Assembly (NCBI GenBank): GCA_002280875.1
Contig: NCEV01000003.1
Location: 92,999-156,998 of the forward strand
From: Caulobacter sp. 32-67-35
GTDB taxonomy: Bacteria; Pseudomonadota; Alphaproteobacteria; Caulobacterales; Caulobacteraceae
Length of the DNA stretch: 64,000 nucleotides
Reading direction: 5' to 3'
Shown: piece after piece, positions 1 through 64,000 of the stretch
Layout: each line of letters opens with the position of its first letter
Numbering within the stretch: the first letter of the stretch is position 1
Notes under the pieces: generated by a model
What the model saw: the letters and a program-made list of their open reading frames with translations, nothing else
Databases searched by the model: none
What the model was told of the DNA's origin: nothing
Translations under genes and position numbers: made by a program

Positions 1-413
1 GGGCCTGCGCCATCGGCCGGCTCGAAGGCGTCCATGCCGCAGCGAACCATAAAGCCGGCCTGCTCCTGCAACACGTCGCCCACCGCCCGCACTTCGCCCT
101 GATAGTTGAAGCGCTCACGCAGCAGACGGGCCGAGGTATAGGCGCGGCCGTCGCGGAACTTCGGAAAGGCCACGGCCACCACCGCCAGACGCGGCAGGTC
201 ATAGGCCAGGGCCTCGACCTCTTCGTTGGACTCGATGCGCACCCCCACCCTGCGGCTGTTGGACGACAGCAGCGCGTCGCCCTCGGCCTGGAAGCGGGCC
301 AAGGACAGGATGACGTCGCCGGTTTCCGGGATGGCGTCCTCGTCAGTCACATGGACGAAGCTGTCGTCGGCGAAACCGGCGACGCCATTCTCGAGCTTAA
401 TCAGCCTGGGCAT
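1..413 (-). CDS. DUF934 family protein (3' end cut by window edge)
   Basis: This is a minus-strand gene running off the left edge. It begins at an ATG at 413 and reads MPRLIKLENGVAGFADDSF, then continues through a segment with NSRRVGVRIESNEEVEAL and RLLRERFNYQGEVRAVGDVL, which I recognise as DUF934. DUF934 proteins are small, have no proven enzymatic role and nearly always follow cysI in alphaproteobacteria, so a part in sulfite or nitrite reduction is inferred from context only. The start lies 17 bases inside the end of cysI, so the two are probably translationally coupled. The conserved RLPRLAV and FPKFRDGRAYTSARLLRERF-like blocks are present. The C-terminus is not visible. Confidence 0.8.
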   Translation of the reverse strand, partial: MPRLIKLENGVAGFADDSFVHVTDEDAIPETGDVILSLARFQAEGDALLSSNSRRVGVRIESNEEVEALAYDLPRLAVVAVAFPKFRDGRAYTSARLLRERFNYQGEVRAVGDVLQEQAGFMVRCGMDAFEPADGAG

Positions 414-2055
414 AGACAGCCTCCTTGAAGGGCTCGAGGCCGACGCGGCGATAGGTGTCGAGGAAGCGCTCCTCGCCCGTGCGGATACCCAGATAGGCCT
501 CGACCAGGGTGTCGATGGCGCCGGCCACCTTGTCGGCGGGCAGCGCCGGGCCCAGGATCTTACCGATCGAGGCGTCTTCGGCGCCGGAACCGCCCAGCGA
601 CAGCTGGTAGAATTCCTCGCCCTTCTTATCGACGCCCAGGATGCCGATGTGGGCCACGTGATGGTGGCCGCAGGCGTTGATGCAGCCGCTGATCTTGATC
701 TTCAGTTCGCCCACCTTTTCGGCGTGGTCCTCGTCGGCGAACTTGGCGGCGATATCCTGGGCCACCCCGATGGCGCGGGCATTGGCCAGGGCGCAATAGT
801 CCAGGCCCGGGCAGGCGATGATGTCGCTGGCCAGATCGATATTGGCGGTGGCGAGCCCCGCCGCCGCGAGCGCGGCGTGGACAGCCGGAACATCATCCAG
901 CTTCACATGCGGCAGCACCATGTTCTGGGCGTGGGTCACCCGAACATCGTTGAGGCTGTACTGCTCGGCCAGATCGGCGATCAGGTCCAGCTGGTCGGCC
1001 GTCGCGTCGCCCGGCGTCTGGCCTTGCGCCTTCAGCGAGATCTCGACAATGGCGTAGCCGGGCTTCTTGTGTGGCTTGATGTTGTTGCGCGCGAAGCGTT
1101 GCAGGACCGGGCTGGCGGCCCTGGCGGCTTCAAAGACGTCCGAGCGCTCGGGCAGAGTCTCGAACGGCGTCGAGGCGAAGGCGCCCCGGATGCGGGCCAG
1201 TTCGTGGTCGGGCAGGTCGGCGCGGGCGGCGTCGATCTTGGCCCACTCTTCCTCCACCTGACGGCCGAACTCCTCGGCGCCCAGGGCGGCGACTAGGATC
1301 TTGATGCGGGCCTTGTAGATGTTGTCGCGGCGACCATGGCGGTTATAGACCCGCAGCACAGCCTCCAGATAGCTGAGCAGACGGCTGACCGGCAGGTGCT
1401 CCTTGATGGTGGGGCCGACATAGGGCGTGCGACCCTGGCCGCCGCCGACGATTACCTCGAAACCCAGCGAGCCGTCGCGGGCCCGGCGCAGCATCAGGCC
1501 GATATCGTGCACCTTGGCGGCCGTGCGGTCCTTGGCGGCGCCGGTGATGGCGATCTTGAACTTGCGCGGGAGATAGCTGAACTCAGGGTGCAGGGTCGAC
1601 CACTGGCGGATCACCTCGGCCCAGACGCGCGGGTCGTCGATCTCCTCGGCCGTGGCGCCGGCATAGGGGTCGGAGGTGGTGTTGCGGATGCAGTTGCCGC
1701 TGGTCTGGATGGCGTGCAGATCCACCTGGGCCAGGGCGTCGAGGATGTCCGGCGCGTCCTTCAGCTTCACCCAGTTGAACTGGATGTTCTGACGCGTGGT
1801 CATGTGGCCGTAGCCCTTGTCGTAGGTCCGGGCGATCCAGGCCAGGCGACGGGTTTGAGCCGCGTTCAGCGAGCCATAGGGAATGGCCACCCGCAGCATG
1901 TAGGCGTGCAGTTGCAGATACAGGCCGTTCATCAGCCGCAGCGGCTTGAACTGGTCCTCGGTCATTTCGCCGGCCAGGCGGCGCTGCACCTGACCCCGGA
2001 ACTCGTTGGAGCGGTCGATCAGGAACTCGCGGTCGATGATGTCGTACTGGTACAT
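397..2055 (-). CDS. cysI: Siroheme/[4Fe-4S] sulfite or nitrite reductase, hemoprotein subunit
   Basis: The 552-residue protein carries the two duplicated ferredoxin-like halves of the sulfite/nitrite reductase family. The early motif YGHMTTRQNIQFNWV and the block SGNCIRNTTSDPYAG bind siroheme. The iron-sulfur ligands are seen in CPGLDYCALANA and ISGCINACGHHHVAHIG, the usual CxxxxxC...CxxxC pattern. It would reduce sulfite to sulfide (or nitrite to ammonia) in the cytoplasm. Neighbours (uroporphyrinogen methyltransferase for siroheme, DUF2849, DUF934) favour assimilatory sulfite reduction. No flavoprotein partner is visible. The start MYQYDIIDREF lies 3 bases after the DUF2849 stop, so the operon is tight. 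Family assignment is firm; the choice between sulfite and nitrite cannot be made from sequence alone. Confidence 0.92.
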   Translation of the reverse strand: MYQYDIIDREFLIDRSNEFRGQVQRRLAGEMTEDQFKPLRLMNGLYLQLHAYMLRVAIPYGSLNAAQTRRLAWIARTYDKGYGHMTTRQNIQFNWVKLKDAPDILDALAQVDLHAIQTSGNCIRNTTSDPYAGATAEEIDDPRVWAEVIRQWSTLHPEFSYLPRKFKIAITGAAKDRTAAKVHDIGLMLRRARDGSLGFEVIVGGGQGRTPYVGPTIKEHLPVSRLLSYLEAVLRVYNRHGRRDNIYKARIKILVAALGAEEFGRQVEEEWAKIDAARADLPDHELARIRGAFASTPFETLPERSDVFEAARAASPVLQRFARNNIKPHKKPGYAIVEISLKAQGQTPGDATADQLDLIADLAEQYSLNDVRVTHAQNMVLPHVKLDDVPAVHAALAAAGLATANIDLASDIIACPGLDYCALANARAIGVAQDIAAKFADEDHAEKVGELKIKISGCINACGHHHVAHIGILGVDKKGEEFYQLSLGGSGAEDASIGKILGPALPADKVAGAIDTLVEAYLGIRTGEERFLDTYRRVGLEPFKEAVYAQAD

Positions 2056-2058
2056 CGC

Positions 2059-2421
2059 TTACTTCCTGCGGATCAGATCGACACGGCCGCTGGAGCGGGC
2101 CGCGCCCGCCGCGTGGCGCAGGGCGTCGATGGACTCGCCGCCGTCGGCCTGCTTGCCGTGGGTGGGTTCATTGGTGGGGCCCAGCGCCCTGATGCGCTCG
2201 CGATAGCTGACCGGCGCCCAGTGGCCCTCGGACGGGGTCAGGTCGATGGGATAGACATCGACCACCACGGTGGGCTGGCCCTTGCCCGTGGCGACGGCGG
2301 CATCGACGGCGGCGTCGTCATTGTCAAACAACTGGGCGTCGCCGAAGGCCTCGACCCACTGGCCGGACTTCCAGAACACGACCTCGCCGTCGAGCAGGCG
2401 GTTGGCGGTAATGGCTTTCAT
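2059..2421 (-). CDS. DUF2849 family protein
   Basis: A 120-residue protein starting MKAITANRLLDGEVVFWK, typical of DUF2849. The family has no proven activity, but it is consistently encoded between a siroheme-type methyltransferase and cysI in alphaproteobacteria, as here. The first ATG overlaps the stop of the upstream methyltransferase by four bases (ATGA), and its own stop is 3 bases before cysI, so all are co-translated. The N-terminal half, with VVFWKSGQWVEAF and a acidic patch, is the conserved domain; the C-terminal 40 residues (from about residue 80) are polar and low in predicted structure. A role in delivering electrons or assembling the reductase is only inference. Confidence 0.85.
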   Translation of the reverse strand: MKAITANRLLDGEVVFWKSGQWVEAFGDAQLFDNDDAAVDAAVATGKGQPTVVVDVYPIDLTPSEGHWAPVSYRERIRALGPTNEPTHGKQADGGESIDALRHAAGAARSSGRVDLIRRK

Positions 2422-3260
2422 GAGCGCGAGCTCCGCTCGAACGATTGAAACTGGGAAACGACAGCGTCGACGGGCGCGACGTCAGCCATCGCCATGGCCT
2501 CGCCCACCATCAACAGCGCAGGGCCTTTCAGACCCTCCGCCGCGACGGCCAGACCGGCCAGGGTGGTGAGGATGCGGCGCTCGTCGGCGCGGCTGGCGTT
2601 CTCGACGACAAGCGCCGGGGTCGAGGCCGCACGACCAGCGGCGATCAGGCGCTGGGCGATCAGGCCGGCGGTCGAGACCCCCATATAGACGACAACGGTC
2701 TGGTTGGGTCGCGCCAGGGCGACCCAGTCCAGGTCCGGATCCCCGTGAGCGGCATGGCCGGTGACAAAGGTGACGGCCTGCGCCGAACCGCGATGGGTCA
2801 GGGGCGCGCCAGCGCCGGCCGAGGCGGCCAGGGCGGCGGTAACGCCAGGCACGACGTGGCACTCGACGCCGGCCTCGCGACAGGCGGCCAGCTCTTCGCC
2901 GCCGCGTCCGAACAGGAACGGGTCGCCGCCCTTCAGACGCACGACCGTCAGCCCCTCAAGCGCCAGAGCGACCAGCAGCTGGCTGATGTCGTCCTGCGGC
3001 AGGGTGTGACGCGACTTGCGCTTGGCCACATCGATGCGGCGGGCCCGGGACGGGGCCAGATCCAGGATCTCGGCCGAAACCAGCCCGTCATGCACGATGA
3101 CATCGGCGGTCTGCAGAACCTTCAGGGCCTTGATGGTCAGCAGGTCCGGATCGCCAGGACCCGCGCCCACCAGATGCACAACACCCGGCGCGCGCACGGC
3201 CTCGCCCCCGCCGAGAACGACGAGGCCAGGCTTGCGATTACGGGCCGATAGGCGGGCCAT
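2418..3260 (-). CDS. cobA: Uroporphyrinogen-III C-methyltransferase (siroheme pathway)
   Basis: The 280-residue protein shows the tetrapyrrole methylase signatures HLVGAGPGDPDLLT near residue 30, VRLKGGDPFLFGRGGEE, and PGVTAALAASAGAGAPLTHRG. It methylates uroporphyrinogen III twice with SAM to precorrin-2, the first step to siroheme, the cofactor of the adjacent CysI. It lacks the N-terminal dehydrogenase/ferrochelatase part of full-length CysG, so it is a single-function SUMT. I chose the ATG at 3260 (MARLSARNRKPGLV) because the family fold starts soon after; the reading frame is open for another 300 bases upstream but that stretch has no family features and runs into the divergent LysR promoter region. 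Gene name cobA or cysG would both be used. Confidence 0.9.
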   Translation of the reverse strand: MARLSARNRKPGLVVLGGGEAVRAPGVVHLVGAGPGDPDLLTIKALKVLQTADVIVHDGLVSAEILDLAPSRARRIDVAKRKSRHTLPQDDISQLLVALALEGLTVVRLKGGDPFLFGRGGEELAACREAGVECHVVPGVTAALAASAGAGAPLTHRGSAQAVTFVTGHAAHGDPDLDWVALARPNQTVVVYMGVSTAGLIAQRLIAAGRAASTPALVVENASRADERRILTTLAGLAVAAEGLKGPALLMVGEAMAMADVAPVDAVVSQFQSFERSSRS

Positions 3261-3447
3261 GCGATATAGAACCTCTATCAACGCGGTCGGGATATAACCG
3301 TAGAATGCAAGACGGGGTCGCCCCGTAAGACGACCCCGCGCGCGCCGGCCAGTGAAAAGGGCCATTCCACCAGCGAGCTCTTGCAAACTGGTCTTGGGCG
3401 GTCCAATTCGCAAACAAGGACTTCTGCCGGGGCGTTCAGTAAAACTC

Positions 3448-4404
3448 ATGGAAAGACAGAACGAGCGCCGCAGGCTTCCTCCGTTGAATGCCCTTCGGGC
3501 ATTCGAGGCTGCAGCCCGCCATCTGAACTTCAGCCGCGCCGCCGACGAGCTGTCGGTCACGCCCGGCGCGGTCAGCCAGCAGATCCAGAACCTGGAAGAC
3601 TATGTCGGCGCGGCCCTGTTCAAGCGCACGCCCAAGGGGTTGTTGCTGACCGACGCGGCCCAGACCGCCCTGCCCGCCCTGCGCGAGGCCTTCGATCGCC
3701 TGGCCGAGGCGGCATCCCTTCTCACCGCCGCCGTCGACGGTCGCCGACTGACCCTGACCGCCGCGCCGTCGTTCGCCGCCAAGTGGCTGGTGCCGCGCCT
3801 GGGCAAGTTCGAGCAGGCCCAGCCCCAGGTGGATGTCTGGCTGTCGGCCGGCATGGAGGTGGTCGATTTCGCGGCCGGCGAGGTGGACCTGGCGATTCGC
3901 TATGGCTCCGGCCGCTATCCCGGCCTGGAGGTGGTGCGCCTGCTGAGCGAAACCGTCGTGCCCGTGGTCAGCCCCGCCCTGTTGGCTGATAATCCGCTGA
4001 CCGCGCCCGAGGACCTGGCCCGCCACATCCTGCTACACGACGGCTCGCCCGACGCCGATGACAGCTGCCCCGACTGGGCCATGTGGCTGGCGGCGCGCGG
4101 CCTGCGCACCATCGACGGCTCACGGGGTCCGCGCTTCAACCAGTCCAGCATGGTGATCGAGGCCGCCGCCAACGGCCGTGGCGTAGCCTTGGCCAAACGC
4201 ACCCTGGCTCAGGCCGATCTGGACGCCGGACGCCTGGTGATCCCCTTCGAGATGGCCACGGCCGTCGACTTTGCCTATTACGTCGTCCATCCCAAGGCCA
4301 AGGGACGACTGCCTCAAGTGAAGGCCTTCGTCACCTGGCTCAAGGACGAGGCCGCCGCGCACGAGGCGGCGCTCCTCACGATGGACAACGGCGCGGGTAT
4401 CTAG
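3448..4404 (+). CDS. LysR-family transcriptional regulator (GcvA-like)
   Basis: A 318-residue regulator. The N-terminal winged helix-turn-helix is RRRLPPLNALRAFEAAARH followed by NFSRAADELSVTPGAVSQQI, the classic LysR pattern with the GcvA/AmpR-like PPLNALRAFEAAAR opening. The effector domain (from about residue 95) contains RLTLTAAPSFAAKWLVPRL and DLAIRYGSG. I chose the ATG at 3448 because the helix-turn-helix begins a few residues later; an in-frame ATG 96 bases upstream adds a segment with no family likeness. It is transcribed away from the siroheme/sulfite operon, with about 190 bases between the two starts, so it may control that operon or itself. The chorismate mutase follows 6 bases after its stop. 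The effector is unknown. Confidence 0.88.
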   Translation: MERQNERRRLPPLNALRAFEAAARHLNFSRAADELSVTPGAVSQQIQNLEDYVGAALFKRTPKGLLLTDAAQTALPALREAFDRLAEAASLLTAAVDGRRLTLTAAPSFAAKWLVPRLGKFEQAQPQVDVWLSAGMEVVDFAAGEVDLAIRYGSGRYPGLEVVRLLSETVVPVVSPALLADNPLTAPEDLARHILLHDGSPDADDSCPDWAMWLAARGLRTIDGSRGPRFNQSSMVIEAAANGRGVALAKRTLAQADLDAGRLVIPFEMATAVDFAYYVVHPKAKGRLPQVKAFVTWLKDEAAAHEAALLTMDNGAGI

Positions 4405-4410
4405 GGCTTC

Positions 4411-4740
4411 ATGGTCAAGACGAATATCGAGGTCGGCGAACGACGGGTTCCCGACGACTGCCAGACCATGCTTGACGTGCGTCAGGGCGTGGACGCCCTG
4501 GACCGCGCCCTGGTGGCCCTGCTGACCGAGCGTCAGGGCTATATGGACGCCGCCGCGCGCATCAAGGCCGACCGCTCCAAGGTCTTCGACCGCGCAAGGA
4601 TCGAGGACGTCGTGACCAAGGTGAAGGCCGCCGCCCGCGAGGCCGGCTTGTCGGAAGCCATCGTCGAGCCGGTCTGGCGCACCCTGATCGACCGCTGCAT
4701 CGCCTATGAGTACGACAGCTGGGACAGGACGAAGGGCTGA
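4411..4740 (+). CDS. Chorismate mutase, type II (AroQ class)
   Basis: A 109-residue all-helical protein. The arrangement LDVRQGVDALDRALVALLTERQGYMDAAARIK with the later ARIEDVVTKVKAAAREAGL and VWRTLIDRCIAYE matches AroQ/PchB-type chorismate mutases: an early Arg (in DVRQGVD), a Lys in helix 1-2 (RIKADRSKVFD) and the terminal helix with a Glu-Tyr pair. It converts chorismate to prephenate for phenylalanine and tyrosine synthesis. No signal peptide is visible, so it is cytoplasmic, unlike secreted *AroQ. It is 6 bases downstream of the LysR gene and probably co-transcribed. Since PchB-like isochorismate lyases share the fold, the exact reaction is likely but not certain. Confidence 0.85.
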   Translation: MVKTNIEVGERRVPDDCQTMLDVRQGVDALDRALVALLTERQGYMDAAARIKADRSKVFDRARIEDVVTKVKAAAREAGLSEAIVEPVWRTLIDRCIAYEYDSWDRTKG

Positions 4741-4765
4741 GGCGCGAACCTCAGCCCTGCTGATT

Positions 4766-5596
4766 CTAGCGATTGCCGCCGATCAGGTCGCCCAGACCGC
4801 CCAGCAGCGAGCCCTCGCCCTGGTTGCCGCCCTGGCCGCCGGCCGCCTGCAGCATCCGGCCTGCCAGACGCGAGAACGGCAGCGACTGGATCCACACCTT
4901 TCCCGGGCCGCGCAGGCGCGCGAAGAACAGCCCCTCGCCGCCGAACAGCACGCTCTTGACCCCGCCGGCCATCACCAGGTCGAAGTCGACGCCCGGCGTA
5001 TAAGCGGCCAGACAGCCGGTATCGACGTGCAGCTCCTCGCCGGCCTTGAGCTCGCGCTCGACCAGCGTGCCGCCCATCTGGACGAAGACCCAGCCGTCGC
5101 CTTCCAGCTTCTGCATGATGAAGCCCTCGCCGCCGAACAGGCCGGTCATCATCCGCTTCTGGAAGTGGATGCCGATCGACACGCCGCGCGCGGCAGCCAG
5201 GAAGCTGTCCTTCTGGCAGATCAGGGTTCCACCCAGCTGCCCCAGATTCAGCGGCAGGATCGTGCCCGGCGTCGGTGACGCGAAAGCCACCCGCGCCTTG
5301 CCCTGGCCGGTGTGGGTGAAGACCGTGGTGAACAGGCTCTCGCCGGTAATCAGTCGCTTGCCAGCGCCCAGAAGCTTGCCCATGAAGCCGCCGCCAGCCG
5401 CGCCCGCGCCGTCGCCAAACACCGTGGTCATCTCCACGCTGGCGTCCTTCCAGATGAAGGCGCCGGCTTCGGCCACCGCGCTCTCGCCAGGATCCAGCTC
5501 GATCTCGACGAACTGGAGCTCCTGGCCCTTGATGTCGAAATCGATGTCGTCGGCGACGTTGGCGTTGCGCTCGTGACGCCAGGGGCTGGGGGGCAT
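4766..5596 (-). CDS. TIGR00266/AIM24 family protein
   Basis: The 276-residue protein begins MPPSPWRHERNANVADD and has the glycine-rich core GGGFMGKLLGAGKRLITGES, FTHTGQGKARVAFASPTPG and GLFGGEGFIMQKLEGDGWVF that mark the AIM24/TIGR00266 family (a double-stranded beta-helix fold related to tryptophan RNA-binding attenuator proteins). No enzymatic role is established. The C-terminal 35 residues are rich in Gly and Gln and look disordered. There is no signal peptide, so it is probably cytoplasmic. It is convergent with the chorismate mutase gene, with only 25 bases between stops. A later start (after the first 14 residues) is possible because the family core starts at DIDFDIKGQ. Confidence 0.85.
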   Translation of the reverse strand: MPPSPWRHERNANVADDIDFDIKGQELQFVEIELDPGESAVAEAGAFIWKDASVEMTTVFGDGAGAAGGGFMGKLLGAGKRLITGESLFTTVFTHTGQGKARVAFASPTPGTILPLNLGQLGGTLICQKDSFLAAARGVSIGIHFQKRMMTGLFGGEGFIMQKLEGDGWVFVQMGGTLVERELKAGEELHVDTGCLAAYTPGVDFDLVMAGGVKSVLFGGEGLFFARLRGPGKVWIQSLPFSRLAGRMLQAAGGQGGNQGEGSLLGGLGDLIGGNR

Positions 5597-5712
5597 GGGG
5601 AAGGCTCCGGTTGCTAAGCCCCCAATCTAGGCTGGCGACGCGGATGTCCCAAGACCACCGCGTCATCGTTCTTGTAGAGGCCGGGCGCTTTCCGTCTGGA
5701 AAGGGTGGCGAC

Positions 5713-6051
5713 CTAGCCCTTCAACGACTTCAGCATCTGCTCATGGGCATAGGCGGCTATGTCCATCAGCGCCGCATCCAGAGCCGTCTTCACGTCGTCC
5801 AGGCTGGCCTGACCAGCTTCACAGCGCTCGCAGACATCGCCGAGCGCGAAGGCGCCCACGCCCCGCGCGGCGCCCTTGACGGTGTGGACTGCGTCGCGCC
5901 AGCCGGCATGGGCGGGATCCAGCATCGGGGTCCACATCGCCGCCTGCTCGCGGAACAGGGCCAACACCTCGTCGACCACCCCGGAATCGCCCGCGGCGAA
6001 CCCTTCCAGATAGGCGAAATCGACTGCGCCGCTGATGTCTCGTCTGGCCAA
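5713..6051 (-). CDS. shpA: Single-domain histidine phosphotransferase (HPt), ShpA-like
   Basis: The 112-residue all-helical protein consists of one HPt domain. The phospho-acceptor is His56 in AVHTVKGAARGVGA, matching the HxxKG(A/S)xxxG consensus, followed by LGDVCERCEAG. Such proteins relay phosphate between a hybrid kinase receiver and a response regulator. The length and opening MARRDISGAVDFAYLEGF resemble what I remember of Caulobacter ShpA, the phosphotransferase of the ShkA-ShpA-TacA stalk-biogenesis relay; that identity is memory-based and should be checked. It lies between the AIM24-like gene and tRNA-Lys, as a single-gene unit, with the coding start 82 bases from the tRNA and facing away from it. 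Confidence 0.72.
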   Translation of the reverse strand: MARRDISGAVDFAYLEGFAAGDSGVVDEVLALFREQAAMWTPMLDPAHAGWRDAVHTVKGAARGVGAFALGDVCERCEAGQASLDDVKTALDAALMDIAAYAHEQMLKSLKG

Positions 6052-6132
6052 AAAATAGTCCCTTGCGTTCCAGGAATCTTTGCGTATGTTCCGCGCCTCG
6101 CCGCCGGGGCAGTCAAGTGCTTCGGACCGAGC

Positions 6133-6208
<76 letters not shown>

Positions 6209-6394
6209 CTTACCCCCGAAAATCAGTCTGTTAAAGATCACCCCTCGGGGGCGATCGGCGGCAGGTCTAGTTCGTGGGCTGCGCCTTGGCCACAACCCGT
6301 CGCAAGCCTCTCGCGGTCTGGCGCAATGCCGCTAAGCTCGGCGTGAAACGCGTGTTCGATCCGGATGCGTGATGGATTCGCCCAAGGCCGCACC

Positions 6395-7576
6395 ATGAGT
6401 TCTGATCCCGCCGCGACAACGTCCGACCCCCAACTGCTGGACGCCCTGCGCGACACCGTCCGGGCCCTGTGCCGCGACTTTCCGCCCGTCTACTGGCGCG
6501 GTCTGGATCGCGAAAAGGCCTATCCCACCGGTTTCGTACAGGCGATGACCAAGGCGGGCCTGCTGGGCGTGCTGATCCCCGAGGCATATGGCGGCAGCGG
6601 CCTGGGCCTGACGGCGGCGGCGACCATTCTGGAAGAGGTTCACGCCAGCGGCGGCAATGCGGCGGCCCTGCATGCCCAGATGTACACCATGGGCACGGTG
6701 CTGCGACATGGCTCGGCCGAGCAGAAGGAGATGTGGCTGCCCGCCGTGGCCGACGGCTCGATCCGCCTGCAGGCCTTCGGCGTCACCGAGCCCACCGCAG
6801 GCACGGATACAACCTCGATCACCACTTTCGCGCGACGCGAGGGCGACACCTATGTGGTCAATGGCCAGAAGGTCTGGACCAGCCGGGCCGAGCATTCCGA
6901 CCTGATGGTGCTGCTGGCCCGCACCACGCCGAAAGATCAGGTCACGAAGAAGAGTGAGGGCCTGTCGGTCTTCCTGGTCGACATGCGCGCCGCCCAGGGC
7001 AAGGGCCTGACGATCAAGCCGATCGCCACGATGCTGAACCACGCCACCACCGAGGTCTTTTTCGACAATCTGGTCATCCCCGCCGACAGCCTGATCGGCC
7101 AAGAGGGCAAGGGCTTCAAATACATCCTCGACGGCATGAACGCCGAGCGCATCCTGATCGCCGCCGAATGCCTGGGCGACAGCGCCTGGCTGATCGGCAA
7201 GGCCCGCGACTACGCCAATGAGCGGCGGGTGTTCAATCGCCCGATCGGCCAGAACCAGGGCGTGCAGTTCCCGATCGCCCGCGCCTACGCCCAGGCCCAT
7301 GCCGCCCGCCTGACCGTCTATGACGCCGCCGCCCGCTATGAGGCCGGCCTGCCTTGCGGAGAACATGCCAATATCGCGAAAATGCTGGCCTCCGAGGCAA
7401 GCTGGGCGGCCGCCGACATGTGTCTGCAGACCCACGGCGGCTTCGGCTTCGCCGAGGAATATGATGTCGAGCGCAAGTTCCGCGAGACGCGGCTCTATCA
7501 GGTGGCCCCGATCTCCACGAACATGATCCTGGCCTATGTCGCCGAGCACGTGCTGGGCTTGCCGAGGTCGTACTGA
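6395..7576 (+). CDS. Acyl-CoA dehydrogenase family protein
   Basis: The 393-residue protein has the family layout: N-terminal helical domain with MTKAGLLGVLIPEAYGGSGL, the middle beta domain with AFGVTEPTAGTDTTSI (flavin-binding signature) and VVNGQKVWTSRAEHSD, and the C-terminal helical domain with DYANERRVFNRPIGQNQGVQ and LQTHGGFGFAEEYDVERKF. It would oxidise an acyl-CoA to the enoyl-CoA with FAD, passing electrons to ETF. The overlapping downstream gene is a MaoC-type hydratase, so the pair may act in sequence on a branched or dicarboxylic acyl-CoA. I chose the ATG at 6395 (MSSDPAATTSD); an in-frame ATG 30 bases earlier lacks support. The substrate cannot be told from sequence. Confidence 0.88.
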   Translation: MSSDPAATTSDPQLLDALRDTVRALCRDFPPVYWRGLDREKAYPTGFVQAMTKAGLLGVLIPEAYGGSGLGLTAAATILEEVHASGGNAAALHAQMYTMGTVLRHGSAEQKEMWLPAVADGSIRLQAFGVTEPTAGTDTTSITTFARREGDTYVVNGQKVWTSRAEHSDLMVLLARTTPKDQVTKKSEGLSVFLVDMRAAQGKGLTIKPIATMLNHATTEVFFDNLVIPADSLIGQEGKGFKYILDGMNAERILIAAECLGDSAWLIGKARDYANERRVFNRPIGQNQGVQFPIARAYAQAHAARLTVYDAAARYEAGLPCGEHANIAKMLASEASWAAADMCLQTHGGFGFAEEYDVERKFRETRLYQVAPISTNMILAYVAEHVLGLPRSY

Positions 7577-8397
7577 TGGCGAACATCACCGACTGGATCG
7601 GCCGCGAGCGACGCCGGGTCGAGGTGCTGGCGCCGGGCGATCTGGCGCGGCTGGCGGCGGTGCTGGATCGTCCGGAAGCGCCGCTGGAGGTCCCGCCCGC
7701 CTGGCACTGGGCCTGCGCGGTCGAGACGCCTCGCCAGTCGGAGATCGGCCCTGACGGCCACCCCCTGCGCGGCGGGTTCATGCCGCCGATCGAGGCGCCC
7801 CGCCGGATGTTCGCCGCCTCTGACATGCGGTTCGAGGCGCCGCTGCTGGCCGGCGTCGAAACTGAATGGGTCGAGCGCCTCGCCTCAATCGTCGAAAAGC
7901 CCGGCCGCAGCGGGGCACTGACCTTCGTCGAGGTTGAACGCCGCGTCGCGCAGGGCGGGCGCCTGTGTGTGGCCGAGACCCAGACCCTCGTCTATCGCCA
8001 ACCGCCGGAGCTAGGCGAGCCCCCGCCCTCCCCGATCACCGCGCCCGATTACGCCGACTGGCGTACGATGGTCATGCCGGATGCGGCCCTGCTGATGCGG
8101 TTCTCGGCGGCGACGTTCAACGCCCACCGCATTCACTACGACCGGGATTATGCGGCCAAGGTCGAGGGTTATCCGGGGCTGGTGGTCCACGGCCCGCTGA
8201 TCGCGCTCAGCCTGCTGGAGGCGATGCCGCCCGGACGTGCGGCGGTTACGCGCTTCTCGTTCAGGGCCGTGCGGCCGCTGTTCGACGGCGCGCCATTCGA
8301 GGTGTGCGGCAAGCTGGTGGAGGACGGGGCTGAGCTATGGGCGCGGTCGGCCGAGGGTTGGCTGGCGATGACGGCGCGGGTGGCGTTGGCAAACTAA
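7576..8397 (+). CDS. MaoC/HTD2-type acyl-CoA hydratase (mesaconyl/itaconyl-CoA hydratase-like)
   Basis: A 273-residue protein with two hot-dog folds. The N-terminal FAS1-like dehydratase half contains GGFMPPIEAPRRMFAASDM, typical of mesaconyl-C4-CoA hydratase and mitochondrial HTD2-like proteins. The C-terminal half has RFSAATFNAHRIHYDRDYA and GYPGLVVHGPLIA, the catalytic Asp/His-containing MaoC hydratase motif. It should add or remove water from an enoyl-CoA. Its ATG overlaps the last base of the acyl-CoA dehydrogenase stop (TGATG), so the two are translationally coupled, and the reactions are consecutive in chemistry. The true substrate is uncertain; mesaconyl-C4-CoA is only the name of the best-studied relative. 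Confidence 0.8.
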   Translation: MANITDWIGRERRRVEVLAPGDLARLAAVLDRPEAPLEVPPAWHWACAVETPRQSEIGPDGHPLRGGFMPPIEAPRRMFAASDMRFEAPLLAGVETEWVERLASIVEKPGRSGALTFVEVERRVAQGGRLCVAETQTLVYRQPPELGEPPPSPITAPDYADWRTMVMPDAALLMRFSAATFNAHRIHYDRDYAAKVEGYPGLVVHGPLIALSLLEAMPPGRAAVTRFSFRAVRPLFDGAPFEVCGKLVEDGAELWARSAEGWLAMTARVALAN

Positions 8398-8410
8398 CAC
8401 TCTCAAAAAC

Positions 8411-8541
8411 CCGCTCTCCCCGGCGAAGGCCGGGGCCCAGATTCAGCCAGAACGTCTGGGGATGATGCGCCTGCAGCCGTAGCCAAGCGCACCAATCTCC
8501 CTGGATTCGATCTGGGCCCCGGCCTTCGCCAGGGAGAGCGG
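8411..8541 (+). repeat. Intergenic inverted repeat with GATTC in each arm (CerM-like)
   Basis: Two arms of about 35 bases, CCGCTCTCCCCGGCGAAGGC at 8411 and the complementary GGCCTTCGCC...GGGAGAGCGG ending at 8541, are separated by about 57 bases. Each arm holds a CcrM-type GANTC site (GATTC at 8440-8444 and 8504-8508). The second member of this family lies at 46670-46759. Caulobacter CerM repeats are described as intergenic inverted repeats with GANTC sites; membership is inferred from memory of that description. It sits between convergent genes and could also act as a bidirectional terminator. Confidence 0.75.
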
Positions 8542-8550
8542 ATGAAAGCG

Positions 8551-11061
8551 TTAGGCCTCCACCCTCAACACTAAGCTAGCCCCCTTCAACCCCTTCGCCG
8601 AAGCCGTTACCCGCACATCGCCTGCCGTCCCACGTCGCGTTCGAACGATCGCTTGGCACAGCCCGTTGAAGGCCTTGCGCTGATTGGCGACATCCGGCTC
8701 GTGACTGGTGGGATTGCCGTTGCCGACGCCGATCACATCACCCGCGCCCGACACCTCGAACATCACCAGATCATCGGCGCGCGGCACGGGGCGGCCACTG
8801 GCGTCCAGCACCTCGACCTTGAAGATCGCCACGTCCTGGCCATCGGCCTTCAGGCGTGGGCGGTCGGCGGTCAGACGCAGGGAGGCGGCCGGGCCGGCGG
8901 TCTCGCGGCGCTGACGCAGGATGACCTTGCCGTTCTTATAGCCGTGCGCCTCGATCACCCCCGGCGCATAGGGGACCGACCATTCCACATGGTGGTTGCG
9001 GACCACCTCGCGCACGCCCTGGCTCTTGCCGTTCAGGAACAGCTCCACGCGATCGCAGTTGCTGTGCGCCCACACGCTGATCGGCTGGCCCTCGCGGCCC
9101 TCCCAGTTCCAGTGCGGCAGCAGGTGCAGCAGCGGCTCCGACCGCCACCAGGCGCGGTAGTAGTAATAGTTGTCCTTCGGGAAGCCGCAGGTATCCAGCG
9201 CGCCGAAGTGCGAGCTGATGCTGGGCCAGCGATTGAAGGGCGTCGGCTCGCCGCGATAGTCAAAGCCCGTCCAGATGAAGCCGCCGGCCATCCACGGACG
9301 ATCGGCCGCATGGCTCCACCACTTCTCGGCCGTCGTCGCCCACCAGGGATGCTCGGTGTCATAGGCCGGCACATAGCTCTTGGCCTCGTCGCGGGCGTAT
9401 TCGCCGCGGGTGGTCACCACGCTGCCGCTCTCGCTGCCGATGATCGGCATCTTCGGGAAGCGGGCGTGGAAGTCGTCCATCTTCTCGTGGCGATAGTTGA
9501 AGCCGATGACGTCCAGCGCCTCGGTGATGCCCTCGCCGAACCCCGAGTCCAACGCAGCCGTGACGCCACGCGTCGGGTCGAGGCGATTGATCAGCCGCTT
9601 CATGGTGCGCGCCACCTTCAGGCCGCGCGCCGTGCCCTGCTGGGGCTCTTCATTGCCGATCGACCACAGGATCACCGAGGGATGATTGCGGTCGCGCCGC
9701 ACCAGCCGTTCCAGCTCGTCCAGCGAGGTCGGATCGCTGGACATCCGGCGGGTCTCGTTGATCACCAGGATGCCCATGCGGTCGCAGGCGTCCAGCAGCT
9801 CCGGCGTCGGCGGATTGTGCGAGGCGCGATAGGCGTTGCAGCCCATGCTCTTCAGCTGCTCCAGCCGCCAGACCTGCAGGGCGTCCGGAATGGCCGCGCC
9901 GACGCCGGCGTGGTCCTGGTGGTTGCAGGCGCCCATCAGCTTGATGGACTGGCCGTTCAGGAAGAAGCCCTTGGCCGGGTCGAACAGCACAGAGCGCACG
10001 CCAAACCGGCTGATAAGCCGGTCGACCACCACGCCGCCGACCATCGTCTCGGTCACCAGCGTATAGAGGTGCGGGTTTTCCAGCGACCACAGGACGGGAT
10101 CGGGCAACTGGACGGTCAGGGACAGCGACTGGCGCTCCCAGGCCGGCAGACGCCCCCGCGCAGGGGCCGGGGCCAGAACGGGCTTGCCCTGAGCGTCGAG
10201 CACAGTGTGGCGAAGCTCGAAATCAGCGCCGGCGTCGCTCTCGTTGATCAGGTCGGCGTCGATCGACAGCGTGCCGTCGACCTTGGCGCGCGCGAACACG
10301 CCCCACTGGGGCACATGCACCGGCGCGGTCTTCACCAGCCAGACATGGCGATAGAGGCCGGCGCCCTCATAGAACCAGCCTTCGCCCAGGCTGGCGTCAA
10401 CGCGAACCACCAGGCTGTTGTCGCCGCCCACATTGGCGATGTCGGTGATGTCGACGCGGAACGGGCTGTAGCCGCTGTCCTCGCGCTCCAGGATATAGCC
10501 GTTGACGATCACCAGGGCGTCACGGAAGGCGCCGTCAAACTCGATCGACAGGCGTTTGCCAGCGTCGGCGGCCGGCAGGGCGAAGGTCTTGCGATACCAG
10601 CCGATGCTGGTCTCGGGAAACTCGCGGCCAAGCGCCTTGTAGCCGTGGGCGGCGCGCAGGTCCTCGTCGTCGGGCTTGCCGCTGGGCTTGTAGTCCGGGT
10701 TCGGTACGAACGGCAGCTCGACCGCCCAGTCATGCGGCAGGGTGACCCTGGCCCAGGCGCTGTCGTCGAAGTCGGCCTGCGCGGCTGCGGCGACCCACCA
10801 GTTGGGCGCGCTGGCGCCGGCCTTGGCGAAGGTGCGCTGATTGGCGCCGAAGCCGAAGTCCCGCGCAGGGTCCTGGGCGTGGCCCAGCTTGAAGCGCCAG
10901 TCGAAGTCCAGCGACAGCCGCTCGCGCGGAGCGAGGTTGATGGCCGGGGCAACGGGCGCCGTAGCAACGGACCTCTCGGCCGCCCCAGCGGACGACACGG
11001 CGCCAAGGGCGGCGGCGCCGGCGGTGGCGGCCAGGGCTTGGCGGCGGCTGAGTTCGACCAT
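8551..11061 (-). CDS. Glycoside hydrolase family 2 beta-galactosidase, Tat-exported
   Basis: The 836-residue protein has a twin-arginine leader (MVELSRRQALAATAGAAALG, cleavage near residue 28), so it should act in the periplasm. The GH2 order is visible: jelly-roll sugar-binding domain (about 45-245), immunoglobulin-like domain (about 250-355), TIM barrel (about 360-640) and C-terminal beta domains with a Big-type segment from about 740. The acid/base is Glu471 in WSIGNEE and the nucleophile Glu544 in GSESGS. GH2 covers beta-galactosidase, beta-glucuronidase and beta-mannosidase; the NHQDHAG loop and the neighbouring galactanase favour galactosidase. It follows the TonB-dependent receptor by 160 bases, but a strong terminator lies in the gap, so its expression may be partly separate. 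Confidence 0.88.
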   Translation of the reverse strand: MVELSRRQALAATAGAAALGAVSSAGAAERSVATAPVAPAINLAPRERLSLDFDWRFKLGHAQDPARDFGFGANQRTFAKAGASAPNWWVAAAAQADFDDSAWARVTLPHDWAVELPFVPNPDYKPSGKPDDEDLRAAHGYKALGREFPETSIGWYRKTFALPAADAGKRLSIEFDGAFRDALVIVNGYILEREDSGYSPFRVDITDIANVGGDNSLVVRVDASLGEGWFYEGAGLYRHVWLVKTAPVHVPQWGVFARAKVDGTLSIDADLINESDAGADFELRHTVLDAQGKPVLAPAPARGRLPAWERQSLSLTVQLPDPVLWSLENPHLYTLVTETMVGGVVVDRLISRFGVRSVLFDPAKGFFLNGQSIKLMGACNHQDHAGVGAAIPDALQVWRLEQLKSMGCNAYRASHNPPTPELLDACDRMGILVINETRRMSSDPTSLDELERLVRRDRNHPSVILWSIGNEEPQQGTARGLKVARTMKRLINRLDPTRGVTAALDSGFGEGITEALDVIGFNYRHEKMDDFHARFPKMPIIGSESGSVVTTRGEYARDEAKSYVPAYDTEHPWWATTAEKWWSHAADRPWMAGGFIWTGFDYRGEPTPFNRWPSISSHFGALDTCGFPKDNYYYYRAWWRSEPLLHLLPHWNWEGREGQPISVWAHSNCDRVELFLNGKSQGVREVVRNHHVEWSVPYAPGVIEAHGYKNGKVILRQRRETAGPAASLRLTADRPRLKADGQDVAIFKVEVLDASGRPVPRADDLVMFEVSGAGDVIGVGNGNPTSHEPDVANQRKAFNGLCQAIVRTRRGTAGDVRVTASAKGLKGASLVLRVEA

Positions 11062-11080
11062 GGGGGACCTCGCGCTGAAA

Positions 11081-11117
11081 TCAAAAAAACGGGGAGGAAG
11101 CGCGGCGCTTCCTCCCC
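11081..11117 (-). terminator. Intrinsic terminator between TonB receptor and GH2 genes
   Basis: A perfect 13-bp stem (GGGGAGGAAGCGC with GCGCTTCCTCCCC, 11091-11117) is followed on the minus strand by GTTTTTTTGA. It lies downstream of the receptor stop (11222) and only 20 bases before the GH2 start codon (11061), so it would end most receptor transcripts before GH2. Confidence 0.85.
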
Positions 11118-11221
11118 AGTCGCAGGATCATCGGGGAGGAATGATGAATCCCAGAAAGGGCAGGCTTCAAGCGTGAAGCCCGCCGGCCGCCACCCCTCGC
11201 AGGAGAGGCGACGGAAAGGCC

Positions 11222-13843
11222 TTAGAACTTCACCGTCACGTCCATCAGGAAGCGGCGGCCATAGACGTCGTAGCGACCGATCCGGTTGGGATCGTTGTCG
11301 CGGTACATGCGCAGGGACTCGTTGGTCAGGTTGTTGACCTGGAAGCGTACGCCGACGGCGTCGTTGATCTGGTAGGACGAGCTGAAATCGAGTGTCTTCT
11401 CGGTCTCCAGGGTCTGCAGGTCCGCGCCGCTCCAGCCGTAAATCACGGTCATCGGACTATGGTACTTGAAGCCCAGGCGCGCCTCCAGCGGACCGTGGGC
11501 GTACCACAGGTCGACCGTGGCGGTGTTCTTGGCCAGGCCGGTCATGTCCAGCGGATTGTTGGCCGGCGAGAACTCCTTCAGGTCGGAGTCGACATAGGCG
11601 TAGTTCGAATAGATCCCGAACTTGTCCAGGCCCTTGGGCAGGAAGAAGAACGGCGTCTGGAAGGTCAGTTCCAGGCCCTGGATGTAGCCGCCGCCGCCAT
11701 TGGTCGGGCTGGACACGGCATAGGTCGTGCCGTTGTAGACCACCGGGCTTTGCTTCCAGCCAATGTAGGAGCTGACGTCCTTGTAGTAGTAGGACGCCGC
11801 GATCAGGGCTTCGGGACGGAAGTAGTATTCGGCCGAGGCGTCGAACTGCCAGGCCTTGAAGGGGTCCAGCTTCGGGTTGCCGGCGCTGCCGGTATAGGGC
11901 GACCAGGTGGTCAGGCTGCGGCTGGCGCGAAGCTCGTCCAGCGGCGGGCGGGCGATGACCTTGGCCACGCCCAGGCGCACCACCTTGCCGTCGCCGAAGT
12001 CGAACTTGGCGTTGGCCGACGGCAGGACGTCGGTATATTCGGCTTCGACCGTGACGCCGCTGAACACGCCGGCGGTGTCCTGCTGCTGGCCGTCGCTGCT
12101 GGTTTCGGTGTGGACGACGCGGGCGCCGACATTGCCGCTGACCCACGCGCCGGCGAAGCCGTCGAGGCCGAAGTTCAGCTTGCCGTAACCCTCATAGACC
12201 TTCTCGTTGACGGCCCAGCGCTCGGCCAGCTCCTCGGTGGCGTTGGACAGTGCAAAGGCGTTGGGGCCATAGGCAACGGCGGCGATGGCGTCCAGGTCGC
12301 CGGTCAGGATCGCCGGGACATTGGCGCCCTCGCCGATCGTGTAGGCGGTGAACAGGCTGGCGGCCACGGTCGCGCCAGTCGGGGCCGGCGAGAAGCTAAA
12401 GCTGGTGTGGTCCTTGGTGCGGTCCGAAGCGCGAACACCGAACTGCACGCTCTTCAGCGCGCCGTCGCCCAGGTCGCGGGTGAAGTCCAAAGCCGCAGCC
12501 TTCAGCTCGTCGTTCAGGCGCTCGGGGCCGTCGTAAGACCCCCACTGGTTGGCGAATTGCGGCAGGCTGAGCGTTTCGGCGCTGGTGGTGATGGTCGGCG
12601 TTTGGCCGGCCCGGGTGTCGAAGCTGGTCCACTCCGGATAGGCCTCGACGCGCACGCCCTTCCACGAGTTGGTGCGCTCAGCCTTGGAGTAGGAGACATC
12701 GCCGGCCACGGTCCACAGATCGTTGGTCCACTTGCCGTTCAGGCCGCCGACCAGCAGATCCTTGTCTTCCTTGTAGTTGGACAGGACGGTGGTCACCGAG
12801 CTGTAGGGCAGACGGGCGGCCACAACGGTGTTGTTGAGCAGGGTGTAGGACGCGCCCGGGGCGGTGTAGTCGCCCAGATTGCCGTTGTTCCAGTTGCCCC
12901 AGTTGTTGCGGCCCCAGACGGTCTGATCCTGCAGCTCGCCGATCTTGATCTTCGAGTAGAGCACGTCGCCCTTCAGCTCGAAGTTGTCGGTGGGCCGCCA
13001 TTGCAGGCCGGTGGAGACGCCGGTGCGCTTCTGGTCGATGCGGCTCGCCGACATCTGGGCGCCCCACGGGGTGGCGTCCAGTTTGCCGTCGCCATTCAGG
13101 TCGCCACTGTAATCGCTGGCGCCGGCCGGAGCGCGGGCGTTGGAGTCGTTGTAGCCCCAGCCCGTGAACGAGCCGTAGCCGTTCTTCTGCTGCTGGGCGG
13201 TCAGGCCCAAAACCACCGCCAGGTCGTCATTGAATTTATGCACGAACGAGCCGGAGGCCCGGAAACCGGTGGTGTCGTAGTTGGGGATGTCCTTGCCGCC
13301 GTCATAATAGACAGGGCCGGCGCGCAGCACCACGCTGGGGCCGCGATAGTCCAGGGGCGCGATGGTGTCGATATTGATGGTCGCGGCGACTCCGCCGGCG
13401 ATCAGGTCGGCCGACTGCGACTTGTAGACCTGGACGCCCGAGACGACTTCCGAAGGATAGACTTCCCAGCGCACGTTGCGGTCGGGCTCGCTGGAGGCGA
13501 CTTCGCGATTGTTGATGGTGCCCAGCACCAGGCGAGCGCCCAGGCCGCGCACGACGGCCTGGCTGTCATTGCCCCGGTCGCGGGTGGCGTTGACGCCCGG
13601 CAGGCGCGCGATCGACTCGGCGATGGTCACGTCGGGCAGCACGCCGATGTCCTTGGCCGAGATGGCTTCGACAACCTTGTCGGAGCCCTGCTTCACGGCA
13701 AGGGCGTCGCGCATGCTCTTGCGCACGCCGGTGACAACGACTTCCTCGACCTGGGCGGTTTCGGGGGTCTGGGCATAGGCTCCGGTCGCGGCGGCGAGCG
13801 TAAGGCCGCTGGCGGCGGCGAGCAGGATGGCGTGGCGTGTCAT
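11222..13843 (-). CDS. TonB-dependent outer-membrane receptor (galactan oligosaccharide uptake, inferred)
   Basis: The 873-residue protein starts MTRHAILLAAASGLTLAAAT with a Sec signal peptide cut after AYAQ. Next comes the TonB box region VEEVVVTGVRKSMRDAL and a plug domain with KDIGVLPDVTIAESIARLPG and VRGLGARLVLGTINNRE. A long beta-barrel follows and ends in DVTVKF, the terminal Phe needed for outer-membrane insertion. The plug wording (DVTIAESIARLPGVNATRDRG) is that of large carbohydrate-type receptors of Caulobacter and Sphingomonas. It lies between the GH53 galactanase and GH2 galactosidase, so import of galacto-oligosaccharides is the likely job. I chose the ATG at 13843 for its signal peptide; the frame is open 144 bases further upstream without family features. 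Confidence 0.9.
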   Translation of the reverse strand: MTRHAILLAAASGLTLAAATGAYAQTPETAQVEEVVVTGVRKSMRDALAVKQGSDKVVEAISAKDIGVLPDVTIAESIARLPGVNATRDRGNDSQAVVRGLGARLVLGTINNREVASSEPDRNVRWEVYPSEVVSGVQVYKSQSADLIAGGVAATINIDTIAPLDYRGPSVVLRAGPVYYDGGKDIPNYDTTGFRASGSFVHKFNDDLAVVLGLTAQQQKNGYGSFTGWGYNDSNARAPAGASDYSGDLNGDGKLDATPWGAQMSASRIDQKRTGVSTGLQWRPTDNFELKGDVLYSKIKIGELQDQTVWGRNNWGNWNNGNLGDYTAPGASYTLLNNTVVAARLPYSSVTTVLSNYKEDKDLLVGGLNGKWTNDLWTVAGDVSYSKAERTNSWKGVRVEAYPEWTSFDTRAGQTPTITTSAETLSLPQFANQWGSYDGPERLNDELKAAALDFTRDLGDGALKSVQFGVRASDRTKDHTSFSFSPAPTGATVAASLFTAYTIGEGANVPAILTGDLDAIAAVAYGPNAFALSNATEELAERWAVNEKVYEGYGKLNFGLDGFAGAWVSGNVGARVVHTETSSDGQQQDTAGVFSGVTVEAEYTDVLPSANAKFDFGDGKVVRLGVAKVIARPPLDELRASRSLTTWSPYTGSAGNPKLDPFKAWQFDASAEYYFRPEALIAASYYYKDVSSYIGWKQSPVVYNGTTYAVSSPTNGGGGYIQGLELTFQTPFFFLPKGLDKFGIYSNYAYVDSDLKEFSPANNPLDMTGLAKNTATVDLWYAHGPLEARLGFKYHSPMTVIYGWSGADLQTLETEKTLDFSSSYQINDAVGVRFQVNNLTNESLRMYRDNDPNRIGRYDVYGRRFLMDVTVKF

Positions 13844-13977
13844 GGACGTCCCCGTGCGCGGCGCCTCATCGGACGCAGCTGCTTTGTGGTTTGGCTTTGA
13901 TGGGATGGCCAGCGCGACACCCGCTGGATCAGTGGGACGCGGACAACCGCGTCGAAATAGAGCCGCGCCTCTGACGG

Positions 13978-14011
13978 GCGCTTCCAACTGACGCTAGCCA
14001 GTCGGAAGCGC
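13978..14011 (-). other. 13-bp inverted repeat beside the receptor operator
   Basis: GCGCTTCCAACTG and CAGTCGGAAGCGC form a stem with one mismatch around an 8-base loop, ending one base before the 14013-14027 dyad. There is no T tract on either side, so an intrinsic terminator for GH53 is doubtful; a protein-binding site or RNA 5' hairpin is equally possible. Confidence 0.5.
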
Positions 14012-14012
14012 T

Positions 14013-14027
14013 ATTTATCATATCAAT
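14013..14027 (-). promoter_or_regulatory. Candidate galactan-regulon operator upstream of receptor gene
   Basis: ATTTATCATATCAAT is an imperfect 15-bp dyad (ATTkATnnnATmAAT). Nearly the same sequence, ATTTATAGTATCAAT, followed by the same CA, precedes the GH53 gene at 15453-15467. The two copies are the only AT-rich islands in these GC-rich promoters and sit about 170 and 50 bases from the start codons. The cognate regulator is not in the window. Confidence 0.55.
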
Positions 14028-14048
14028 CACATCTGACAAGCGGCTGTT

Positions 14049-15401
14049 CTAAAGCTTCAGCGGGATCACCGTGGCGCCCTGTCCCACTGTGGCCTCAAGC
14101 GCTGGCGCGTCAGCCACGGCCTGAGCCGTGGCGGCGGTCCCGGCGGTGACCTTGGCGCCCGGCATCAGACGGGTGCGATAGACCCAGAAGGCGCCGTCCC
14201 GCGTCATGGCGCGCGCGCCGATCCCGCCCAGGAAGTCGCCATCGATGAAGCGCTGGGCCTCGCCCGCCGTCGCCGGAACCCTGAACTCCACATCGACCGG
14301 GTGGACATAGGGCGTCGCCAGCCACTGTATGCCTTCCAGGGCCTCGCCCTTGAAGTCGAACAGGGCGGCGTTCTCCCAGTTGGAGCCGGTTCCCCAGCGG
14401 GTCTTGCACGGGGTCGAAACCCAGGACGGCTCCCAATAGACGACGCCGACGCCGCCCTTGGCGAACACCAGCTGGGTCAGGTCCGTCAGGTATTTCTTCT
14501 GTCCCGCCGGGGTGGCCGGATAGCCGGGGATCAGCGAGTCGACGCCCAGCAGATCGGGCGAGGCGTCCACGCCCTCGGGGCTGAAGGGATAGGCGGTTTC
14601 CACCACGACCACGTCGGCCGGATAGAGGTGGCGCATCCGGTTGATGGTCTCGCCCAGCTGGCCCATCGTCCGCTTGGACCACTTGCTGTAATAGCTGATC
14701 CCGACCAGATCGAAGTCGGTCACGCCCGCCTTGGCCGCCGCCGCGAACCACGGCTCGACATTCTCGGGCTGGGCGATGTGCAGCATGACCCGGGGCTTGA
14801 TCTTCGCGCCGGCTCCGGCGTCGCGCACGGCCTTGATGCCGGCGTTGAACAGCAGGGCGTTGCGCTCCCAGTTGATCGGATCCTTGGCCCGCGCCAGGCT
14901 GCTGACGATCTCGCCATTGGTCTCGTTGCCCACCTGAACCAGGTCGGGCATCAGGCCTTCGCGATCCAGCGTGGTCAGGGTGTCATGGGTGAAGGCGTAC
15001 AGCGCCTTGGCCTGATCGGGCGTCGACAGCGTCTCCCAGGCCTTGGGCGCCAGTTGCTTGTCGCCGTCGGCCCAGTCGTCGGAATAATGGAAGTCCAGCA
15101 GCACCTGCAGGCCGGCCGCGCGGGCCCGGGCGATGCTCTTCTTGACGTCCCTGAGGTTGGAATACGGCGTCCAGGTAGGATCATTCCAGATCCGGATCCG
15201 CGCCACATTGGCGCCCGCCGACTTGAAGAAGGCGTACTGCTCCACGACCTTGCCGCCCGAGCGATAGACCGCGCCGCAGTCGTCCATTTCGTTGGCGTAG
15301 GAGATGTCGACGCCCAGATAGGACGGCGGCCGCTCGGCCCGCGCCGGGCCGCTTAGCAGGGCCGCACAGGCCAGAAGGCTCACGCCGAAAGAACGGGTCA
15401 T
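14049..15401 (-). CDS. GH53 arabinogalactan endo-beta-1,4-galactanase, secreted
   Basis: The 450-residue protein starts MTRSFGVSLLACAALLSGPA with a Sec signal ending near ARA. The GH53 TIM barrel follows: GVDISYANEMDDCGAVYR, RIRIWNDPTW, LLDFHYSDDWADG, the acid/base in LVQVGNETNGE (Glu about 160) and the nucleophile in VVVETAYPFSPEG. It hydrolyses internal beta-1,4-galactosyl links in pectic galactan to oligosaccharides, probably in the periplasm or outside the cell. After the barrel (from about 370) there is a short beta-rich tail. Two in-frame ATGs lie close together; I chose 15401 because GGAG sits 7 bases before it. The stop is about 205 bases before the TonB receptor start, and the genes point the same way. 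Confidence 0.88.
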   Translation of the reverse strand: MTRSFGVSLLACAALLSGPARAERPPSYLGVDISYANEMDDCGAVYRSGGKVVEQYAFFKSAGANVARIRIWNDPTWTPYSNLRDVKKSIARARAAGLQVLLDFHYSDDWADGDKQLAPKAWETLSTPDQAKALYAFTHDTLTTLDREGLMPDLVQVGNETNGEIVSSLARAKDPINWERNALLFNAGIKAVRDAGAGAKIKPRVMLHIAQPENVEPWFAAAAKAGVTDFDLVGISYYSKWSKRTMGQLGETINRMRHLYPADVVVVETAYPFSPEGVDASPDLLGVDSLIPGYPATPAGQKKYLTDLTQLVFAKGGVGVVYWEPSWVSTPCKTRWGTGSNWENAALFDFKGEALEGIQWLATPYVHPVDVEFRVPATAGEAQRFIDGDFLGGIGARAMTRDGAFWVYRTRLMPGAKVTAGTAATAQAVADAPALEATVGQGATVIPLKL

Positions 15402-15452
15402 GCTCATGCTCCATGGTCGCCGGGGCGAAAACGTCGGCGTCGTTATGGGCAC

Positions 15453-15467
15453 ATTTATAGTATCAAT
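15453..15467 (-). promoter_or_regulatory. Candidate galactan-regulon operator upstream of GH53
   Basis: ATTTATAGTATCAAT, the partner of the dyad at 14013-14027; 11 or more of 15 positions and the flanking CA are shared. It lies in the short gap between the glycosyltransferase stop (15494) and the GH53 start, which suggests GH53 has its own regulated promoter rather than reading on from the giant-protein operon. Confidence 0.55.
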
Positions 15468-15493
15468 CAATCATCATCGCCCGCACCGCGCGC

Positions 15494-17785
15494 TCAGACG
15501 GGGTCGCTACCCAGAACCCGGGAATCGTTCTCCAGGCTCGACGTATCGAAGCCGTGATAGAGCGACAGGAAGCGGAACGGGTGCTCCTGATAGCTCTCGA
15601 ACATGATGTTGTTGATGTCCTTGGTGGTGTCGAAACACCCCAGAACTGCGTCAGGAGAGTGCCGCGTCAGGTGATGACGGCCCAGCAGCAGGGCCACCTG
15701 GTCGATCCAGCGGGTGACGGTTTCGCGGCCCAGCCGGTCGTCCAGATAGGCCCGCAGGAAGTTGAACAGCCGCGCCGCGTTCGGGGTGGGATTGACCAGC
15801 AGCAGGTTGGCGGTGATCCGTGAGCCGGCGGCCAGGTTCTTCCAGTTCTCGTTGAAGACGACGTCGGCCCTCGCCCACGCTTCCAGCAGGTCGCTGACCC
15901 CGTCCTGAAGCAACAGGTCGATGTCGGAGACGAAAATCGGCCGGCCCAGCGTCTCCAGCAGCCCGCCGAGACGCTGGAAGCGCACCGACTGGAAATGGGC
16001 CACCGGCAGGGCGATCAGCCCCTTGGGCGGCGCGTCATAGCAGCGGGTCGTCACGGCCGAGGCGTCGAAGTCGTCGCCCACGAAGACCAGCCGCTCGTCC
16101 TTGACGCCGACCGCCTTGACCGCTTCGGCCAGGCGCTCGGCGCCGCCGATCACGTGGATCACGACCAGGCTGGAGACGTCGCTGTGGCGCAATACCGACA
16201 GAGCGTACCAGCGGCCGTACTGGTCGACATATTTCTCGTCGGCGGCGGCGAAGAACACGGCCCGTATGCCGAGCCGGTCGGCCATGGCCTTCAGGCCGGC
16301 CGCGTCCAGCGCCTCGCCTGTCGCCGTCAGATAGCGCGCCGGCGCGTCAACTGTCGGCGCGGGGGTCGCCCCCGTGATCGAGCCGATGTCCAGCGAACCC
16401 AGCAGGGACCGGTAGTGATGCACCCAGTCGGCCCATTCGGGATCGGCCAGCAGATCGCCCACCGCCACCTTGGGAACCTCGGCCGCCAGATGGGTCAGCA
16501 GGCCGATATCGGCATCCGACAGCGGCCGGCACAGCAGCAGACTCATCGCCTCATGGAAGTCGCGCAGGCGCACCAGAGGATGGATGTCCTTGTCAGGCGA
16601 TACCGCCAGGACGGCCCGGTGGCGGATCTCGGTCGGATGGTCGCCCGCCGCGCGGGCCTCGTCGGCCAGCAGGGTCAGCGCGCCAACATGACCCGGATCC
16701 AGCACGATCAGACGGCGCGCGAAGTTCAGGGCCTCGTCCATGCGCCCCAGGGCCTGGTTGCAGCCCATGGCCGCCCCGACCATCTGGGCGCCGCCGGGCA
16801 TCAGGTCGGCCATCACCGACGCATAGGGCTCGGCCAGGACCACCTCGCCAGCGTTCAGGTGCCGGTTGAAGGCCTGGGACCCTAGCGAGGTCTGCTGCTG
16901 GATCAGGGGCCACAGGGCGTGGATGTCCGGCGTCAGGGCCTTGGCCTTCACCAGAGCCCGCAGCGCTTCCAGCACGCGCCCGCCCGCCAGGTGGCTGCGC
17001 GACACGCCGATCCAGGCGGCATAGTCATGCGCACCGCCCAGCAGGTGCTCGAACAGCACCAGGGCGTCCTCGGGCCGGTCCTCGTTGAACAGGCGCTCGG
17101 CCAGGGCCAGCACCTCATCCTGCCGACCGCCGGTCGATGAGGTCTCCGGGCGACGCAACCGGTCGGCCCGCTCGAACAGCACATCGATCTGCAGGAGCGC
17201 GTTGTCGCGCACCTCCGGCATGCGGTTGAATTCCATGACGTCCGCGCACTTGAAGCCCATCTGCGCCATCTTGGCGAAGACGTCCTCGGCCATGGCGCCG
17301 CCGATATTGTAGTCGACCAGCGACACCTCGATCTGGATGTAGTCGGCCCTGGCCAGCACCGCCTCGCCGCCCACCAGCACATCCAGTTCCGAGCCCTGGG
17401 TGTCGATCTTGACGAAGTCGAAGCTGCGGCCGGCCAGCAGGTCGTCGATCCGGGCCTTGTCGACCTCGTGCCGGATCGCGGTCTCGTCGTCGAAATAGTC
17501 GGTGTTCTCGCGATAGAGCGAACTGCCGGTCGATTGCAACCAGGTCTTGCTGAGGAACAGCTCGCCCTTGCCGGCCGCGTTCGACGCCGCCACCTCGTGC
17601 CGCTCGAACGGCAGCCGCAGCAGCTTGTCGCGGCAATGCGGGTTGGGCTCGATCAAGGTCGGCAGGCAGCCCGGAAACACCTCCAGGAACCCTTGCGTGA
17701 ACTCGCCCAGATGCGCGCCGACGTCCAGCAGCGTCCTTGGCGCGTAACCCTCGCGCCGCAAGGCCTCGAGGTGCTGGCGGTTCAT
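15494..17785 (-). CDS. FkbM-type methyltransferase fused to a putative glycosyltransferase
   Basis: The 763-residue protein is a fusion. Residues about 1-210 are an FkbM-type SAM methyltransferase: LLDVGAHLGEFTQGF (SAM loop), IEPNPHCRDKL and FVKIDTQGSELDVLVGG. The middle (about 225-470) is helical and TPR-like (ERLFNEDRPEDALVLFEHL and ALNFARRLIVLDPGHVGAL). Residues about 510-763 look like a nucleotide-sugar transferase, with GRPIFVSDIDLLLQDG carrying a DxD-type motif (Asp621-Ile-Asp623) and NENWKNLAAGSRITANLLLV. It has no membrane segment or signal. It starts 10 bases after the OGT-like gene and is third in the giant-protein operon. It could extend and O-methylate glycans started by the OGT; this role is inference. 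The GT family cannot be named from sight. Confidence 0.72.
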   Translation of the reverse strand: MNRQHLEALRREGYAPRTLLDVGAHLGEFTQGFLEVFPGCLPTLIEPNPHCRDKLLRLPFERHEVAASNAAGKGELFLSKTWLQSTGSSLYRENTDYFDDETAIRHEVDKARIDDLLAGRSFDFVKIDTQGSELDVLVGGEAVLARADYIQIEVSLVDYNIGGAMAEDVFAKMAQMGFKCADVMEFNRMPEVRDNALLQIDVLFERADRLRRPETSSTGGRQDEVLALAERLFNEDRPEDALVLFEHLLGGAHDYAAWIGVSRSHLAGGRVLEALRALVKAKALTPDIHALWPLIQQQTSLGSQAFNRHLNAGEVVLAEPYASVMADLMPGGAQMVGAAMGCNQALGRMDEALNFARRLIVLDPGHVGALTLLADEARAAGDHPTEIRHRAVLAVSPDKDIHPLVRLRDFHEAMSLLLCRPLSDADIGLLTHLAAEVPKVAVGDLLADPEWADWVHHYRSLLGSLDIGSITGATPAPTVDAPARYLTATGEALDAAGLKAMADRLGIRAVFFAAADEKYVDQYGRWYALSVLRHSDVSSLVVIHVIGGAERLAEAVKAVGVKDERLVFVGDDFDASAVTTRCYDAPPKGLIALPVAHFQSVRFQRLGGLLETLGRPIFVSDIDLLLQDGVSDLLEAWARADVVFNENWKNLAAGSRITANLLLVNPTPNAARLFNFLRAYLDDRLGRETVTRWIDQVALLLGRHHLTRHSPDAVLGCFDTTKDINNIMFESYQEHPFRFLSLYHGFDTSSLENDSRVLGSDPV

Positions 17786-17795
17786 CGGCGGACCC

Positions 17796-19838
17796 TCATC
17801 GGCGCTCGGCGGCGGCTATGTCTTCGGCGGTCCAGAGCCGGTTGTCGGGTCCCAGCGGCCGCGCCAGATGGCGACGGGTCAGGGCCGTCTTGTACAGGCT
17901 TTCGAAGTCGACCTCGGTCAGCATTTCGCGGTCGTCGCGATCCAGTTCGATGCCGATCTCCAGATAGGCCTCGAGATTGGCGATGTTCGGAGTCGGGCGC
18001 TGGCCGGCCTGATACTCGGCGACCATGTCGTGGAACAGGTCCTCAACGCTGCGGACCAGCAGGTCCATGTCGAACAGCACGCAGGTCGAGCGATGGGCCT
18101 CAAGCCGGTCGTGCAGGGCCCTCGTCCCCTCGCGGTCGGCCCCCAGGGCCACGGCGCGTTCGACATAGTCCTCGGCCGTCGCGCAAACCAGTTCGGGCAA
18201 GCCCGCCGAACGCACCAGACTGCCGCAGACCCGCGAGGCGAAACCCCGGCCCGACAGGGTCAGGACCGGCACAGCCATCCACAGGGCGTCAGACGCCGTG
18301 GTGTGGGCGCCATAGGGGGCGGTGTCCAGGAACAGGTCGGCCAACGGATAGCGGGCCATATGCATCGGATTGGGCTGCTTGGGCGCGAAGAACAATCGCT
18401 CACTCTCGACGCCGCGCAGGCGGGCCTGCTCGCGCAGGCGGGCATTGGTCTCGGGATTGCTGTCCAGCAGCCACAGCACGCTGCCCGGCGTGCGCTTCAG
18501 GATTTCCATCCAGCGGCCAAAGGTGAAGGGCGTGATCTTCTGCGGGCCGTTGAAGCAGCAGAAGACGAACGCGTCCTCGGGCAGGCCGGCGTCGGCGCGG
18601 CTGGGCCGGGCCTCGGCCACGATCCGCTTGCGATCATTAGGCTGGTAGCAGGGGATCCGGCGCACCGCCTCGGAATAGAAGCGCTCCAGCTCCGGCGGCG
18701 TGATCCATGGATCGCCGATGATGTAGTGATGGAACGGGCTGCCCATGGTGCCCGGATAGCCCAGCCAGTTGACCAGGATCGGGGCTGGACGACGGGCGAA
18801 GACCGGCGTGCGTGAGTCGCGCGTGTGGCCGTTCACATCGACCAGAATGTCGATCTGGTCATCGGCGATCCTGCGAGCAGCCTGGTCGTCGGTCATGCCG
18901 CGAATGTCGGTGTAGTGCTCGACGGCCGCCCGGGTGCGGGCGTTCAGGGCGTCGGTCGCCGGCGGGCCGCAATAATACGCAAAGACCTCGACCTTCTCAC
19001 GGTCGTGCAGCTCGAACAGCTCGGCCATCAGATAGCCGACGGCGTGGTCGCGCAGGTCGGACGACACATAGCCCACCCGCAGCCGGCGGCCGGTCAGGTC
19101 AATGGGCGCATCGCGGCGCTCGGCGATGATGGCCTCGGGCGCACAACTGCCGTCGCGCTCGGTGAAGGCGGCGGCGGCGCCCAGTTGCAGCAGCGGGTCG
19201 TCTGAATAGGCGGCCACCGACAGCGGGTTGATCCCCTTGAGCAGAGCGCGGCGGTCGACGCGCTCCCACGGCTCCAGCGGCGGCCATTTGCATTGCCCCA
19301 GCCGGGCCGCGACCAGCTGGCCCACGGCATCCAGCTGGGTGGGGTCAAGATCGGCGCAGCGCCAAAGGGCAGTCTCGGCGCGGCCGGCCTGCTGAGCCTC
19401 CAGCAGGGCGCGGGCCATCTGCTTGTAGGCTGAAAAGACGTAGTGGGCATTTGAGCCGGTGATGGCCAGGGGACGCGTGGCCGCAGCGTTCCAGGTGGTG
19501 ATCGCCACCTCCAGGGCCCCTGCCCGCTCCTGCAGACCGCCCAGATTGATATAGGCCGGCAGGAAATCCGGATTGAGGGCGATCGCCCGCTCCAGATTGG
19601 CCATCGCCGCCTCGGTCCCGCCGATCCCCGACTGCAGGGTCGCGCAGTTGAACAGGGCGATGAACAGCTGCGGGTGATCCGGATTGAACTGGATCCAGAT
19701 CTTGTAGACCTGCTCGGCCATGGCCGACTGGCCGGCGTCGGTGTAGCGCCCGGCGGCATTGATCAGATCGCCGAGCGACAGCCCCTGCGTGGTGATCGTC
19801 TGAAGTACGGCGAGGTCGTCGGATTCAACCATGATCAT
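17796..19838 (-). CDS. O-GlcNAc-transferase-like (GT41) protein glycosyltransferase with TPRs
   Basis: The 680-residue protein has TPR-like repeats at about 30-170 (AEQVYKIWIQFNPDHPQLF, NLERAIALNPDFLPAYINLG) followed by a GT41/SPINDLY catalytic region from about 250. Visible motifs are RRLRVGYVSSDLRDHAVGYL with the conserved His265, DILVDVNGHTRDSRTPVFARRP, WLGYPGTMGSPFHHYIIGD, CCFNGPQKITPFTFGRW (conserved Lys), and DTAPYGAHTTASDALWMAVP with GRGFASRVCGSL, which align by eye with human OGT. These enzymes attach a sugar to Ser or Thr in the cytoplasm. It lies 142 bases after the giant Ser/Thr-rich repeat gene. Starts at 19838 and 19832 (MIMVESDD or MVESDD) are both possible. The sugar donor is unknown. 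Confidence 0.88.
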   Translation of the reverse strand: MIMVESDDLAVLQTITTQGLSLGDLINAAGRYTDAGQSAMAEQVYKIWIQFNPDHPQLFIALFNCATLQSGIGGTEAAMANLERAIALNPDFLPAYINLGGLQERAGALEVAITTWNAAATRPLAITGSNAHYVFSAYKQMARALLEAQQAGRAETALWRCADLDPTQLDAVGQLVAARLGQCKWPPLEPWERVDRRALLKGINPLSVAAYSDDPLLQLGAAAAFTERDGSCAPEAIIAERRDAPIDLTGRRLRVGYVSSDLRDHAVGYLMAELFELHDREKVEVFAYYCGPPATDALNARTRAAVEHYTDIRGMTDDQAARRIADDQIDILVDVNGHTRDSRTPVFARRPAPILVNWLGYPGTMGSPFHHYIIGDPWITPPELERFYSEAVRRIPCYQPNDRKRIVAEARPSRADAGLPEDAFVFCCFNGPQKITPFTFGRWMEILKRTPGSVLWLLDSNPETNARLREQARLRGVESERLFFAPKQPNPMHMARYPLADLFLDTAPYGAHTTASDALWMAVPVLTLSGRGFASRVCGSLVRSAGLPELVCATAEDYVERAVALGADREGTRALHDRLEAHRSTCVLFDMDLLVRSVEDLFHDMVAEYQAGQRPTPNIANLEAYLEIGIELDRDDREMLTEVDFESLYKTALTRRHLARPLGPDNRLWTAEDIAAAERR

Positions 19839-19945
19839 CTCAGCGCGCGGATCGGGCCGGAGCGAGCCCGACTCGTCTCGTCAGATGTTCGCACGTCGGG
19901 GCAGCGTCACCAATCACCGCCCGGCCCGGCTATCCTCCTCTGGCC

Positions 19946-19967
19946 GCCGACGTCTTGCGACGCCGGC
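19946..19967 (-). other. GNRA-loop hairpin between giant gene and OGT-like gene
   Basis: On the minus strand GCCGGCGTC-GCAA-GACGTCGGC forms a 9-bp stem (one G-T pair) capped by a GCAA tetraloop, 13 bases after the giant gene's stop. No T run follows, so it is more likely an mRNA 3' stabiliser or partial attenuator that lowers downstream transferase expression than a full terminator. Confidence 0.5.
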
Positions 19968-19980
19968 GAACCGGAGGGTC

Positions 19981-22900
19981 TTAGCTCACGCCCAGGTAGG
20001 CGACGATCTGCGGATCCGAGAGGCTCTGGACCTGGGTCGTCGTCAGGGCGGCGGCCTGGGTGGCGGTCAGGGCCGAGATGCTGGTCGTGGTCAGGTTGTC
20101 CAGCTGGCTGACCGTCAAGCTGGCGATCTGGGTGCCTTGCAGCGAGCCAACCTGGGTCTCGGTCAGACCGCCGATCACCGTGGCCGACAGAGCCGCGATC
20201 TGACTGGTGGTCAGCGCCGCGATCTGGGTGTCGAACAGCTCGCCGATATCGGTGGTCGACAGACCCTTGATCTGGTTGACCGTCAGCCCCTTGACCTGGG
20301 TTGTGCTCAGCGCCGCCACCTGGGTGTCGACCAGAGCCGAGATGTTGGTCGGGCTCAGCGCAGCCAGCTGGCTGGTGGTGAGGGCGGCGACCTGGGTGTC
20401 GAGCAGTTCGCCGATATCGGTCGTCGTCAGGCCGCCCAGCTGCGCAGTCGTTAGACCCTTGATCTGGGTGGTGCTGAGCGCCGCCACCTGGGTGTCGGCC
20501 AGGGCCGAGAAGCTGGTGGCCGTCAGGGCGCCCAGTTGCGCCGTGCTGAGCGCGGCGACCTGGGTGGTCGACAACGCCTGCAGGGCGGTAGTGGCGAAGG
20601 CGGTGATCTGGCCGGTCGTCAGGGCGCTGACCTGGGTCGCCGACAGCTCGGCGATGTCCGTGGTCGACAGACCCTTCAGCTGGGTATTGGTCAGGCCCTT
20701 GATCTGGGTCGCCGAGATGCCCGCCATCTGGGTTTCGTCCAGCGCCGACAGGTTGGTCGCGTTCAGGGCGGCCAGTTGCAGGATGCTGAGCGCGGCCAAC
20801 TGGGTGTCGGCCAGGGCGCCGACCTGAGTGGTGGTCAGGGCCGTGATTTGCGAGGCCGTCAGGCCCTTGACCTGGGTCGTGCTGAGAGTCGCGACCTGGG
20901 TCTCGGTCATACCGGGCAGAACGCTCGGATTGAATGCCCCCACCTGGGCCGCCGACAGAGCGGCGATCTGGGTGGTGGTGAAGTCAGACCCGATATCCAG
21001 GTCGTCCATCGCCTTGAGCTGGGTCGTGGTGATGGCCTTGACCTGGGTTTCCGACAGCGCCCCGAACTGGGTAGCGTCGAAGGTCCGGATATTGCTGCCC
21101 AGGGCGGCGACCTGGGTCGGGGTCAGGGCCGCGATCTGGGTATCGACCAGGCCAGCGGCCTGATCCACGGTCAGGGCGCCGACCTGCAGAGCCGTCAGCC
21201 CCTTGACCTGGGTGGCGGTGAGCACGTCGATCTGGGTGTCGAACAGCGCCTTGACGTTGGTCGTCGTCAGACCTGCGATCTGGGTCGCGCTGAGCGCCTC
21301 GACCTGGGTGGTCGACAGCTGCTGGACGTTGGTGCTGGTGAAGGCGCCGATCTGAGCCGCCGTCAGAGCGCCGATCTGGGTGGCCAGCAGCTCGCCGACG
21401 TCGGCGGTGGACAGGCCCTTCAGCTGGGTCGCCGTCAGCGCCTGGACCTGGGTATTGCTCAGAGCCGCGACCTGGGTATCGACCAGGGCCGAGACATTGG
21501 TCTCGGACAGGGCCTTAAGCTGTTCCGCCGTCAGGGCGCCGATCTGGGTCTCGGAGAACTGCGCCATGTCGGCGGTGTTCAGACCCTTCAGCTGGGTGGC
21601 CGTAAGGGCCTTGATCTGGGTGGTCGACAGGGCCGCGACCTGGGTGTCGTCGAGCGCCGAGATGTTGGTCGCCGTCAGGCTGGTCAGTTGCGTCGGCGTC
21701 AGGGCCGCGATCTGGGTGTCGGCCAGCTCACCGATGTCGGCAGTCGTCAGGGCCTTCAGCTGCGAAGCGTTGAAGCCCTTGATCTGCGTGGCGTTCAGGA
21801 CCGCGATCTGTGTATCGGCCAAGGCCGAGATGCCGGTCGAGGTCAGAACGCTGATCTGGGCGGCGCTGAGGGCGCCGACCTGGGTTTCCGACAGGGCCTG
21901 CAGGTTGGTGGTGTCCAGGGCCGTGATCTGCGACGTGGTCAGGGCGCCGATCTGGGTGGCCGACAGCTCGCCGATGTCGGCGGGCGACAGGCCCCTCAGT
22001 TGGGTCGCCGTCAGGGCCCTGATCTGGGTCGTGGAGATGGCCGCGACCTGGGTCTCGTTCAGGGCCGAGATGTTGGTGGCGCTTAGCGCCGCCAGTTGCG
22101 AGGCGGCCAGGGCGGCCACCTGGGTGTCGAGCAGCTCGCCGATATCCGCCGTGCTCAGACCGCCCAGCTGGGTGGTCGTCAGGCCCTTGATCTGGGTGGC
22201 GCTCAGGGCGGCCATCTGGGTGTCGGCCAGGGCCGAGACGCCGGTGGTCGACAGGGCGCCCAGCTGGATGGCCGTCAGGGCTGCGATCTGGGTGTCGGCC
22301 AGCTCGCCGATATCGGCGGCGCTCAGCCCCTTCAGCTGCGTCGCCGTCAGGCCCTTGATCTGGGTGGCGCTTAGGGCTGCAACCTGGGTATCGGCCAGAG
22401 CCGAGACATTGGTCGCGCTGAGGGCGCCGATCTGGGCGGCGCTGAGGGCGCCGATCTGGGTGTCGGCCAGATCACCGACGTTGTCGGCGGTGAGGCGGGC
22501 AACCTGAGCCGTGGTCAAGCCCTTGATCTGGGTGGTGCTGAGCGCCGCGAACTGGGTATCAGCCAATTGGGTGACATTGGTCACCGACAGCGCGCCGATC
22601 TGGGTAGCGGTGAGCCCGCCGATCTGGGTCTCCGTCAGCGCCTGCAGGTTTGTGACCGACAGGGCCCCGACCTGGGCGGCGCTCAGGGCGCCGACCTGGG
22701 TGGCCGACAGCTCGCCGATATCGGCGACCGACAGGCCCTTCAGCTGAGTGGTGCTCAGCGCCTGGACCTGGGCGTTGCTCAGGGCGCCGACCTGGGTCTC
22801 ACTGAGAGCCGAGACATTGGTCTCCGACAGCGCCTTCAGCTGCTCGGCGCTCATGGCGGCCACCTGGGTAGTCGTCAGTTCGGCCATGTCGGCGGTCGAC

Positions 22901-25900
22901 AGACCCTTCAGCTGAGTCGCCGTCAGACCCTTGATCTGGGTCGTCGACAGGGCCGCCGTCTGGGTTTCGTTCAGGGCCGAGATGTTGGTGGCGCTCAGGG
23001 CGCTCAGCTGGACGGTGGACAGAGCCGCCACTTGGGTGTCGACCAGTTCGCCGATATCGGCCGTCGTCAGGGCCTTCAGCTGCGTGGCGGTCACGCCCTT
23101 GATCTGGGTGGTGCTCAGGGCCGCGACCTGGGTGTCGGCCAGGGCCGAGAAGCCGGTCGCGCTCAGGGCGCCCAGCTGGGCGGCGCTCAGGGCGGCGACC
23201 TGGGTGTCGGCCAGGTCAGCGATGTTATCAGCCGTCAGCTTCGACAGCTGAGCCACCGTCAGACCCTTGATCTGGGTGGTGCTCAGCGCGGCCAGCTGCG
23301 TGTCGGCCAGCTGGGTGATGCTGGTCGCCGCCAGGGCGCTGATCTGGGTGGCGCTCAGGCCGCCGATCTGGGTTTCAGACAGCTGCTGCAGGTTAGTGAT
23401 CGACAGGGCCGCGACCTGGGCCGAGGCCAGGGCGCCGACCTGGGTGGCCGACAGCTCGGTGATGTCGTCCGTCGACAGACCCTTCAGCTGGGTCGTGGTC
23501 AGGGACTGGACCTGGCTATTGCTCAGGGCGCCGACCTGGGTCTGGGTCAGGGCCGAGATGGCGGTGTCGGCGAAAGCCTTCAACTGCTCGCTGCTCAGAG
23601 CGCCGATCTGGGTCGTGGACAGCTGACTGACGTCTGTTTCGGACAGCCCCTTCAGCTGGGTCGCCGTCAGGCCCTTGACCTGGGTCGCCGAGAAGGCCTG
23701 GAGCTGGGGCTCGTCAAGGCTGGCGAGGTAGGACGCCTGCAGGCTGCCCACCTGGGCCGCCGAGAGCGAGCCCAGCTGCGTGACATTGAAGTCGGCATAT
23801 TCGCCGCCATCTAGCATCTTCAGCTGGGTCGTCGTCAGGGCCTTCATTTGGGTGGTGGTGAAGCCCGCGGTCTGGGTCTCGTCCAGATACTTGAAGCTGG
23901 TCGCGTTGAGCGCGGCGACTTGGCTGGTCGTCAGGGCCTCGATCTGGGTCGCGACCAGGGCGTCGGTCACGCCCGGGTGCATCGCCGCCATCTGCGAGGC
24001 GGTGAAGCCCTTGATCTGGGTGGTGCTCAGCACGCCGATATCGGCGTCGCTCAGACCCTGGATGTCGGTGATCTTCAGCGCGCCGATCTGGCTGGCGCTG
24101 AAGGCGCCGAACTGGGTCTCGTCCAGCGTGCCGACGGCCATGCCGCTGGGCAAGCCGGCGATCTGCGAGGTGGTGAAGCCTGCGATCTGGGTGGTCTGGA
24201 TGGCGTCAGAGTGCGCGCCAAGCAGCGCTTCAAACGCTGCCGTCTTGAGGGCGCCGATCTGGGTCGTCGTGAGCGTGGCGGCCTGGGTGTCGGTCATGGC
24301 GCTGACCCCGTTGCCGGTCAGCGACGACATCTGCGTGGCCGTCAGCGCGCCCAGCTGGGTGGTGTCCAGCCCCTGGATGCCCCCGGTGATCGAACCGACC
24401 TGGGTCGCCGTGAGGGCCTTGACCTGGGTGGTGGTCAGGGCTGCGACCTGGGTGTCGTTATACAGTATATCGTTGACGCTGGTGGTTGACAGCGCGGCCA
24501 CCTGAGTGGCCGACAACGTCGCGACCTGGGTGTCGAGCAGGCTGCCCACAGCCCAGCTGTTGAACCCTGCGACCTGGGTCGTCGTCAGAGCCTTGACCTG
24601 GGTTGTCGACAGCGCCGCGAAATGGTCGCCGCTCATATTGTTGAGCGCGGTTGTCGTCAGGGCGCTGATCTGGGTGGCCGTCAGGGCCCCGATCTGCGTA
24701 TCCGCCAGCGCGACGATCTCGTCGACGCCCAGGGCCTTGATCTGCGAGACGTTGAGCCCCTTGATCTGGCTCTCGGACAACGCAGCCAACTGGAAGCTGT
24801 TGAGCTCGATGAGGTTCGTCGCCGAGATGGCGCCGATCTGTGTGGCGGTGAGGCCGCCGATCTGGGTGGGGCTCAGTTGCTGCAGGTTGGTCACCGACAG
24901 CGCGCTGATCTGGGCTGCGCCCAGCTGACCGATCTGGGTGGACGACAGTTCGTCGATATCGGCGGTCGACAGGCCCTTCAGCTGGGTCGCCGTCAGCGCC
25001 GCAACCTGCGTGCCGGTCAGCGCCGAAACCTGGGTCTGGCTCAGGGCCGAGATGTTGGTTTCCGACAGCGCCTTCAGCTGTTCGGTGGTCAGGGCCGCCA
25101 CCTGGGTGTCGAGCAGCTCGCCGATGTCGGCGGTCGACAGGCCCTTGATCTGGGTGGCGGTCAGACCCTTGATCTGCGTCGCGCTCAGCGCGGCCGTCTG
25201 GGTCTCGTTCAGGGCCGAGATGCCCGTGGCAGACAGGCTGGACAGCTGGGTCGGGGTCAGGGCCGCAATCTGGGTGTCGGCGAGGTCGCCGATGTCAGCG
25301 GGCGACAGGCCCTTAAGTTGGGTGGCTGTCAGGGCCTTGATCTGGGTCGTGGTTAGCGCGGCAGTCTGGTCTTCATTGAGCGCGGAGACTCCCGTCGCGC
25401 TCAGCGCCGAAATCTGGGTCGCGGCCAGGGCCGCAACCTGGGTGTCGGCAAATTCAAGGATGTCGCCGGCGGTCAGGGCCGACAGTTGCGAGGTCGTCAG
25501 GCCCTTGATCTGCGTGGCGTTGAGCACGGCAATCTGGGTGTCGGCCAGGGCCAGGAAGGCCGTCGCGCCCATGGCGCCGATCTGCGAAGCGCTCATGGCG
25601 CCGATCTGAGTGGTCGTCAGGGCCTGCAGGTTGGTCACGCCCAGGGCTGCAGTCTGGGATGGCGTCATGGCGCCGATCTGATCGGCCGTCAGCTCGGCGA
25701 TGTCGGCGGTCGACAGACCCTTCAGCTGGGTCGTCGTCAGACCCTTGATCTGCGTTGCGGTCAGAGCCTGGGTCTGGGTCTCGTTCAGGGCCGAGATGTT
25801 GGTCGCCGTCAGCGAGCCCAGTTGGGCCACCGTCAGGGCCTGGATCTGGGTGTCGACCAGCTCGCCCATGTCGGCGGTAGACAGGCCCTTCAGCTGAGTG

Positions 25901-28149
25901 GGGGTCAGGCCCTTGATTTGTGTCGCGCTCAGCGCCGCAGTCTGGGTTTCATTCAGGGCCGAAACCGCCGTCGCCGAAAGGGCGCCGACCTGCGCCGCGG
26001 TCAGGGCGCCAACCTGGGTGTCAGCCAGCTCGCCGATGTCGGCGGCCGAGAGACCCTTCAGCTGATTGACCGTCAGGCCCTTGATCTGGGTGGCGCTCAG
26101 AGCCGCCATCTGGGTGTCGGCGAGGGCCGAGACGTTGGTCGCGCTGAGCGAGCCGATCTGGGCCGGCGTCAGGGCGCCGACCTGGGTATCGGCCAGATAG
26201 CTGACATTGGTGGTCGTCAAGGCGGCCAGCTGGCCGGCCGTGAAGCCCTTGATCTGGGTGGTGCTCAGCGCCGCGAACTGGGTATCGGCCAGCAGTTTGA
26301 CGTTGGTCGCGGACAGCGCGGCGATCTGCGAGGTGCTGATGCCGCCGATCTGGGTGGTCGACAGCTGCTGCAGGTTGGTGACCGACAGCGCGCCAATCTG
26401 GGCCGTGCTCAGGGCGCTGACCTGGGTCGACGACAGCTCGCCGATGTCGGCGACCGACAGGCCCTTCAGTTGGGTCGTGGTCAGGGCCTGGACCTGGCTG
26501 TTGCTGAGGGCGGCGATCTGGGTGTCGACCAGGGCCGAGATATTGGTCTCGGACATCGCCCTGAGCTGCTCGGCCGTCAGGGCGCCGATCTGGGTGGTCG
26601 AAAGCTCCCCGACGTCACCGGTGGACAGACCCTTGATCTGCACGGACGTCAGGCCCTTGACCTGCGTCACACTGAGCGCGGCCATCTGGGTCTGATCCAG
26701 CGCCGAGATGTTGGTGGCCGACAGGCTGGAAAGCTGCGCCGGAGTCAGGGCAGCCACCTGCGTGTCGGCCAGTTCGGCGATGTCGGCGGTCGTCAGTCCC
26801 TTCAGCTGGATCGGCGTCAGAGCCTTGATCTGCGTCGTGCTGAGCGCGGCGGTTTGGGTGGCGTTCAGGGTGGACACGCTCGTGGCGCTGAGCGACGAAA
26901 CCTGGACCGGCGTCAGGGCCGCCACCTGCGTGTCGGCCAGCTCGGCGACATCGGCTGTGGTCAGGGCCGAAAGCTGCGAGGCCGTCAGGCCCTTGATCTG
27001 GGTCTCGTTGAAAGCCGCGACCTGGGTGTCGGCCAGGGCCGAGAAGTTCGTGGCGCCCAGAGCGCCGACCTGCGCGGCCGAAAGGGCGCTGACCTGGGTT
27101 TCCGAAAGGGCCTGCACCTTGGTGACGTCCAGCACCGCGACCTGGGCCGTCGTCATCGCGCCAACCTGGGTCTCGGAGAGCTCGCCGATGTCGGCGGCGC
27201 TGAGGCCCTTAACCTGGGTGACCGAGAGGCCCTTGATCTGGGTCGCCGTCAGGGCCGCAACCTGCGTATCGACCAGAGCCGACACATTGGTGGCGCTGAG
27301 CGCCGTCACCTGCACCGCCGTCAAGGCGCCAACCTGGGTGTCGAGCAGCTTGCCCATGTCGGCGGTCGTCAAGTCTTTCAGCTGAACCGTCGTCAGGCCC
27401 CTGACCTGGGTGACGCTGAGCGCCGCCACCTGGGTGTCGGCCATGGCCGACACCTGGGTCGCCGCCAGCGCGCCGATCTGCGCCGCCGACAACGCGCCGA
27501 CCTGGGTGGTCGAAAGCTCGCCGATGTCGGCGGTCGTGAAGCCCTTCAGCTGCGTCGGCGTGAGGCTGCCGATCTGGGTGGTGGACAGCGCCGCCACCTG
27601 GGTGACGTCGAAGGACGAGACCTGGGCGCCCGACAGCGCGCCCAGCTGGGCGACCGAGAGAGCCTGCACCTGGGTATTGGCCAGTTCGCCAATGTCGGTG
27701 GTGGTCAGACCCTTCAGCTGGGTCGCCGTCATGCCCTTGATCTGGGTGGTCGAGAGCGCCGCCATCTGGGTGTCGACGAGACCCGAGAACTTGGTGGCCG
27801 ACAGCACGCTCACCTGCGTCGCGCTCAGCGCGCCGATATGGGAGGTGTCCAAGCCGGCCAGCTGAGTGGAGGTCAGGGCCGAAACCTGCTGGCCGCTGAG
27901 GGTGGTAAGCTGACTGACATCGAAGACCACGTTTGGCGCGAACTTCGGGATCTGGGTGGTGGTGAGGGCCTTGATCTGGGTCGCGCTGAGCGCCGCGACC
28001 TGGGTATCGGCCAGAACCTCAATGCCGCTGGCGTTGATGGCCCCGATCTGGGTGGAGCTGAGCGACTGGATCTCGGTGGTCGTCAGCGCCTGGATGGCGC
28101 TGGCGGGAAGGGCCGAGATTTGAGCGGCGGAGAGGCTCGAGATCGACAT
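19981..28149 (-). CDS. Giant octapeptide-repeat protein (2,722 residues), unknown function
   Basis: I do not recognise this protein. It starts MSISSLSAAQISALPASAIQ (28149; AGGA lies about 9 bases upstream) and ends DPQIVAYLGVS. Nearly all of it is an eight-residue repeat with consensus (S/A/T)xTQ(V/I/L)x(A/G)L, about 340 copies, arranged in a higher-order unit of seven octads (56 residues) such as ADTQVAAL-SATQIKGL-TATQLKGL-STADIGEL and so on. I see no Cys, very few aromatic residues and hardly any charge. Regular Val/Ile and Leu positions suggest a beta-solenoid or similar extended fold. There is no signal peptide, membrane segment or RTX motif, so any export must use the C-terminus or another route. 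Each octad offers several Ser/Thr, and a GT41 enzyme is encoded next. Confidence 0.9.
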   Translation of the reverse strand: MSISSLSAAQISALPASAIQALTTTEIQSLSSTQIGAINASGIEVLADTQVAALSATQIKALTTTQIPKFAPNVVFDVSQLTTLSGQQVSALTSTQLAGLDTSHIGALSATQVSVLSATKFSGLVDTQMAALSTTQIKGMTATQLKGLTTTDIGELANTQVQALSVAQLGALSGAQVSSFDVTQVAALSTTQIGSLTPTQLKGFTTADIGELSTTQVGALSAAQIGALAATQVSAMADTQVAALSVTQVRGLTTVQLKDLTTADMGKLLDTQVGALTAVQVTALSATNVSALVDTQVAALTATQIKGLSVTQVKGLSAADIGELSETQVGAMTTAQVAVLDVTKVQALSETQVSALSAAQVGALGATNFSALADTQVAAFNETQIKGLTASQLSALTTADVAELADTQVAALTPVQVSSLSATSVSTLNATQTAALSTTQIKALTPIQLKGLTTADIAELADTQVAALTPAQLSSLSATNISALDQTQMAALSVTQVKGLTSVQIKGLSTGDVGELSTTQIGALTAEQLRAMSETNISALVDTQIAALSNSQVQALTTTQLKGLSVADIGELSSTQVSALSTAQIGALSVTNLQQLSTTQIGGISTSQIAALSATNVKLLADTQFAALSTTQIKGFTAGQLAALTTTNVSYLADTQVGALTPAQIGSLSATNVSALADTQMAALSATQIKGLTVNQLKGLSAADIGELADTQVGALTAAQVGALSATAVSALNETQTAALSATQIKGLTPTQLKGLSTADMGELVDTQIQALTVAQLGSLTATNISALNETQTQALTATQIKGLTTTQLKGLSTADIAELTADQIGAMTPSQTAALGVTNLQALTTTQIGAMSASQIGAMGATAFLALADTQIAVLNATQIKGLTTSQLSALTAGDILEFADTQVAALAATQISALSATGVSALNEDQTAALTTTQIKALTATQLKGLSPADIGDLADTQIAALTPTQLSSLSATGISALNETQTAALSATQIKGLTATQIKGLSTADIGELLDTQVAALTTEQLKALSETNISALSQTQVSALTGTQVAALTATQLKGLSTADIDELSSTQIGQLGAAQISALSVTNLQQLSPTQIGGLTATQIGAISATNLIELNSFQLAALSESQIKGLNVSQIKALGVDEIVALADTQIGALTATQISALTTTALNNMSGDHFAALSTTQVKALTTTQVAGFNSWAVGSLLDTQVATLSATQVAALSTTSVNDILYNDTQVAALTTTQVKALTATQVGSITGGIQGLDTTQLGALTATQMSSLTGNGVSAMTDTQAATLTTTQIGALKTAAFEALLGAHSDAIQTTQIAGFTTSQIAGLPSGMAVGTLDETQFGAFSASQIGALKITDIQGLSDADIGVLSTTQIKGFTASQMAAMHPGVTDALVATQIEALTTSQVAALNATSFKYLDETQTAGFTTTQMKALTTTQLKMLDGGEYADFNVTQLGSLSAAQVGSLQASYLASLDEPQLQAFSATQVKGLTATQLKGLSETDVSQLSTTQIGALSSEQLKAFADTAISALTQTQVGALSNSQVQSLTTTQLKGLSTDDITELSATQVGALASAQVAALSITNLQQLSETQIGGLSATQISALAATSITQLADTQLAALSTTQIKGLTVAQLSKLTADNIADLADTQVAALSAAQLGALSATGFSALADTQVAALSTTQIKGVTATQLKALTTADIGELVDTQVAALSTVQLSALSATNISALNETQTAALSTTQIKGLTATQLKGLSTADMAELTTTQVAAMSAEQLKALSETNVSALSETQVGALSNAQVQALSTTQLKGLSVADIGELSATQVGALSAAQVGALSVTNLQALTETQIGGLTATQIGALSVTNVTQLADTQFAALSTTQIKGLTTAQVARLTADNVGDLADTQIGALSAAQIGALSATNVSALADTQVAALSATQIKGLTATQLKGLSAADIGELADTQIAALTAIQLGALSTTGVSALADTQMAALSATQIKGLTTTQLGGLSTADIGELLDTQVAALAASQLAALSATNISALNETQVAAISTTQIRALTATQLRGLSPADIGELSATQIGALTTSQITALDTTNLQALSETQVGALSAAQISVLTSTGISALADTQIAVLNATQIKGFNASQLKALTTADIGELADTQIAALTPTQLTSLTATNISALDDTQVAALSTTQIKALTATQLKGLNTADMAQFSETQIGALTAEQLKALSETNVSALVDTQVAALSNTQVQALTATQLKGLSTADVGELLATQIGALTAAQIGAFTSTNVQQLSTTQVEALSATQIAGLTTTNVKALFDTQIDVLTATQVKGLTALQVGALTVDQAAGLVDTQIAALTPTQVAALGSNIRTFDATQFGALSETQVKAITTTQLKAMDDLDIGSDFTTTQIAALSAAQVGAFNPSVLPGMTETQVATLSTTQVKGLTASQITALTTTQVGALADTQLAALSILQLAALNATNLSALDETQMAGISATQIKGLTNTQLKGLSTTDIAELSATQVSALTTGQITAFATTALQALSTTQVAALSTAQLGALTATSFSALADTQVAALSTTQIKGLTTAQLGGLTTTDIGELLDTQVAALTTSQLAALSPTNISALVDTQVAALSTTQVKGLTVNQIKGLSTTDIGELFDTQIAALTTSQIAALSATVIGGLTETQVGSLQGTQIASLTVSQLDNLTTTSISALTATQAAALTTTQVQSLSDPQIVAYLGVS
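19981..28149 (-). repeat. 24-bp coding repeat array with 168-bp higher-order period
   Basis: The coding DNA repeats every 24 bases (one octad) and shows a 168-base super-period (seven octads). The DIGEL-type octad recurs at about 21401, 21569, 21737, 21977, 22145 and 22313: spacings of 168, 168, 240, 168 and 168, where 240 is ten octads. Period shifts in whole octads point to past duplication or deletion by recombination. The stretch from about 23690 to 24660 is the least regular. Confidence 0.88.
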
Positions 28150-28677
28150 TCAGCTGTCCTGGCCGGGGGCCGCGCGGGGCGCGCGCACTCTAACACTTTG
28201 TGGGATTGGAGCCTGGGTACGCGGGCGCCGACTCGAACCTGTTACGGTTGAGTTCCGGTAACCTTATTTTCTTTCCAAGAGGTTTCAACGGGACATGCCG
28301 ACGCAGTCTCCGTTAACCGTGACTTGTCTGGTCAGAAGAACGAGGTGATGAGGCCGAGCCCACACAAACGCCTTTAATATCAAGGCTTGGCTGTGCAAAT
28401 GCAGGGGCCTTCGGGTCTTGCGGGCGGCCCAGACGCATGTGTCACGGAAGTGTAGTTCTTACTGCCAGGCGCCCAAGATGAAGCAACTTCCAGACCTGGA
28501 GAGCACTTGGTGATTCGCCCGATCTTAATGAACGGACCAATTCACACCTAAAATGGCGGCTGAAACGCCGCTTGGAATGTCGCCGGCGATGGCGGGCTCG
28601 CGCGATGCTCTCACTGCGGCTGGCCTGAAGGCTCCGATGGAAACGACGGCTCCGCGACTGGCAGTGTTCGAGCGGAT
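28150..28677. other. Upstream region of giant-protein operon, no gene seen
   Basis: This 528-base gap lies between the giant gene's start and the GH3 stop. It is less GC-rich than its surroundings around 28240-28390. An imperfect palindrome, GTTACGG...CCGGTAAC (28241-28262), sits about 95 bases upstream of the giant gene and is a possible operator. A 42-codon plus-strand frame ending at 28680 has no recognisable features. I see no RNA gene or mobile-element terminus. Confidence 0.5.
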
Positions 28678-30972
28678 CTAGGCCTTCAGCAGCTCGAAAC
28701 TACCCGCCAGCCCGTCGACCGACGAGTTGGCCACCCAGACATCGAACAAGCCCGACTCCACGACCCAGCGATCCCCCTCGCCGACGAACATCAGGTGCTC
28801 GCGCTTCAGCTCGAATTTCACCTCGCGGCTGGCGCCGGGGGCCAGGGACACGCGCTGAAAGCCCTTGAGCTCGCGCGCCGGCCGGGTGCGGCTGGCGACG
28901 CGGTCGCGGATATAGAGCTGCACCACGTGCTCGCCCTGCACGGCGCCGGTATTGGTCAGCCTGGCCGCGATGTGAAGCGTATCGCCCCAGGCCAGCTGCG
29001 GCGTGCTGAGCTTCAGGTCGCTCAGCGCGAAGGTCGTGTAGCCCAGGCCGAAGCCGAACGGATACAGGGCCTCGTTGCGGATCGAGCGCCAGCGAGCCTT
29101 GTATTCCTGGGCGTTCGGATCGACCGGCGCGGGCCGACCCGTAGTGCGGCCATTGTAGAAGAACGGCTCCTGGCCGCTCTCCAGCGGGAAGCTGACCGGC
29201 AGACGGGCGGAGGGATTGACCGCGCCGAACAGCACGTCGGCGACAGCATTGCCCATCTCACTGCCCAGGAACCATGTGGCCAGGATGGCGCGGGCGTCGC
29301 GCACCACGCCTTCCAGGGCGATGGCGCGGCCGTGGCGTAGCAGCACGACGACAGGCTTGCCGGTGGCGGCAATAGCCTCGGCCAGGCGCTGCTGAACGGG
29401 CGGGATGCGGATATCGGTGCGGGACTTGGCCTCGCCGGTCATGTCCTGGCTTTCGCCGATCGCCAGCAGCACAACGTCGGCCGCCTGGGCCGCGGCGACG
29501 GCGCGCTCGAAGCCGCCGGCCAGGGTAGTCTCGACCTCGCAGCCGCGCTCGACGATCAGGCTGGCCGGATCGGTCATGGCGGCGCGCAGGCCGGTGGCCA
29601 GATCCACGTTCAGGCTCTTGTCGCCAAAGAAGGCCCACGGTCCGACGACATTGTCGCGATCCTCGGCGAACGGACCAATCAGGGCCAGGCGCTGACCGGC
29701 GCGCGGCAGGGGCAGGATGCCGCCCTCGTTGCGCAGCAGCACAATCGAGCGGCCGCCAGCCTCGCGGCTCAGTTGCTTGAGAGCCGGTGTCGCCGTGCGC
29801 ATCGCCTCGACCTTGGCGTTGATCGAGCGATAGGGATTGTCGAACAGCCCCAGCGCTTCCTTCAGGGCCAGCACCCGGCGCACCGAGGCGTCCACCACCG
29901 CCATCGGAACCTCGCCCGAAGCGGTCAGCTCCGGCAGGAAGCGCAGATAGAGACCGCTCTGCATGCTGATATCGACGCCCGCCAGGATCGCCAGGCGCGC
30001 CGCGTCGCGATCATCGGCGGCGAAGCCGTGGGCCACCAATTCCTGGTCGGCGGTGTAGTCGGAGATCACCACCCCCTTGAAGCCCCACTCGCCGCGCAGG
30101 ATGTCGGTCATCAGGCGCTTGTTGCCCGTCGAGGGCACGCCATTGATATCGTTGAAGGCCGACATTGTGGTCAGAGCCCCGGCCGCAAAGGCGGCCTGGA
30201 ACGGCGGCAGATGCACCTCGCGCAGGGTGGCCTCCGACAGTTCGACGGCGTTGTAGTCCAGGCCCGCCGTCACCGCGCCATAGGCGGCGAAGTGCTTGGG
30301 CGTGGCCAGCATGCTATCCTCGGCCTTCAGGTCCTTGCCCTGGAAACCGCGCACCCGGGCCTCGGCCAGGACCTGGCCCAGATAGACATCCTCACCCGCG
30401 CCCTCTGCTACCCGGCCCCAGCGCTGGTCGCGGGCTACGTCCACCATGGGGGCGAAGGTCCAGTGCAGGCCGGACGCGCTGGCCTCCGACGCGGCGGCCC
30501 GCGCGGTGCGCTCGCACAGATGCGGGTCAAAACTGCCGGACTCGGCCAGCGGGATCGGGAACACCGTGCGGAAGCCGTGGATCACGTCGGCAGCGAACAG
30601 CAGCGGAATCTTCAGCCGCGAGCCTTCGACAGCGGCCTTCTGGGCGTCGAGCGCGCCTTGCGTGCCCAGGCCGTTCATCAGAGTACCGATACGCCCGGCG
30701 CGGGTCTCGGCCAGCAGGGTCTGGGCGTTGCGGATATTGACCTGCGGATTGATGTCGCCGATCGGCGGGCGGATCATGTCGGCGAAGCACGACAGCTGGC
30801 CGGCCTTCTCCTCGATGGTCATGCGGGCGAGAAGCGCCTCGATCCGGTCGGACGCCCGGCTGGCCGCGCGGGCCGGGGCCGTGACGGAGAACCCGGCGAG
30901 GGCTACGGCCCCGGCGAGCATGGACCGCCGGCTCGGCCCGAACCGGCCGCCTTCACTCGCCTTCGACACCAT
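28678..30972 (-). CDS. bglX: Glycoside hydrolase family 3 beta-glucosidase-like enzyme, Tat-exported
   Basis: The 764-residue protein begins with a twin-arginine leader (GPSRRSMLAGAVALAGFSVT, cut near ARA), so it works in the periplasm. The N-terminal GH3 barrel has LARMTIEEKAGQLS, GLHWTFAPMVDVARDQRWGR, TPKHFAAYG and the nucleophile Asp305 in GVVISDYTADQELVAHG. The second domain (about 390-600) has GGRSIVLLRNEGGILPLP, and a fibronectin-III-like domain closes the protein (LYPFGFGLGYTTFALSDL onwards). The layout equals that of E. coli BglX. It cleaves terminal beta-linked glucose or related sugars; exact specificity is not readable. The gene follows the broken symporter gene by 67 bases in the same direction and may share its transcript. 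Confidence 0.88.
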   Translation of the reverse strand: MVSKASEGGRFGPSRRSMLAGAVALAGFSVTAPARAASRASDRIEALLARMTIEEKAGQLSCFADMIRPPIGDINPQVNIRNAQTLLAETRAGRIGTLMNGLGTQGALDAQKAAVEGSRLKIPLLFAADVIHGFRTVFPIPLAESGSFDPHLCERTARAAASEASASGLHWTFAPMVDVARDQRWGRVAEGAGEDVYLGQVLAEARVRGFQGKDLKAEDSMLATPKHFAAYGAVTAGLDYNAVELSEATLREVHLPPFQAAFAAGALTTMSAFNDINGVPSTGNKRLMTDILRGEWGFKGVVISDYTADQELVAHGFAADDRDAARLAILAGVDISMQSGLYLRFLPELTASGEVPMAVVDASVRRVLALKEALGLFDNPYRSINAKVEAMRTATPALKQLSREAGGRSIVLLRNEGGILPLPRAGQRLALIGPFAEDRDNVVGPWAFFGDKSLNVDLATGLRAAMTDPASLIVERGCEVETTLAGGFERAVAAAQAADVVLLAIGESQDMTGEAKSRTDIRIPPVQQRLAEAIAATGKPVVVLLRHGRAIALEGVVRDARAILATWFLGSEMGNAVADVLFGAVNPSARLPVSFPLESGQEPFFYNGRTTGRPAPVDPNAQEYKARWRSIRNEALYPFGFGLGYTTFALSDLKLSTPQLAWGDTLHIAARLTNTGAVQGEHVVQLYIRDRVASRTRPARELKGFQRVSLAPGASREVKFELKREHLMFVGEGDRWVVESGLFDVWVANSSVDGLAGSFELLKA

Positions 30973-31039
30973 CGATTCCCTTTGTGCGCCTCAAGCCGGC
31001 AACCTCGCCGCTAAAGGCAAAAGGCGCAACCGCGCTCGC

Positions 31040-32252
31040 CTATTCGGCGGCCTGGATCGCCGGGTCGGCGGGCGTGCGGCCGGCGTTGTAGACCTCAAGG
31101 TCAAGAATGCCCTCGCGCTTGGCGACGATGGTCGGCACCAGAGCCTGGCCCGCGACGTTGACGGCCGTGCGGCCCATGTCGAGGATCGGGTCGATGGCTA
31201 GCAGGAGACCCACACCCTCCAGCGGCAGGCCTAGCGTCGACAGGGTCAGGGTCAGCATCACGGTCGCGCCGGTGAGGCCCGCCGTGGCGGCCGAGCCGAT
31301 CACCGACACGAAGACGATCAGGAAATAGTCCGATAGGCCCAGCTGCAGGCCAAAGAATTGGGCCACGAAGATCGCCGAGATGGCCGGATAGATGGCCGCG
31401 CAGCCATCCATCTTGGTGGTCGCGCCCAGCGGCACGGCAAAAGCCGAATAGGCGCGCGGCACGCCCAGGCTCTGCTCGGTCACACAGAACCAGGCCCAGG
31501 CCGACATAGATCGCGCCGGTAAAGGCCCCCAGCTGGCCCAGCGTGGTCCAGCCATACTGCGCCACGGCGTTGCCCAGCAGGCCGATGGTGCCGATCGGCG
31601 TCAGGCGGATCACCCACGATAGTACCTTGCGCACGACAACCAACGCCGAGGCGTTGAAGGCCAGGAAGCCCTTGCCCGCCTCGCCGGCCTTCAGGGCCGC
31701 GACGCCGGTGATGAGCGAGATCACCAGGATCTGCAGCACGTTGAACGACAGCGATGTCTTGGCGACGCCGGCGTCATTGACCGTGGTCGAGGCGGTGAGG
31801 CCCAGCACGTTGGCGGGCACGAGGCCTGTCAGGAAGTCGAGCCACGATCCGCTGGTCTTCGGCGCCTGGGCCTGCGCGGCGGCGACCGTGGTGTGCAGGC
31901 CCGGCTGCAGGATCAGGCCCAGGGCGATGCCGATCAGCACGGCGATCAGCGCCGTGACGGCGAACCAGAACAGGGTGCGCCAGACCAGCCGCGCGGCGTT
32001 CTGAAGTTCCGCCAGATTGGCGATGCTGGCGACGATGGCGGTGAACACCAGCGGCGGCACCAGCACGCGCAGCAGTTGAACGAAGATCGAACCGATCTGG
32101 CGCAGGGTCTCGGCCAGGGCAAAGCCCGCCTCGCCTTTCGCCGGACCCAGTTCGCGGGCCAGCAGGCCAAGGCCCAGGCCGATGACCATGGCGATCAGCA
32201 CCTGGAAGCCGAAGCCGCTTATGAAGCGGGACTTGGAAGTGGCGACGGCCAT
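31040..32252 (-). pseudogene. Dicarboxylate/amino-acid:cation symporter (DAACS), internal deletion with frameshift
   Basis: The N-terminal part (MAVATSKSRFISGFGFQVLI, LRVLVPPLVFTAIVASIANL, FNVLQILVISLITGVAAL, RLTPIGTIGLLGNAVAQYGW) reads from 32252 to about 31490 and then leaves frame after AIYVGLGLVL. The C-terminal part resumes in another frame as VTEQSLGVPRAYSAFAVPLG with the signature PLGATTKMDGCAAIY and ends at 31040. In intact DAACS proteins about 40-55 residues, including the re-entrant loop 1 with its Ser-rich tip (FSTSSS-type), lie between these points. They are missing here. So the gene has lost a segment whose length is not a multiple of three. It may be a true pseudogene or an assembly deletion, as similar lesions occur in essential genes nearby. 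Confidence 0.82.
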
Positions 32253-32382
32253 GATCGATCCTGAAACCTAAGTCGAGCGACTAATGTCGTGCGGATAGGT
32301 GGGATTATCCAGCATGGTTTTTCGAAGATCGGCTTTAGGAAAGCTGGGGCATGCATCGAGATCGTGGCGCCCTCTGAACGCC

Positions 32383-32420
32383 AAAACGCCCGCCGACGCT
32401 GAAGGGCGTCGACGGGCGTC
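32383..32420 (-). terminator. Intrinsic terminator of the FucP-type transporter gene
   Basis: ACGCCCGCCGACGC and GCGTCGACGGGCGT form a 14-bp stem (one mismatch) with a 6-base loop, followed on the minus strand by TTTTGG. It begins 17 bases after the transporter stop (32437). It should separate this gene from the broken symporter downstream. Confidence 0.82.
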
Positions 32421-32436
32421 GTTGGATTTGGCGGTG

Positions 32437-33786
32437 TTAGTGGCCGCCGACCACTTCCTCGGCGATCTCGTGCACTGGCGCCTTCTTGGCGACAATGGCG
32501 AACCAGAGGACGTAGACGTAGCAGACGAGGGGCGCGGCGAAGGCCAAGGCCCTCGACCCGGTCGCCTGCTCGATGGACGCGAAGATCAGCGGCAGGACCG
32601 CGCCGCCCACAATGGCCATGCACAGCAGACCCGAGGTCGCCGAGGTCGGCGCCGAGGACCGTTGCAGGGTCAGGGTGAAGATGGTCGGGAACATGATCGA
32701 GTTGAACAGGCCGATCAGCAGGGCCGCGAAGGCCGGGATCAGACCGCTGGTCAGCGGCGCCTGGGCCAGGAAAAGGTTCAGCACGCCGGTGTGGGCGGTC
32801 GGGATCATGTCCTTGGTAAAGATCACGACCAGACACAGGGCGATGGCGCCCACAGCGACCAGACCCAGCAGGACATAGTCCTTGACCGCCTTCAGCAGCG
32901 CCGAGCCGGCGAAACGGCCGATCATCGCGAACACCATGTAGAAGGTGGTCAGCTTGCCGGCCTGCTCGGCCGAGATGTTCAGAATGTTGGTCTGCTCCAG
33001 GAACAACAGCAGGTTCAGCGAGATCGCCACTTCGGCGCCGACATAGAGGAAGATGCCGATCGCGCCCAGATTGGCCCATTTCGAGGTCAGGGCCGTGAAC
33101 GGGCTGACCAGCTTGCCGGTCTTGGGCGCGGCGTCGGTGATGCGCTGACGCACCATGAAGATCATTAGGATGAACAGGGCCAGGCCCAGGCCGATGGCCA
33201 GATAGACGTTGCTGACAAAACCCAGAGCCTGCTCGCGCATGGCCTGGGTGACGACGATGTCCTTCTCGAAGATCTCGCCCTTCAGCAGGAAGTTCGCGCC
33301 GAACCACAGGCCGCAGGCGGCGCCCAGCGAGTTGAAGGCCTGGGACAGGTTCAGTCGGAACGAGGAGTCCTCGGGCTTGCCCAGCGAGGCGATCAGCGGG
33401 TTTGCGGCCACCTGCAGCAGGGTGATGCCCGAGGCCATCACGAAGAGCGCGGTGAGCACGAGGCTGTAGGTGTGCAGCTTGGCGGCTGCGATGGCGATGA
33501 AGCAACCGGCGACGATGCCGCCCAGGCCAACCATCACCGATCTGGCGTAGCCGAACTTGGACAGGAAGGCCGCCGAGGGCAGCGACATCAGTCCGTAGGC
33601 GATGAAGAAGGCAAAGCCCGTCAGGTTGGCTTCGACGGAGGTCAGCGTGAAGACCGTCTTCATGGTCTTCAGCAGCGGGTCCAGCAGGTTGGTGACCAGC
33701 GCCCAGATGAAGAACAGGCAGGTGATATAGACGACGGCCAGGGCCACGCCCTTGCCCTTTTGGGCGGCGGTTGCTGCATTAGCCAT
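32437..33786 (-). CDS. FucP-type sugar:proton symporter (MFS; glucose/galactose/fucose group)
   Basis: The 449-residue protein has about 12 membrane helices. The opening VVYITCLFFIWALVTNLLDP is the FHS (FucP/GluP) signature, with FFIAYGLMSLPSAAFLSKFG for helices 2-3 and ANPLIASLGKPEDSSFRLNLSQ, the conserved region containing the Asn/Gln motif of FucP-type carriers. It imports a hexose with a proton across the inner membrane. A perfect LacI-type palindrome lies 137 bases upstream, so expression is probably sugar-induced. Its position among GH2, GH3 and GH53 genes suggests galactose or glucose released by these enzymes as substrate; this is inference. Confidence 0.85.
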   Translation of the reverse strand: MANAATAAQKGKGVALAVVYITCLFFIWALVTNLLDPLLKTMKTVFTLTSVEANLTGFAFFIAYGLMSLPSAAFLSKFGYARSVMVGLGGIVAGCFIAIAAAKLHTYSLVLTALFVMASGITLLQVAANPLIASLGKPEDSSFRLNLSQAFNSLGAACGLWFGANFLLKGEIFEKDIVVTQAMREQALGFVSNVYLAIGLGLALFILMIFMVRQRITDAAPKTGKLVSPFTALTSKWANLGAIGIFLYVGAEVAISLNLLLFLEQTNILNISAEQAGKLTTFYMVFAMIGRFAGSALLKAVKDYVLLGLVAVGAIALCLVVIFTKDMIPTAHTGVLNLFLAQAPLTSGLIPAFAALLIGLFNSIMFPTIFTLTLQRSSAPTSATSGLLCMAIVGGAVLPLIFASIEQATGSRALAFAAPLVCYVYVLWFAIVAKKAPVHEIAEEVVGGH

Positions 33787-33922
33787 TGGTCAGATCTCGC
33801 CCTGCGGAGACCGGCCGAGCGCCGATCCGTTCACCGTGGCGCACGTCCGCGCACCGCAACCCAAGCTTGTCATGATTCACTCCCCTGTCCGTCTTCGCGG
33901 GACGCGGCATTGCGTCCAGACG

Positions 33923-33936
33923 TGACAACGTTGTCA
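33923..33936 (-). promoter_or_regulatory. LacI-family operator-like palindrome
   Basis: TGACAACGTTGTCA is a perfect 14-bp palindrome with the central CG typical of LacI/GalR-family sites (consensus TGxxAxCGxTxxCA). It lies 137 bases upstream of the FucP-type transporter start. No LacI-type regulator gene is present in the window. Confidence 0.75.
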
Positions 33937-34030
33937 AGAGAGGGTGCGGCGCAGCATGGATTTTCGCGCCCAGTTTGCCGGAACAAAAGGCCCCTCACTG
34001 CGGTTATTCGCCTAGCTGGGGAGAGCTTTC

Positions 34031-34210
34031 ATGACCACGCTCGTCATCGTCATCACGTCAGGCATTTTCGCGCTCGCGGCCATTATTGGCCTGATCGACC
34101 TGTTCGTTCACTTGGTCTGCCGGAGCGCCCGGTCGCTCCGCACGCCAGACGCCCTTCAGGAGCGTGGGAGCGAGCCCCGTCAACGTCCCACGCACGGTAT
34201 GACCGCATAG
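34031..34210 (+). CDS. Possible small single-pass membrane protein
   Basis: A 59-residue frame starts MTTLVIVITSGIFALAAIIG with a GGGAGAG motif about 8 bases before the ATG. Residues about 3-30 form a strong hydrophobic helix, followed by a basic tail (CRSARSLRTPDALQERGSEP). Its last 31 bases overlap the end of the convergent gene. The ribosome-binding site and clean transmembrane segment argue for a real gene. No family is recognised and no function is offered. Confidence 0.4.
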   Translation: MTTLVIVITSGIFALAAIIGLIDLFVHLVCRSARSLRTPDALQERGSEPRQRPTHGMTA

Positions 34211-35925
34211 GTCCGGGTCACGAACCAACGCCCGGCCAGATCCAGCTCATAGGGCTGGCGCGCGGTCCAGGAACGGTTCTTGAGAGTGAGATCAGGGGCG
34301 GCGCCAGGCGCGATCGGCGCGACGATCCAGGCCGGCGCATCGCCTGCCGCACACAGAGCTGACACCTGCGCCAGGGCCGGCGTCCTGGGCGCCGATGGCG
34401 CGGCGCCGAAGGGCGTCTTCCAGTCCTGCCCCACCAGTCCGACGGCGATCAGCCGGTCGATTCGGGCGTTCAGGGCGATCGCCAGCGGCCGCGACAGCAC
34501 CACGCCCGCCCCCTGAAACTTGCTGGCCCAGCTGGCGCGACCCGCAAGGGTCCAGGGCTCGACATCGCCGGTCAGCCACAGCACCTCGCCCGGCCGCTCC
34601 GCCAGGATCGCCCGCAAGGCCGGATCCGGACCCGACTCCCGTTGCCGCGCGAAGCCCGAGCGGCCGTCCCACAGCGCCAGGGCCAGCACAGCCAGGGCCG
34701 CCGAGCCCCCGATCATCGCCCCTGTCTTCAGCACGCTCGGCCGCGCCGCCAGCCCCAGCGCCGCAGCGGCGGCGACCCAGCCCGGCAGGCCGCTGTTCCA
34801 GATCAGACCCAGACCAACGCCCTGCCCTGAAGGCAGAACGGCTAGGCCGTTTTGCAAAGCTCCGAACCGCACAAGGCCCCAGGCCGCGACCAGTAAAGCG
34901 GTCAGGCCGATCATCGACCGGCCGGCCACGGTCGGCGCGCTCCAGACCGCGCGATCGCCGATCAGGGCGGCGACCAGGGCGACGGCGGCGGCGACCATCG
35001 GGATCAGGTCCCAGCCAATATAGGTCCAGCCCACGACGAGGGCGCAGACCGCCAGAACCCCCGTCGGGCCGCGGCCGGAAAGCCACCAGTGAGAAGCGAT
35101 CGGCGGTCCAGGCGAAGGCCACGCCGGCCAGTCCGGCGACCAGGGCGGCGATCATCAGGCGACGCACGGGGCCCTGGCTGAGGCGCGCAGCCAGGCCCAG
35201 GGTCACGGCCTGTACGGCGATACGGCCCCAGGCCTCGGCAGGCCAAAGCGAGACAAAGACGGTCGGGCTGCGCGCTTCGCTGATGGCCCGCCAGGCCGGG
35301 TCCATCACCCGCAACAGACGCTCGGCGACGGGCAGGCCCAGGCCGGCGGCGACCGTTGCGAGAACAGCGCCGCAAAGGCCGGCCAGCAGCCAGCGGCGAT
35401 CTTCCAGACAGAGGGCGACGAAAAGCACCGCCAGACCGCACAGGGCCATGATCGGATGCAGCGCCAACCCCGCGACCAGCATCCCAGCGGCCAGCCAGCG
35501 GCGATCGGCGAGCCAGCAGGCCAGCGCCGCCATGCCGACAGCCTCGACCAGGATCCGCGGCGTGGCGAAGGCCTCGCCATAGGCGAACACCTCGTGCGCC
35601 CCGTAATAGGGGGCGACGGCGATGACGAGCACGGTCGCGGCACGGCGCCAGGCGGTTGGCAGGTCGGCCAGCAGGCGCGACATCAGCAGCACAAGCGCCG
35701 CCAGCCAGGCGATCAGGCCCAGACCGCTGACCAGCGCGACGGCGGTGTTCAGTCCAACGCCGCTCACCAGCCAGGCCAGCACCGGCGTGTAGAGGCTGAA
35801 GCCAAACTGGCCGTCATGCGCAAAGATCAGGTCGCGGCCGACGCCCTGCGGATCCAGCCGCGCAGGGACGCGGCGACCGCCAGGAACGCCCAGCGGCCGA
35901 TCTGGGAGGTCGCTTGCCCGTTCAC
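34180..35925 (-). pseudogene. Polytopic membrane protein (glycosyltransferase-like?), two compensating frameshifts
   Basis: A GTG at 35925 overlaps the GtrA stop (GTGA) and starts NGQATSQIGRWAFLAVAASL, a first membrane helix. The sense of the protein then moves to another frame by about 35860 (DLIFAHDGQFGFSLYTPVLA) through many hydrophobic helices, and returns to the first frame near 35095 (SHWWLSGRGPTGVLAVCALV, then GWTYIGWDLIPMVAAAVALV) to a soluble tail ending TYAVIPCVGR at 34180. The first and last frames are identical, so the two shifts compensate. The many helices followed by a small soluble domain recall membrane GT-C-type or mannosyltransferase-like proteins, and the neighbours (GtrA, FAD protein) fit envelope sugar work, but I cannot name a family. 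Coding is either damaged or mis-sequenced. Confidence 0.7.
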
Positions 35926-36350
35926 GCGGAAGCGCGAGGGGCGCGGAACAGCAGCGCCCGGCGGACGGTGAAGTTGAAGACGAAGACCAGTCCCGCCGTC
36001 GGGATCTTGGCCAGCCCCGGCGCCAGGCCGATCCGCTCGACCCACAGGGCCATCAGCAGCTGGGTCAGGACAAGCCCGGCGAGGCCCACGCCCAGGAAAC
36101 CGGCAAATTCCCGCCGCCGGTCGGCGATGGGTCGATGGCGAAAAACCACCGAAACGCTCAGGAGATAGGTCACCGCGATGCCGGCGCCAAAGCCGATCGC
36201 CGCGGCGATCAGATAGTTCAGCCCCGCCCCATGCAGCACCAGCAGCAGACCCCAGTCCACCGCCAGGGCGGCCGCGCTGGCCAGGCCGTAGAGGCCCAGT
36301 TCGCGCAAGGCCACCGGCAGGCGGCGCCAGAGATCCGCCGGCAGGTTCAT
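35922..36350 (-). CDS. GtrA-like membrane protein
   Basis: The 142-residue protein has four predicted membrane helices: ELGLYGLASAAALAVDWGLL, NYLIAAAIGFGAGIAVTYLL, EFAGFLGVGLAGLVLTQLLM and AKIPTAGLVFVFNFTVRRAL. The spacing and the basic NFTVRRALLF ending match the GtrA family (PF04138), whose members help move or use polyprenyl-linked sugars for surface polysaccharide. It starts 2 bases after the FAD-protein stop and overlaps the next gene by 4 bases, so the three form an operon. Confidence 0.85.
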   Translation of the reverse strand: MNLPADLWRRLPVALRELGLYGLASAAALAVDWGLLLVLHGAGLNYLIAAAIGFGAGIAVTYLLSVSVVFRHRPIADRRREFAGFLGVGLAGLVLTQLLMALWVERIGLAPGLAKIPTAGLVFVFNFTVRRALLFRAPRASA

Positions 36351-36352
36351 GC

Positions 36353-37855
36353 TCAGGCGGCGACCTTCTGCGGCACGGCGCGGACGCTACTCAGGGCCTC
36401 GCGAGCCCCCGAGACGCCGGCCTCGCCATATTCGGCGTCCTCGTTGACGTCCCAGACATTGTGGATCGTCTCGCCGGCGATGATGTTCTCGGCCGTCAGC
36501 AGGCCGGTCATCATGGCGTGGTCCTGGTTGTTGTACTTGTGCATGCCGTTGCGCCCGACGAGATGCAGGCCCGGGAAGTGCAGCTTCAGGTCCAGGCGGA
36601 TCATCTTGATGTGCTCGGCATAGGCGTCGTCATAAACGGGGTAAGCCTTGTGCTGGCGCACGACGCAGGCGTCATAGACCTCGTCGGGGTTCATCAGGCC
36701 GATCTTGGCGATTTCGCGCTTGGCCTGGGCCACCAGGTCCTCGTCGGTCGAGGTCCACAGGCCGTCGCCCTCGAAGCAGAAATATTCGAGGCCCAGACAG
36801 GTCGAGACGCCATCCGGGATCATCTCGGGCGACCACGAGCGGAAGTTCTGCACCCGGCCCACCTTCACCGAGGGATCGTGGATGTAGATCCAGTTGTCCG
36901 GCAGTTCCTTCTGCGGCTTGCCGATCAAAACGACGGTGATGAAGTCGCGGTACATCAGCTCGCCAGCGTGGAACAGGCTGATCGGCGTGGGCGACACGGC
37001 TCCCATCAGCTCGCGCAGCGGGGCCGAGGAGACCACGTCGTCGGCGGTGTAGATCTCGACCGTCCCATCGGCGCGGGTCACCGAAACGGTCCAGATCTTG
37101 GCGATCTTGTCATAGTACAGACCATCGACCTTGCGGCCCATGCGCAGCTGGCCGCCCAGGGCCAGGATCTTGTCGGCGCAGGCCTCCCACATCATGCCGG
37201 GGCCCTTGCGGGGATAGCGGAAGCTTTCGATCAGGGTCTTGGGCGCGCCTTCAGCGCCGGCCTTGGCGCGAACGCCCAGCGAGCGCTTGACGCCGTCGAC
37301 GATGGCGGCGGCCAGGTCCAGGCCCTTGATGCGCTGGCTGGCCCAGTCGGCCGAGATCTCGTCGCAGCTCATGCCCCATACCTTCTCGGTGTAGGTCTTG
37401 AAGAAGATCGAGAACAGCTTTTCGCCGAACTGGTTGCGCACCCACTGGTGGAAGGTGGTCGGGTCCTTGATCGGACGGGCCTTGGCCCAGCCGAACGAGG
37501 CCATGCAGCGCGCGGCCGTCCAGATCCCCAGATTGGCCAGGGCCTCGAAGGCCTTCAGCGGATAGGCATAGAACTTCTCGCGGTAATAGATGCGCGACAG
37601 GCGCGGCCGGTCGATGAAGTCGTCGGGCAGGATCTCGTTCCAGAGATCAACCACCTCTTTGGACTTCGAGAAGAACCGGTGGCCGCCGATGTCGAACTTG
37701 AAGCCCTTGTAGTCGACGGTGCGGCTGATGCCGCCCACATAGACCGGGTCCATTTCCAGCACGGTCACGCCCCGCCCGGCCTTGGCCAGGGTATAGGCGG
37801 TCGTCAGGCCCGCAGGGCCGGCTCCGATCACCAGGGTCTCGACGTGCTGGGCCAT
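36353..37855 (-). CDS. FAD-dependent UDP-galactopyranose-mutase-like oxidoreductase
   Basis: The 500-residue protein starts MAQHVETLVIGAGPAGLTTA, a Rossmann FAD-binding motif, followed by GISRTVDYKGFKFDIGGHRF, WNEILPDDF, LFSIFFKTYTEKVWGMSCDE and the C-terminal FAD motif GLHLVGRNGMHKYNNQDHAM. This wording marks the UDP-galactopyranose mutase-like amine-oxidase group often encoded with GtrA proteins and polyprenyl-phosphate glycosyltransferases. It probably acts on a nucleotide or lipid-linked sugar in the cytoplasm; true mutase activity is unproven. I chose the ATG at 37855 because the flavin motif begins directly after it; the frame is open 141 bases further upstream without features. Confidence 0.82.
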   Translation of the reverse strand: MAQHVETLVIGAGPAGLTTAYTLAKAGRGVTVLEMDPVYVGGISRTVDYKGFKFDIGGHRFFSKSKEVVDLWNEILPDDFIDRPRLSRIYYREKFYAYPLKAFEALANLGIWTAARCMASFGWAKARPIKDPTTFHQWVRNQFGEKLFSIFFKTYTEKVWGMSCDEISADWASQRIKGLDLAAAIVDGVKRSLGVRAKAGAEGAPKTLIESFRYPRKGPGMMWEACADKILALGGQLRMGRKVDGLYYDKIAKIWTVSVTRADGTVEIYTADDVVSSAPLRELMGAVSPTPISLFHAGELMYRDFITVVLIGKPQKELPDNWIYIHDPSVKVGRVQNFRSWSPEMIPDGVSTCLGLEYFCFEGDGLWTSTDEDLVAQAKREIAKIGLMNPDEVYDACVVRQHKAYPVYDDAYAEHIKMIRLDLKLHFPGLHLVGRNGMHKYNNQDHAMMTGLLTAENIIAGETIHNVWDVNEDAEYGEAGVSGAREALSSVRAVPQKVAA

Positions 37856-38029
37856 GTCCGTTCCAATCCCGTTGTGCAAGGTCAGGATGGGGGAGACTTG
37901 GTTAAGGTCGGGTCGCGAGGCGTGGTGAATCGCCATTAATCGTGAATCTGGGACGATGGGTCGCGGAGAGGCCAGGACACGGCTTGCCCGCTTCACGCGG
38001 CTGGCCGCTGAAGGGAATGGGAAGGGTCG

Positions 38030-38380
38030 CGAAGCGTCCGGGCCTCGCCCGGATGATTGAGTAGTGAATACCGTTTCGACGAAGACAGACGCTCCGCGCA
38101 GCCGTTATTCGAGAGCATCGCCGGGATTGGCGGGGTTTTAACCCGCTCCGGTAGCTAGGCCCTCGACGGGCGGAGGGGCGGCTAACCCCTTCCGGACCGC
38201 ATGGGCGATTTCAGCCCATGCCTGCTGCGCCTTCCGACCCGAGCCGCTGGGTTTTCGTCCCGATCTTTCAGGGATCCCGCCCAGTCAGACGCTCAAGGCT
38301 GTCATTGAAGACCACGGCGGACGCTTCCCGCTCGACCACACCCCAGGGCCCATCAGGTCGCCGGCCGACGTCCCTTCCCT
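38030..38380. ncRNA. Structured-RNA-like element, copy A
   Basis: This noncoding stretch matches 59899-60218 in three blocks: an opening stem-loop with TCCGGGCC...GCCCGGA and TACCGTTTCG, a middle GACGGGCGGAGG, and a closing CATCAGGTCGCC. The outer stem pairs GCGAAGCGTC (38030-38039) with GACGCTCCGC (38089-38098); copy B has a different but also complementary pair. After GGGCGGAGG each copy has a hairpin of unrelated sequence (CATGGGC/GCCCATG here). Such covariation argues for RNA structure. The transcribed strand is unknown. It lies 175 bases upstream of the FAD-protein start, in the other direction. Possible identity: an ncRNA, IscB-type RNA remnant or riboswitch-like leader; none can be proven by eye. 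Confidence 0.55.
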
Positions 38381-38501
38381 TGCCTTGGGGTAGGAACAGT
38401 ATCCATCAGGTTTTGGAGCGGGGGATACAGAAGGGCGAGAAAGTTGGAAGTGATTGATTTTGCTACCTTCTATTCGCTGAACGCGGAGGATAGAGCTCGA
38501 A

Positions 38502-38628
38502 AAGTCCTCCCCCTGAAGGGGGAGGGGATCGCGAAGCGATCGGAGGGGGCAGTGACGGCTGACTCATTGCGGTCTTCCCCCTCCGGCCTCCGGCCTCCGG
38601 CCACCTCCCCCTTCAGGGGGAGGACTTA
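38502..38628. repeat. Intergenic inverted repeat (CTCCCCCTGAAGGGGGAGG family)
   Basis: AAGTCCTCCCCCTGAAGGGG at the left and the complementary CCCCTTCAGGGGGAGGACTT at the right enclose about 80 bases that include a short CCGGCCT tandem and a GANTC site (GACTC). Each arm is itself palindromic. It resembles the 42239-42367 element. It may act as a transcription end or be a relic of a mobile palindromic repeat. Confidence 0.7.
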
Positions 38629-38793
38629 CCAGGCGTCCCGCCGACCTTCGCGCCGCAGGGAGCCATCCTTAAAGCTCACGGCGAGAGGATCGCTGGACTG
38701 GAATCCTGGATTCGGCGCGACCGCCCAAAGTCTTGGCGACCCGAAAAGTTTCCAAGCAACCGCTCCGAAACCGGGAAAAGCTTCTTATCAAGT

Positions 38794-39303
38794 CTAGATG
38801 TTGCAACGCCCAAAGCCACGACTGTCGATCACCACGTACTCGGCGGCGCCGCCAGGCGAGCGGCTCATCTGCTCGATATGGCCCGTTCTGGCCATTGCGA
38901 GCAGGTCTGATCCTGCGCGCGCTCTGAAAGCGCCAATCAGACCTCTCTGAACTGAATAATCAAAAAATACATCGGGCAAATCTGAGCTGGCACCTCGACG
39001 CGATATTATAGTTGTGCTTTTCGAAGTTTCTCCCAATTTAGATCCTGGCGCAATTGACGCGCAAAGTCTTGGGATCGCAATCCTGAATGCCCCCACATCG
39101 ACACAAGACATGACCCGGTTCGAGCAATCCGATACCCTCTTGTTGATCGGACCCAGCGACGCGCGCTTCTCATCCAGGCGCAACATCATGCCATGCGCAA
39201 AAAGCTGGTCAGTAAACGCCTGAGACGCTGGTGAATTTTCCAGCGGGACGCTGCTGCAGGCTGAAAACATAATGCTCAGCGAGAGGATCAAGCTAGCCTT
39301 CAT
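38794..39303 (-). CDS. Hypothetical lipoprotein
   Basis: The 169-residue protein starts MKASLILSLSIMFSACSSVP; the hydrophobic stretch followed by FSAC is a lipobox, so Cys16 should be lipid-modified and the protein membrane-anchored on the periplasmic side. Three further Cys (VSDCSNRVMSC, and GRCNI at the end) may form disulfides. No family is recognised. It starts 2 bases after the stop of the broken HEIGH-motif gene and is probably its operon partner. Codon and base composition are clearly less GC-rich than in the flanking genes, which suggests recent acquisition. Confidence 0.6.
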   Translation of the reverse strand: MKASLILSLSIMFSACSSVPLENSPASQAFTDQLFAHGMMLRLDEKRASLGPINKRVSDCSNRVMSCVDVGAFRIAIPRLCASIAPGSKLGETSKSTTIISRRGASSDLPDVFFDYSVQRGLIGAFRARAGSDLLAMARTGHIEQMSRSPGGAAEYVVIDSRGFGRCNI

Positions 39304-39305
39304 CT

Positions 39306-39994
39306 CTAGTATCCAAATGGCACGTCCATACGGATCGGTATGCCAAGGGCATCAGTAAATACTTTCGCCGTCTGGTTGGCAAATATTTCATTAAGCTCAA
39401 AATCTAGATCAGACAAATCGTAAGTTCCCTTACCATCTACGCTCTTCCAGTTTTTGTAGTGAGCGAGATTTGACGCAACACCACTTGCAGTCCAATGGCC
39501 AATCTCGTGGAATACCATGTAGTTCCAACCAGCCTCCGTGGAACTATAGTATTCAATACCCTCAAGCGAAAGATAAATATGAATTAGCCGCCCAACCCGA
39601 TAGCCCGCTCCCCCTTACCTTTGCCATACGAAGCGTCGGTGACGAACCAGACCATACGGTTCCACTGAGATTTCAGCTGAGCCCCGGTCATGGTCTTCCC
39701 GTCGGGCATTGTGACAACAACGCTATCGACCATCGTTGCGATTTCGCCGCTAATTCGACCCAAATTCGCCTGCAAGTTCGCACGCGCTTGCTCAAGCGCA
39801 GCGGCATTCGCTGGATCGGCAAGCTCGCTGGAAACTACGGGCTCGATAGGCGGCTCTGGCGGCGGAGGCTCACCTTGGGATGTCTCGGAGATACGCTGAA
39901 TGTGAAACTGAGCAGCGATCGGCCCAGCAGTGGCCGTCATCGCCAAGGCGAACGGATAGGCAGTTACATAGACCGGATCGACACTATCGGGCAT
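39306..39994 (-). pseudogene. Putative HEXXH-motif (metallopeptidase-like) protein, frameshifted
   Basis: The first part (39994-39584) reads MPDSVDPVYVTAYPFALAMT, a Pro/Glu-rich linker (GEPPPPEPPIEP), and NRMVWFVTDASYGKGKGERA. The second part, in another frame, continues from about 39608 with YRVGRLIHIYLSLEGIEYYS and EAGWNYMVFHEIGHWTASG, which holds an HExxH zinc-site motif, and ends at 39306. The join lies at a run of five G (39610-39614), a common place for an indel. Joined, the protein would be near 230 residues. The start region is a tandem duplication (ATGCCCGATAGTGT twice). Protease activity is only inferred from HEIGH; no other motif confirms a family. Confidence 0.55.
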
Positions 39995-40161
39995 GACACA
40001 CTATCGGGCATGACGCACCTCACGGAGAACATCTTTACCGAGAATTAGCATAACTATATCGTCAAAATTGTGACCGATCACACCTTATATTCGTTGGCAG
40101 GCAGCTTTCGGCGAAGACGTGGTTTCACAGACGAGGGTGTGGAGCCGGTGCTGTACGCCCC

Positions 40162-40788
40162 CTACTCCGCCAGCGCGTCCCGCTCCCAAGCCAGATACTC
40201 CGGCGTCCGCAGCAACCGATCGCAATAGGCCTGCGCCGGCCCCGCATCGCCATAGTCCCCCAGCCTGACCCCATAGGTCCGGAACCGCGTCGCCACCGGC
40301 GTGTAGAACGCGTCCGCGATCGACCACGCCCCCAGCAGGAACGGCCCGCCCGAGCGGTCAAGCAGCTGGTTCCAGCGCGCCGCAATCTTGCGCACGTCGC
40401 CCTGCACGGCCTCCGAAAGCTCGACCGCGCGCGGGGTCTCCTCCAGCGCCATGGGGCAGTCCTTGCGCAGGGCGCCGAAGCCCGAGTGCATCTCGGCCGC
40501 CACCGAACGCCCCAATGCGCGCAACGCCTTGTCGGCCGGCCAAAGGCCTGCGTCCGGATAGGCCTCGGCCAGATATTCGCAGATCGCCAGCGAGTCCCAC
40601 AGCACCAGGTCGCCGTCCTTCAGCACCGGCACCAGGTTGCTGGGCGAGTGCTTGCCGATCTCTTCCGACAGCCCGACCTGACGCAGCTGGATCAGGGTTT
40701 CGGTGAACGGGGCGCCGGTATGCTTCAGCGCCAGCCACGGGCGCATCGACCAGCTGGACCATTTGCGGGTGCCGATAACGATTTCCAT
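40162..40788 (-). CDS. Glutathione S-transferase family protein
   Basis: The 208-residue protein starts MEIVIGTRKWSSWSMRPWLA; the SSWSMRPW segment gives the catalytic Ser/Cys position of a bacterial GST. The thioredoxin-like domain continues with NLVPVLKDGDLVLWDSLAIC (the cis-Pro and the DS glutathione-binding pair) and the helical domain with FLLGAWSIADAFYTPVATRF (the N-capping box). It is cytoplasmic. A maleylacetoacetate isomerase function, needed between HmgA and fumarylacetoacetase, is conceivable because it is in the neighbourhood, but the SSWSMRPW motif differs from the SSCSxR of zeta-class isomerases, so a general GST is more likely. Confidence 0.85.
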   Translation of the reverse strand: MEIVIGTRKWSSWSMRPWLALKHTGAPFTETLIQLRQVGLSEEIGKHSPSNLVPVLKDGDLVLWDSLAICEYLAEAYPDAGLWPADKALRALGRSVAAEMHSGFGALRKDCPMALEETPRAVELSEAVQGDVRKIAARWNQLLDRSGGPFLLGAWSIADAFYTPVATRFRTYGVRLGDYGDAGPAQAYCDRLLRTPEYLAWERDALAE

Positions 40789-40862
40789 GACGGGTGTTCC
40801 CTGACGGCAGATGGCGGGTAGTCAATCGAAGTAGCCTGCGTTTAAGGTGGCCACAATAATTA

Positions 40863-40874
40863 GAACAACTGTTC
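40863..40874 (+). promoter_or_regulatory. Shared palindrome upstream of MFS gene 1
   Basis: GAACAACTGTTC is a perfect 12-bp palindrome within AATTAGAACAACTGTTCGAG, ending 14 bases before the ATG and just before the ribosome-binding site GAGGGAG. The next MFS gene has AATTAGAACAAGTGTTTGAA at the same place. It is a likely operator, with transcription starting nearby. Confidence 0.6.
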
Positions 40875-40888
40875 GAGGGAGCGCGTCC

Positions 40889-42223
40889 ATGGCGGAAACG
40901 GCCACACCGTCGCCGGTTATCAACCCCGTTTCGACCGGCTATCGCCGCTACGCCCTTTGGGTGCTGCTGATCATCTACACGCTGAACTTCCTGGACCGGC
41001 AGGTGGTCAATATCCTGGCCGAGCCGATCAAGGCCGAGCTTGGCCTGGCCGACTGGCAGCTGGGCATGATGACCGGCCTGGCGTTTGCGATCTTCTATAC
41101 CGTGCTGGGCATCCCCATCGCCCGGCTGGCCGAGACCAAGAACCGCCCGATGATCATCGGCATCTCGGTGGCCGTCTGGAGCGGCTTCACCATGCTGTGC
41201 GGCTTCACCCAGAACTTCTGGCAGCTGATCCTGGCGCGCATCGGCGTGGGGGTCGGCGAGGCCGGCTGCACGCCGCCCGCCCACTCACTGATCAGCGACT
41301 ATGTGCCCCGGGAAAAACGGGCCAGCGCCATCGCCTTCTATTCCATCGGCACGCCCCTGGGCACCCTGGCCGGCATGGCCATGGGCGGCCTCGTGGCCGA
41401 CGCCTATGGCTGGCGGGTGGCCTTCATGGTGGCCGGCGCGCCGGGTATCCTCTTCGCCCTGATCGCGGCCTTCACCCTGGTCGAGCCGCGCCGCCAGCTG
41501 GCCGCCGACATCGCCGCCCGCGCCGCCTCGCAGATCAGCTTCGCCGCCGCCCTGGCGGTGCTGGCCACCAAGAAGACCTTCTGGCTGGTGGCCCTGGCCG
41601 CCTCGATCAAGGCCTTTATCGGCTATGGCCATGCGCCCTTCACTGCCTCGTTCTTCTTCCGCAACCATACGGCCGAACTGGCGGAGCTGGCGGCGATGTT
41701 TGGCCTCAAGTCCGCCGGCTTCCTGGGTCTGGCCCTGGGTTTGATCGGCGGCACCGCCGGCGTGATCGGGGCCTGGCTGGGCGGGGTTCTTGCCGACCGA
41801 CTGGGGGCCAAGGACCTGCGGGCCTATGTCATCGTTCCGGCGATCGCGTCTCTGATCGCCATTCCGTTCTACATCCTGGCCATCAACCTGCCGAGCGCCA
41901 TGCCGGCCCTGCTGGTGCTGACCATACCGACTCTGCTGGGCACCCTCTGGTACGGACCGGTCTATGCCACGGCGCAAAGCATCGTGGACCCAGCGATGCG
42001 GGCGACAGCCGCGGCGGTGCTGTTGCTGATCATCAACCTGATCGGTCTGGGCCTGGGCCCGCTGGGCGTCGGCGCCCTGAGCGACCTCTTCGCCGGGCCG
42101 ATGGGCATGGGCGCCGCCGAAGGCGTGCGCTGGGCCCTGATCGTCTCGACCCTGTTGGGCCTGGGCGCCTTCGCCCTGTTCTGGCAGGCCCGAAAGACGA
42201 TCCGCGAGGACATGGTGGCCTAG
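40889..42223 (+). CDS. MFS transporter, spinster-like family (copy 1)
   Basis: The 444-residue protein has about 12 membrane helices. YTLNFLDRQVVNILAEPIKA (helix 1 with the conserved Asp-Arg), TVLGIPIARLAETKNR (loop 2-3 motif) and RIGVGVGEAGCTPPAHSLIS are typical of spinster-type MFS proteins common in Caulobacter and Sphingomonas. The substrate is unknown; its position next to tyrosine catabolism suggests an aromatic or organic acid. I chose the ATG at 40889 because GAGGGAG lies 8 bases before it; an in-frame start 42 bases earlier would include the palindrome. The second, similar transporter lies 245 bases downstream. Confidence 0.85.
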   Translation: MAETATPSPVINPVSTGYRRYALWVLLIIYTLNFLDRQVVNILAEPIKAELGLADWQLGMMTGLAFAIFYTVLGIPIARLAETKNRPMIIGISVAVWSGFTMLCGFTQNFWQLILARIGVGVGEAGCTPPAHSLISDYVPREKRASAIAFYSIGTPLGTLAGMAMGGLVADAYGWRVAFMVAGAPGILFALIAAFTLVEPRRQLAADIAARAASQISFAAALAVLATKKTFWLVALAASIKAFIGYGHAPFTASFFFRNHTAELAELAAMFGLKSAGFLGLALGLIGGTAGVIGAWLGGVLADRLGAKDLRAYVIVPAIASLIAIPFYILAINLPSAMPALLVLTIPTLLGTLWYGPVYATAQSIVDPAMRATAAAVLLLIINLIGLGLGPLGVGALSDLFAGPMGMGAAEGVRWALIVSTLLGLGAFALFWQARKTIREDMVA

Positions 42224-42238
42224 GATTGCAGGTCTTCT

Positions 42239-42367
42239 CCCTTCCCCCTTGATGGGGGAAGGGCGGGGATGGGGGGGTGACCCCGCCTGACGATTTCACG
42301 AGGGCCGCGCCAAATCCTGAACCGCTGTCACCCCCATCCCAACCCTTCCCCCATCAAGGGGGAAGGG
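42239..42367. repeat. Intergenic inverted repeat between the two MFS genes
   Basis: CCCTTCCCCCTTGATGGGGG and its complement CCCCCATCAAGGGGGAAGGG enclose about 70 bases including a second pair (GGGGATGGGGGGGTGA with TCACCCCCATCCC). Arms are internally palindromic, as in 38502-38628. It may terminate the first transporter transcript. Confidence 0.7.
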
Positions 42368-42439
42368 CTTTGCTGGCGCCCCGAAATTTCCCCACTGGCG
42401 CTCCGACTTCCGTTACGTCTACAGTCCCCTCAACAATTA

Positions 42440-42451
42440 GAACAAGTGTTT
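42440..42451 (+). promoter_or_regulatory. Shared palindrome upstream of MFS gene 2
   Basis: GAACAAGTGTTT within AATTAGAACAAGTGTTTGAA, near-identical in sequence and in distance from the start codon to the perfect palindrome before MFS gene 1 (40863-40874). Shared control of the two transporters is likely. Confidence 0.55.
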
Positions 42452-42468
42452 GAAGGGAGAGCGCCAGC

Positions 42469-43977
42469 ATGGCAGACGCGATTGCGTCCAGCGGGACAAA
42501 ACCGCTGTATTCCAACGGCTACAAGGCCACGGTGCTGGGGCTGCTGCTCGCCACCTACACCTTCAACTTCATTGATCGTACGATCATCGCCACCATCGGT
42601 CAGGCCATCAAGGTCGACCTGAAGCTGACCGACACCCAGCTGGGCCTGCTGGGCGGCCTGTATTTCGCCCTGCTCTACACGATCCTGGGCATCCCCATCG
42701 CGCGGCTGGCCGAGCGCTTCAACCGCGTGACGATCATCTCGGCCTCGCTGGTGATCTGGTCGGGCTTCACCGCCCTGTGCGGCAGCGCCGCCAGCTTCGC
42801 CCAGCTGGCCCTGTACCGCTTCGGCGTCGGCATTGGCGAGGCCGGCTGCTCGCCGCCCAGCCACTCGCTGATCAGCGACTATTATGCGCCCAAGCAGCGG
42901 GCCACGGCCCTGTCGATCTATTCGTTCGGCATTCCGCTGGGCACCATGTTCGGCGCGGTGGCCGGCGGTTGGCTGGCCCAGGAGTTCAGCTGGCGCGTCG
43001 CCTTCGTGATCGTGGGCCTGCCCGGCATCCTGCTGGCGGTGATCGTCAAGCTGGTGGTCAAGGAGCCGCCGCGCGGCCATTCCGAGATGAAGGAAGCGCC
43101 CCTCGAAGCTGAAGACGTCGTCGTCGAACCGCCCAAGCCGGCCTTCTCGATGGGCAACGAGTTCCGCGAAATGTGGGCCGTGACCAAGGTGCTGTTTGGC
43201 AAGTGGCCGGTTCTGCACATGGTGCTGGGCGTGACCATCGCCTCGTTCGGCTCCTATGGCTCCGGCGCTTTCGTGCCCTCATACTTCGTGCGGGCCTTTG
43301 GCCTGGACCTGGCGCAGGTGGGCCTGATCACCGGCCTGATCGGCGGCTTCTCGGCCGGGGTCGGCACCCTGGTGGGCGGCTTCCTCAGCGACTGGGCCGG
43401 CAAGAAGAGCGCCAAGTGGTACGCCCTGACGCCGGCGCTGGGCCTGCTGATATGCACCCCGATCTACATCCTGGCCTATCTGCAGACCAGCTGGGAGGCC
43501 ACGGCCATGATCCTGCTGATCCCGGGCGTCTTCCACTATGTGTATCTGGCCCCGACCTTTGGCGTGGTGCAGAACTCGGTGGACCCGCGCCGGCGCGCCA
43601 CGGCCACGGCCATCCTGTTCTTCTTCCTGAACCTGATCGCCCTGGGCGGCGGACCGGTCTTCACCGGCTGGCTGATCGACCATCTGGCGCAGTACAACTT
43701 CAATACGCAGAACCCCGCCGGGCTGATCGCCGCGCTGTTTGGCTCGTTCGGCCTGCCGGAGACCGCAACCAACTTCGCCGCCGCCTGCCCCGGCGGCGTG
43801 GCCCCCGCCGGCTCACCCGTCGCGCTGGCCGACCAGTGCCGCACCACCCTGGCCCTGGCCAGCCAGCAGGGCATCATCGTCTCGCTGTGCTTCTATGCCT
43901 GGGCGGGTCTGCACTACGCCCTGGCCGCTATCGGCATGGTCAAGCACATGCAGGAGCGGGCGGTGGCTCAGGCCTAA
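42469..43977 (+). CDS. MFS transporter, spinster-like family (copy 2)
   Basis: A 502-residue, 12-helix protein of the same family as the upstream gene: YTFNFIDRTIIATIGQAIKV, TILGIPIARLAERFNRVTII and FGVGIGEAGCSPPSHSLISD. It has an extended cytoplasmic loop (EAPLEAEDVVVEPPKPAF) between helices 6 and 7 and an extra segment with FAAACPGGVAPAGSPVALAD near the end that carries two Cys and may be extracytoplasmic. It starts with GAAGGGAG 8 bases before the ATG. The substrate is unknown. Confidence 0.85.
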   Translation: MADAIASSGTKPLYSNGYKATVLGLLLATYTFNFIDRTIIATIGQAIKVDLKLTDTQLGLLGGLYFALLYTILGIPIARLAERFNRVTIISASLVIWSGFTALCGSAASFAQLALYRFGVGIGEAGCSPPSHSLISDYYAPKQRATALSIYSFGIPLGTMFGAVAGGWLAQEFSWRVAFVIVGLPGILLAVIVKLVVKEPPRGHSEMKEAPLEAEDVVVEPPKPAFSMGNEFREMWAVTKVLFGKWPVLHMVLGVTIASFGSYGSGAFVPSYFVRAFGLDLAQVGLITGLIGGFSAGVGTLVGGFLSDWAGKKSAKWYALTPALGLLICTPIYILAYLQTSWEATAMILLIPGVFHYVYLAPTFGVVQNSVDPRRRATATAILFFFLNLIALGGGPVFTGWLIDHLAQYNFNTQNPAGLIAALFGSFGLPETATNFAAACPGGVAPAGSPVALADQCRTTLALASQQGIIVSLCFYAWAGLHYALAAIGMVKHMQERAVAQA

Positions 43978-43986
43978 GCCTAGAAA

Positions 43987-44016
43987 GCGGGTGGTGGCTA
44001 AGCCGTCACCACCCGC
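43987..44016. terminator. Bidirectional hairpin between MFS gene 2 and the Rieske gene
   Basis: GCGGGTGGTG pairs perfectly with CACCACCCGC (10 bp) around a 10-base loop. It serves the convergent ends of MFS gene 2 (stop 43977) and the Rieske gene (stop 43998), overlapping the last codons of the latter. On the minus strand CTTTC follows; no long T tract on either side. Confidence 0.6.
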
Positions 44017-44372
44017 CCCTCGCGGACTTCGACCGGCCACGCCGACAACTTCGCCCCCACGCAGGGACCGCCCACGCAGGCGCCCTCCTCCACCGTGAAC
44101 ATCGCCCCGTGCCAGGAGCAGGCGATCAGCCCGCCATCAGGCGTCAGGTACTGATCCAGCGTCTGCGCCAACGGCAGGCCCGCATGCGGACAGCGGTCGA
44201 CATAGCCAAACACGGCCTGGCCGCGCCGGACCACGAAGCCGTGGAAGCGCCTGTCGCCGATCTGCAGGACGTAGTTGCGCGCCTTGCCGTCGGCGATCAG
44301 CTCGAGCGGCCCCAGATTGACACCAGCCGGCGTCGTCCAGACCCGTCCGACCTGATCGCCGTCTGGACTCAA
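43998..44372 (-). CDS. Rieske [2Fe-2S] ferredoxin-like protein
   Basis: The 124-residue protein has the Rieske cluster motifs RCPHAGLPLAQ (Cys-x-His) and CSWHGAMF (Cys-x-x-His), with a spacing usual for soluble Rieske ferredoxins. It would carry electrons, for instance for a ring-hydroxylating oxygenase. The likely start is a TTG at 44372 that overlaps the fumarylacetoacetase stop (TTGA), since no ATG or GTG precedes the family core (GRVWTTPAGVNLGP) in frame without running into the upstream gene. It is therefore the last gene of the homogentisate operon. No oxygenase or reductase partner is visible in the window. Confidence 0.8.
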   Translation of the reverse strand: MSPDGDQVGRVWTTPAGVNLGPLELIADGKARNYVLQIGDRRFHGFVVRRGQAVFGYVDRCPHAGLPLAQTLDQYLTPDGGLIACSWHGAMFTVEEGACVGGPCVGAKLSAWPVEVREGRVVTA

Positions 44373-45334
44373 ACCCGCTCGACCGTCTGCTCGATGGCGC
44401 CGAAGATCGAGTGGCCCTTGGCGTCCTTCATCTCGATCCGCACGGTGTCGCCGCCCAGCAGGAACGGCGTCGTGGCCTTGCCGTGCACCAGGGTCTCGAC
44501 GGTGCGCAGCTCTGCCAGGCACGAATAGCCCAGGCCGCCCTCGGCCACCGGCTTGCCCGGACCTTCGTCGACGCCACGATTGCTGACCGTGCCCGAGCCG
44601 ATGATGGTGCCCGCCGACAGCGCGCGGGTCTTGGCGGCGTGGGCCACCAGGGTCCCGAAGTCGAAGGTCATGTCGACGCCAGCGTCGGCCTGGCCAAACA
44701 GCTGACCGTCCAGCTCGACCAGCAGCGGACCATACAGCTTGCCGTTCTTCCAGGCGTCGCCCAGCAGGGCCGGCGTCACCGCGACGGGCGAGAAGGCGCT
44801 GGCCGGGATCAGGTTGCGCAAGCTGACGTCGTTGCACAGCATGACCAGACGGATCGCCGCCAGGGCCTCCTGCCGGGTCGCGCCCAGCGGCACGTCGCCG
44901 ACGATCACCGCCACCTCGCCCTCGAAGTCGCAGCCCCAGGAGGCGTCGGCTAGCGGGATCTCGTCGCGCGGACCCAGGAAGCCGTCCGAGGCGCCCTGAT
45001 ACATCAGCGGATCGGTCCAGAAGGTCTGCGGCATCTCGGCGCCGCGCGCCCTCCGCACCAACTGCACGTGGTTCACATAGGCGCTGCCGTCCAGCCACTG
45101 ATAGGCGCGCGGCAAGGGGCTGGCGGCGTCGTGCTCGTGGAAGCGCTCCTTGGGCACGCCGCCGTGCTCAAGGCTCTCGGCCAGGCCGCGCAACAGAGGC
45201 TCGCAATGCTCCCAGTTATCCAGCGCCGCCTGCAGGGTGGGCGCGATGGTCGCCGCGTCGGTAAACCAGGCCAGGTCGTTGGAGACCACCACCAGCCGGC
45301 CGTCACGGCCGCCTTTGAGAGACGCGAGCTTCAT
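44369..45334 (-). CDS. Fumarylacetoacetate hydrolase family enzyme
   Basis: The 321-residue protein starts MKLASLKGGRDGRLVVVSND, has DFEGEVAVIVGDVPLGATRQ with metal-binding acidic residues, LCNDVSLRNLIP, and the family block DFGTLVAHAAKTRALSAGTI followed by IIGSGTVSNRG. It splits fumarylacetoacetate to fumarate and acetoacetate, the last step of tyrosine breakdown, or a close analogue. The start at 45334 is close behind HmgA (stop 45360). The Rieske gene overlaps its end. This is the short bacterial two-domain form, not the long eukaryotic type. Confidence 0.88.
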   Translation of the reverse strand: MKLASLKGGRDGRLVVVSNDLAWFTDAATIAPTLQAALDNWEHCEPLLRGLAESLEHGGVPKERFHEHDAASPLPRAYQWLDGSAYVNHVQLVRRARGAEMPQTFWTDPLMYQGASDGFLGPRDEIPLADASWGCDFEGEVAVIVGDVPLGATRQEALAAIRLVMLCNDVSLRNLIPASAFSPVAVTPALLGDAWKNGKLYGPLLVELDGQLFGQADAGVDMTFDFGTLVAHAAKTRALSAGTIIGSGTVSNRGVDEGPGKPVAEGGLGYSCLAELRTVETLVHGKATTPFLLGGDTVRIEMKDAKGHSIFGAIEQTVERV

Positions 45335-45359
45335 GGGCGCTTCCTCTTTATCGTTATGG

Positions 45360-46658
45360 TTATGGCAGGACGGCCTTGGGGAAGCCCGACCAGCAGGCGT
45401 CATAGTCGGCCTGAAGCGACGAATGCTCCAGAGCAAATCGCGTTGGGCGGATCACCCAGCGGCTCTCGAACATGAAGGCCATCGTGTTCTCGATCCTGTG
45501 CGGCTTCAGATCCGCCGCCACCGCGCCCTGCCAGCTGGCCAGATCGGGGCCGTGATCGCTCATGGCGTTGTGCAAGGATGCCCCTCCCGGCGAGAAACCC
45601 CCAGCCTTGGCGTCATAGGCGCCGTGCACCAGACCCATGAACTCGCTCATCACGTTGCGGTGGAACCACGGCGGCCGGAACGTGTGCTCGGCCACCATCC
45701 AGCGCGGCGGGAAGATCACGAAGTCGCAATTGGCGGTGCCCGGGATCTCGCTGGGCGAGGTCAGCACCGTGAAGATTGACGGATCGGGATGGTCGAAGCT
45801 GACCGTGTTGATCGTGTTGAAGCGGGCGAGATCGTATTTGCAGGGCGCGAAATTGCCGTGCCAGGCCACCACGTCCAGCGGGCTATGATCCCATTGGCTG
45901 GCCCACAGGCCGCCCTGGAACTTCTGGATCACTTGGGTCGAGGCCTCGACATCCTCGAAGGCCGCCACCGGCGTCTCGAAATCACGCGGATTGGCCAGGC
46001 CGTTGGCGCCGATCGGACCCAGATCCGGCAGCTTGAACGCCGCGCCGTAGTTCTCGCAGACATAGCCCCGTGAAGACCCCGCGACCTCGACCCGGAACCG
46101 CACGCCGCGCGGGATCAGGGCGATCTCGCCGGGGCCGGCGGTCAGGACGCCCAGCTCGGTGACCAGGGTCAGCACGCCCTGCTGCGGCACGATCAAGAGC
46201 TCGCCATCGGCGTTCTGGAACACCCGGTTCTGCATCGAGGTGTTGGCGAGATAGAGATGGATGCCGATCCCGGCCTGGGTCGCCACGTCGCCATTGCCAG
46301 CCAGGGTGCTCAGGCCATCGACGAAATCGGTCGGCGCGTCTGGAACCGCAATGGGGTCCCAGCGCAGGCGGTTGGGCGTCACCGGGCCGTCGAACGGACC
46401 GCTGGCCAGGGTCGGCTGGGCGTAGGGCTCGTAGCGACCGTGACCGGCGCTGGGCCGCAGGCGGTAGAGCCAGCTGCGGCGGTTTTCATGCCGGGGCGCG
46501 GTGAAGGCCGTGCCCGACAGCTGCTCGGCATAGAGGCCGAACGGAACCTGCTGCGGCGAGTTCTGGCCCACCGGCAGGGCGCCGGGCACGGCCTCGGTGG
46601 CGAAGTGGTTGCCGAAGCCGGATTGGTACTTGAGCGCGTCGCTATCGGTCACGTGCAT
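45360..46658 (-). CDS. hmgA: Homogentisate 1,2-dioxygenase
   Basis: The 432-residue protein starts [20 protein letters not shown], the family opening (YxSGFGNxFxSEA). Later blocks [32 protein letters not shown] and the iron site [20 protein letters not shown] with the following [10 protein letters not shown] are clear. It opens the ring of homogentisate with O2 to maleylacetoacetate, in the cytoplasm, using Fe(II). Length agrees with the family (about 430-440). It lies between the 4-hydroxyphenylpyruvate dioxygenase and fumarylacetoacetase genes in pathway order, though a CerM-like repeat separates it from the former. Confidence 0.95.
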
Positions 46659-46669
46659 CCTCCCCCACT

Positions 46670-46759
46670 CCGCTCTTCCCGGCGAAGGCCGGGATCCAGA
46701 TTCATCCGGAGCGGTTCGTGGGCTTCACCTGGGCCCCGGCCTTCGCCGGGGAGAGCGGG
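46670..46759. repeat. Intergenic inverted repeat with GATTC (CerM-like), short form
   Basis: Arms CCGCTCTTCCCGGCGAAGGC and CCTTCGCCGGGGAGAGCGG match the 8411-8541 element, with a shorter spacer. One GANTC site remains (GATTC at 46699-46703); the second arm has lost it. It lies between hppD and hmgA, which read the same way, so it could attenuate transcription between them. Confidence 0.72.
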
Positions 46760-46799
46760 ATTGTGGGACGGGAAACGGGCTCCCGTCCACCAGCCTTAA

Positions 46800-47870
46800 T
46801 CAGGCCTCGACCGTGATCACGCCGCGGCGGATCTGGTCCAGCTCGATGCTCTCGAACAGGGCCTGGAAGTTGCCGTTGCCGAAGCCTTCATTGCCCTTGC
46901 GCTGGATGATCTCGAAGAAGATCGGGCCAAACAGGTTCTCGGTGAAGATCTGCAGCAGCAGGCCTTCCTCGCCGACATTGCCGTCCAGCAGGATGCGGTT
47001 CCTGCGCAGGCGCTCGGTGTCCTCGCCGTGGCCGGGCACGCGTTTGTCGACCAGCTCGTAATAGGTCTCGATGGTGTCCTGCAGCTTGACGCCGCGGGCG
47101 CGCAGCTTCTCGACGGTGTCGTAGATGTCAGGCGTGGTCAGGGCCAGATGCTGGATGCCCTCGCCGTTGTACTGGCGAATGAATTCCTCGATCTGGCTCT
47201 GGTCGTCCTGGCTCTCGTTCAGCGGGATGCGGATGGCCTTGTCGGGCGCGATCATCGCCTGGCTGAACAGGCCCGTGGCCTGGCCCTTGATGTCGAAATA
47301 CTTCTGCTCCTCGAAGCCGAAGACGTCGCGATAGAAGGTCGACCAGGTGCGCATCTGGCCGCGCTTGACGTTGTGGGTCAGGTGGTCGAGCAGATCCAGG
47401 CCCACATTGTTCTTGGCCTCGGCCAGGGCCGCGCCCGGAACCTGGTTCCAGCTGTCATAGATCGTGCCCAGATCACCATGGCGCTCGACCAGATACAGCA
47501 TCGAGCCGCCGATGCCCTCCAGCACCCGCGCGCCCTCGCCCAGCACCGTCTTGCTGGCGTCGGCGGCGACCGCCCCACGCTTCAGCGCCTCCGCATAGGC
47601 AGCCTCGACGTTTTCGACGCGGAAGGCCATGCCGTTGGCCGACGGGCCGTGGGCGGCGCGGAACTCCGCGACCTGGCCGGTGGTCTCTTCATTGACCAGC
47701 AGGTTGATGCGGCCCTGCTTGTAGCGGGTCACGGCCTTGGTCGGATGGGTGCTGGCGGGCACGAAGCCCAGCGCCTCGAACAGCGCCTTCATGGCGGCCG
47801 GATCGGGGCTGGTGAACTCGACGAACTCGAAACCATCAAGGCCGAGCGGGTTTTGGGCGGTCATGGTCAT
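46800..47870 (-). CDS. hppD: 4-Hydroxyphenylpyruvate dioxygenase
   Basis: The 356-residue protein starts MTMTAQNPLGLDGFEFVEFT. The two vicinal-oxygen-chelate halves are present, and the C-terminal half has the Fe(II) ligands: His in LLDHLTHNVKRGQM, His in GIQHLALTTPDIYDT and Glu in GPIFFEIIQRKGNEGFGNGN. Length equals the bacterial family. It converts 4-hydroxyphenylpyruvate to homogentisate. It starts 17 bases after the aminotransferase stop and is presumably co-transcribed with it; a second close ATG (two codons on) is equally possible. Confidence 0.95.
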   Translation of the reverse strand: MTMTAQNPLGLDGFEFVEFTSPDPAAMKALFEALGFVPASTHPTKAVTRYKQGRINLLVNEETTGQVAEFRAAHGPSANGMAFRVENVEAAYAEALKRGAVAADASKTVLGEGARVLEGIGGSMLYLVERHGDLGTIYDSWNQVPGAALAEAKNNVGLDLLDHLTHNVKRGQMRTWSTFYRDVFGFEEQKYFDIKGQATGLFSQAMIAPDKAIRIPLNESQDDQSQIEEFIRQYNGEGIQHLALTTPDIYDTVEKLRARGVKLQDTIETYYELVDKRVPGHGEDTERLRRNRILLDGNVGEEGLLLQIFTENLFGPIFFEIIQRKGNEGFGNGNFQALFESIELDQIRRGVITVEA

Positions 47871-47887
47871 GGTTTAGCTCCCAGAAC

Positions 47888-49009
47888 TCAGCGCGCCAGC
47901 GCGGCCGGCAGGGCGGCGATCAGGCGGTCATTGTCGGCCGGTCGGCCGATGGTGATACGGACCCAGCCGCCGGCGACGGGCGTCGGGCGAATGATCAGCC
48001 CTTCCTGCAGCAAACGCGCGGTCGTGGCCTCCGGGCCAGCCGGCGAGCGCAGGAACACAAAGTTGGCCTCGCTCTCGGTGTGCTCGATGCCCATGGCGTC
48101 CAGCGCCGCCTCGACCCGGCCACGTTCGGCGATCGTAAGGGCGACGGTGCGCTCAAGGTGTTCGCGATCAGCGAGGGCGGCCAAGGCTGCGGCCTGGCTG
48201 ATCGAGGTGACGTTGAAGGGCGGACGCAGGCGATCCAGATAGCCGACCAGCTGCGCCGACGAGGCGATGCCGTAACCCACCCGCATGCCGGCCAGACCAT
48301 AGGCCTTGGAGAAGGTGCGGGCCGAAACCCACGGCCCGCCCCAGGCCTCCAGCAGGGCGAAGGTGTTGAAGGCCTCGTGATACTCGCGATAGGCCTCGTC
48401 CACGAAGACCAGGGTCGACCGGGGCGTCACCGCCAGGATTTCGCCGATATCGACGCCGGTCAGGGCGTTGCCGGTCGGATTGTTGGGCGTGCACAGGACC
48501 AGCAGCTTGGGGCCCTTGGCGGCCTCGACCTTGAAGGCTTCGACGTCGAGGTCGAAATTGGCCAGGCGCGGCACGTCGACGATGGTCGCCTCGGCGCACT
48601 TGGCGAAGATCTCGTAGGCCGGGAAGGTCGGGCTCGACATCAGGATCGTCTCGCCCGGCGCGATCACGGCCCGGAACAGATAGTCGATCAGGGCTTCTGA
48701 GCCCGGCGACACCACGATGCGGGCCGGATCGACCGAGAGGTGCGAGCCCAGGGCGTCGCGCAGGGTCTCGCAATAGGGATCGGGATAGATCTCGGGCGAG
48801 GCCAGCGCAGACTGCACGGCGGCGGCGATGGTCGGGCTGGGGCCCAGCAGGTTCTCGTTGCTGGCCAGTTTGGACAGGTCGTGGCGGCCCGCGCGACGAC
48901 CCGCCTCGGCCAGGGTCATGCCGGACTTGTAGGCCTGGACGGTTTCCAGCGCCGCGCGGACGGGCGACGGCACGGCCGAAGCCAGGGGCTTCTGGTCGAC
49001 AACCAGCAT
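47888..49009 (-). CDS. PLP-dependent aminotransferase (HisC-like; aromatic amino acid role inferred)
   Basis: The 373-residue fold-type I aminotransferase has DLSKLASNENLLGPSPTIAA, LCTPNNPTGNALTG, VFVDEAYREY, the PLP Lys in ARTFSKAYGLAGMRVGYG and a late EANFVFLRS with WVRITIGRPADNDRLIAAL. The order and the SNENLLGPSP motif are those of histidinol-phosphate aminotransferases. Being the first gene of a tyrosine-degradation unit, it more likely converts tyrosine or phenylalanine to the keto acid that feeds HppD; HisC-type enzymes are often broad. The role is inference; the family is firm. Confidence 0.88.
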   Translation of the reverse strand: MLVVDQKPLASAVPSPVRAALETVQAYKSGMTLAEAGRRAGRHDLSKLASNENLLGPSPTIAAAVQSALASPEIYPDPYCETLRDALGSHLSVDPARIVVSPGSEALIDYLFRAVIAPGETILMSSPTFPAYEIFAKCAEATIVDVPRLANFDLDVEAFKVEAAKGPKLLVLCTPNNPTGNALTGVDIGEILAVTPRSTLVFVDEAYREYHEAFNTFALLEAWGGPWVSARTFSKAYGLAGMRVGYGIASSAQLVGYLDRLRPPFNVTSISQAAALAALADREHLERTVALTIAERGRVEAALDAMGIEHTESEANFVFLRSPAGPEATTARLLQEGLIIRPTPVAGGWVRITIGRPADNDRLIAALPAALAR

Positions 49010-49164
49010 GAAACCGCTCCTCGAATGAACAGCGGTCAGGATAGCGCGGAGGGAAAGTCAGAACATGCCGATGATGACCTGGCTTGCGGCCTTGATGGTC
49101 ATATTGTGCTAATAGATTTAAGAAAACCGCTACACACTTCCACCAATCACGCTCAATAACCTTT

Positions 49165-49297
49165 CGTCATTCCCGCCCTTGTGGCGGGAACCCCTGTTTC
49201 AGCTGCCATGTGAAGCGCCAGCGAAGTGCGCGCGCACTTCGCCCCTCCCTCACCTGCGGCGGACAGAGGGCTCCCGAGCCAAAGGCTCGGAATGACG
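49165..49297. repeat. Intergenic inverted repeat (CGTCATTCC family)
   Basis: The outer ends CGTCATTCC (49165) and GGAATGACG (ending 49297) pair, and inside are CCCGCCCTTGTGGCGGG and GAGCCAAAGGCTC hairpins. It fills most of the 311-base gap between the aminotransferase and the Lrp gene; I see no gene in this gap. It is related in plan, not sequence, to the TGTCATCCCGG repeats. Confidence 0.65.
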
Positions 49298-49320
49298 TAT
49301 TAAAGGGGCGTGACGCATAC

Positions 49321-49791
49321 CTACGCCAGGTAATCCAGCGGCAAGGCCGGCGAGTCCTTGATCGTATCCAGCACGAAGCTGGACTGGATGCCCTTCACGG
49401 CCGGCATCTTCAGCAGACGTTTCATGGTGAAGTCGGCATAGGCGTCGAGATTGGGCGCCACGACGCGCAGCAGATAGTCGTAGCCGCCCGTCATAGCGTA
49501 GCAGCCAACCACGAGGGGCTCTCGCAGCACCGCTTCCTTGAAGGCTTCGGCGGCGGTCTCGCTGTGGCGATCGACCTGCACCTCGACATAGGCCAGCAGG
49601 TCGAGGCTCGCCTTGCGGCGATCCAGCAGGGCCACATAGCCGGCGATCAGGCCCGAGGCCTCCAGCTGCTTGACCCGCCGCAGGCAAGGGCTGGGCGACA
49701 GCCCGACCCGCTCGGCCAGATCGACGTTCGAGATCTTGCCGTCCTGCTGGAGGATTTCGAGGATCTTGCGATCGGCGCGGGTGAGCTTCAT
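49321..49791 (-). CDS. Lrp/AsnC-family transcriptional regulator
   Basis: The 156-residue protein starts MKLTRADRKILEILQQDGKI, with the helix-turn-helix NVDLAERVGLSPSPCLRRVK and the C-terminal RAM effector domain (LREPLVVGCYAMTGGYDYLL). Lrp-type regulators respond to amino acids. Its placement upstream of and in line with the aminotransferase-hppD genes suggests control of tyrosine catabolism. I chose the ATG at 49791 because the DNA-binding domain starts directly; the frame extends 252 bases upstream through a repeat element, which is not coding. Confidence 0.9.
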   Translation of the reverse strand: MKLTRADRKILEILQQDGKISNVDLAERVGLSPSPCLRRVKQLEASGLIAGYVALLDRRKASLDLLAYVEVQVDRHSETAAEAFKEAVLREPLVVGCYAMTGGYDYLLRVVAPNLDAYADFTMKRLLKMPAVKGIQSSFVLDTIKDSPALPLDYLA

Positions 49792-49896
49792 CGTGACCGG
49801 GTTTGGTGAAGGATTGGCAGGATGTGCCAACGGTATAGCAGATAGCAGGCGCGCGCTCTCAGAGGAGTTGTCGAATGTGGAGCTGCAGGAGAAAGC

Positions 49897-49989
49897 TGTC
49901 ATCCCGGACAAGCAAAGCGCAGATCCGGGACCGCCGGAAGCGCGGCGCTCAGTGTCGGTCCCGGATCTGCGCGCTTGTCCGGGATGACA
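49897..49989. repeat. Intergenic inverted repeat (TGTCATCCCGGACAAGC family), copy 1
   Basis: TGTCATCCCGGACAAGC at the left and GCTTGTCCGGGATGACA at the right, with a second inner pair GATCCGGGACCG/CGGTCCCGGATC and a GCGCGGCGC turn. Copies 2 and 3 lie at 55129-55230 and 56698-56799. All are intergenic. It lies upstream of the Lrp gene, just after the ftsZ terminator. Confidence 0.75.
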
Positions 49990-50023
49990 ATCGCCTTTGG
50001 TCTTCCGGGGATTAGCAAACAGC

Positions 50024-50051
50024 AAAACGCCCGGGGCTTTCACCCCGGGCG
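50024..50051 (-). terminator. Intrinsic terminator after ftsZ
   Basis: CGCCCGGGG pairs with CCCCGGGCG around a 6-base loop; on the minus strand TTTTGC follows. It starts about 30 bases after the ftsZ stop and closes the dcw transcription unit. Confidence 0.88.
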
Positions 50052-50079
50052 CTTCGAATTCAAACCCTGATCGAAACGA

Positions 50080-51615
50080 TCAGTTGGCCAGACGGCGCAG
50101 GAACGACGGGATTTCCAGATCCTCGCCTTCGTCAATCTGTTGCGCTTCCAGAGGCTGAGCAGCCGGGCGGGCGCTGGTGGTCGAGCGGGCCTGGGGCTGC
50201 TGTTGCGGCGCGGGCGGCTGATAGTCGCGCTGGCGGCCACCGCCAAACAGGCTCATCCAACCCGACTTCTGCGGCTGACGGTCGGCATAGTGCTGCTCGG
50301 TGTAGAGCGGCGCATCATCGGCCTCCTCGACCATCGGATCGACGATCCGGGTGACCGTGCGGGGGGCCGGGGTGGTGATCCGAGGCTCGGGGGCGGCCTC
50401 GGACACGACGGGCTCCTGGAAATAGAGATCGGCCTGCGGCGCCTGGGCGACGACCTCCGGCTCCGGCTCATAGGCGGGCTCGGGCGCGTAGGACGTCGGC
50501 TGGGCGACCGGGCGATCCAGCGGCCGGGCTTCGTAGCGCGAGGTCGGACGGGCCGGCTCGGGCTGTGGGGCCGGACGCGTGGTGTCGACGATCAACGGCG
50601 CGGTCGTGGTGTTGCGCGTGACAGGCTTGGGCTCGATCTGGGCGATGGAGGCGCCGTCCATGCCGGTGGCGACCACCGAGACGCGGATCACGCCTTCTAG
50701 CGACGGATCGAAGGCCGCGCCGAAGATGATGTTGGCTTCCGGATCGACCTGATCGGAGATGGCGTTGGCGGCTTCGTCGACTTCCAGCAGCGTCATGTCC
50801 ATGCCGCCGGTCACGTTGACCAGCACGGCCTTGGCGCCCTTCAGCGAGACTTCGTCCAGCAGCGGGTTGGCGATGGCGTTTTGGGCGGCCATCAGGGCGC
50901 GGTCTTCGCCGGTGCCCTCGCCGGTGCCCATCATCGCCTTGCCCATTTCGGTCATGACCGTGCGGACGTCGGCGAAGTCGAGGTTGATCAGGCCCGGCAG
51001 AACCATCAGGTCGGTGATCGAACGAACGCCCGAGTGCAGCACCTGGTCGGCCATGCCGAAGGCTTCGGCGAAGGTGGTGCGCTCGTTGGCGACGCGGAAC
51101 AGGTTCTGGTTGGGAATGACGATCAGGGTGTCGACATAACGCTGCAGCTCACCGATGCCGGCGTCGGCCAGGCGCATCCGGTGGCGGCCTTCGAAGTGGA
51201 AGGGCTTGGTGACGACGCCGACCGTCAGGATGCCGCGCTCGCGCGCGCACTTGGCGATGATCGGGGCAGCGCCGGTGCCGGTGCCGCCGCCCATGCCGGC
51301 GGTGATGAAGACCATGTGAGCGCCATCCAGGTGCTCGCCGATCTCGGGGAAGCTTTCTTCAGCGGCGCTCATGCCCACTTCGGGGTGCGCGCCGGCGCCC
51401 AGGCCCTGGGTGACCTGCACGCCCAGCTGGATGCGACGGTCGGTCTTGGCGAACTGGAGTTGCTGCGCGTCGGTATTGGCGACCACGAACTCAACACCTT
51501 CGAGGCCCGCCTCGATCATGTTGTTGACGGCGTTGCCGCCAGCGCCACCGACGCCGAACACGACGATACGCGGCTTCAGTTCAGTGGTGCGCGGCGCAGA
51601 AAGTGAAATAGCCAT
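50080..51615 (-). CDS. ftsZ: Cell-division protein FtsZ
   Basis: The 511-residue protein starts [20 protein letters not shown]. The tubulin-like core has [17 protein letters not shown], the GTP loop [13 protein letters not shown] and the T7 loop [11 protein letters not shown]. From about residue 320 a long Pro/Glu/Ala-rich linker follows, as in Caulobacter, ending in the conserved C-terminal peptide [14 protein letters not shown] that binds FtsA. It assembles the cytokinetic ring. A start three codons earlier is possible. The promoter region carries a CtrA box and GANTC sites. It is the last gene of the dcw cluster, with its own 306-base upstream region. Confidence 0.98.
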
Positions 51616-51715
51616 GGAACCCACGCGACCTTACGCCGAAATCGTCAAACAGGACCCCGGCGGAGCAACCGTCGGGAACGCCTCGACGATCGGGTTAACA
51701 AAACAACCACCATCG

Positions 51716-51730
51716 TTAATCGGCGGTTAA
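51716..51730 (-). promoter_or_regulatory. CtrA binding box upstream of ftsZ
   Basis: TTAATCGGCGGTTAA is an exact TTAA-N7-TTAA site, 101 bases before the ftsZ start codon. In Caulobacter CtrA represses ftsZ in swarmer cells through such a site. Further TTAA half-sites occur around 51695. Confidence 0.88.
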
Positions 51731-51741
51731 CTGCATAATAT

Positions 51742-51809
51742 GAGTCGGGGACAGGTCGAGCGCTGCCAGAGCACAATTCGTGCGCCATCAACAGAATCTC
51801 TTGGGAGTC
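51742..51809 (-). promoter_or_regulatory. Cluster of CcrM-type GANTC sites in the ftsZ promoter
   Basis: Three GANTC sites occur within 70 bases (GAGTC 51742-51746, GAATC 51794-51798, GAGTC 51805-51809). In Caulobacter, adenine methylation by CcrM together with GcrA links ftsZ expression to replication; such clustering agrees with that. Confidence 0.7.
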
Positions 51810-51921
51810 CAAGGGTTCCGCGCCGGTGTTGATAGTTGATGCGACCGAACGCCGCTGTCGTCTATTTCGCGACTTGGCGAGAGCTTGACCACGCGCTCAA
51901 GCATGGCCTTTGGCGCAACCG

Positions 51922-53247
51922 TTAAAGGTTGTCGCGCAACCAGGCGGCGGCCTTGGCCATCGGGCTCGCGTTCGGATCGATCGGACGCTTGCGCAGGGCG
52001 GCCGTCGCCAGGGCCTTGGGCGAGACCACTTCGCGCGGACCAAAGGCCGAGCGGTGCAGCACGCCGGCGGCGGCGCAGAAGGCCGGGCCCGAGGCGGCGT
52101 CGGCCAAGTGTGGCACCCGGCGCGGACGGCCCAGGCGAACCGGACGGTCGAACACCCGCACGGCCACTTCGCGCACGCCGGCCAGCTGGCTGGCGCCGCC
52201 GGTCAGGACGATGCCCGCGCCCGGTTCGACCGGCGCGCCCGAGGCCTTCAGGCGCTCGCGCAGCAGTTCCAGGGTTTCCTCGACGCGCGGCTGGATGATG
52301 CCCTTGAGCAGACTGCGCGGCGCGATCACCGGACCCGCGCCCGGATCGTCGCCGCGCGGCGGGGCTTCGATCATCTCGCGGTCTTCATTGGCCGAGGCGA
52401 TGGCGCTGCCGTGCAGGGTCTTGATGCGCTCGGCGCCGGCGACCGAGGTCTGCAGGCCGCGCGCGATATCCTGCGTCACGTGCCCGCCGCCGACAGCCAG
52501 GCTGTCGACGTGGCACAGGGCGCCATTGTTAAACACCGCCACCGAGGTCGAGCCGCCGCCCATGTCGATGCAGACGGCGCCTAGGTCCATCTCGTCCTCT
52601 TCCAGGGCCGCCAGGGCCGAGGCGAAGGGCGCGGCGACCACGCCCTCGAAGGACAGGTGGGCGCGCTCGACACAGTGGGCCAGAGTGTGGAAGACGTTCT
52701 CGTTGATCGAGACGACCAGCAGTTCCAGGCCCAGGGCGCGACCAAACATGGCGCGCGGATCGCGAATGCCGCGCTGGCCGTCGACCGACCAGGCGATGGG
52801 CAGCAGGTGGATTGGCTTACGACCGGAAATCTTGACCTGGGCCAGGGCCGAGGCGATGGCGCGCGAAAGGTCGCCGTCGGCGATGGGCCGGGCGCCCAGC
52901 GAAACCTGGGTGTGAACGCGGTTGCTGGCCAGCTGACCGCCGGCCGTACAGATGCTGACGCCCTGGACGTTGACGCCGGCCACGGTCTCGGCGCGCTCGA
53001 CGGCCTGGGCGATGGCTTGCGCCGCCTCGTCCAGATTGACGATGGCCCCGCCGCGTACGCCGCGCGACTGCACATAGCCGACGCCGGCCGTGGTCAGGGT
53101 GCGGTTTTCGCGATGAATGCCGTCGGCCTTCATGATGAAGCAGGTGACCTTGGACGCGCCCAGATCGACAGCCGCGACCGCAGGCTGACGAACGAGCGTC
53201 GCCTTCAAGCCGTCACGGGCCTGTTTCCGATCTTCCAGTCGCGACAT
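51922..53247 (-). CDS. ftsA: Cell-division protein FtsA
   Basis: The 441-residue actin-like protein starts MSRLEDRKQARDGLKATLVR, with phosphate-1 motif VAAVDLGASKVTCFI, GVSICTAGGQLASNRVHTQV in the 1C domain, phosphate-2 motif VCIDMGGGSTSVAVF, GIVLTGGASQLAG and the amphipathic C-terminal tail MAKAAAWLRDNL that anchors it to the membrane. It tethers FtsZ. I chose ATG 53247; a GTG four codons earlier (53259) is an alternative. It follows the broken ftsQ frame by 27 bases. Confidence 0.96.
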   Translation of the reverse strand: MSRLEDRKQARDGLKATLVRQPAVAAVDLGASKVTCFIMKADGIHRENRTLTTAGVGYVQSRGVRGGAIVNLDEAAQAIAQAVERAETVAGVNVQGVSICTAGGQLASNRVHTQVSLGARPIADGDLSRAIASALAQVKISGRKPIHLLPIAWSVDGQRGIRDPRAMFGRALGLELLVVSINENVFHTLAHCVERAHLSFEGVVAAPFASALAALEEDEMDLGAVCIDMGGGSTSVAVFNNGALCHVDSLAVGGGHVTQDIARGLQTSVAGAERIKTLHGSAIASANEDREMIEAPPRGDDPGAGPVIAPRSLLKGIIQPRVEETLELLRERLKASGAPVEPGAGIVLTGGASQLAGVREVAVRVFDRPVRLGRPRRVPHLADAASGPAFCAAAGVLHRSAFGPREVVSPKALATAALRKRPIDPNASPMAKAAAWLRDNL

Positions 53248-53274
53248 CGCTATCGTCACCCCAACACCATCACG

Positions 53275-54124
53275 CTACGCCCCGCCGGCCCCGGTCTGCC
53301 CAGGCAGAGCCGCGTCGCGAGGTCTCACTGCCACCATCTCGGGATCACGCAGGTCGATGCGCGCAAACCCCAGATCGAGGATTCTCTGTCTCTGGTCCAA
53401 CTGATCCAGCTGGATCAGGGCAGATTCTTCGTCGATCGCCGGAAGCTGGATCAGCGAGCCGTCCTTCAGGCGCAGATCCCAGCGGCGATCATCGACGCGC
53501 ACCAGCGCTTCCAGACGGTCGCGTAGGCGTGGACGGGCGGCGACGGCCGGCAGGATCGCGCCGGCGGCCTGGTCGGCGCCCTGCCCCACCACCAGCGGCA
53601 ATTGCGGGAAACGCGCGGCGTCGGCCTCGGAGATCACCCGGCCTTCGCCGTCGATGACCCGCATGCGGCCGCCGCTCTGCCAGACGGCCAGCGCGGGGCG
53701 CTCCTCAACGCTCGACCCGTTGGCGGATCTCGGCGAGGTCGAGGCCCAGGGTGGGCTGATCGAGATAGAGGCCCGCGGCACGGCGAATATCGGCGTCGGC
53801 CTGAGCGGACGCGCCCTGAACGTGCAGGGTCTTCAGCTTGAAGCCGGCGGTCGCGAATTCGCTGTCCACGCCCTGGCGCGCAGCCGTGACGAGGCGCTCG
53901 GCCCGATGGCCGGTCGCGAGCATCACCACAAGCCCAAGGCCAAGCGCCGCGCCGGCGACCCCCAAGGCGAACGCGGGCGACAAGCCCACGCCCTTGGCGG
54001 CGCGCAGTTTAGCGGCCGGCTGCGCCCCCTTGGGCGCCGCCGAACGAGCCTTGTTCGGACTTGCGGGCGCTTCGGCCCGAGGGCGCCTAGGCTTAGGCGA
54101 TCCCCCCCGCACTACAGCGGGCAT
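53275..54124 (-). pseudogene. ftsQ: Cell-division protein FtsQ with internal frame-breaking deletion
   Basis: The N-terminal part (54124 to 53705) starts [20 protein letters not shown], a basic cytoplasmic tail, then the membrane helix ALGVAGAALGLGLVVMLATG and the POTRA domain (LKTLHVQGASAQADADIRRA, LYLDQPTLGLDLAEI). It leaves frame after IRQRVE near 53710. The rest (VEERPALAVWQSGGRMRVID through LDLGFARIDLRDPEMVAV) reads in another frame to 53275. In intact FtsQ about 20 residues (the WVKxAxVxRxxPxTxxIxVEER strand) stand between; only its end (VEERPALAV) is left. ftsQ is essential, so this is probably a sequencing or assembly error rather than a real pseudogene. Overlap with ddl is 32 bases. 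Confidence 0.85.
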
Positions 54125-55064
54125 AAGCGTCCTCCACGATCCAGAGCACTAGTTGATCAAACGAAATTCCAACGTGGTCGGCCTGCTCGGGTGCGAGCGA
54201 AGTCGGTGTCATGCCGGGTTGCGTATTGACCTCTAGAAGGACCAGAAGGTCGTTAATGTCGTCATAACGGAAGTCAGATCGGGTTACGCCTTGGCAACCA
54301 AGAGCTGTGTGGCCAAGCTCGGCCATCCGCATGGCCCTATCCCTTACGCTGTCAGGGATTGGGGCCGGCAGCACGTGGATGGAACCGCCTTCCGAGTACT
54401 TGGCGTCGTAGTCATAGAAACCTGTGGACGAGCGAATATCGGTCACCGCCAGGGCCCTGGGACCATTTGACTCACCCAGCACGGCGACCGCCAGCTCCAG
54501 CCCGCGCACATAGGGCTCGACCATGACCTCCTCGCCGTAAGTCCATGTGGGAGCAGACAATTCCACCGGCGGACGGTTGGCGCCTTCCAGAACGATGAAC
54601 ACCCCAACCGAAGATCCCTCGGCATTGGGCTTCACCACGTAGGGTGGCTGCATCACATGGTCGCGTGCGACGTCGTGGCGGCTGAAAAGCCCGCCGCCGG
54701 GCACGGTGACACCCGCAGCGGCCAGCACGGCCTTGGCCTTGGCCTTGTCCATGGCGAGCGCCGAGGCCAGAACGCCGGAGTGGGTGTAGGGCAGTTTCAG
54801 CGTTTCCAGCACGCCCTGCACGCAGCCGTCCTCGCCCCATTCACCATGCAGGGCGTTGAAGACCAGGTCCGGCGCGACCCTGGTCAGCACCTGGGCCACG
54901 TCCTTGCCGGGATCGACGCGGGTGACCCTGGCCCCCAGTCGCTCCAGCGCATCGGCGCATTCCCGGCCCGAGACCAGGCTGACCTCGCGCTCTGAAGACG
55001 GGCCGCCGAGCAGGACGGCGATGTGGCGGCCGGCCAAGGGGGCGTCGGTGTTCGGCTGGGTCAT
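54093..55064 (-). CDS. ddl: D-alanine--D-alanine ligase
   Basis: The 323-residue ATP-grasp protein starts [20 protein letters not shown], with [65 protein letters not shown] and the C-terminal [11 protein letters not shown] and [20 protein letters not shown], all standard Ddl signatures. It joins two D-Ala for peptidoglycan precursor synthesis. It lies between the M28 peptidase and ftsQ and shares 32 bases with ftsQ. Confidence 0.96.
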
Positions 55065-55128
55065 GGAGGGGCTCGTGAACTAGGGCTGAGCACTCCTAGT
55101 CAGCCGGAGCCCTCCTGCCAATATCGGT

Positions 55129-55230
55129 TGTCATCCCGGCCGTAGCGCGACGCGCGAAGAGCCGGGACCGCGGCACACGCCAGCGCTTGCCGCGGTCCCG
55201 GATCGCCCCTGCGGGTCGTCCGGGATGACA
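55129..55230. repeat. Intergenic inverted repeat (TGTCATCCCGG family), copy 2
   Basis: TGTCATCCCGG and CCGGGATGACA bracket the element, with an inner GGGACCGCGG/CCGCGGTCCC pair. Located between the M28 peptidase stop and ddl start. The centre differs from copies 1 and 3. Confidence 0.72.
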
Positions 55231-55238
55231 GGTTCAGG

Positions 55239-56642
55239 CTAGTGCGCCGCAGCCGCCGCAGCCGTCGCAGGCTTCATCGCCCGGAAGTCGATGTCGCTGT
55301 CAGCCACCAGATAAAGGAAGCTGGCCCACGCCGCCACGTTCTGGGCCAGTTCGCCCGGACGCACCTTGTTCAGCGTGTCATCGGCCGTGTGGTGGTAGTC
55401 GAAATAGCGGCTGACATCCTGGTTCAGGTTGATCACCGGCACGCCCGCGCCCTCGATCCCGGTGATGTCGACGCCGCCATGCGCCGCCGGCGCGCGATCC
55501 AGGTAGATGTTCAGTGGCGTCAGGATACGGGTCGCGGTCTTGATCACCGGATGTTCCAGCGAGCCGGCCGGAACCTTCAGGCTGTAGATGCGGTCGGCGC
55601 CGCTGTCGCTCTCGCCCGCCAGGATGATCCTGGACAGGCTGTCCTTGTTGGCGGCCAGATAGGCGTCGGACGAGCCGCCGCTTTCCTCCGAGCCCCACAT
55701 CACGACGCGGATGGTGCGCCTGGGGTGCTTGGGCAGGTCGCCGATCAGCTTGGCGGCGGCCGTGGTGATGGCGACGCCCGTGGCGTCGTCCAGAGCGCCG
55801 GTGCCGACGTCCCAGCTGTCGAGATGGCCGCCGATGACGATCACCTCGTCCGGCTTTTCCGAGCCCTTGATATCGCCCGAGATGTTCCACGCCACGCCCT
55901 TGGGGTCGACGCTGGACTGCAGGTTCAGCTTGATGCGCAGCGGGCCCTTGGCGGCCAGGCGCTGAAGCTGCTCGGCTTCCGGCACGCCGATCGCGGCGGC
56001 GGGAATGGTCACCACGTCGTCGCCATGGGTGGTGACGCCGGTGTGGGGCACCGAGGAGTCCGAGGTCGAGATCGAGCGGATCAGCAGGGCGATGGCGCCG
56101 CGCTTGGCGGCCTCCACGGGACCGGCCCGGCGCGAAATGCCGGCCACGCCATAGCCAGCGCCGTCCTGGGCGCGAACCATCGGCTGGGTGATGACCACGA
56201 TCTTGCCCTTCAGCGCGCCTTCCGGCGCGGCGATCATCTCGGCATAGGTCGCAAACAGCGCCACCTCGGCCTCGACGCCGCCGGCCGGCGTCGGCACGGT
56301 GCGGCCCAGGCCCAGGGGGTTAAGGTTCATCGCATAGGGGGCCATCAGCCAGGCGCTCTCCTCGCCGCGCGTCCAGGACGGCTTGGCGAATTGCTCGACC
56401 TTGATGTTGGTGAAGCCCAGGGCCTTCAGCTTGGCCACGCCCCAGTCCTTGGCCTTTTCCATCGCTGGCGAGCCCACCAGGCGGGGGCCGATCGTGGTGG
56501 TCAGCTCCTCGGTGAGATCCCAGGCCAGGTGGTCCCGCAGGGCCTTGTCACGCAGCGCCTCGGCGGTGGCGGCGTCCTGGGCGAAGGCAGAGCCGACCAT
56601 CAGGGCGGAAACGGCGGCGGCGGTCAGCAGGGTGCGGAACAT
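55239..56642 (-). CDS. M28-family zinc aminopeptidase/carboxypeptidase with PA domain, exported
   Basis: The 467-residue protein starts MFRTLLTAAAVSALMVGSAF with a Sec signal cut after FAQ. A PA insert (about 120-240) precedes the M28 zinc catalytic core: GGHLDSWDVGTGALDDATG (His, Asp ligands), VVMWGSEESGGSSDAY (catalytic Glu pair) and FDYHHTADDTLNKV (final His). It releases amino acids or small peptides in the periplasm. It is wedged between murB and ddl and flanked on both sides by TGTCATCCCGG repeats, which is not part of the canonical dcw order. The C-terminus is a poly-Ala tail. Confidence 0.88.
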   Translation of the reverse strand: MFRTLLTAAAVSALMVGSAFAQDAATAEALRDKALRDHLAWDLTEELTTTIGPRLVGSPAMEKAKDWGVAKLKALGFTNIKVEQFAKPSWTRGEESAWLMAPYAMNLNPLGLGRTVPTPAGGVEAEVALFATYAEMIAAPEGALKGKIVVITQPMVRAQDGAGYGVAGISRRAGPVEAAKRGAIALLIRSISTSDSSVPHTGVTTHGDDVVTIPAAAIGVPEAEQLQRLAAKGPLRIKLNLQSSVDPKGVAWNISGDIKGSEKPDEVIVIGGHLDSWDVGTGALDDATGVAITTAAAKLIGDLPKHPRRTIRVVMWGSEESGGSSDAYLAANKDSLSRIILAGESDSGADRIYSLKVPAGSLEHPVIKTATRILTPLNIYLDRAPAAHGGVDITGIEGAGVPVINLNQDVSRYFDYHHTADDTLNKVRPGELAQNVAAWASFLYLVADSDIDFRAMKPATAAAAAAH

Positions 56643-56697
56643 AGGCGAGGAGTCTCCCGAAATTTGGCCGGCTATAGGCTGCGCAGCTCAAACAAGC

Positions 56698-56799
56698 TGT
56701 CATCCCGGACAAGCGTGCAGCGCGCCGATCCGGGACCGCCGGAAGCGCGGCGCTCAGGCGTCGGTCCCGGATCTTCTCTTCGCTACGTCCGGGATGACA
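56698..56799. repeat. Intergenic inverted repeat (TGTCATCCCGGACAAGC family), copy 3
   Basis: TGTCATCCCGGACAAGCGTG and CGTCCGGGATGACA bracket the element; inner pair GATCCGGGACCG/CGGTCCCGGATC and the GGAAGCGCGGCGCTC core are nearly identical to copy 1 (49897-49989). Between murB stop and the M28 gene start. Confidence 0.75.
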
Positions 56800-56817
56800 G
56801 TCGTTAGCATGCGCGCC

Positions 56818-57726
56818 CTAAGCCGGCCGCCCGATGCGCTTGATTTCCCAGTCCAGCTGGATGCCGGTCTTGGCCAGCACGTCGGCGCGAACCGCATCGC
56901 CCAGGCCCTCCAGATCGGCCGCCGTGGCCTCGCCGGTATTGATCAGGAAGTTCGAATGCAGCGGCGAGAACATCGCCCCGCCAAACAGCTTGCCGCGCCA
57001 GCCGGCCTCGTCGACCAGCTTCCACGAGGAGTGGCCGGGCGGGTTCTTGAAGGTCGAACCGCCGGTCTTCTCCCGGATCGGCTGGGTGGTCTCGCGGCGC
57101 GAAGTGATCTCGGCCATCCGGTCGCGCACATCGGCCGGATCATCGGGCGTTCCCCGAAACATCGCCTGCACCCAGAACATGCTGTTCGGTGGAACCTGCG
57201 TGTGCCGATAGGTGAAGCCGAAGTCTTCGTTGGTCCAGACCCGCATCTCGCCGGAGCGGTCATAGCCCCAGGCGCGGACCAGAACGTCCTTGGTCTCGCG
57301 GCCATAGCAGCCGGCGTTCATGGTCAGGGCGCCGCCCACCGTGCCCGGAATCCCGACGAAGAATTCCAGCCCCGCCAGCCCGGCCCTGGCCGCCGCCCGG
57401 GCGACCGAGGCGTCCAGCGCCGCCGGGCCCGCGATGATCAGGTTTTCCTCGAGATCGACCGTGACCTCGCCAAAGGCCCGCCCGGCGCAGCGGATGACCA
57501 CGCCCTCGACCCCGCCGTCGCGGATGATGACGTTGGAGCCCACGCCCAGCGCCTGGACCGGAACCTGCGCCGGCAGGGCCCTGAGGAAGTCGCGCAGGTC
57601 GTCGGCGTCGGCTGGCAGGAACAGCACCTCGGCCGGGCCGCCGACGCGGAACCAGGTGAACGGCCCCAGGGGCTCGTCAAACAGCAGCTTGCCGCGAACA
57701 GCGGGGAGGTCAGCCTTCCAGCTCAC
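56818..57726 (-). CDS. murB: UDP-N-acetylenolpyruvoylglucosamine reductase
   Basis: The 302-residue flavoprotein starts at a GTG ([20 protein letters not shown]), with [37 protein letters not shown], the FAD/substrate block [18 protein letters not shown] and [20 protein letters not shown] (the catalytic Ser is in GSTFKNP) plus [16 protein letters not shown]. It reduces the enolpyruvyl group to make UDP-MurNAc, using NADPH. The GTG at 57726 lies 11 bases after the murC stop and gives the usual length. Confidence 0.95.
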
Positions 57727-57737
57727 TTCGCCCCCGC

Positions 57738-59121
57738 TCACTTGGCCAGCGCTTCCAGCTGCCCCGGCAGCGCATAGGCCCAAGTAGTGATGTCGCCGGC
57801 GCCCAGCAGCACGACGAGATCGCCGCTGGTGGCCTCGCTGGCGATCAGGCGCGGCAGGGCCGTGGGGTTTTCCAGGGGCAGGGCCCGGCGGTGGCCGAAC
57901 TTCTTGAGGCCCTCGACCAGATGGTCCTTGTCGACGCCCTCGATGGGGCTTTCGCCGGCGGTGTAGACGTCGGCGACAATCACGGTGTCGGCGTCGTTGA
58001 AGCACGAGCTGAACTCGGTCATCAGGTCGCGAAGGCGGGTGAAACGGTGCGGCTGGACCACGGCGATGACCTTGCCGTTCGGGGTCACGGCGCGGGCGGC
58101 CTTCAACACGGCGGCGATCTCGACCGGGTGGTGGCCATAGTCGTCGACCACGCGGATGCCATTGGCGACGCCCGTGGTGGTGAAGCGGCGCTTGACCCCG
58201 CCAAAGCTGGCCAGACCGGCGCGGATGGCGTCGGCGTCGACGCCCAACTCGCGGGCCACGGCCACGGCGGCGGTGGCGTTGAGCACATTGTGGTGGCCGG
58301 CCATCGGCATCTTCAGGCCGTCATAGCGCACCGGCTCTCCGGCCAGGGGCGAGACGATGATGTCGAAGGTCGAGCCGTCGGGGCCCATGGCGATATTGGA
58401 GACCCGCACCTCGGCCTGGGGGTTGGTGCCGTAGGTCACCAGCCGGCGGTTCTCGATCCGCGCGGCCAGGGCCTGGACCTCCGGATGGTCGGTGCAGACC
58501 GCCGCAAAACCGTAGAACGGGATGTTCTCGATGAAGTCCTGGAAACCCTTCTTGACCGCGTCAAAGGTGCCCCAGTGGTCCAGGTGCTCGGCGTCGATAT
58601 TGGTGACGATGGCCACGGTCGACTTCAGCTTCAGGAAGCTGCCGTCGCTCTCGTCGGCCTCGACGACGATCCAGTCGCCCTCGCCGACCTTGGCGTTGGT
58701 GCCATAGGCGTTGATGATGCCGCCATTGACGACGGTTGGATCCAGGGCGCCGGCGTCCAGCAGGGCCGCCACCATCGAGGTGGTGGTGGTCTTGCCGTGC
58801 GTGCCGCCCACCGCCACGGAAAACTGAAGTCTCATCAGCTCGGCCAGCATCTCGGCGCGGCGCACCAGGGGCAGGCGCCTGTCGCGGCCGGCGGCCATCT
58901 CGACATTGTCCGCCTTGATGGCGGTCGAATAGACGATGGCCGACGCGCCTTCCACATTGGCCGCGTCCTGGCCGATGAAGATCCGCGCGCCCAGCTTTTC
59001 CAGCCGCTCGGTAGCCGATGCGCAGCATGATCTCGGCGATGCCGGACATGCCGATGCCGCCGATGCCGATGAAATGCACGGGGCCAAGTTCGAAGGGTAC
59101 GGGGCGTCGACGCTGGATCAT
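57738..59121 (-). CDS. murC: UDP-N-acetylmuramate--L-alanine ligase, frameshifted near N-terminus
   Basis: The first 36 codons (59121 to about 59012) read [37 protein letters not shown]. The coding sense then jumps frame at about 59010 and continues [40 protein letters not shown] (ATP loop), [22 protein letters not shown] and [14 protein letters not shown] to 57738. In MurC proteins a short segment with GSD (Rossmann strand 2, binding the UDP sugar) comes between; here about 12 residues are missing, a loss of about 38 bases. murC is essential, so this is more likely an assembly or sequencing error than a true defect. The length without the lesion would be about 473 residues. Confidence 0.9.
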
Positions 59122-59641
59122 GAAAAGCCGATTAGACCATTTGCGCCGCCCGCGAAACGCCCTGTTGGCCGCGATGTTGTGGACGGGCCCCGCCCTGGCC
59201 CAAGTCCCGCTTCAGCCCCCCGCTCCGGCCCAGCTTGAACTGCGCCTCGCCGACGTCGCCCGCTTCGCCGTCTTCGTGGATATGACCAGCGTCCGGTGGA
59301 CCGGCCGCACCGCGAACCTGCGCCTGCTGCAAGTGACCGAAGGCGGCTTCACGGCCGGCGCCGAGGCCTTCTGGGGCGGCTGGCGCCATGAGATCATCGA
59401 CTGCGACGCCCGCACCATCAGCCATACCGGCTTTGGCAGCATCCGCGCCGGCGGCCAGGAAGGCCCGGTCACCGGCCGCCAGCGCCCCGCCGCCCCGATC
59501 CCGCCGGGCAGCGCCGACGACGCGGCGGCCCGGGTGGTCTGCGACGGCTGGAAACCCTTCGCCGGCGTCCCGGTCGCGACCAGCGTCGAGCAGGCGGTGG
59601 GACTGGCGAGGCCGCTGATCGAGACGGGCGCGGAGCCTTGA
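59120..59641 (+). CDS. Hypothetical exported protein
   Basis: The 173-residue frame starts [20 protein letters not shown]; a basic start and hydrophobic stretch ending GPALAQ form a Sec signal peptide. The mature part is Pro/Ala-rich at first and then holds conserved-looking [20 protein letters not shown] and [20 protein letters not shown]. Two Cys may pair. No family is recognised. The ATG shares two bases with the divergent murC ATG (CATG at 59119-59122), which is very tight; an internal ATG at 59174 is an alternative start. GGA lies 5 bases before the chosen start. Confidence 0.65.
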
Positions 59642-59850
59642 AGGGCCTGCGCATCGCCATTGTCCTGGCCTTTGGCGTCGTGCTTCAGATCGGCCGCCTC
59701 GCCTTCCTGAAGTGGCGGTTCCCTGAAGGCGCGCCGGAATGGGTCGACTGGACTTCGGGGATAGTCTGGCTGGTTCTGTGGCTGTCGCTCGGCAATCTGC
59801 TGAACTGGGGCCTGGCGCGCATGATGTCGGGGGATCGACCGAAGCGCTAA
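59638..59850 (+). CDS. Small two-helix membrane protein
   Basis: The 70-residue protein starts at a TTG that overlaps the previous stop (TTGA), reading [20 protein letters not shown], then WVDWTSGIVWLVLWLSLGNL. Two hydrophobic helices flank a short loop; the C-terminus is basic (SGDRPKR). It is coupled to the exported protein before it. No family is recognised. Confidence 0.6.
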   Translation: MKGLRIAIVLAFGVVLQIGRLAFLKWRFPEGAPEWVDWTSGIVWLVLWLSLGNLLNWGLARMMSGDRPKR

Positions 59851-59898
59851 GGCACAGGTTCGCGCCCTCGCCGGTTTGACCGGCGGGTCGGGGAGGCG

Positions 59899-60218
59899 GC
59901 GGAGCGTCCGGGCCAGGCCCGGATGAGTGTAGTTGGAGTACCGTTTCGGCCGTGGCCGGAGCGCTCCGCGCGGTCGTTATCCCTCTGGCCGGGGTGCGCA
60001 GGCCTGTTCAGCCTTTTGCCCCACCCGGGCCTGTCCCTTCGAGACCGGACCCAGCCCTGAAGCTGCAAGCCACGATCCTCCCGGGAGCCCGGAGCGAACC
60101 TTCGGACGGGCGGAGGCTTGGCCTTCCTCCGATGGACAGGTTTACGTCCCCTGTCCTCTTGAACCCGCACAACCGCCCCCACCGCCCGTCAGGTCGCCAG
60201 CTGGACGCCCTCCCCTTG
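59899..60218. ncRNA. Structured-RNA-like element, copy B
   Basis: This element matches 38030-38380. The outer stem pairs GCGGAGCG (59899-59906) with CGCTCCGC (59962-59969), enclosing a TCCGGGCC-A-GGCCCGGA hairpin and TACCGTTTCG. The middle block GGACGGGCGGAGG is followed by GGAGG...CCTTCCTCC and the hairpin GGACAGG/CCTGTCC, which replaces CATGGGC/GCCCATG of copy A in the same position. It closes with CGTCAGGTCGCCAG. It lies in the 661-base gap between the small membrane protein and the LOV gene; the other 290 bases before the LOV start show no clear feature. Confidence 0.55.
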
Positions 60219-60511
60219 CGATGAAGCGAGGAGAAGTATGCGGGCGTTTTGGAGGGGGCTGCGTCGATTTTGGATCGTGACGGTGAGTGCGGCGGTTAGG
60301 GCCTTGAATGGGTTGGGGCAGAGCACAGGCTATGCCCTTGCGAGCGCGGGGATTGGCCCTGCACCAGACGAGAGAGGACAGCCGCCCTCATGAGGCCCTC
60401 AGAGCTGGATTCAAGACCTCTTGGCAAGACCTGAAAGACCACAGCAAAAGCGTCTGTAAAAACCTCGCGCGACCGGTATGGTGCTGCGCATGGATAGAAC
60501 GAAGCGCTGAC

Positions 60512-61135
60512 ATGCAAAGAGGCGTCGACGTGCTCAGTGTTGACAGTCGCCATTTGCGACTGGTGACGGACAGCCCGATTCCTTCGGTGATCAGTGATCC
60601 GCGATTGCCCGACAACCCCATCATTGCCTGCAACGCCGCCTTTTGCGCGCTGACCGGTTATCCGCCCGAGGAAGTCGTCGGGCGAAACTGTCGCTTCCTG
60701 TCGGGGCCAGGCACGGAGCCCTGGCTGACCGAGGAAATCCGGCGCGGGGTGCGCGAACATCGCCCGGTGCTTGTTGAAATCCTGAACTACAAGCGCAACG
60801 GCCAGCCGTTCCGTAACGCTGTTCTGGTGGCGCCGATCTATGACGAAGAAGACGCGCTTCTGTACTTCCTGGGGTCGCAGGTCGAAATCGATGCCGACGC
60901 GTCTTCTCCCTCGAGCATGCGGCGAATTCGCGCCGCAGAAATGGTCAAGGCGCTGTCGCCAAGACAGGGCCAGGTCCTGAAACTGGTCGCCGCTGGCCTG
61001 TTGAACAAACAGATAGCCGGCCAGCTCGGCCTGGCCGAGAAGACGGTCAAAATGCACCGCAGCATTCTGATGGACCGTCTCAATCTTCACACGACAGCAG
61101 ACCTGATCCGTCTTGCTGTAGAGGCCGGCCTCTGA
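60512..61135 (+). CDS. LOV-LuxR (EL222-type) light-responsive transcription factor
   Basis: The 207-residue protein has an N-terminal LOV/PAS domain and a C-terminal LuxR-type helix-turn-helix. The flavin-adduct Cys60 is in [11 protein letters not shown], and flavin-contacting Asn92, Asn102 and Gln123 are in [16 protein letters not shown] and YFLGSQVEI. The DNA-binding domain (about 148-204) reads [20 protein letters not shown] and [16 protein letters not shown]. This domain order is that of EL222, where blue light frees the HTH to dimerise and activate. It reads towards the rhodopsin gene, 288 bases upstream of it. The ATG at 60512 is chosen since the frame's earlier 68 codons have no PAS features. 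Confidence 0.9.
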
Positions 61136-61219
61136 GATTTCTGCGCCACTCGCATGCCGATCGTGCTCCCGAGATCCATCGACTCCAATACGGCACAAGG
61201 TCCGTATCGCCGAGAAGCT

Positions 61220-61244
61220 GACTTGGGCCTACTCCGCCCAAGTC
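61220..61244. other. 9-bp perfect dyad between LOV and rhodopsin genes
   Basis: GACTTGGGC and GCCCAAGTC are perfectly complementary around CTACTCC. It lies 85 bases after the LOV stop and 180 bases before the rhodopsin start. Without a T tract it is a weak terminator candidate; an operator is the alternative. Confidence 0.45.
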
Positions 61245-61347
61245 GCCAAAGCAGCATGGCTGAACGCCACAAGATCTGGTGTTTCGTGGGTTAGAGTTCC
61301 CACGGCCTATGCCGCAGTGACGACGCTTCGGGGACCCGGAGAGTGTC

Positions 61348-61360
61348 TCACAATGATTGT
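61348..61360 (+). promoter_or_regulatory. Palindrome in the rhodopsin promoter
   Basis: CACAATGATTGTG is a perfect 13-bp palindrome around a central G, 64 bases upstream of the rhodopsin ATG. Its position fits an operator or activator site, possibly for the adjacent LOV-LuxR protein; there is no direct evidence for that pairing. Confidence 0.5.
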
Positions 61361-61423
61361 GCGAACTCCGGAAAGCCCATTTTTGGCGCATTCTCGCCGC
61401 GCGCAACTGCGACGGAGACTTAG

Positions 61424-62191
61424 ATGGATACCGTTACGCCCTTCCAGTATGAGCTGATCTACAACGCTTTCTCATTTACCTTTGCCGCCATGGCGGCGGC
61501 CACGTTGTTCCTGTGGCTGAGCCGCTCACAGGTCGCCCCCGCCTATCGCACCGCCCTGACGATCTCGGGCGTCGTCACTGGCATCGCGGCCTATCACTAC
61601 TTTCGGATCTTCGAGAGCTGGCACCAGGCCTATATGTTCAAGGATGGCGTGGTGACGGTGACCGGCGTGGCCTTCAATGACGCCTACCGCTACGTCGACT
61701 GGCTGTTGACCGTGCCGCTGCTGCTGATCGAGCTGATCCTGGTGATGCGTCTGTCTCGCGCGGAAACCAACGCCAAGACCATCAAGCTCGGGACGGCTGC
61801 GGCCCTGATGATCGTGCTGGGCTATCCCGGCGAGATCGCCACCGACCTCGGCGCCCGCGCCTTGTGGGGCGGCCTGTCGATGATCCCCTTCATCTACATC
61901 GTCTGGCAGCTGTTCGTCGGGCTTGGCGAGTCGATCAAGCAGCAACCCGTCGCTGCACAAGGTCTGGTGCGCACCGCGCGCATGGTGACCTTCGCCTCCT
62001 GGGGCTTTTACCCGGTGGTGTTCGCCGCCCCGTTCTTCGGGCTGACCGGCGGATCGGTGGAGACGGCCATTCAGGTCGGCTACACCATCGCCGACCTGGT
62101 CGCCAAGGTCGGCCTTGGGATCCTGATTTTCCTGATCGCGGTCAGGAAGTCGGAGACCGAGACGGTCGACGGAAAAGCCTACGCCGGCTGA
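61424..62191 (+). CDS. Proton-pumping rhodopsin (xanthorhodopsin-like proteorhodopsin)
   Basis: The 255-residue protein has seven membrane helices. Helix C, RYVDWLLTVPLLLIEL, holds the proton-pump triad Asp92, Thr96 and Glu103 (DTE, as in proteorhodopsin). His58 in AYHYFRIF corresponds to the His that pairs with the counter-ion. The retinal Schiff-base Lys228 is in IADLVAKVGLG. The spectral-tuning position (Asp92+8) is Leu100, which predicts green absorption. Helix E, ALWGGLSMIPFIYIVW, resembles the xanthorhodopsin clade and has Gly149-Gly150 where an opening for a carotenoid antenna could exist. It pumps protons out in light. The retinal-forming gene follows 4 bases later. Confidence 0.96.
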   Translation: MDTVTPFQYELIYNAFSFTFAAMAAATLFLWLSRSQVAPAYRTALTISGVVTGIAAYHYFRIFESWHQAYMFKDGVVTVTGVAFNDAYRYVDWLLTVPLLLIELILVMRLSRAETNAKTIKLGTAAALMIVLGYPGEIATDLGARALWGGLSMIPFIYIVWQLFVGLGESIKQQPVAAQGLVRTARMVTFASWGFYPVVFAAPFFGLTGGSVETAIQVGYTIADLVAKVGLGILIFLIAVRKSETETVDGKAYAG

Positions 62192-62195
62192 TCCG

Positions 62196-63113
62196 TTGAC
62201 AGGGTTCAGCCTCGCCCATTCAGCACCCGGTTGTCTCGCGCCTTCGGGCCGGGGCAACCGGGTGCGCCCTGCGTTCTGGCCTGTTGCGGCCGGGCTGCTG
62301 CTGGCCGTCGCGCTGGGCGCGCCGCTGGGACACCCCATGGCGGTCACGCTGGCGACGGTGCTGTTCATGGTAGGCGGCCTGCCGCACGGGGCCTATGACA
62401 TCGCGCTGCTGCGCAAGGCCATCGCGCCGGGGCGCCGAGCCCTGGTGCTGGTCGTCGGCGGCTATGTCGCGGTGGCGCTGGCGATGGCGGCGCTGTGGCT
62501 GACCCTGCCGCTTGTGGCGCTGATCGTCTTTCTGCTGATCGCCGCCGTGCATTTTGGCGAGGACTGGCGGATGCTGGATGAGCCGCTGCTGCGCATCGCG
62601 GCCGGCGCTGCGGTGATTGCCGTCCCCGCCGCCAGTCATCCGGCCGAGGTGACGGCGCTGTTCGTGGCCATGAGCGATCCGCGCTCAGCCCTGCTGGTCC
62701 AGATCATCGGCGCGGTCGCTCCGGTGACCCTGCTGGTGACCGGCGTTGGCCTCGTCGAGGCCTGGCGTGGGGGCAGCCAGGCCTGGGCCACGGCCATGGG
62801 GCTGTGCCTGATCGTGCTGTTTGTCGCCCCGCCGGTCATTGGCTTTGCGGTGTTTTTCGTCTTCCTGCATGCGCCGCTGCACCTGGACCGGGCGCGGACG
62901 GTGCTGAGCGACATGCCGCAATCACGCTGGCTGGCGACGGGGGCGCTGCTGTCCGGCGCGGCGCTCATCGGCTGGCTGGCCCTGAGGCTGCTGGCGCCCG
63001 TGCGGATCGATGAGACCCTGACCTCGCAGGCGTTCCAGCTGCTGGCGGCCGTCGCCGTGCCGCATCTGGTCCTGTCGCACTGGCTGGAGCAGCGACAGGA
63101 CCCTGACGTTTAG
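62196..63113 (+). CDS. blh: Brp/Blh-family beta-carotene 15,15'-dioxygenase (retinal synthase)
   Basis: The roughly 305-residue membrane protein has the four His iron-ligand regions of the family: GGLPHGAYDIAL (His64), AAVHFGEDWRM (His119), FLHAPLHLDR and PHLVLSHWLEQ. It cleaves beta-carotene to two retinals for the adjacent rhodopsin. It is hydrophobic with about eight helices. The start is uncertain: a TTG at 62196, 4 bases after the rhodopsin stop, or a GTG at 62262 (RPAFWPVAAG) preceded by GGGGC. No carotenoid-synthesis gene is in the window, so beta-carotene must come from elsewhere. Confidence 0.9.
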   Translation: MTGFSLAHSAPGCLAPSGRGNRVRPAFWPVAAGLLLAVALGAPLGHPMAVTLATVLFMVGGLPHGAYDIALLRKAIAPGRRALVLVVGGYVAVALAMAALWLTLPLVALIVFLLIAAVHFGEDWRMLDEPLLRIAAGAAVIAVPAASHPAEVTALFVAMSDPRSALLVQIIGAVAPVTLLVTGVGLVEAWRGGSQAWATAMGLCLIVLFVAPPVIGFAVFFVFLHAPLHLDRARTVLSDMPQSRWLATGALLSGAALIGWLALRLLAPVRIDETLTSQAFQLLAAVAVPHLVLSHWLEQRQDPDV

Positions 63114-63127
63114 AGACGGGGCGCCCT

Positions 63128-63643
63128 CTAGCGGAACTGGGTGAAGATCGTCACGGCCCAGGCCGCGAAAACGGCGATACAGGCAATAATCATGACCAGC
63201 GAGGGACTGACGTCAAAGGTCGCCTTGGCCTGTTCCCGCAGCCGCCCCAACAGCTCTGGCCACGTGTAGCTGACAAAGTCGCCCTGGCTCATCATGCTGA
63301 TGATCACGCCCTGATCATCAACCACCGGAAGGTGGCGAAATCGCTCGTTCGACATGATGCGCAGCCAGTCGAGAAGATCGTCCTCGGCCTTGGCCATCTT
63401 CAGGTCGGTCGTCATGATCTGGGACAGTGTCGTCTCGTCGGGGTTCAGCCGCTTGTTGAGAAGACGGCGCATGAAGTCGCGCTCCGTGACGATCCCGAGA
63501 GGCTTGCGGTCAGGGCTCACGACGACGGCCGCCCCGTAGTTCCGTTCGCTCATCACCGAAACGGCCTCAGCCACGAGCACGTCGGGACCAAAGGCCAGTA
63601 CAGACGCCTTGCTCTTGAACTCAGGCCTGTCCTTGATCTTCAT
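63128..63643 (-). CDS. CBS-domain pair protein with C-terminal membrane helix
   Basis: The 171-residue protein starts MKIKDRPEFKSKASVLAFGP. Two CBS motifs are visible: AVSVMSERNYGAAVVVSPDR...GIVTERDFMRRLLN and IMTTDL...RHLPVVDDQGVIISMMSQGD. A C-terminal hydrophobic helix (SLVMIIACIAVFAAWAVTIF) anchors it. CBS pairs sense adenine nucleotides, so an energy-sensing role in the membrane is possible. It converges with blh (15 bases apart); a link to the rhodopsin's energy supply is a guess. Confidence 0.82.
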   Translation of the reverse strand: MKIKDRPEFKSKASVLAFGPDVLVAEAVSVMSERNYGAAVVVSPDRKPLGIVTERDFMRRLLNKRLNPDETTLSQIMTTDLKMAKAEDDLLDWLRIMSNERFRHLPVVDDQGVIISMMSQGDFVSYTWPELLGRLREQAKATFDVSPSLVMIIACIAVFAAWAVTIFTQFR

Positions 63644-63861
63644 GGAAAGCTCCCATCTGGCTGCGCAGGTCCGAAGGGGTCAGGGGCCTGCATGGATAGG
63701 CGCGATCGGGTTTCACCCAACGCCTCCAGCAGTTCCCAGAACCTGGACGCACCTCACCCTGTGAGCGGAACAGACGGAGCACCAGCTGCCCCAAAGTCTG
63801 TATATCGCGCGGCAGGAATCTGTGGGTGCGCGCCTCTCCCGCAAGGAGAGAGACCCGCCCG

Positions 63862-64000
63862 TCACAGCACGAACACGTCCATCGGCTCGACAACCGGCGT
63901 CTGCCCCCAGGCGAACAGCATCAGCCCCCTCGCCTTCGCCGCGTCGATCAGCCAGGCGCCCGACAGCTGGATCAGCTCATAGGCGACCTCAAGCTCATCG
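63862..64000 (-). CDS. C-terminus of an unrecognised protein (cut by window edge)
   Basis: The last 45 codons of a minus-strand gene are visible: DELEVAYELIQLSGAWLIDA, KARGLMLFAWGQTPVVEPMD, ending VFVL at 63862. The helix plus strand pattern looks like a globular protein end. Its family cannot be told from this fragment. The 218 bases between it and the CBS gene start show no feature. Confidence 0.6.
   Translation of the reverse strand, partial: DELEVAYELIQLSGAWLIDAAKARGLMLFAWGQTPVVEPMDVFVL

Follow-up and report, generated by a model that had tools for sequence, protein, structure and literature searches.

A giant octad-repeat gene of the ALTTAQ family and the adjoining gene for a GT41 (OGT-family) glycosyltransferase form the conserved core of a locus in the stretch of Caulobacter DNA analyzed here (64,000 nucleotides, hereafter the window). 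The reading we favor, and regard as probable on balance, is that the two gene products constitute a dedicated cytosolic O-glycosylation pair in which the enzyme acts on the neighboring repeat protein; we infer the substrate role of the repeat, and likewise which residues accept the sugar, which sugar is used, in what order the steps occur and whether there is any export. ORF calling on the minus strand returned three consecutive ORFs: that of the ALTTAQ octad-repeat protein, the proposed glycosylation substrate (19981..28149, 2,722 amino acids); that of the GT41 (OGT-like) enzyme (17796..19838, 680 amino acids), which follows after 142 bases; and, after another 10 bases, that of an optional partner combining FkbM-methyltransferase, TPR-like and GT-A-like parts (15494..17785, 763 amino acids). 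The coordinates, the shared strand, both gaps and the GT41 and FkbM assignments given in a preliminary description of this DNA were all reproduced.

The repeat protein and the GT41 enzyme

The repeat protein matched the Pfam model PF20080 (ALTTAQ_rpt) in 101 stretches (E 9e-302; 972.9 bits against a curated cut-off of 26.4). Segmentation assigned 2,688 of the 2,722 residues to 336 octads, a softer profile giving 330, with the pattern L-[S/T]-x-[T]-Q-[I/V/L]-x-[A/G] and a longer period of 56 residues superimposed on it. The residue autocorrelation reached 0.34 for a lag of 8 residues and 0.48 for one of 56, compared with at most 0.127 in 200 shuffles, and Ser and Thr together account for 694 of the 2,722 residues (25.5%). 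Assignments of the repeat to LRR or sigma-70 domains were rejected, as these matches were weaker than PF20080 and driven by composition.

The 680-residue protein matched PF13844 (E 1.2e-80; 271.7 bits against a curated cut-off of 25), and its nearest solved structure is XcOGT (2jlb, E 1.8e-91), with H265 of the window enzyme aligned to H218 of XcOGT. H265, K434 and the motif HTTASD, which we take to be catalytic, are invariant across 28 GT41 orthologues. The Pfam TPR matches (TPR_12/TPR_14) are confined to residues 15-176 (19311..19796), so the N-terminal TPR arm is short.

To obtain a model of the repeat, residues 1-330 (27160..28149) were aligned with 27 relatives, and the structure predicted from these 28 sequences contains 39 short helices (pLDDT 94.7, pTM 0.83). 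In the 38 octads covered, positions 1-2 are predicted as loop and positions 3-7 as helix, so that each helix of the model begins with positions 3-4, and the Ser or Thr at position 2 would cap the helix, as any repeat of this kind should. With the remainder of the 2,722 residues extrapolated from this segment, the repeat protein would be a regular screw to which each octad contributes a short helix and is probably not extended, because residues 1-330 are predicted as a helical screw; the extended chain implied in the preliminary description is thus replaced, for that segment, by a folded one. A Foldseek search with the screw model gave weak matches to mesothelin only (seven at E <= 0.001, TM at most 0.37). 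The solved 120-residue octad protein 'HeliScrew4' (PDB 9zem) aligns at E 1.8e-13; its positions 3-4 are mostly P and E/D, whereas the window repeat has A/T and T there.

Conservation of the pair and repeat genes elsewhere

The genomes of the genus were searched with PF20080 at a cut-off of 1e-7 and for GT41 orthologues, defined as pieces scoring at least 400 bits, all other matches scoring 360 bits or less. Of the 75 genomes, the same 31 have both genes and 44 have neither (Fisher 9e-22, descent not corrected for). In all 30 genus loci other than the window the repeat ORF lies upstream of the GT41 gene on the same strand, with gaps of 7-276 bases, and at eight loci of GT41 paralogues, hand-chosen from the genus matches, a repeat ORF was found in none. 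A scan of a species genome collection with the 28-orthologue alignment resulted in 395 GT41 relatives, of which the best 80 were examined (the named loci). The repeat ORF is upstream in 77 of these best 80 of 395, with a median gap of 132 bases (range -71 to 276). In two of the three misses, L144 and L158, the contig ends 123 and 507 bases upstream, and the third, L125, lacks a repeat gene within 10 kb. Fifteen of the 80 loci are identical in DNA to a genus locus, which leaves 62 of 65 as independent cases. Record titles among the best 80 of 395 name Caulobacter, Phenylobacterium, Hyphomonadaceae, Magnetospirillum, Azospirillum, Rhodoplanes, Asticcacaulis and others, and the laboratory strain C. 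vibrioides DSM 9893 carries the pair at L103. Myxococcales, delta proteobacterium and Opitutia are each named in the title of one metagenome-assembled genome (MAG) record, possibly through faulty binning. Because the repeat gene usually lies beside the GT41 gene, this arrangement suggests that the enzyme coats the repeat protein with sugars.

The preliminary description suggested looking for the three genes as a conserved neighborhood. The pair is conserved, being found in all 31 genus genomes having either gene and at most of the named loci, and the third gene is optional: a relative is present at 25 of the 30 genus loci, one of the five absences falling at a contig end, and at 32 of the best 80 of 395. 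The trio was accordingly ruled out as the conserved unit.

Several loci depart from the common arrangement. At L157 (1-12997) repeat genes lie on both sides of the GT41 gene, the second encoding 2,858 amino acids. At L060 (G022:C4:380500-385400) the PF20080 matches recur three times with equal scores, 1,485 bases apart, which suggests a recent triplication within the repeat gene; this gene was also read as two ORFs. At L125 (8813-12094) the GT41 orthologue stands beside a gene for UDP-xylose synthase (UXS), and the enzyme is possibly used on its own there.

Repeat genes also occur apart from a GT41 gene. In the genus, unlinked repeat genes were retrieved at 20 places with one ORF each, all in pair-bearing genomes: seven ORFs of 527-812 amino acids, one of 1,127, eleven of 1,338-1,445 and one of 2,323. 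The genome of the window holds a second, shorter ALTTAQ-repeat gene in pieces at the end of one contig (G000:C160, L072 3203-3820) and the start of another (G000:C152, L071 1-1029); the pieces overlap in residues at the break, and the gene seems cut by the two contig ends. The unlinked genes of 527-812 amino acids in sister genomes are related to it.

Beyond the genus, strong PF20080 matches were found in at least 6 of 387 class genomes and at least 15 of 397 phylum genomes (the latter including a single genus member), both counts being lower bounds, as the cut-offs used missed the window's own genome. A GT41 match at E <= 1e-20 accompanies the repeat in 5 of the 6 class genomes and 12 of the 14 phylum genomes outside the genus. 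In G421 the GT41 matches are distant and unlinked only, and in the repeat-bearing genomes G509, G915 and G1059 none was found at 1e-20. Family f151 carries the repeat in 39 of 277 genomes; among 40 genomes (these 39 and G1059), 25 have a GT41 match of at least 580 bits, one has a match of 338 bits and 14 have none at 1e-100. The repeat can therefore exist without the enzyme, which argues against strict dependence. The preliminary description held that its proposal would fall if homologues of the repeat protein usually lacked a GT41 neighbor. The 14 of 40 f151 genomes and the common unlinked paralogues go part of the way toward this, but the genus paralogues that were fetched sit in pair-bearing genomes.

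A different arrangement was seen in family f178, where single ORFs of about 2,460-3,780 amino acids contain three or four GT41 matches in tandem (G853:C92:27047-35818, G825:C29, G842:C30 and G860:C1). Repeat ORFs of more than 5,000 amino acids also occur in G853, G825 and G860, and in G853 a multi-GT41 ORF adjoins a 3,369-residue repeat ORF.

Serine and threonine along the octad

The number of Ser and Thr residues per octad was compared between repeat proteins linked and not linked to a GT41 gene, using ORFs of at least 250 amino acids with octad coverage of at least 85% and dropping overlapping shorter ORFs. In the genus, positions 3 and 4 together carry a median of 1.25 in linked proteins (30) versus 0.82 in unlinked ones (21), with p 1e-8, a contrast that also tracks gene class, as linked giants are compared with shorter unlinked paralogues. 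Other linked repeat proteins have a median of 1.29 (59). In f151 the corresponding values are 0.97 for linked proteins (26) and 0.66 for those from genomes without a GT41 match at 1e-100 (10; G1059 was assigned by 1e-20), with p 7e-6; unlinked repeats from f151 genomes that do have GT41 are as rich in Ser and Thr as linked ones (0.94, 10 proteins; p 0.34). These p-values are too small, since the proteins within groups are related. At position 2 the Ser/Thr content shows no difference (p 0.09 in the genus, p 0.14 in f151). The residues lie mainly at position 4 in the genus and at position 3 in f151, and in 330 octads of the window protein position 4 is Ser or Thr in 247, position 3 in 98 and either in 277. 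Outside the groups stand L211-L215, L218-L221 and L225-L240, including L221 (GT41 nearby) with a low value of 0.83 and L211 (unlinked) with a high one of 1.33, as well as L216 and L224, which have no GT41, octad coverage of 0.55 and 0.50 and values of 0.47 and 0.42.

This pattern fits a repeat protein that serves as the enzyme's substrate, and on that point the earlier proposal gains from the conserved pair and the Ser/Thr distribution and loses from the existence of repeats without GT41. It could also be read as structural: a preference for Ser and Thr at helix starts, combined with lineage drift, would account for the richness with no glycosylation at all, and the two proteins would cooperate in some other way, for example with the repeat binding the TPRs and localizing the enzyme. 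Some repeat homologues do come from genomes that lack a strong GT41 match, and these retain both the octad and the Ser/Thr of position 2, and the genus contrast follows gene class as well. Against this stand the restriction of the shift to positions 3-4, its presence in two separate contrasts and the more frequent Asp/Glu at position 4 in f151 repeats without GT41 (median 0.47 versus 0.25). We judge the structural explanation to be improbable.

Companion genes, proposed mechanism and alternatives

In the third protein, the FkbM domain (residues 21-179, 17249..17725) matched PF05050 (E 5e-17; 63 bits against a cut-off of 22.7) and TIGR01444 (72 bits against 37.7). A TPR-like helical middle follows, and then a C-terminal alpha/beta domain containing SDIDLLL (about residues 480-735, 15581..16348), in which S620-L624 (SDIDL, DxD-like) does not vary among 23 aligned proteins. 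The Pfam scan returned no glycosyltransferase family for the protein, and its Foldseek list was dominated by TPR matches, so the term GT-A-like reflects the motif together with the secondary-structure prediction. The FkbM part is absent from 8 of the 23 aligned proteins and is carried by a separate ORF in L111. Described earlier as an FkbM/glycosyltransferase fusion, the protein does have FkbM and glycosyltransferase-like parts; the TPR-like middle is added to that description, and the FkbM part is missing from several relatives. Since the gene is optional, extension and O-methylation of the sugars, proposed as a general step, would be lineage-specific at most.

Two sugar-nucleotide genes were found near the pair. 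UXS is UDP-glucuronate decarboxylase, whose product is UDP-xylose; the copy at L117 matched human UDP-glucuronic acid decarboxylase 1 at E 1e-121, the next kind of protein following at 6e-37. UXS was found in 30 of 31 pair-positive genus genomes versus 9 of 44 pair-negative ones, the sole miss being G050, which is 76% complete. With the L117 copy as query (L117 itself being counted too) and a threshold of 390 bits, it lies in the flank of 17 of the best 80 of 395 (including L125, which has no repeat gene) and of 3 of the 30 genus loci, low fractions that count against the link, and of none of the 8 GT41-paralogue or 20 unlinked genus repeat loci. Clustering of neighbors by blastp yielded mostly shadow ORFs, with a UXS cluster in 21 of the best 80 of 395 at a loose cut-off. 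In the window's genome UXS sits on other contigs than the pair, and ten UXS surroundings in eight genus genomes contained no repeat, GT41, third-gene, flagellar or UDP-galactopyranose mutase (UGM) match, other genes there being judged from their first residues only; at L285 the surroundings resemble a sugar or polysaccharide cluster. UGM (PF03275), searched with a query from L245, a locus also counted, lies near 20 of 21 f151 pairs and none of 21 unlinked or GT41-free f151 repeat loci. UXS or UGM thus accompanies the pair according to clade, although either could instead serve another glycosyltransferase or glycan. Because of this company the transferred sugar is probably not GlcNAc: the O-linked sugars of the usual GT41 kind presumed earlier give way to companion genes that point to xylose or galactofuranose.

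The mechanism that we propose for the glycosylation pair is as follows. The repeat protein would fold into a long screw, each octad forming one short helix, and the GT41 enzyme would move one sugar from a UDP-sugar to Thr or Ser at the helix starts (octad positions 3-4), in the window mostly to Thr4 of L-S/T-x-T-Q-I-x-x. Because OGT-type active sites accept extended peptide, transfer would probably occur during chain synthesis or before the screw closes; positions 3-4 are predicted in helix, where such a site would not normally reach them, and this counts against the proposal. The sugar or its extension would probably involve xylose in the window's lineage and galactofuranose in f151. At loci that include the third gene, the GT-A-like domain of its product may add a second sugar, which the FkbM domain may O-methylate. 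Also against the proposal are the repeats without GT41 and L125, with its GT41 and UXS genes and no repeat gene, and the p-values overstate the association because loci and genomes are related by descent.

If the proposal is true, bacterial GT41 enzymes gain a natural, dedicated and highly repetitive substrate with the acceptor in fixed register, and with it a simple setting for testing the choice of site and sugar. The donor sugar would differ between clades while the enzyme and substrate families stay constant, and part of the ALTTAQ repeat family would receive its first function. A literature search, with preprints and most subscription papers outside its scope, returned no account of the repeat/GT41 pairing and no paper mentioning ALTTAQ or HeliScrew.

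The nearest known designs are FlmG and HMW1A/HMW1C, the latter two encoded at one locus. HMW1A of Haemophilus is a high-molecular-weight adhesin with a dedicated soluble GT41-type enzyme, HMW1C (PMC3983070, PMC3012730), and it resembles the window pair in both respects. The system differs in that HMW1C is an Asn-transferase, whereas the window enzyme scored far below the cut-off of the HMW1C-like N-glycosyltransferase model NF049992 of NCBIfam (16.4 versus 1000 bits), and in that no two-partner-secretion domain was matched in the window proteins scanned. OGT, XcOGT and SPINDLY share PF13844 and an alignable His, Lys and HTTASD with the window enzyme. They have many or unknown substrates and use UDP-GlcNAc or GDP-fucose as donor, and the window enzyme differs from them in its one fixed partner gene and the company of UXS or UGM. 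FlmG of Caulobacter crescentus is described as a soluble, cytosolic flagellin O-glycosyltransferase with TPR and GT-B parts that acts on Ser/Thr (PMC7591256). By that description it is like the window enzyme, as proposed here, in being a cytosolic TPR enzyme for Ser/Thr of specific proteins, and is set apart by its substrates, flagellins, and its sugar, pseudaminic acid.

FlmG also provides the model for another alternative, in which the GT41 enzyme modifies a different protein, such as flagellin, and the screw is an unmodified scaffold or chaperone or is merely co-regulated. Flagellar matches above 100 bits flank 6 of the best 80 of 395 (representing five genomes, as L117 and L168 belong to a single isolate), 5 of 21 f151 pair loci and 0 of 49 control loci; the associated p of 0.016 is post hoc and leaves out the 30 genus loci, and the ten query proteins were taken from L245, L117, L166 and L179, which are themselves among the 11 positive loci and had prompted the test. 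At L245 (2-19901) fliP lies on one side of the pair and three flagellin genes on the other, and a UGM gene is also present. None of the 30 genus loci nor the window has a flagellar match, and the explanation leaves the Ser/Thr shift at positions 3-4 unaccounted for. Some lineages may have a flagellar link, which for the window is weak, and we hold it to be as improbable as the structural account that flagellin or another protein is the actual target.

A broader version of the favored proposal, which we consider quite unlikely, is a widespread 'glyco-screw' in which the cytosolic OGT-family enzyme would decorate one face of the screw, per turn, with a clade-specific sugar (xylose or galactofuranose, on Thr4 or Thr3), and the screw, bearing no Sec signal, would exit via the flagellum or act on it. 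More doubtful still is the full version of the preliminary description, an exported surface or matrix glycoprotein bearing usual GT41 O-linked sugars that are extended and methylated by the third gene: the GT41 family membership and the FkbM partner in the window agree with it, but the third gene is optional, the sugar genes point elsewhere and a surface location is unsupported, because no signal peptide or anchor was visible by eye at the repeat-protein termini, no two-partner-secretion or wall-anchor domain of the adhesin type appeared in a Pfam scan of the whole protein, and no secretion-system component was found among the window ORFs scanned with Pfam.

Other genes of the window were also considered. 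The GH53, GH3 and TonB neighbors were rejected as parts of the system, their annotation being carbohydrate uptake and use; the GH3 position is retained in many, not all, genus loci. Between 38001 and 40000, around small ORFs, G+C drops to 0.57 from about 0.67 window-wide, and one small ORF of this stretch was scanned and had no Pfam match. On the minus strand, 50080-59087 encodes ftsZ, ftsA, D-Ala ligase, an M28 peptidase, murB and a Mur ligase, which, the peptidase excepted, is a normal division and cell-wall cluster.
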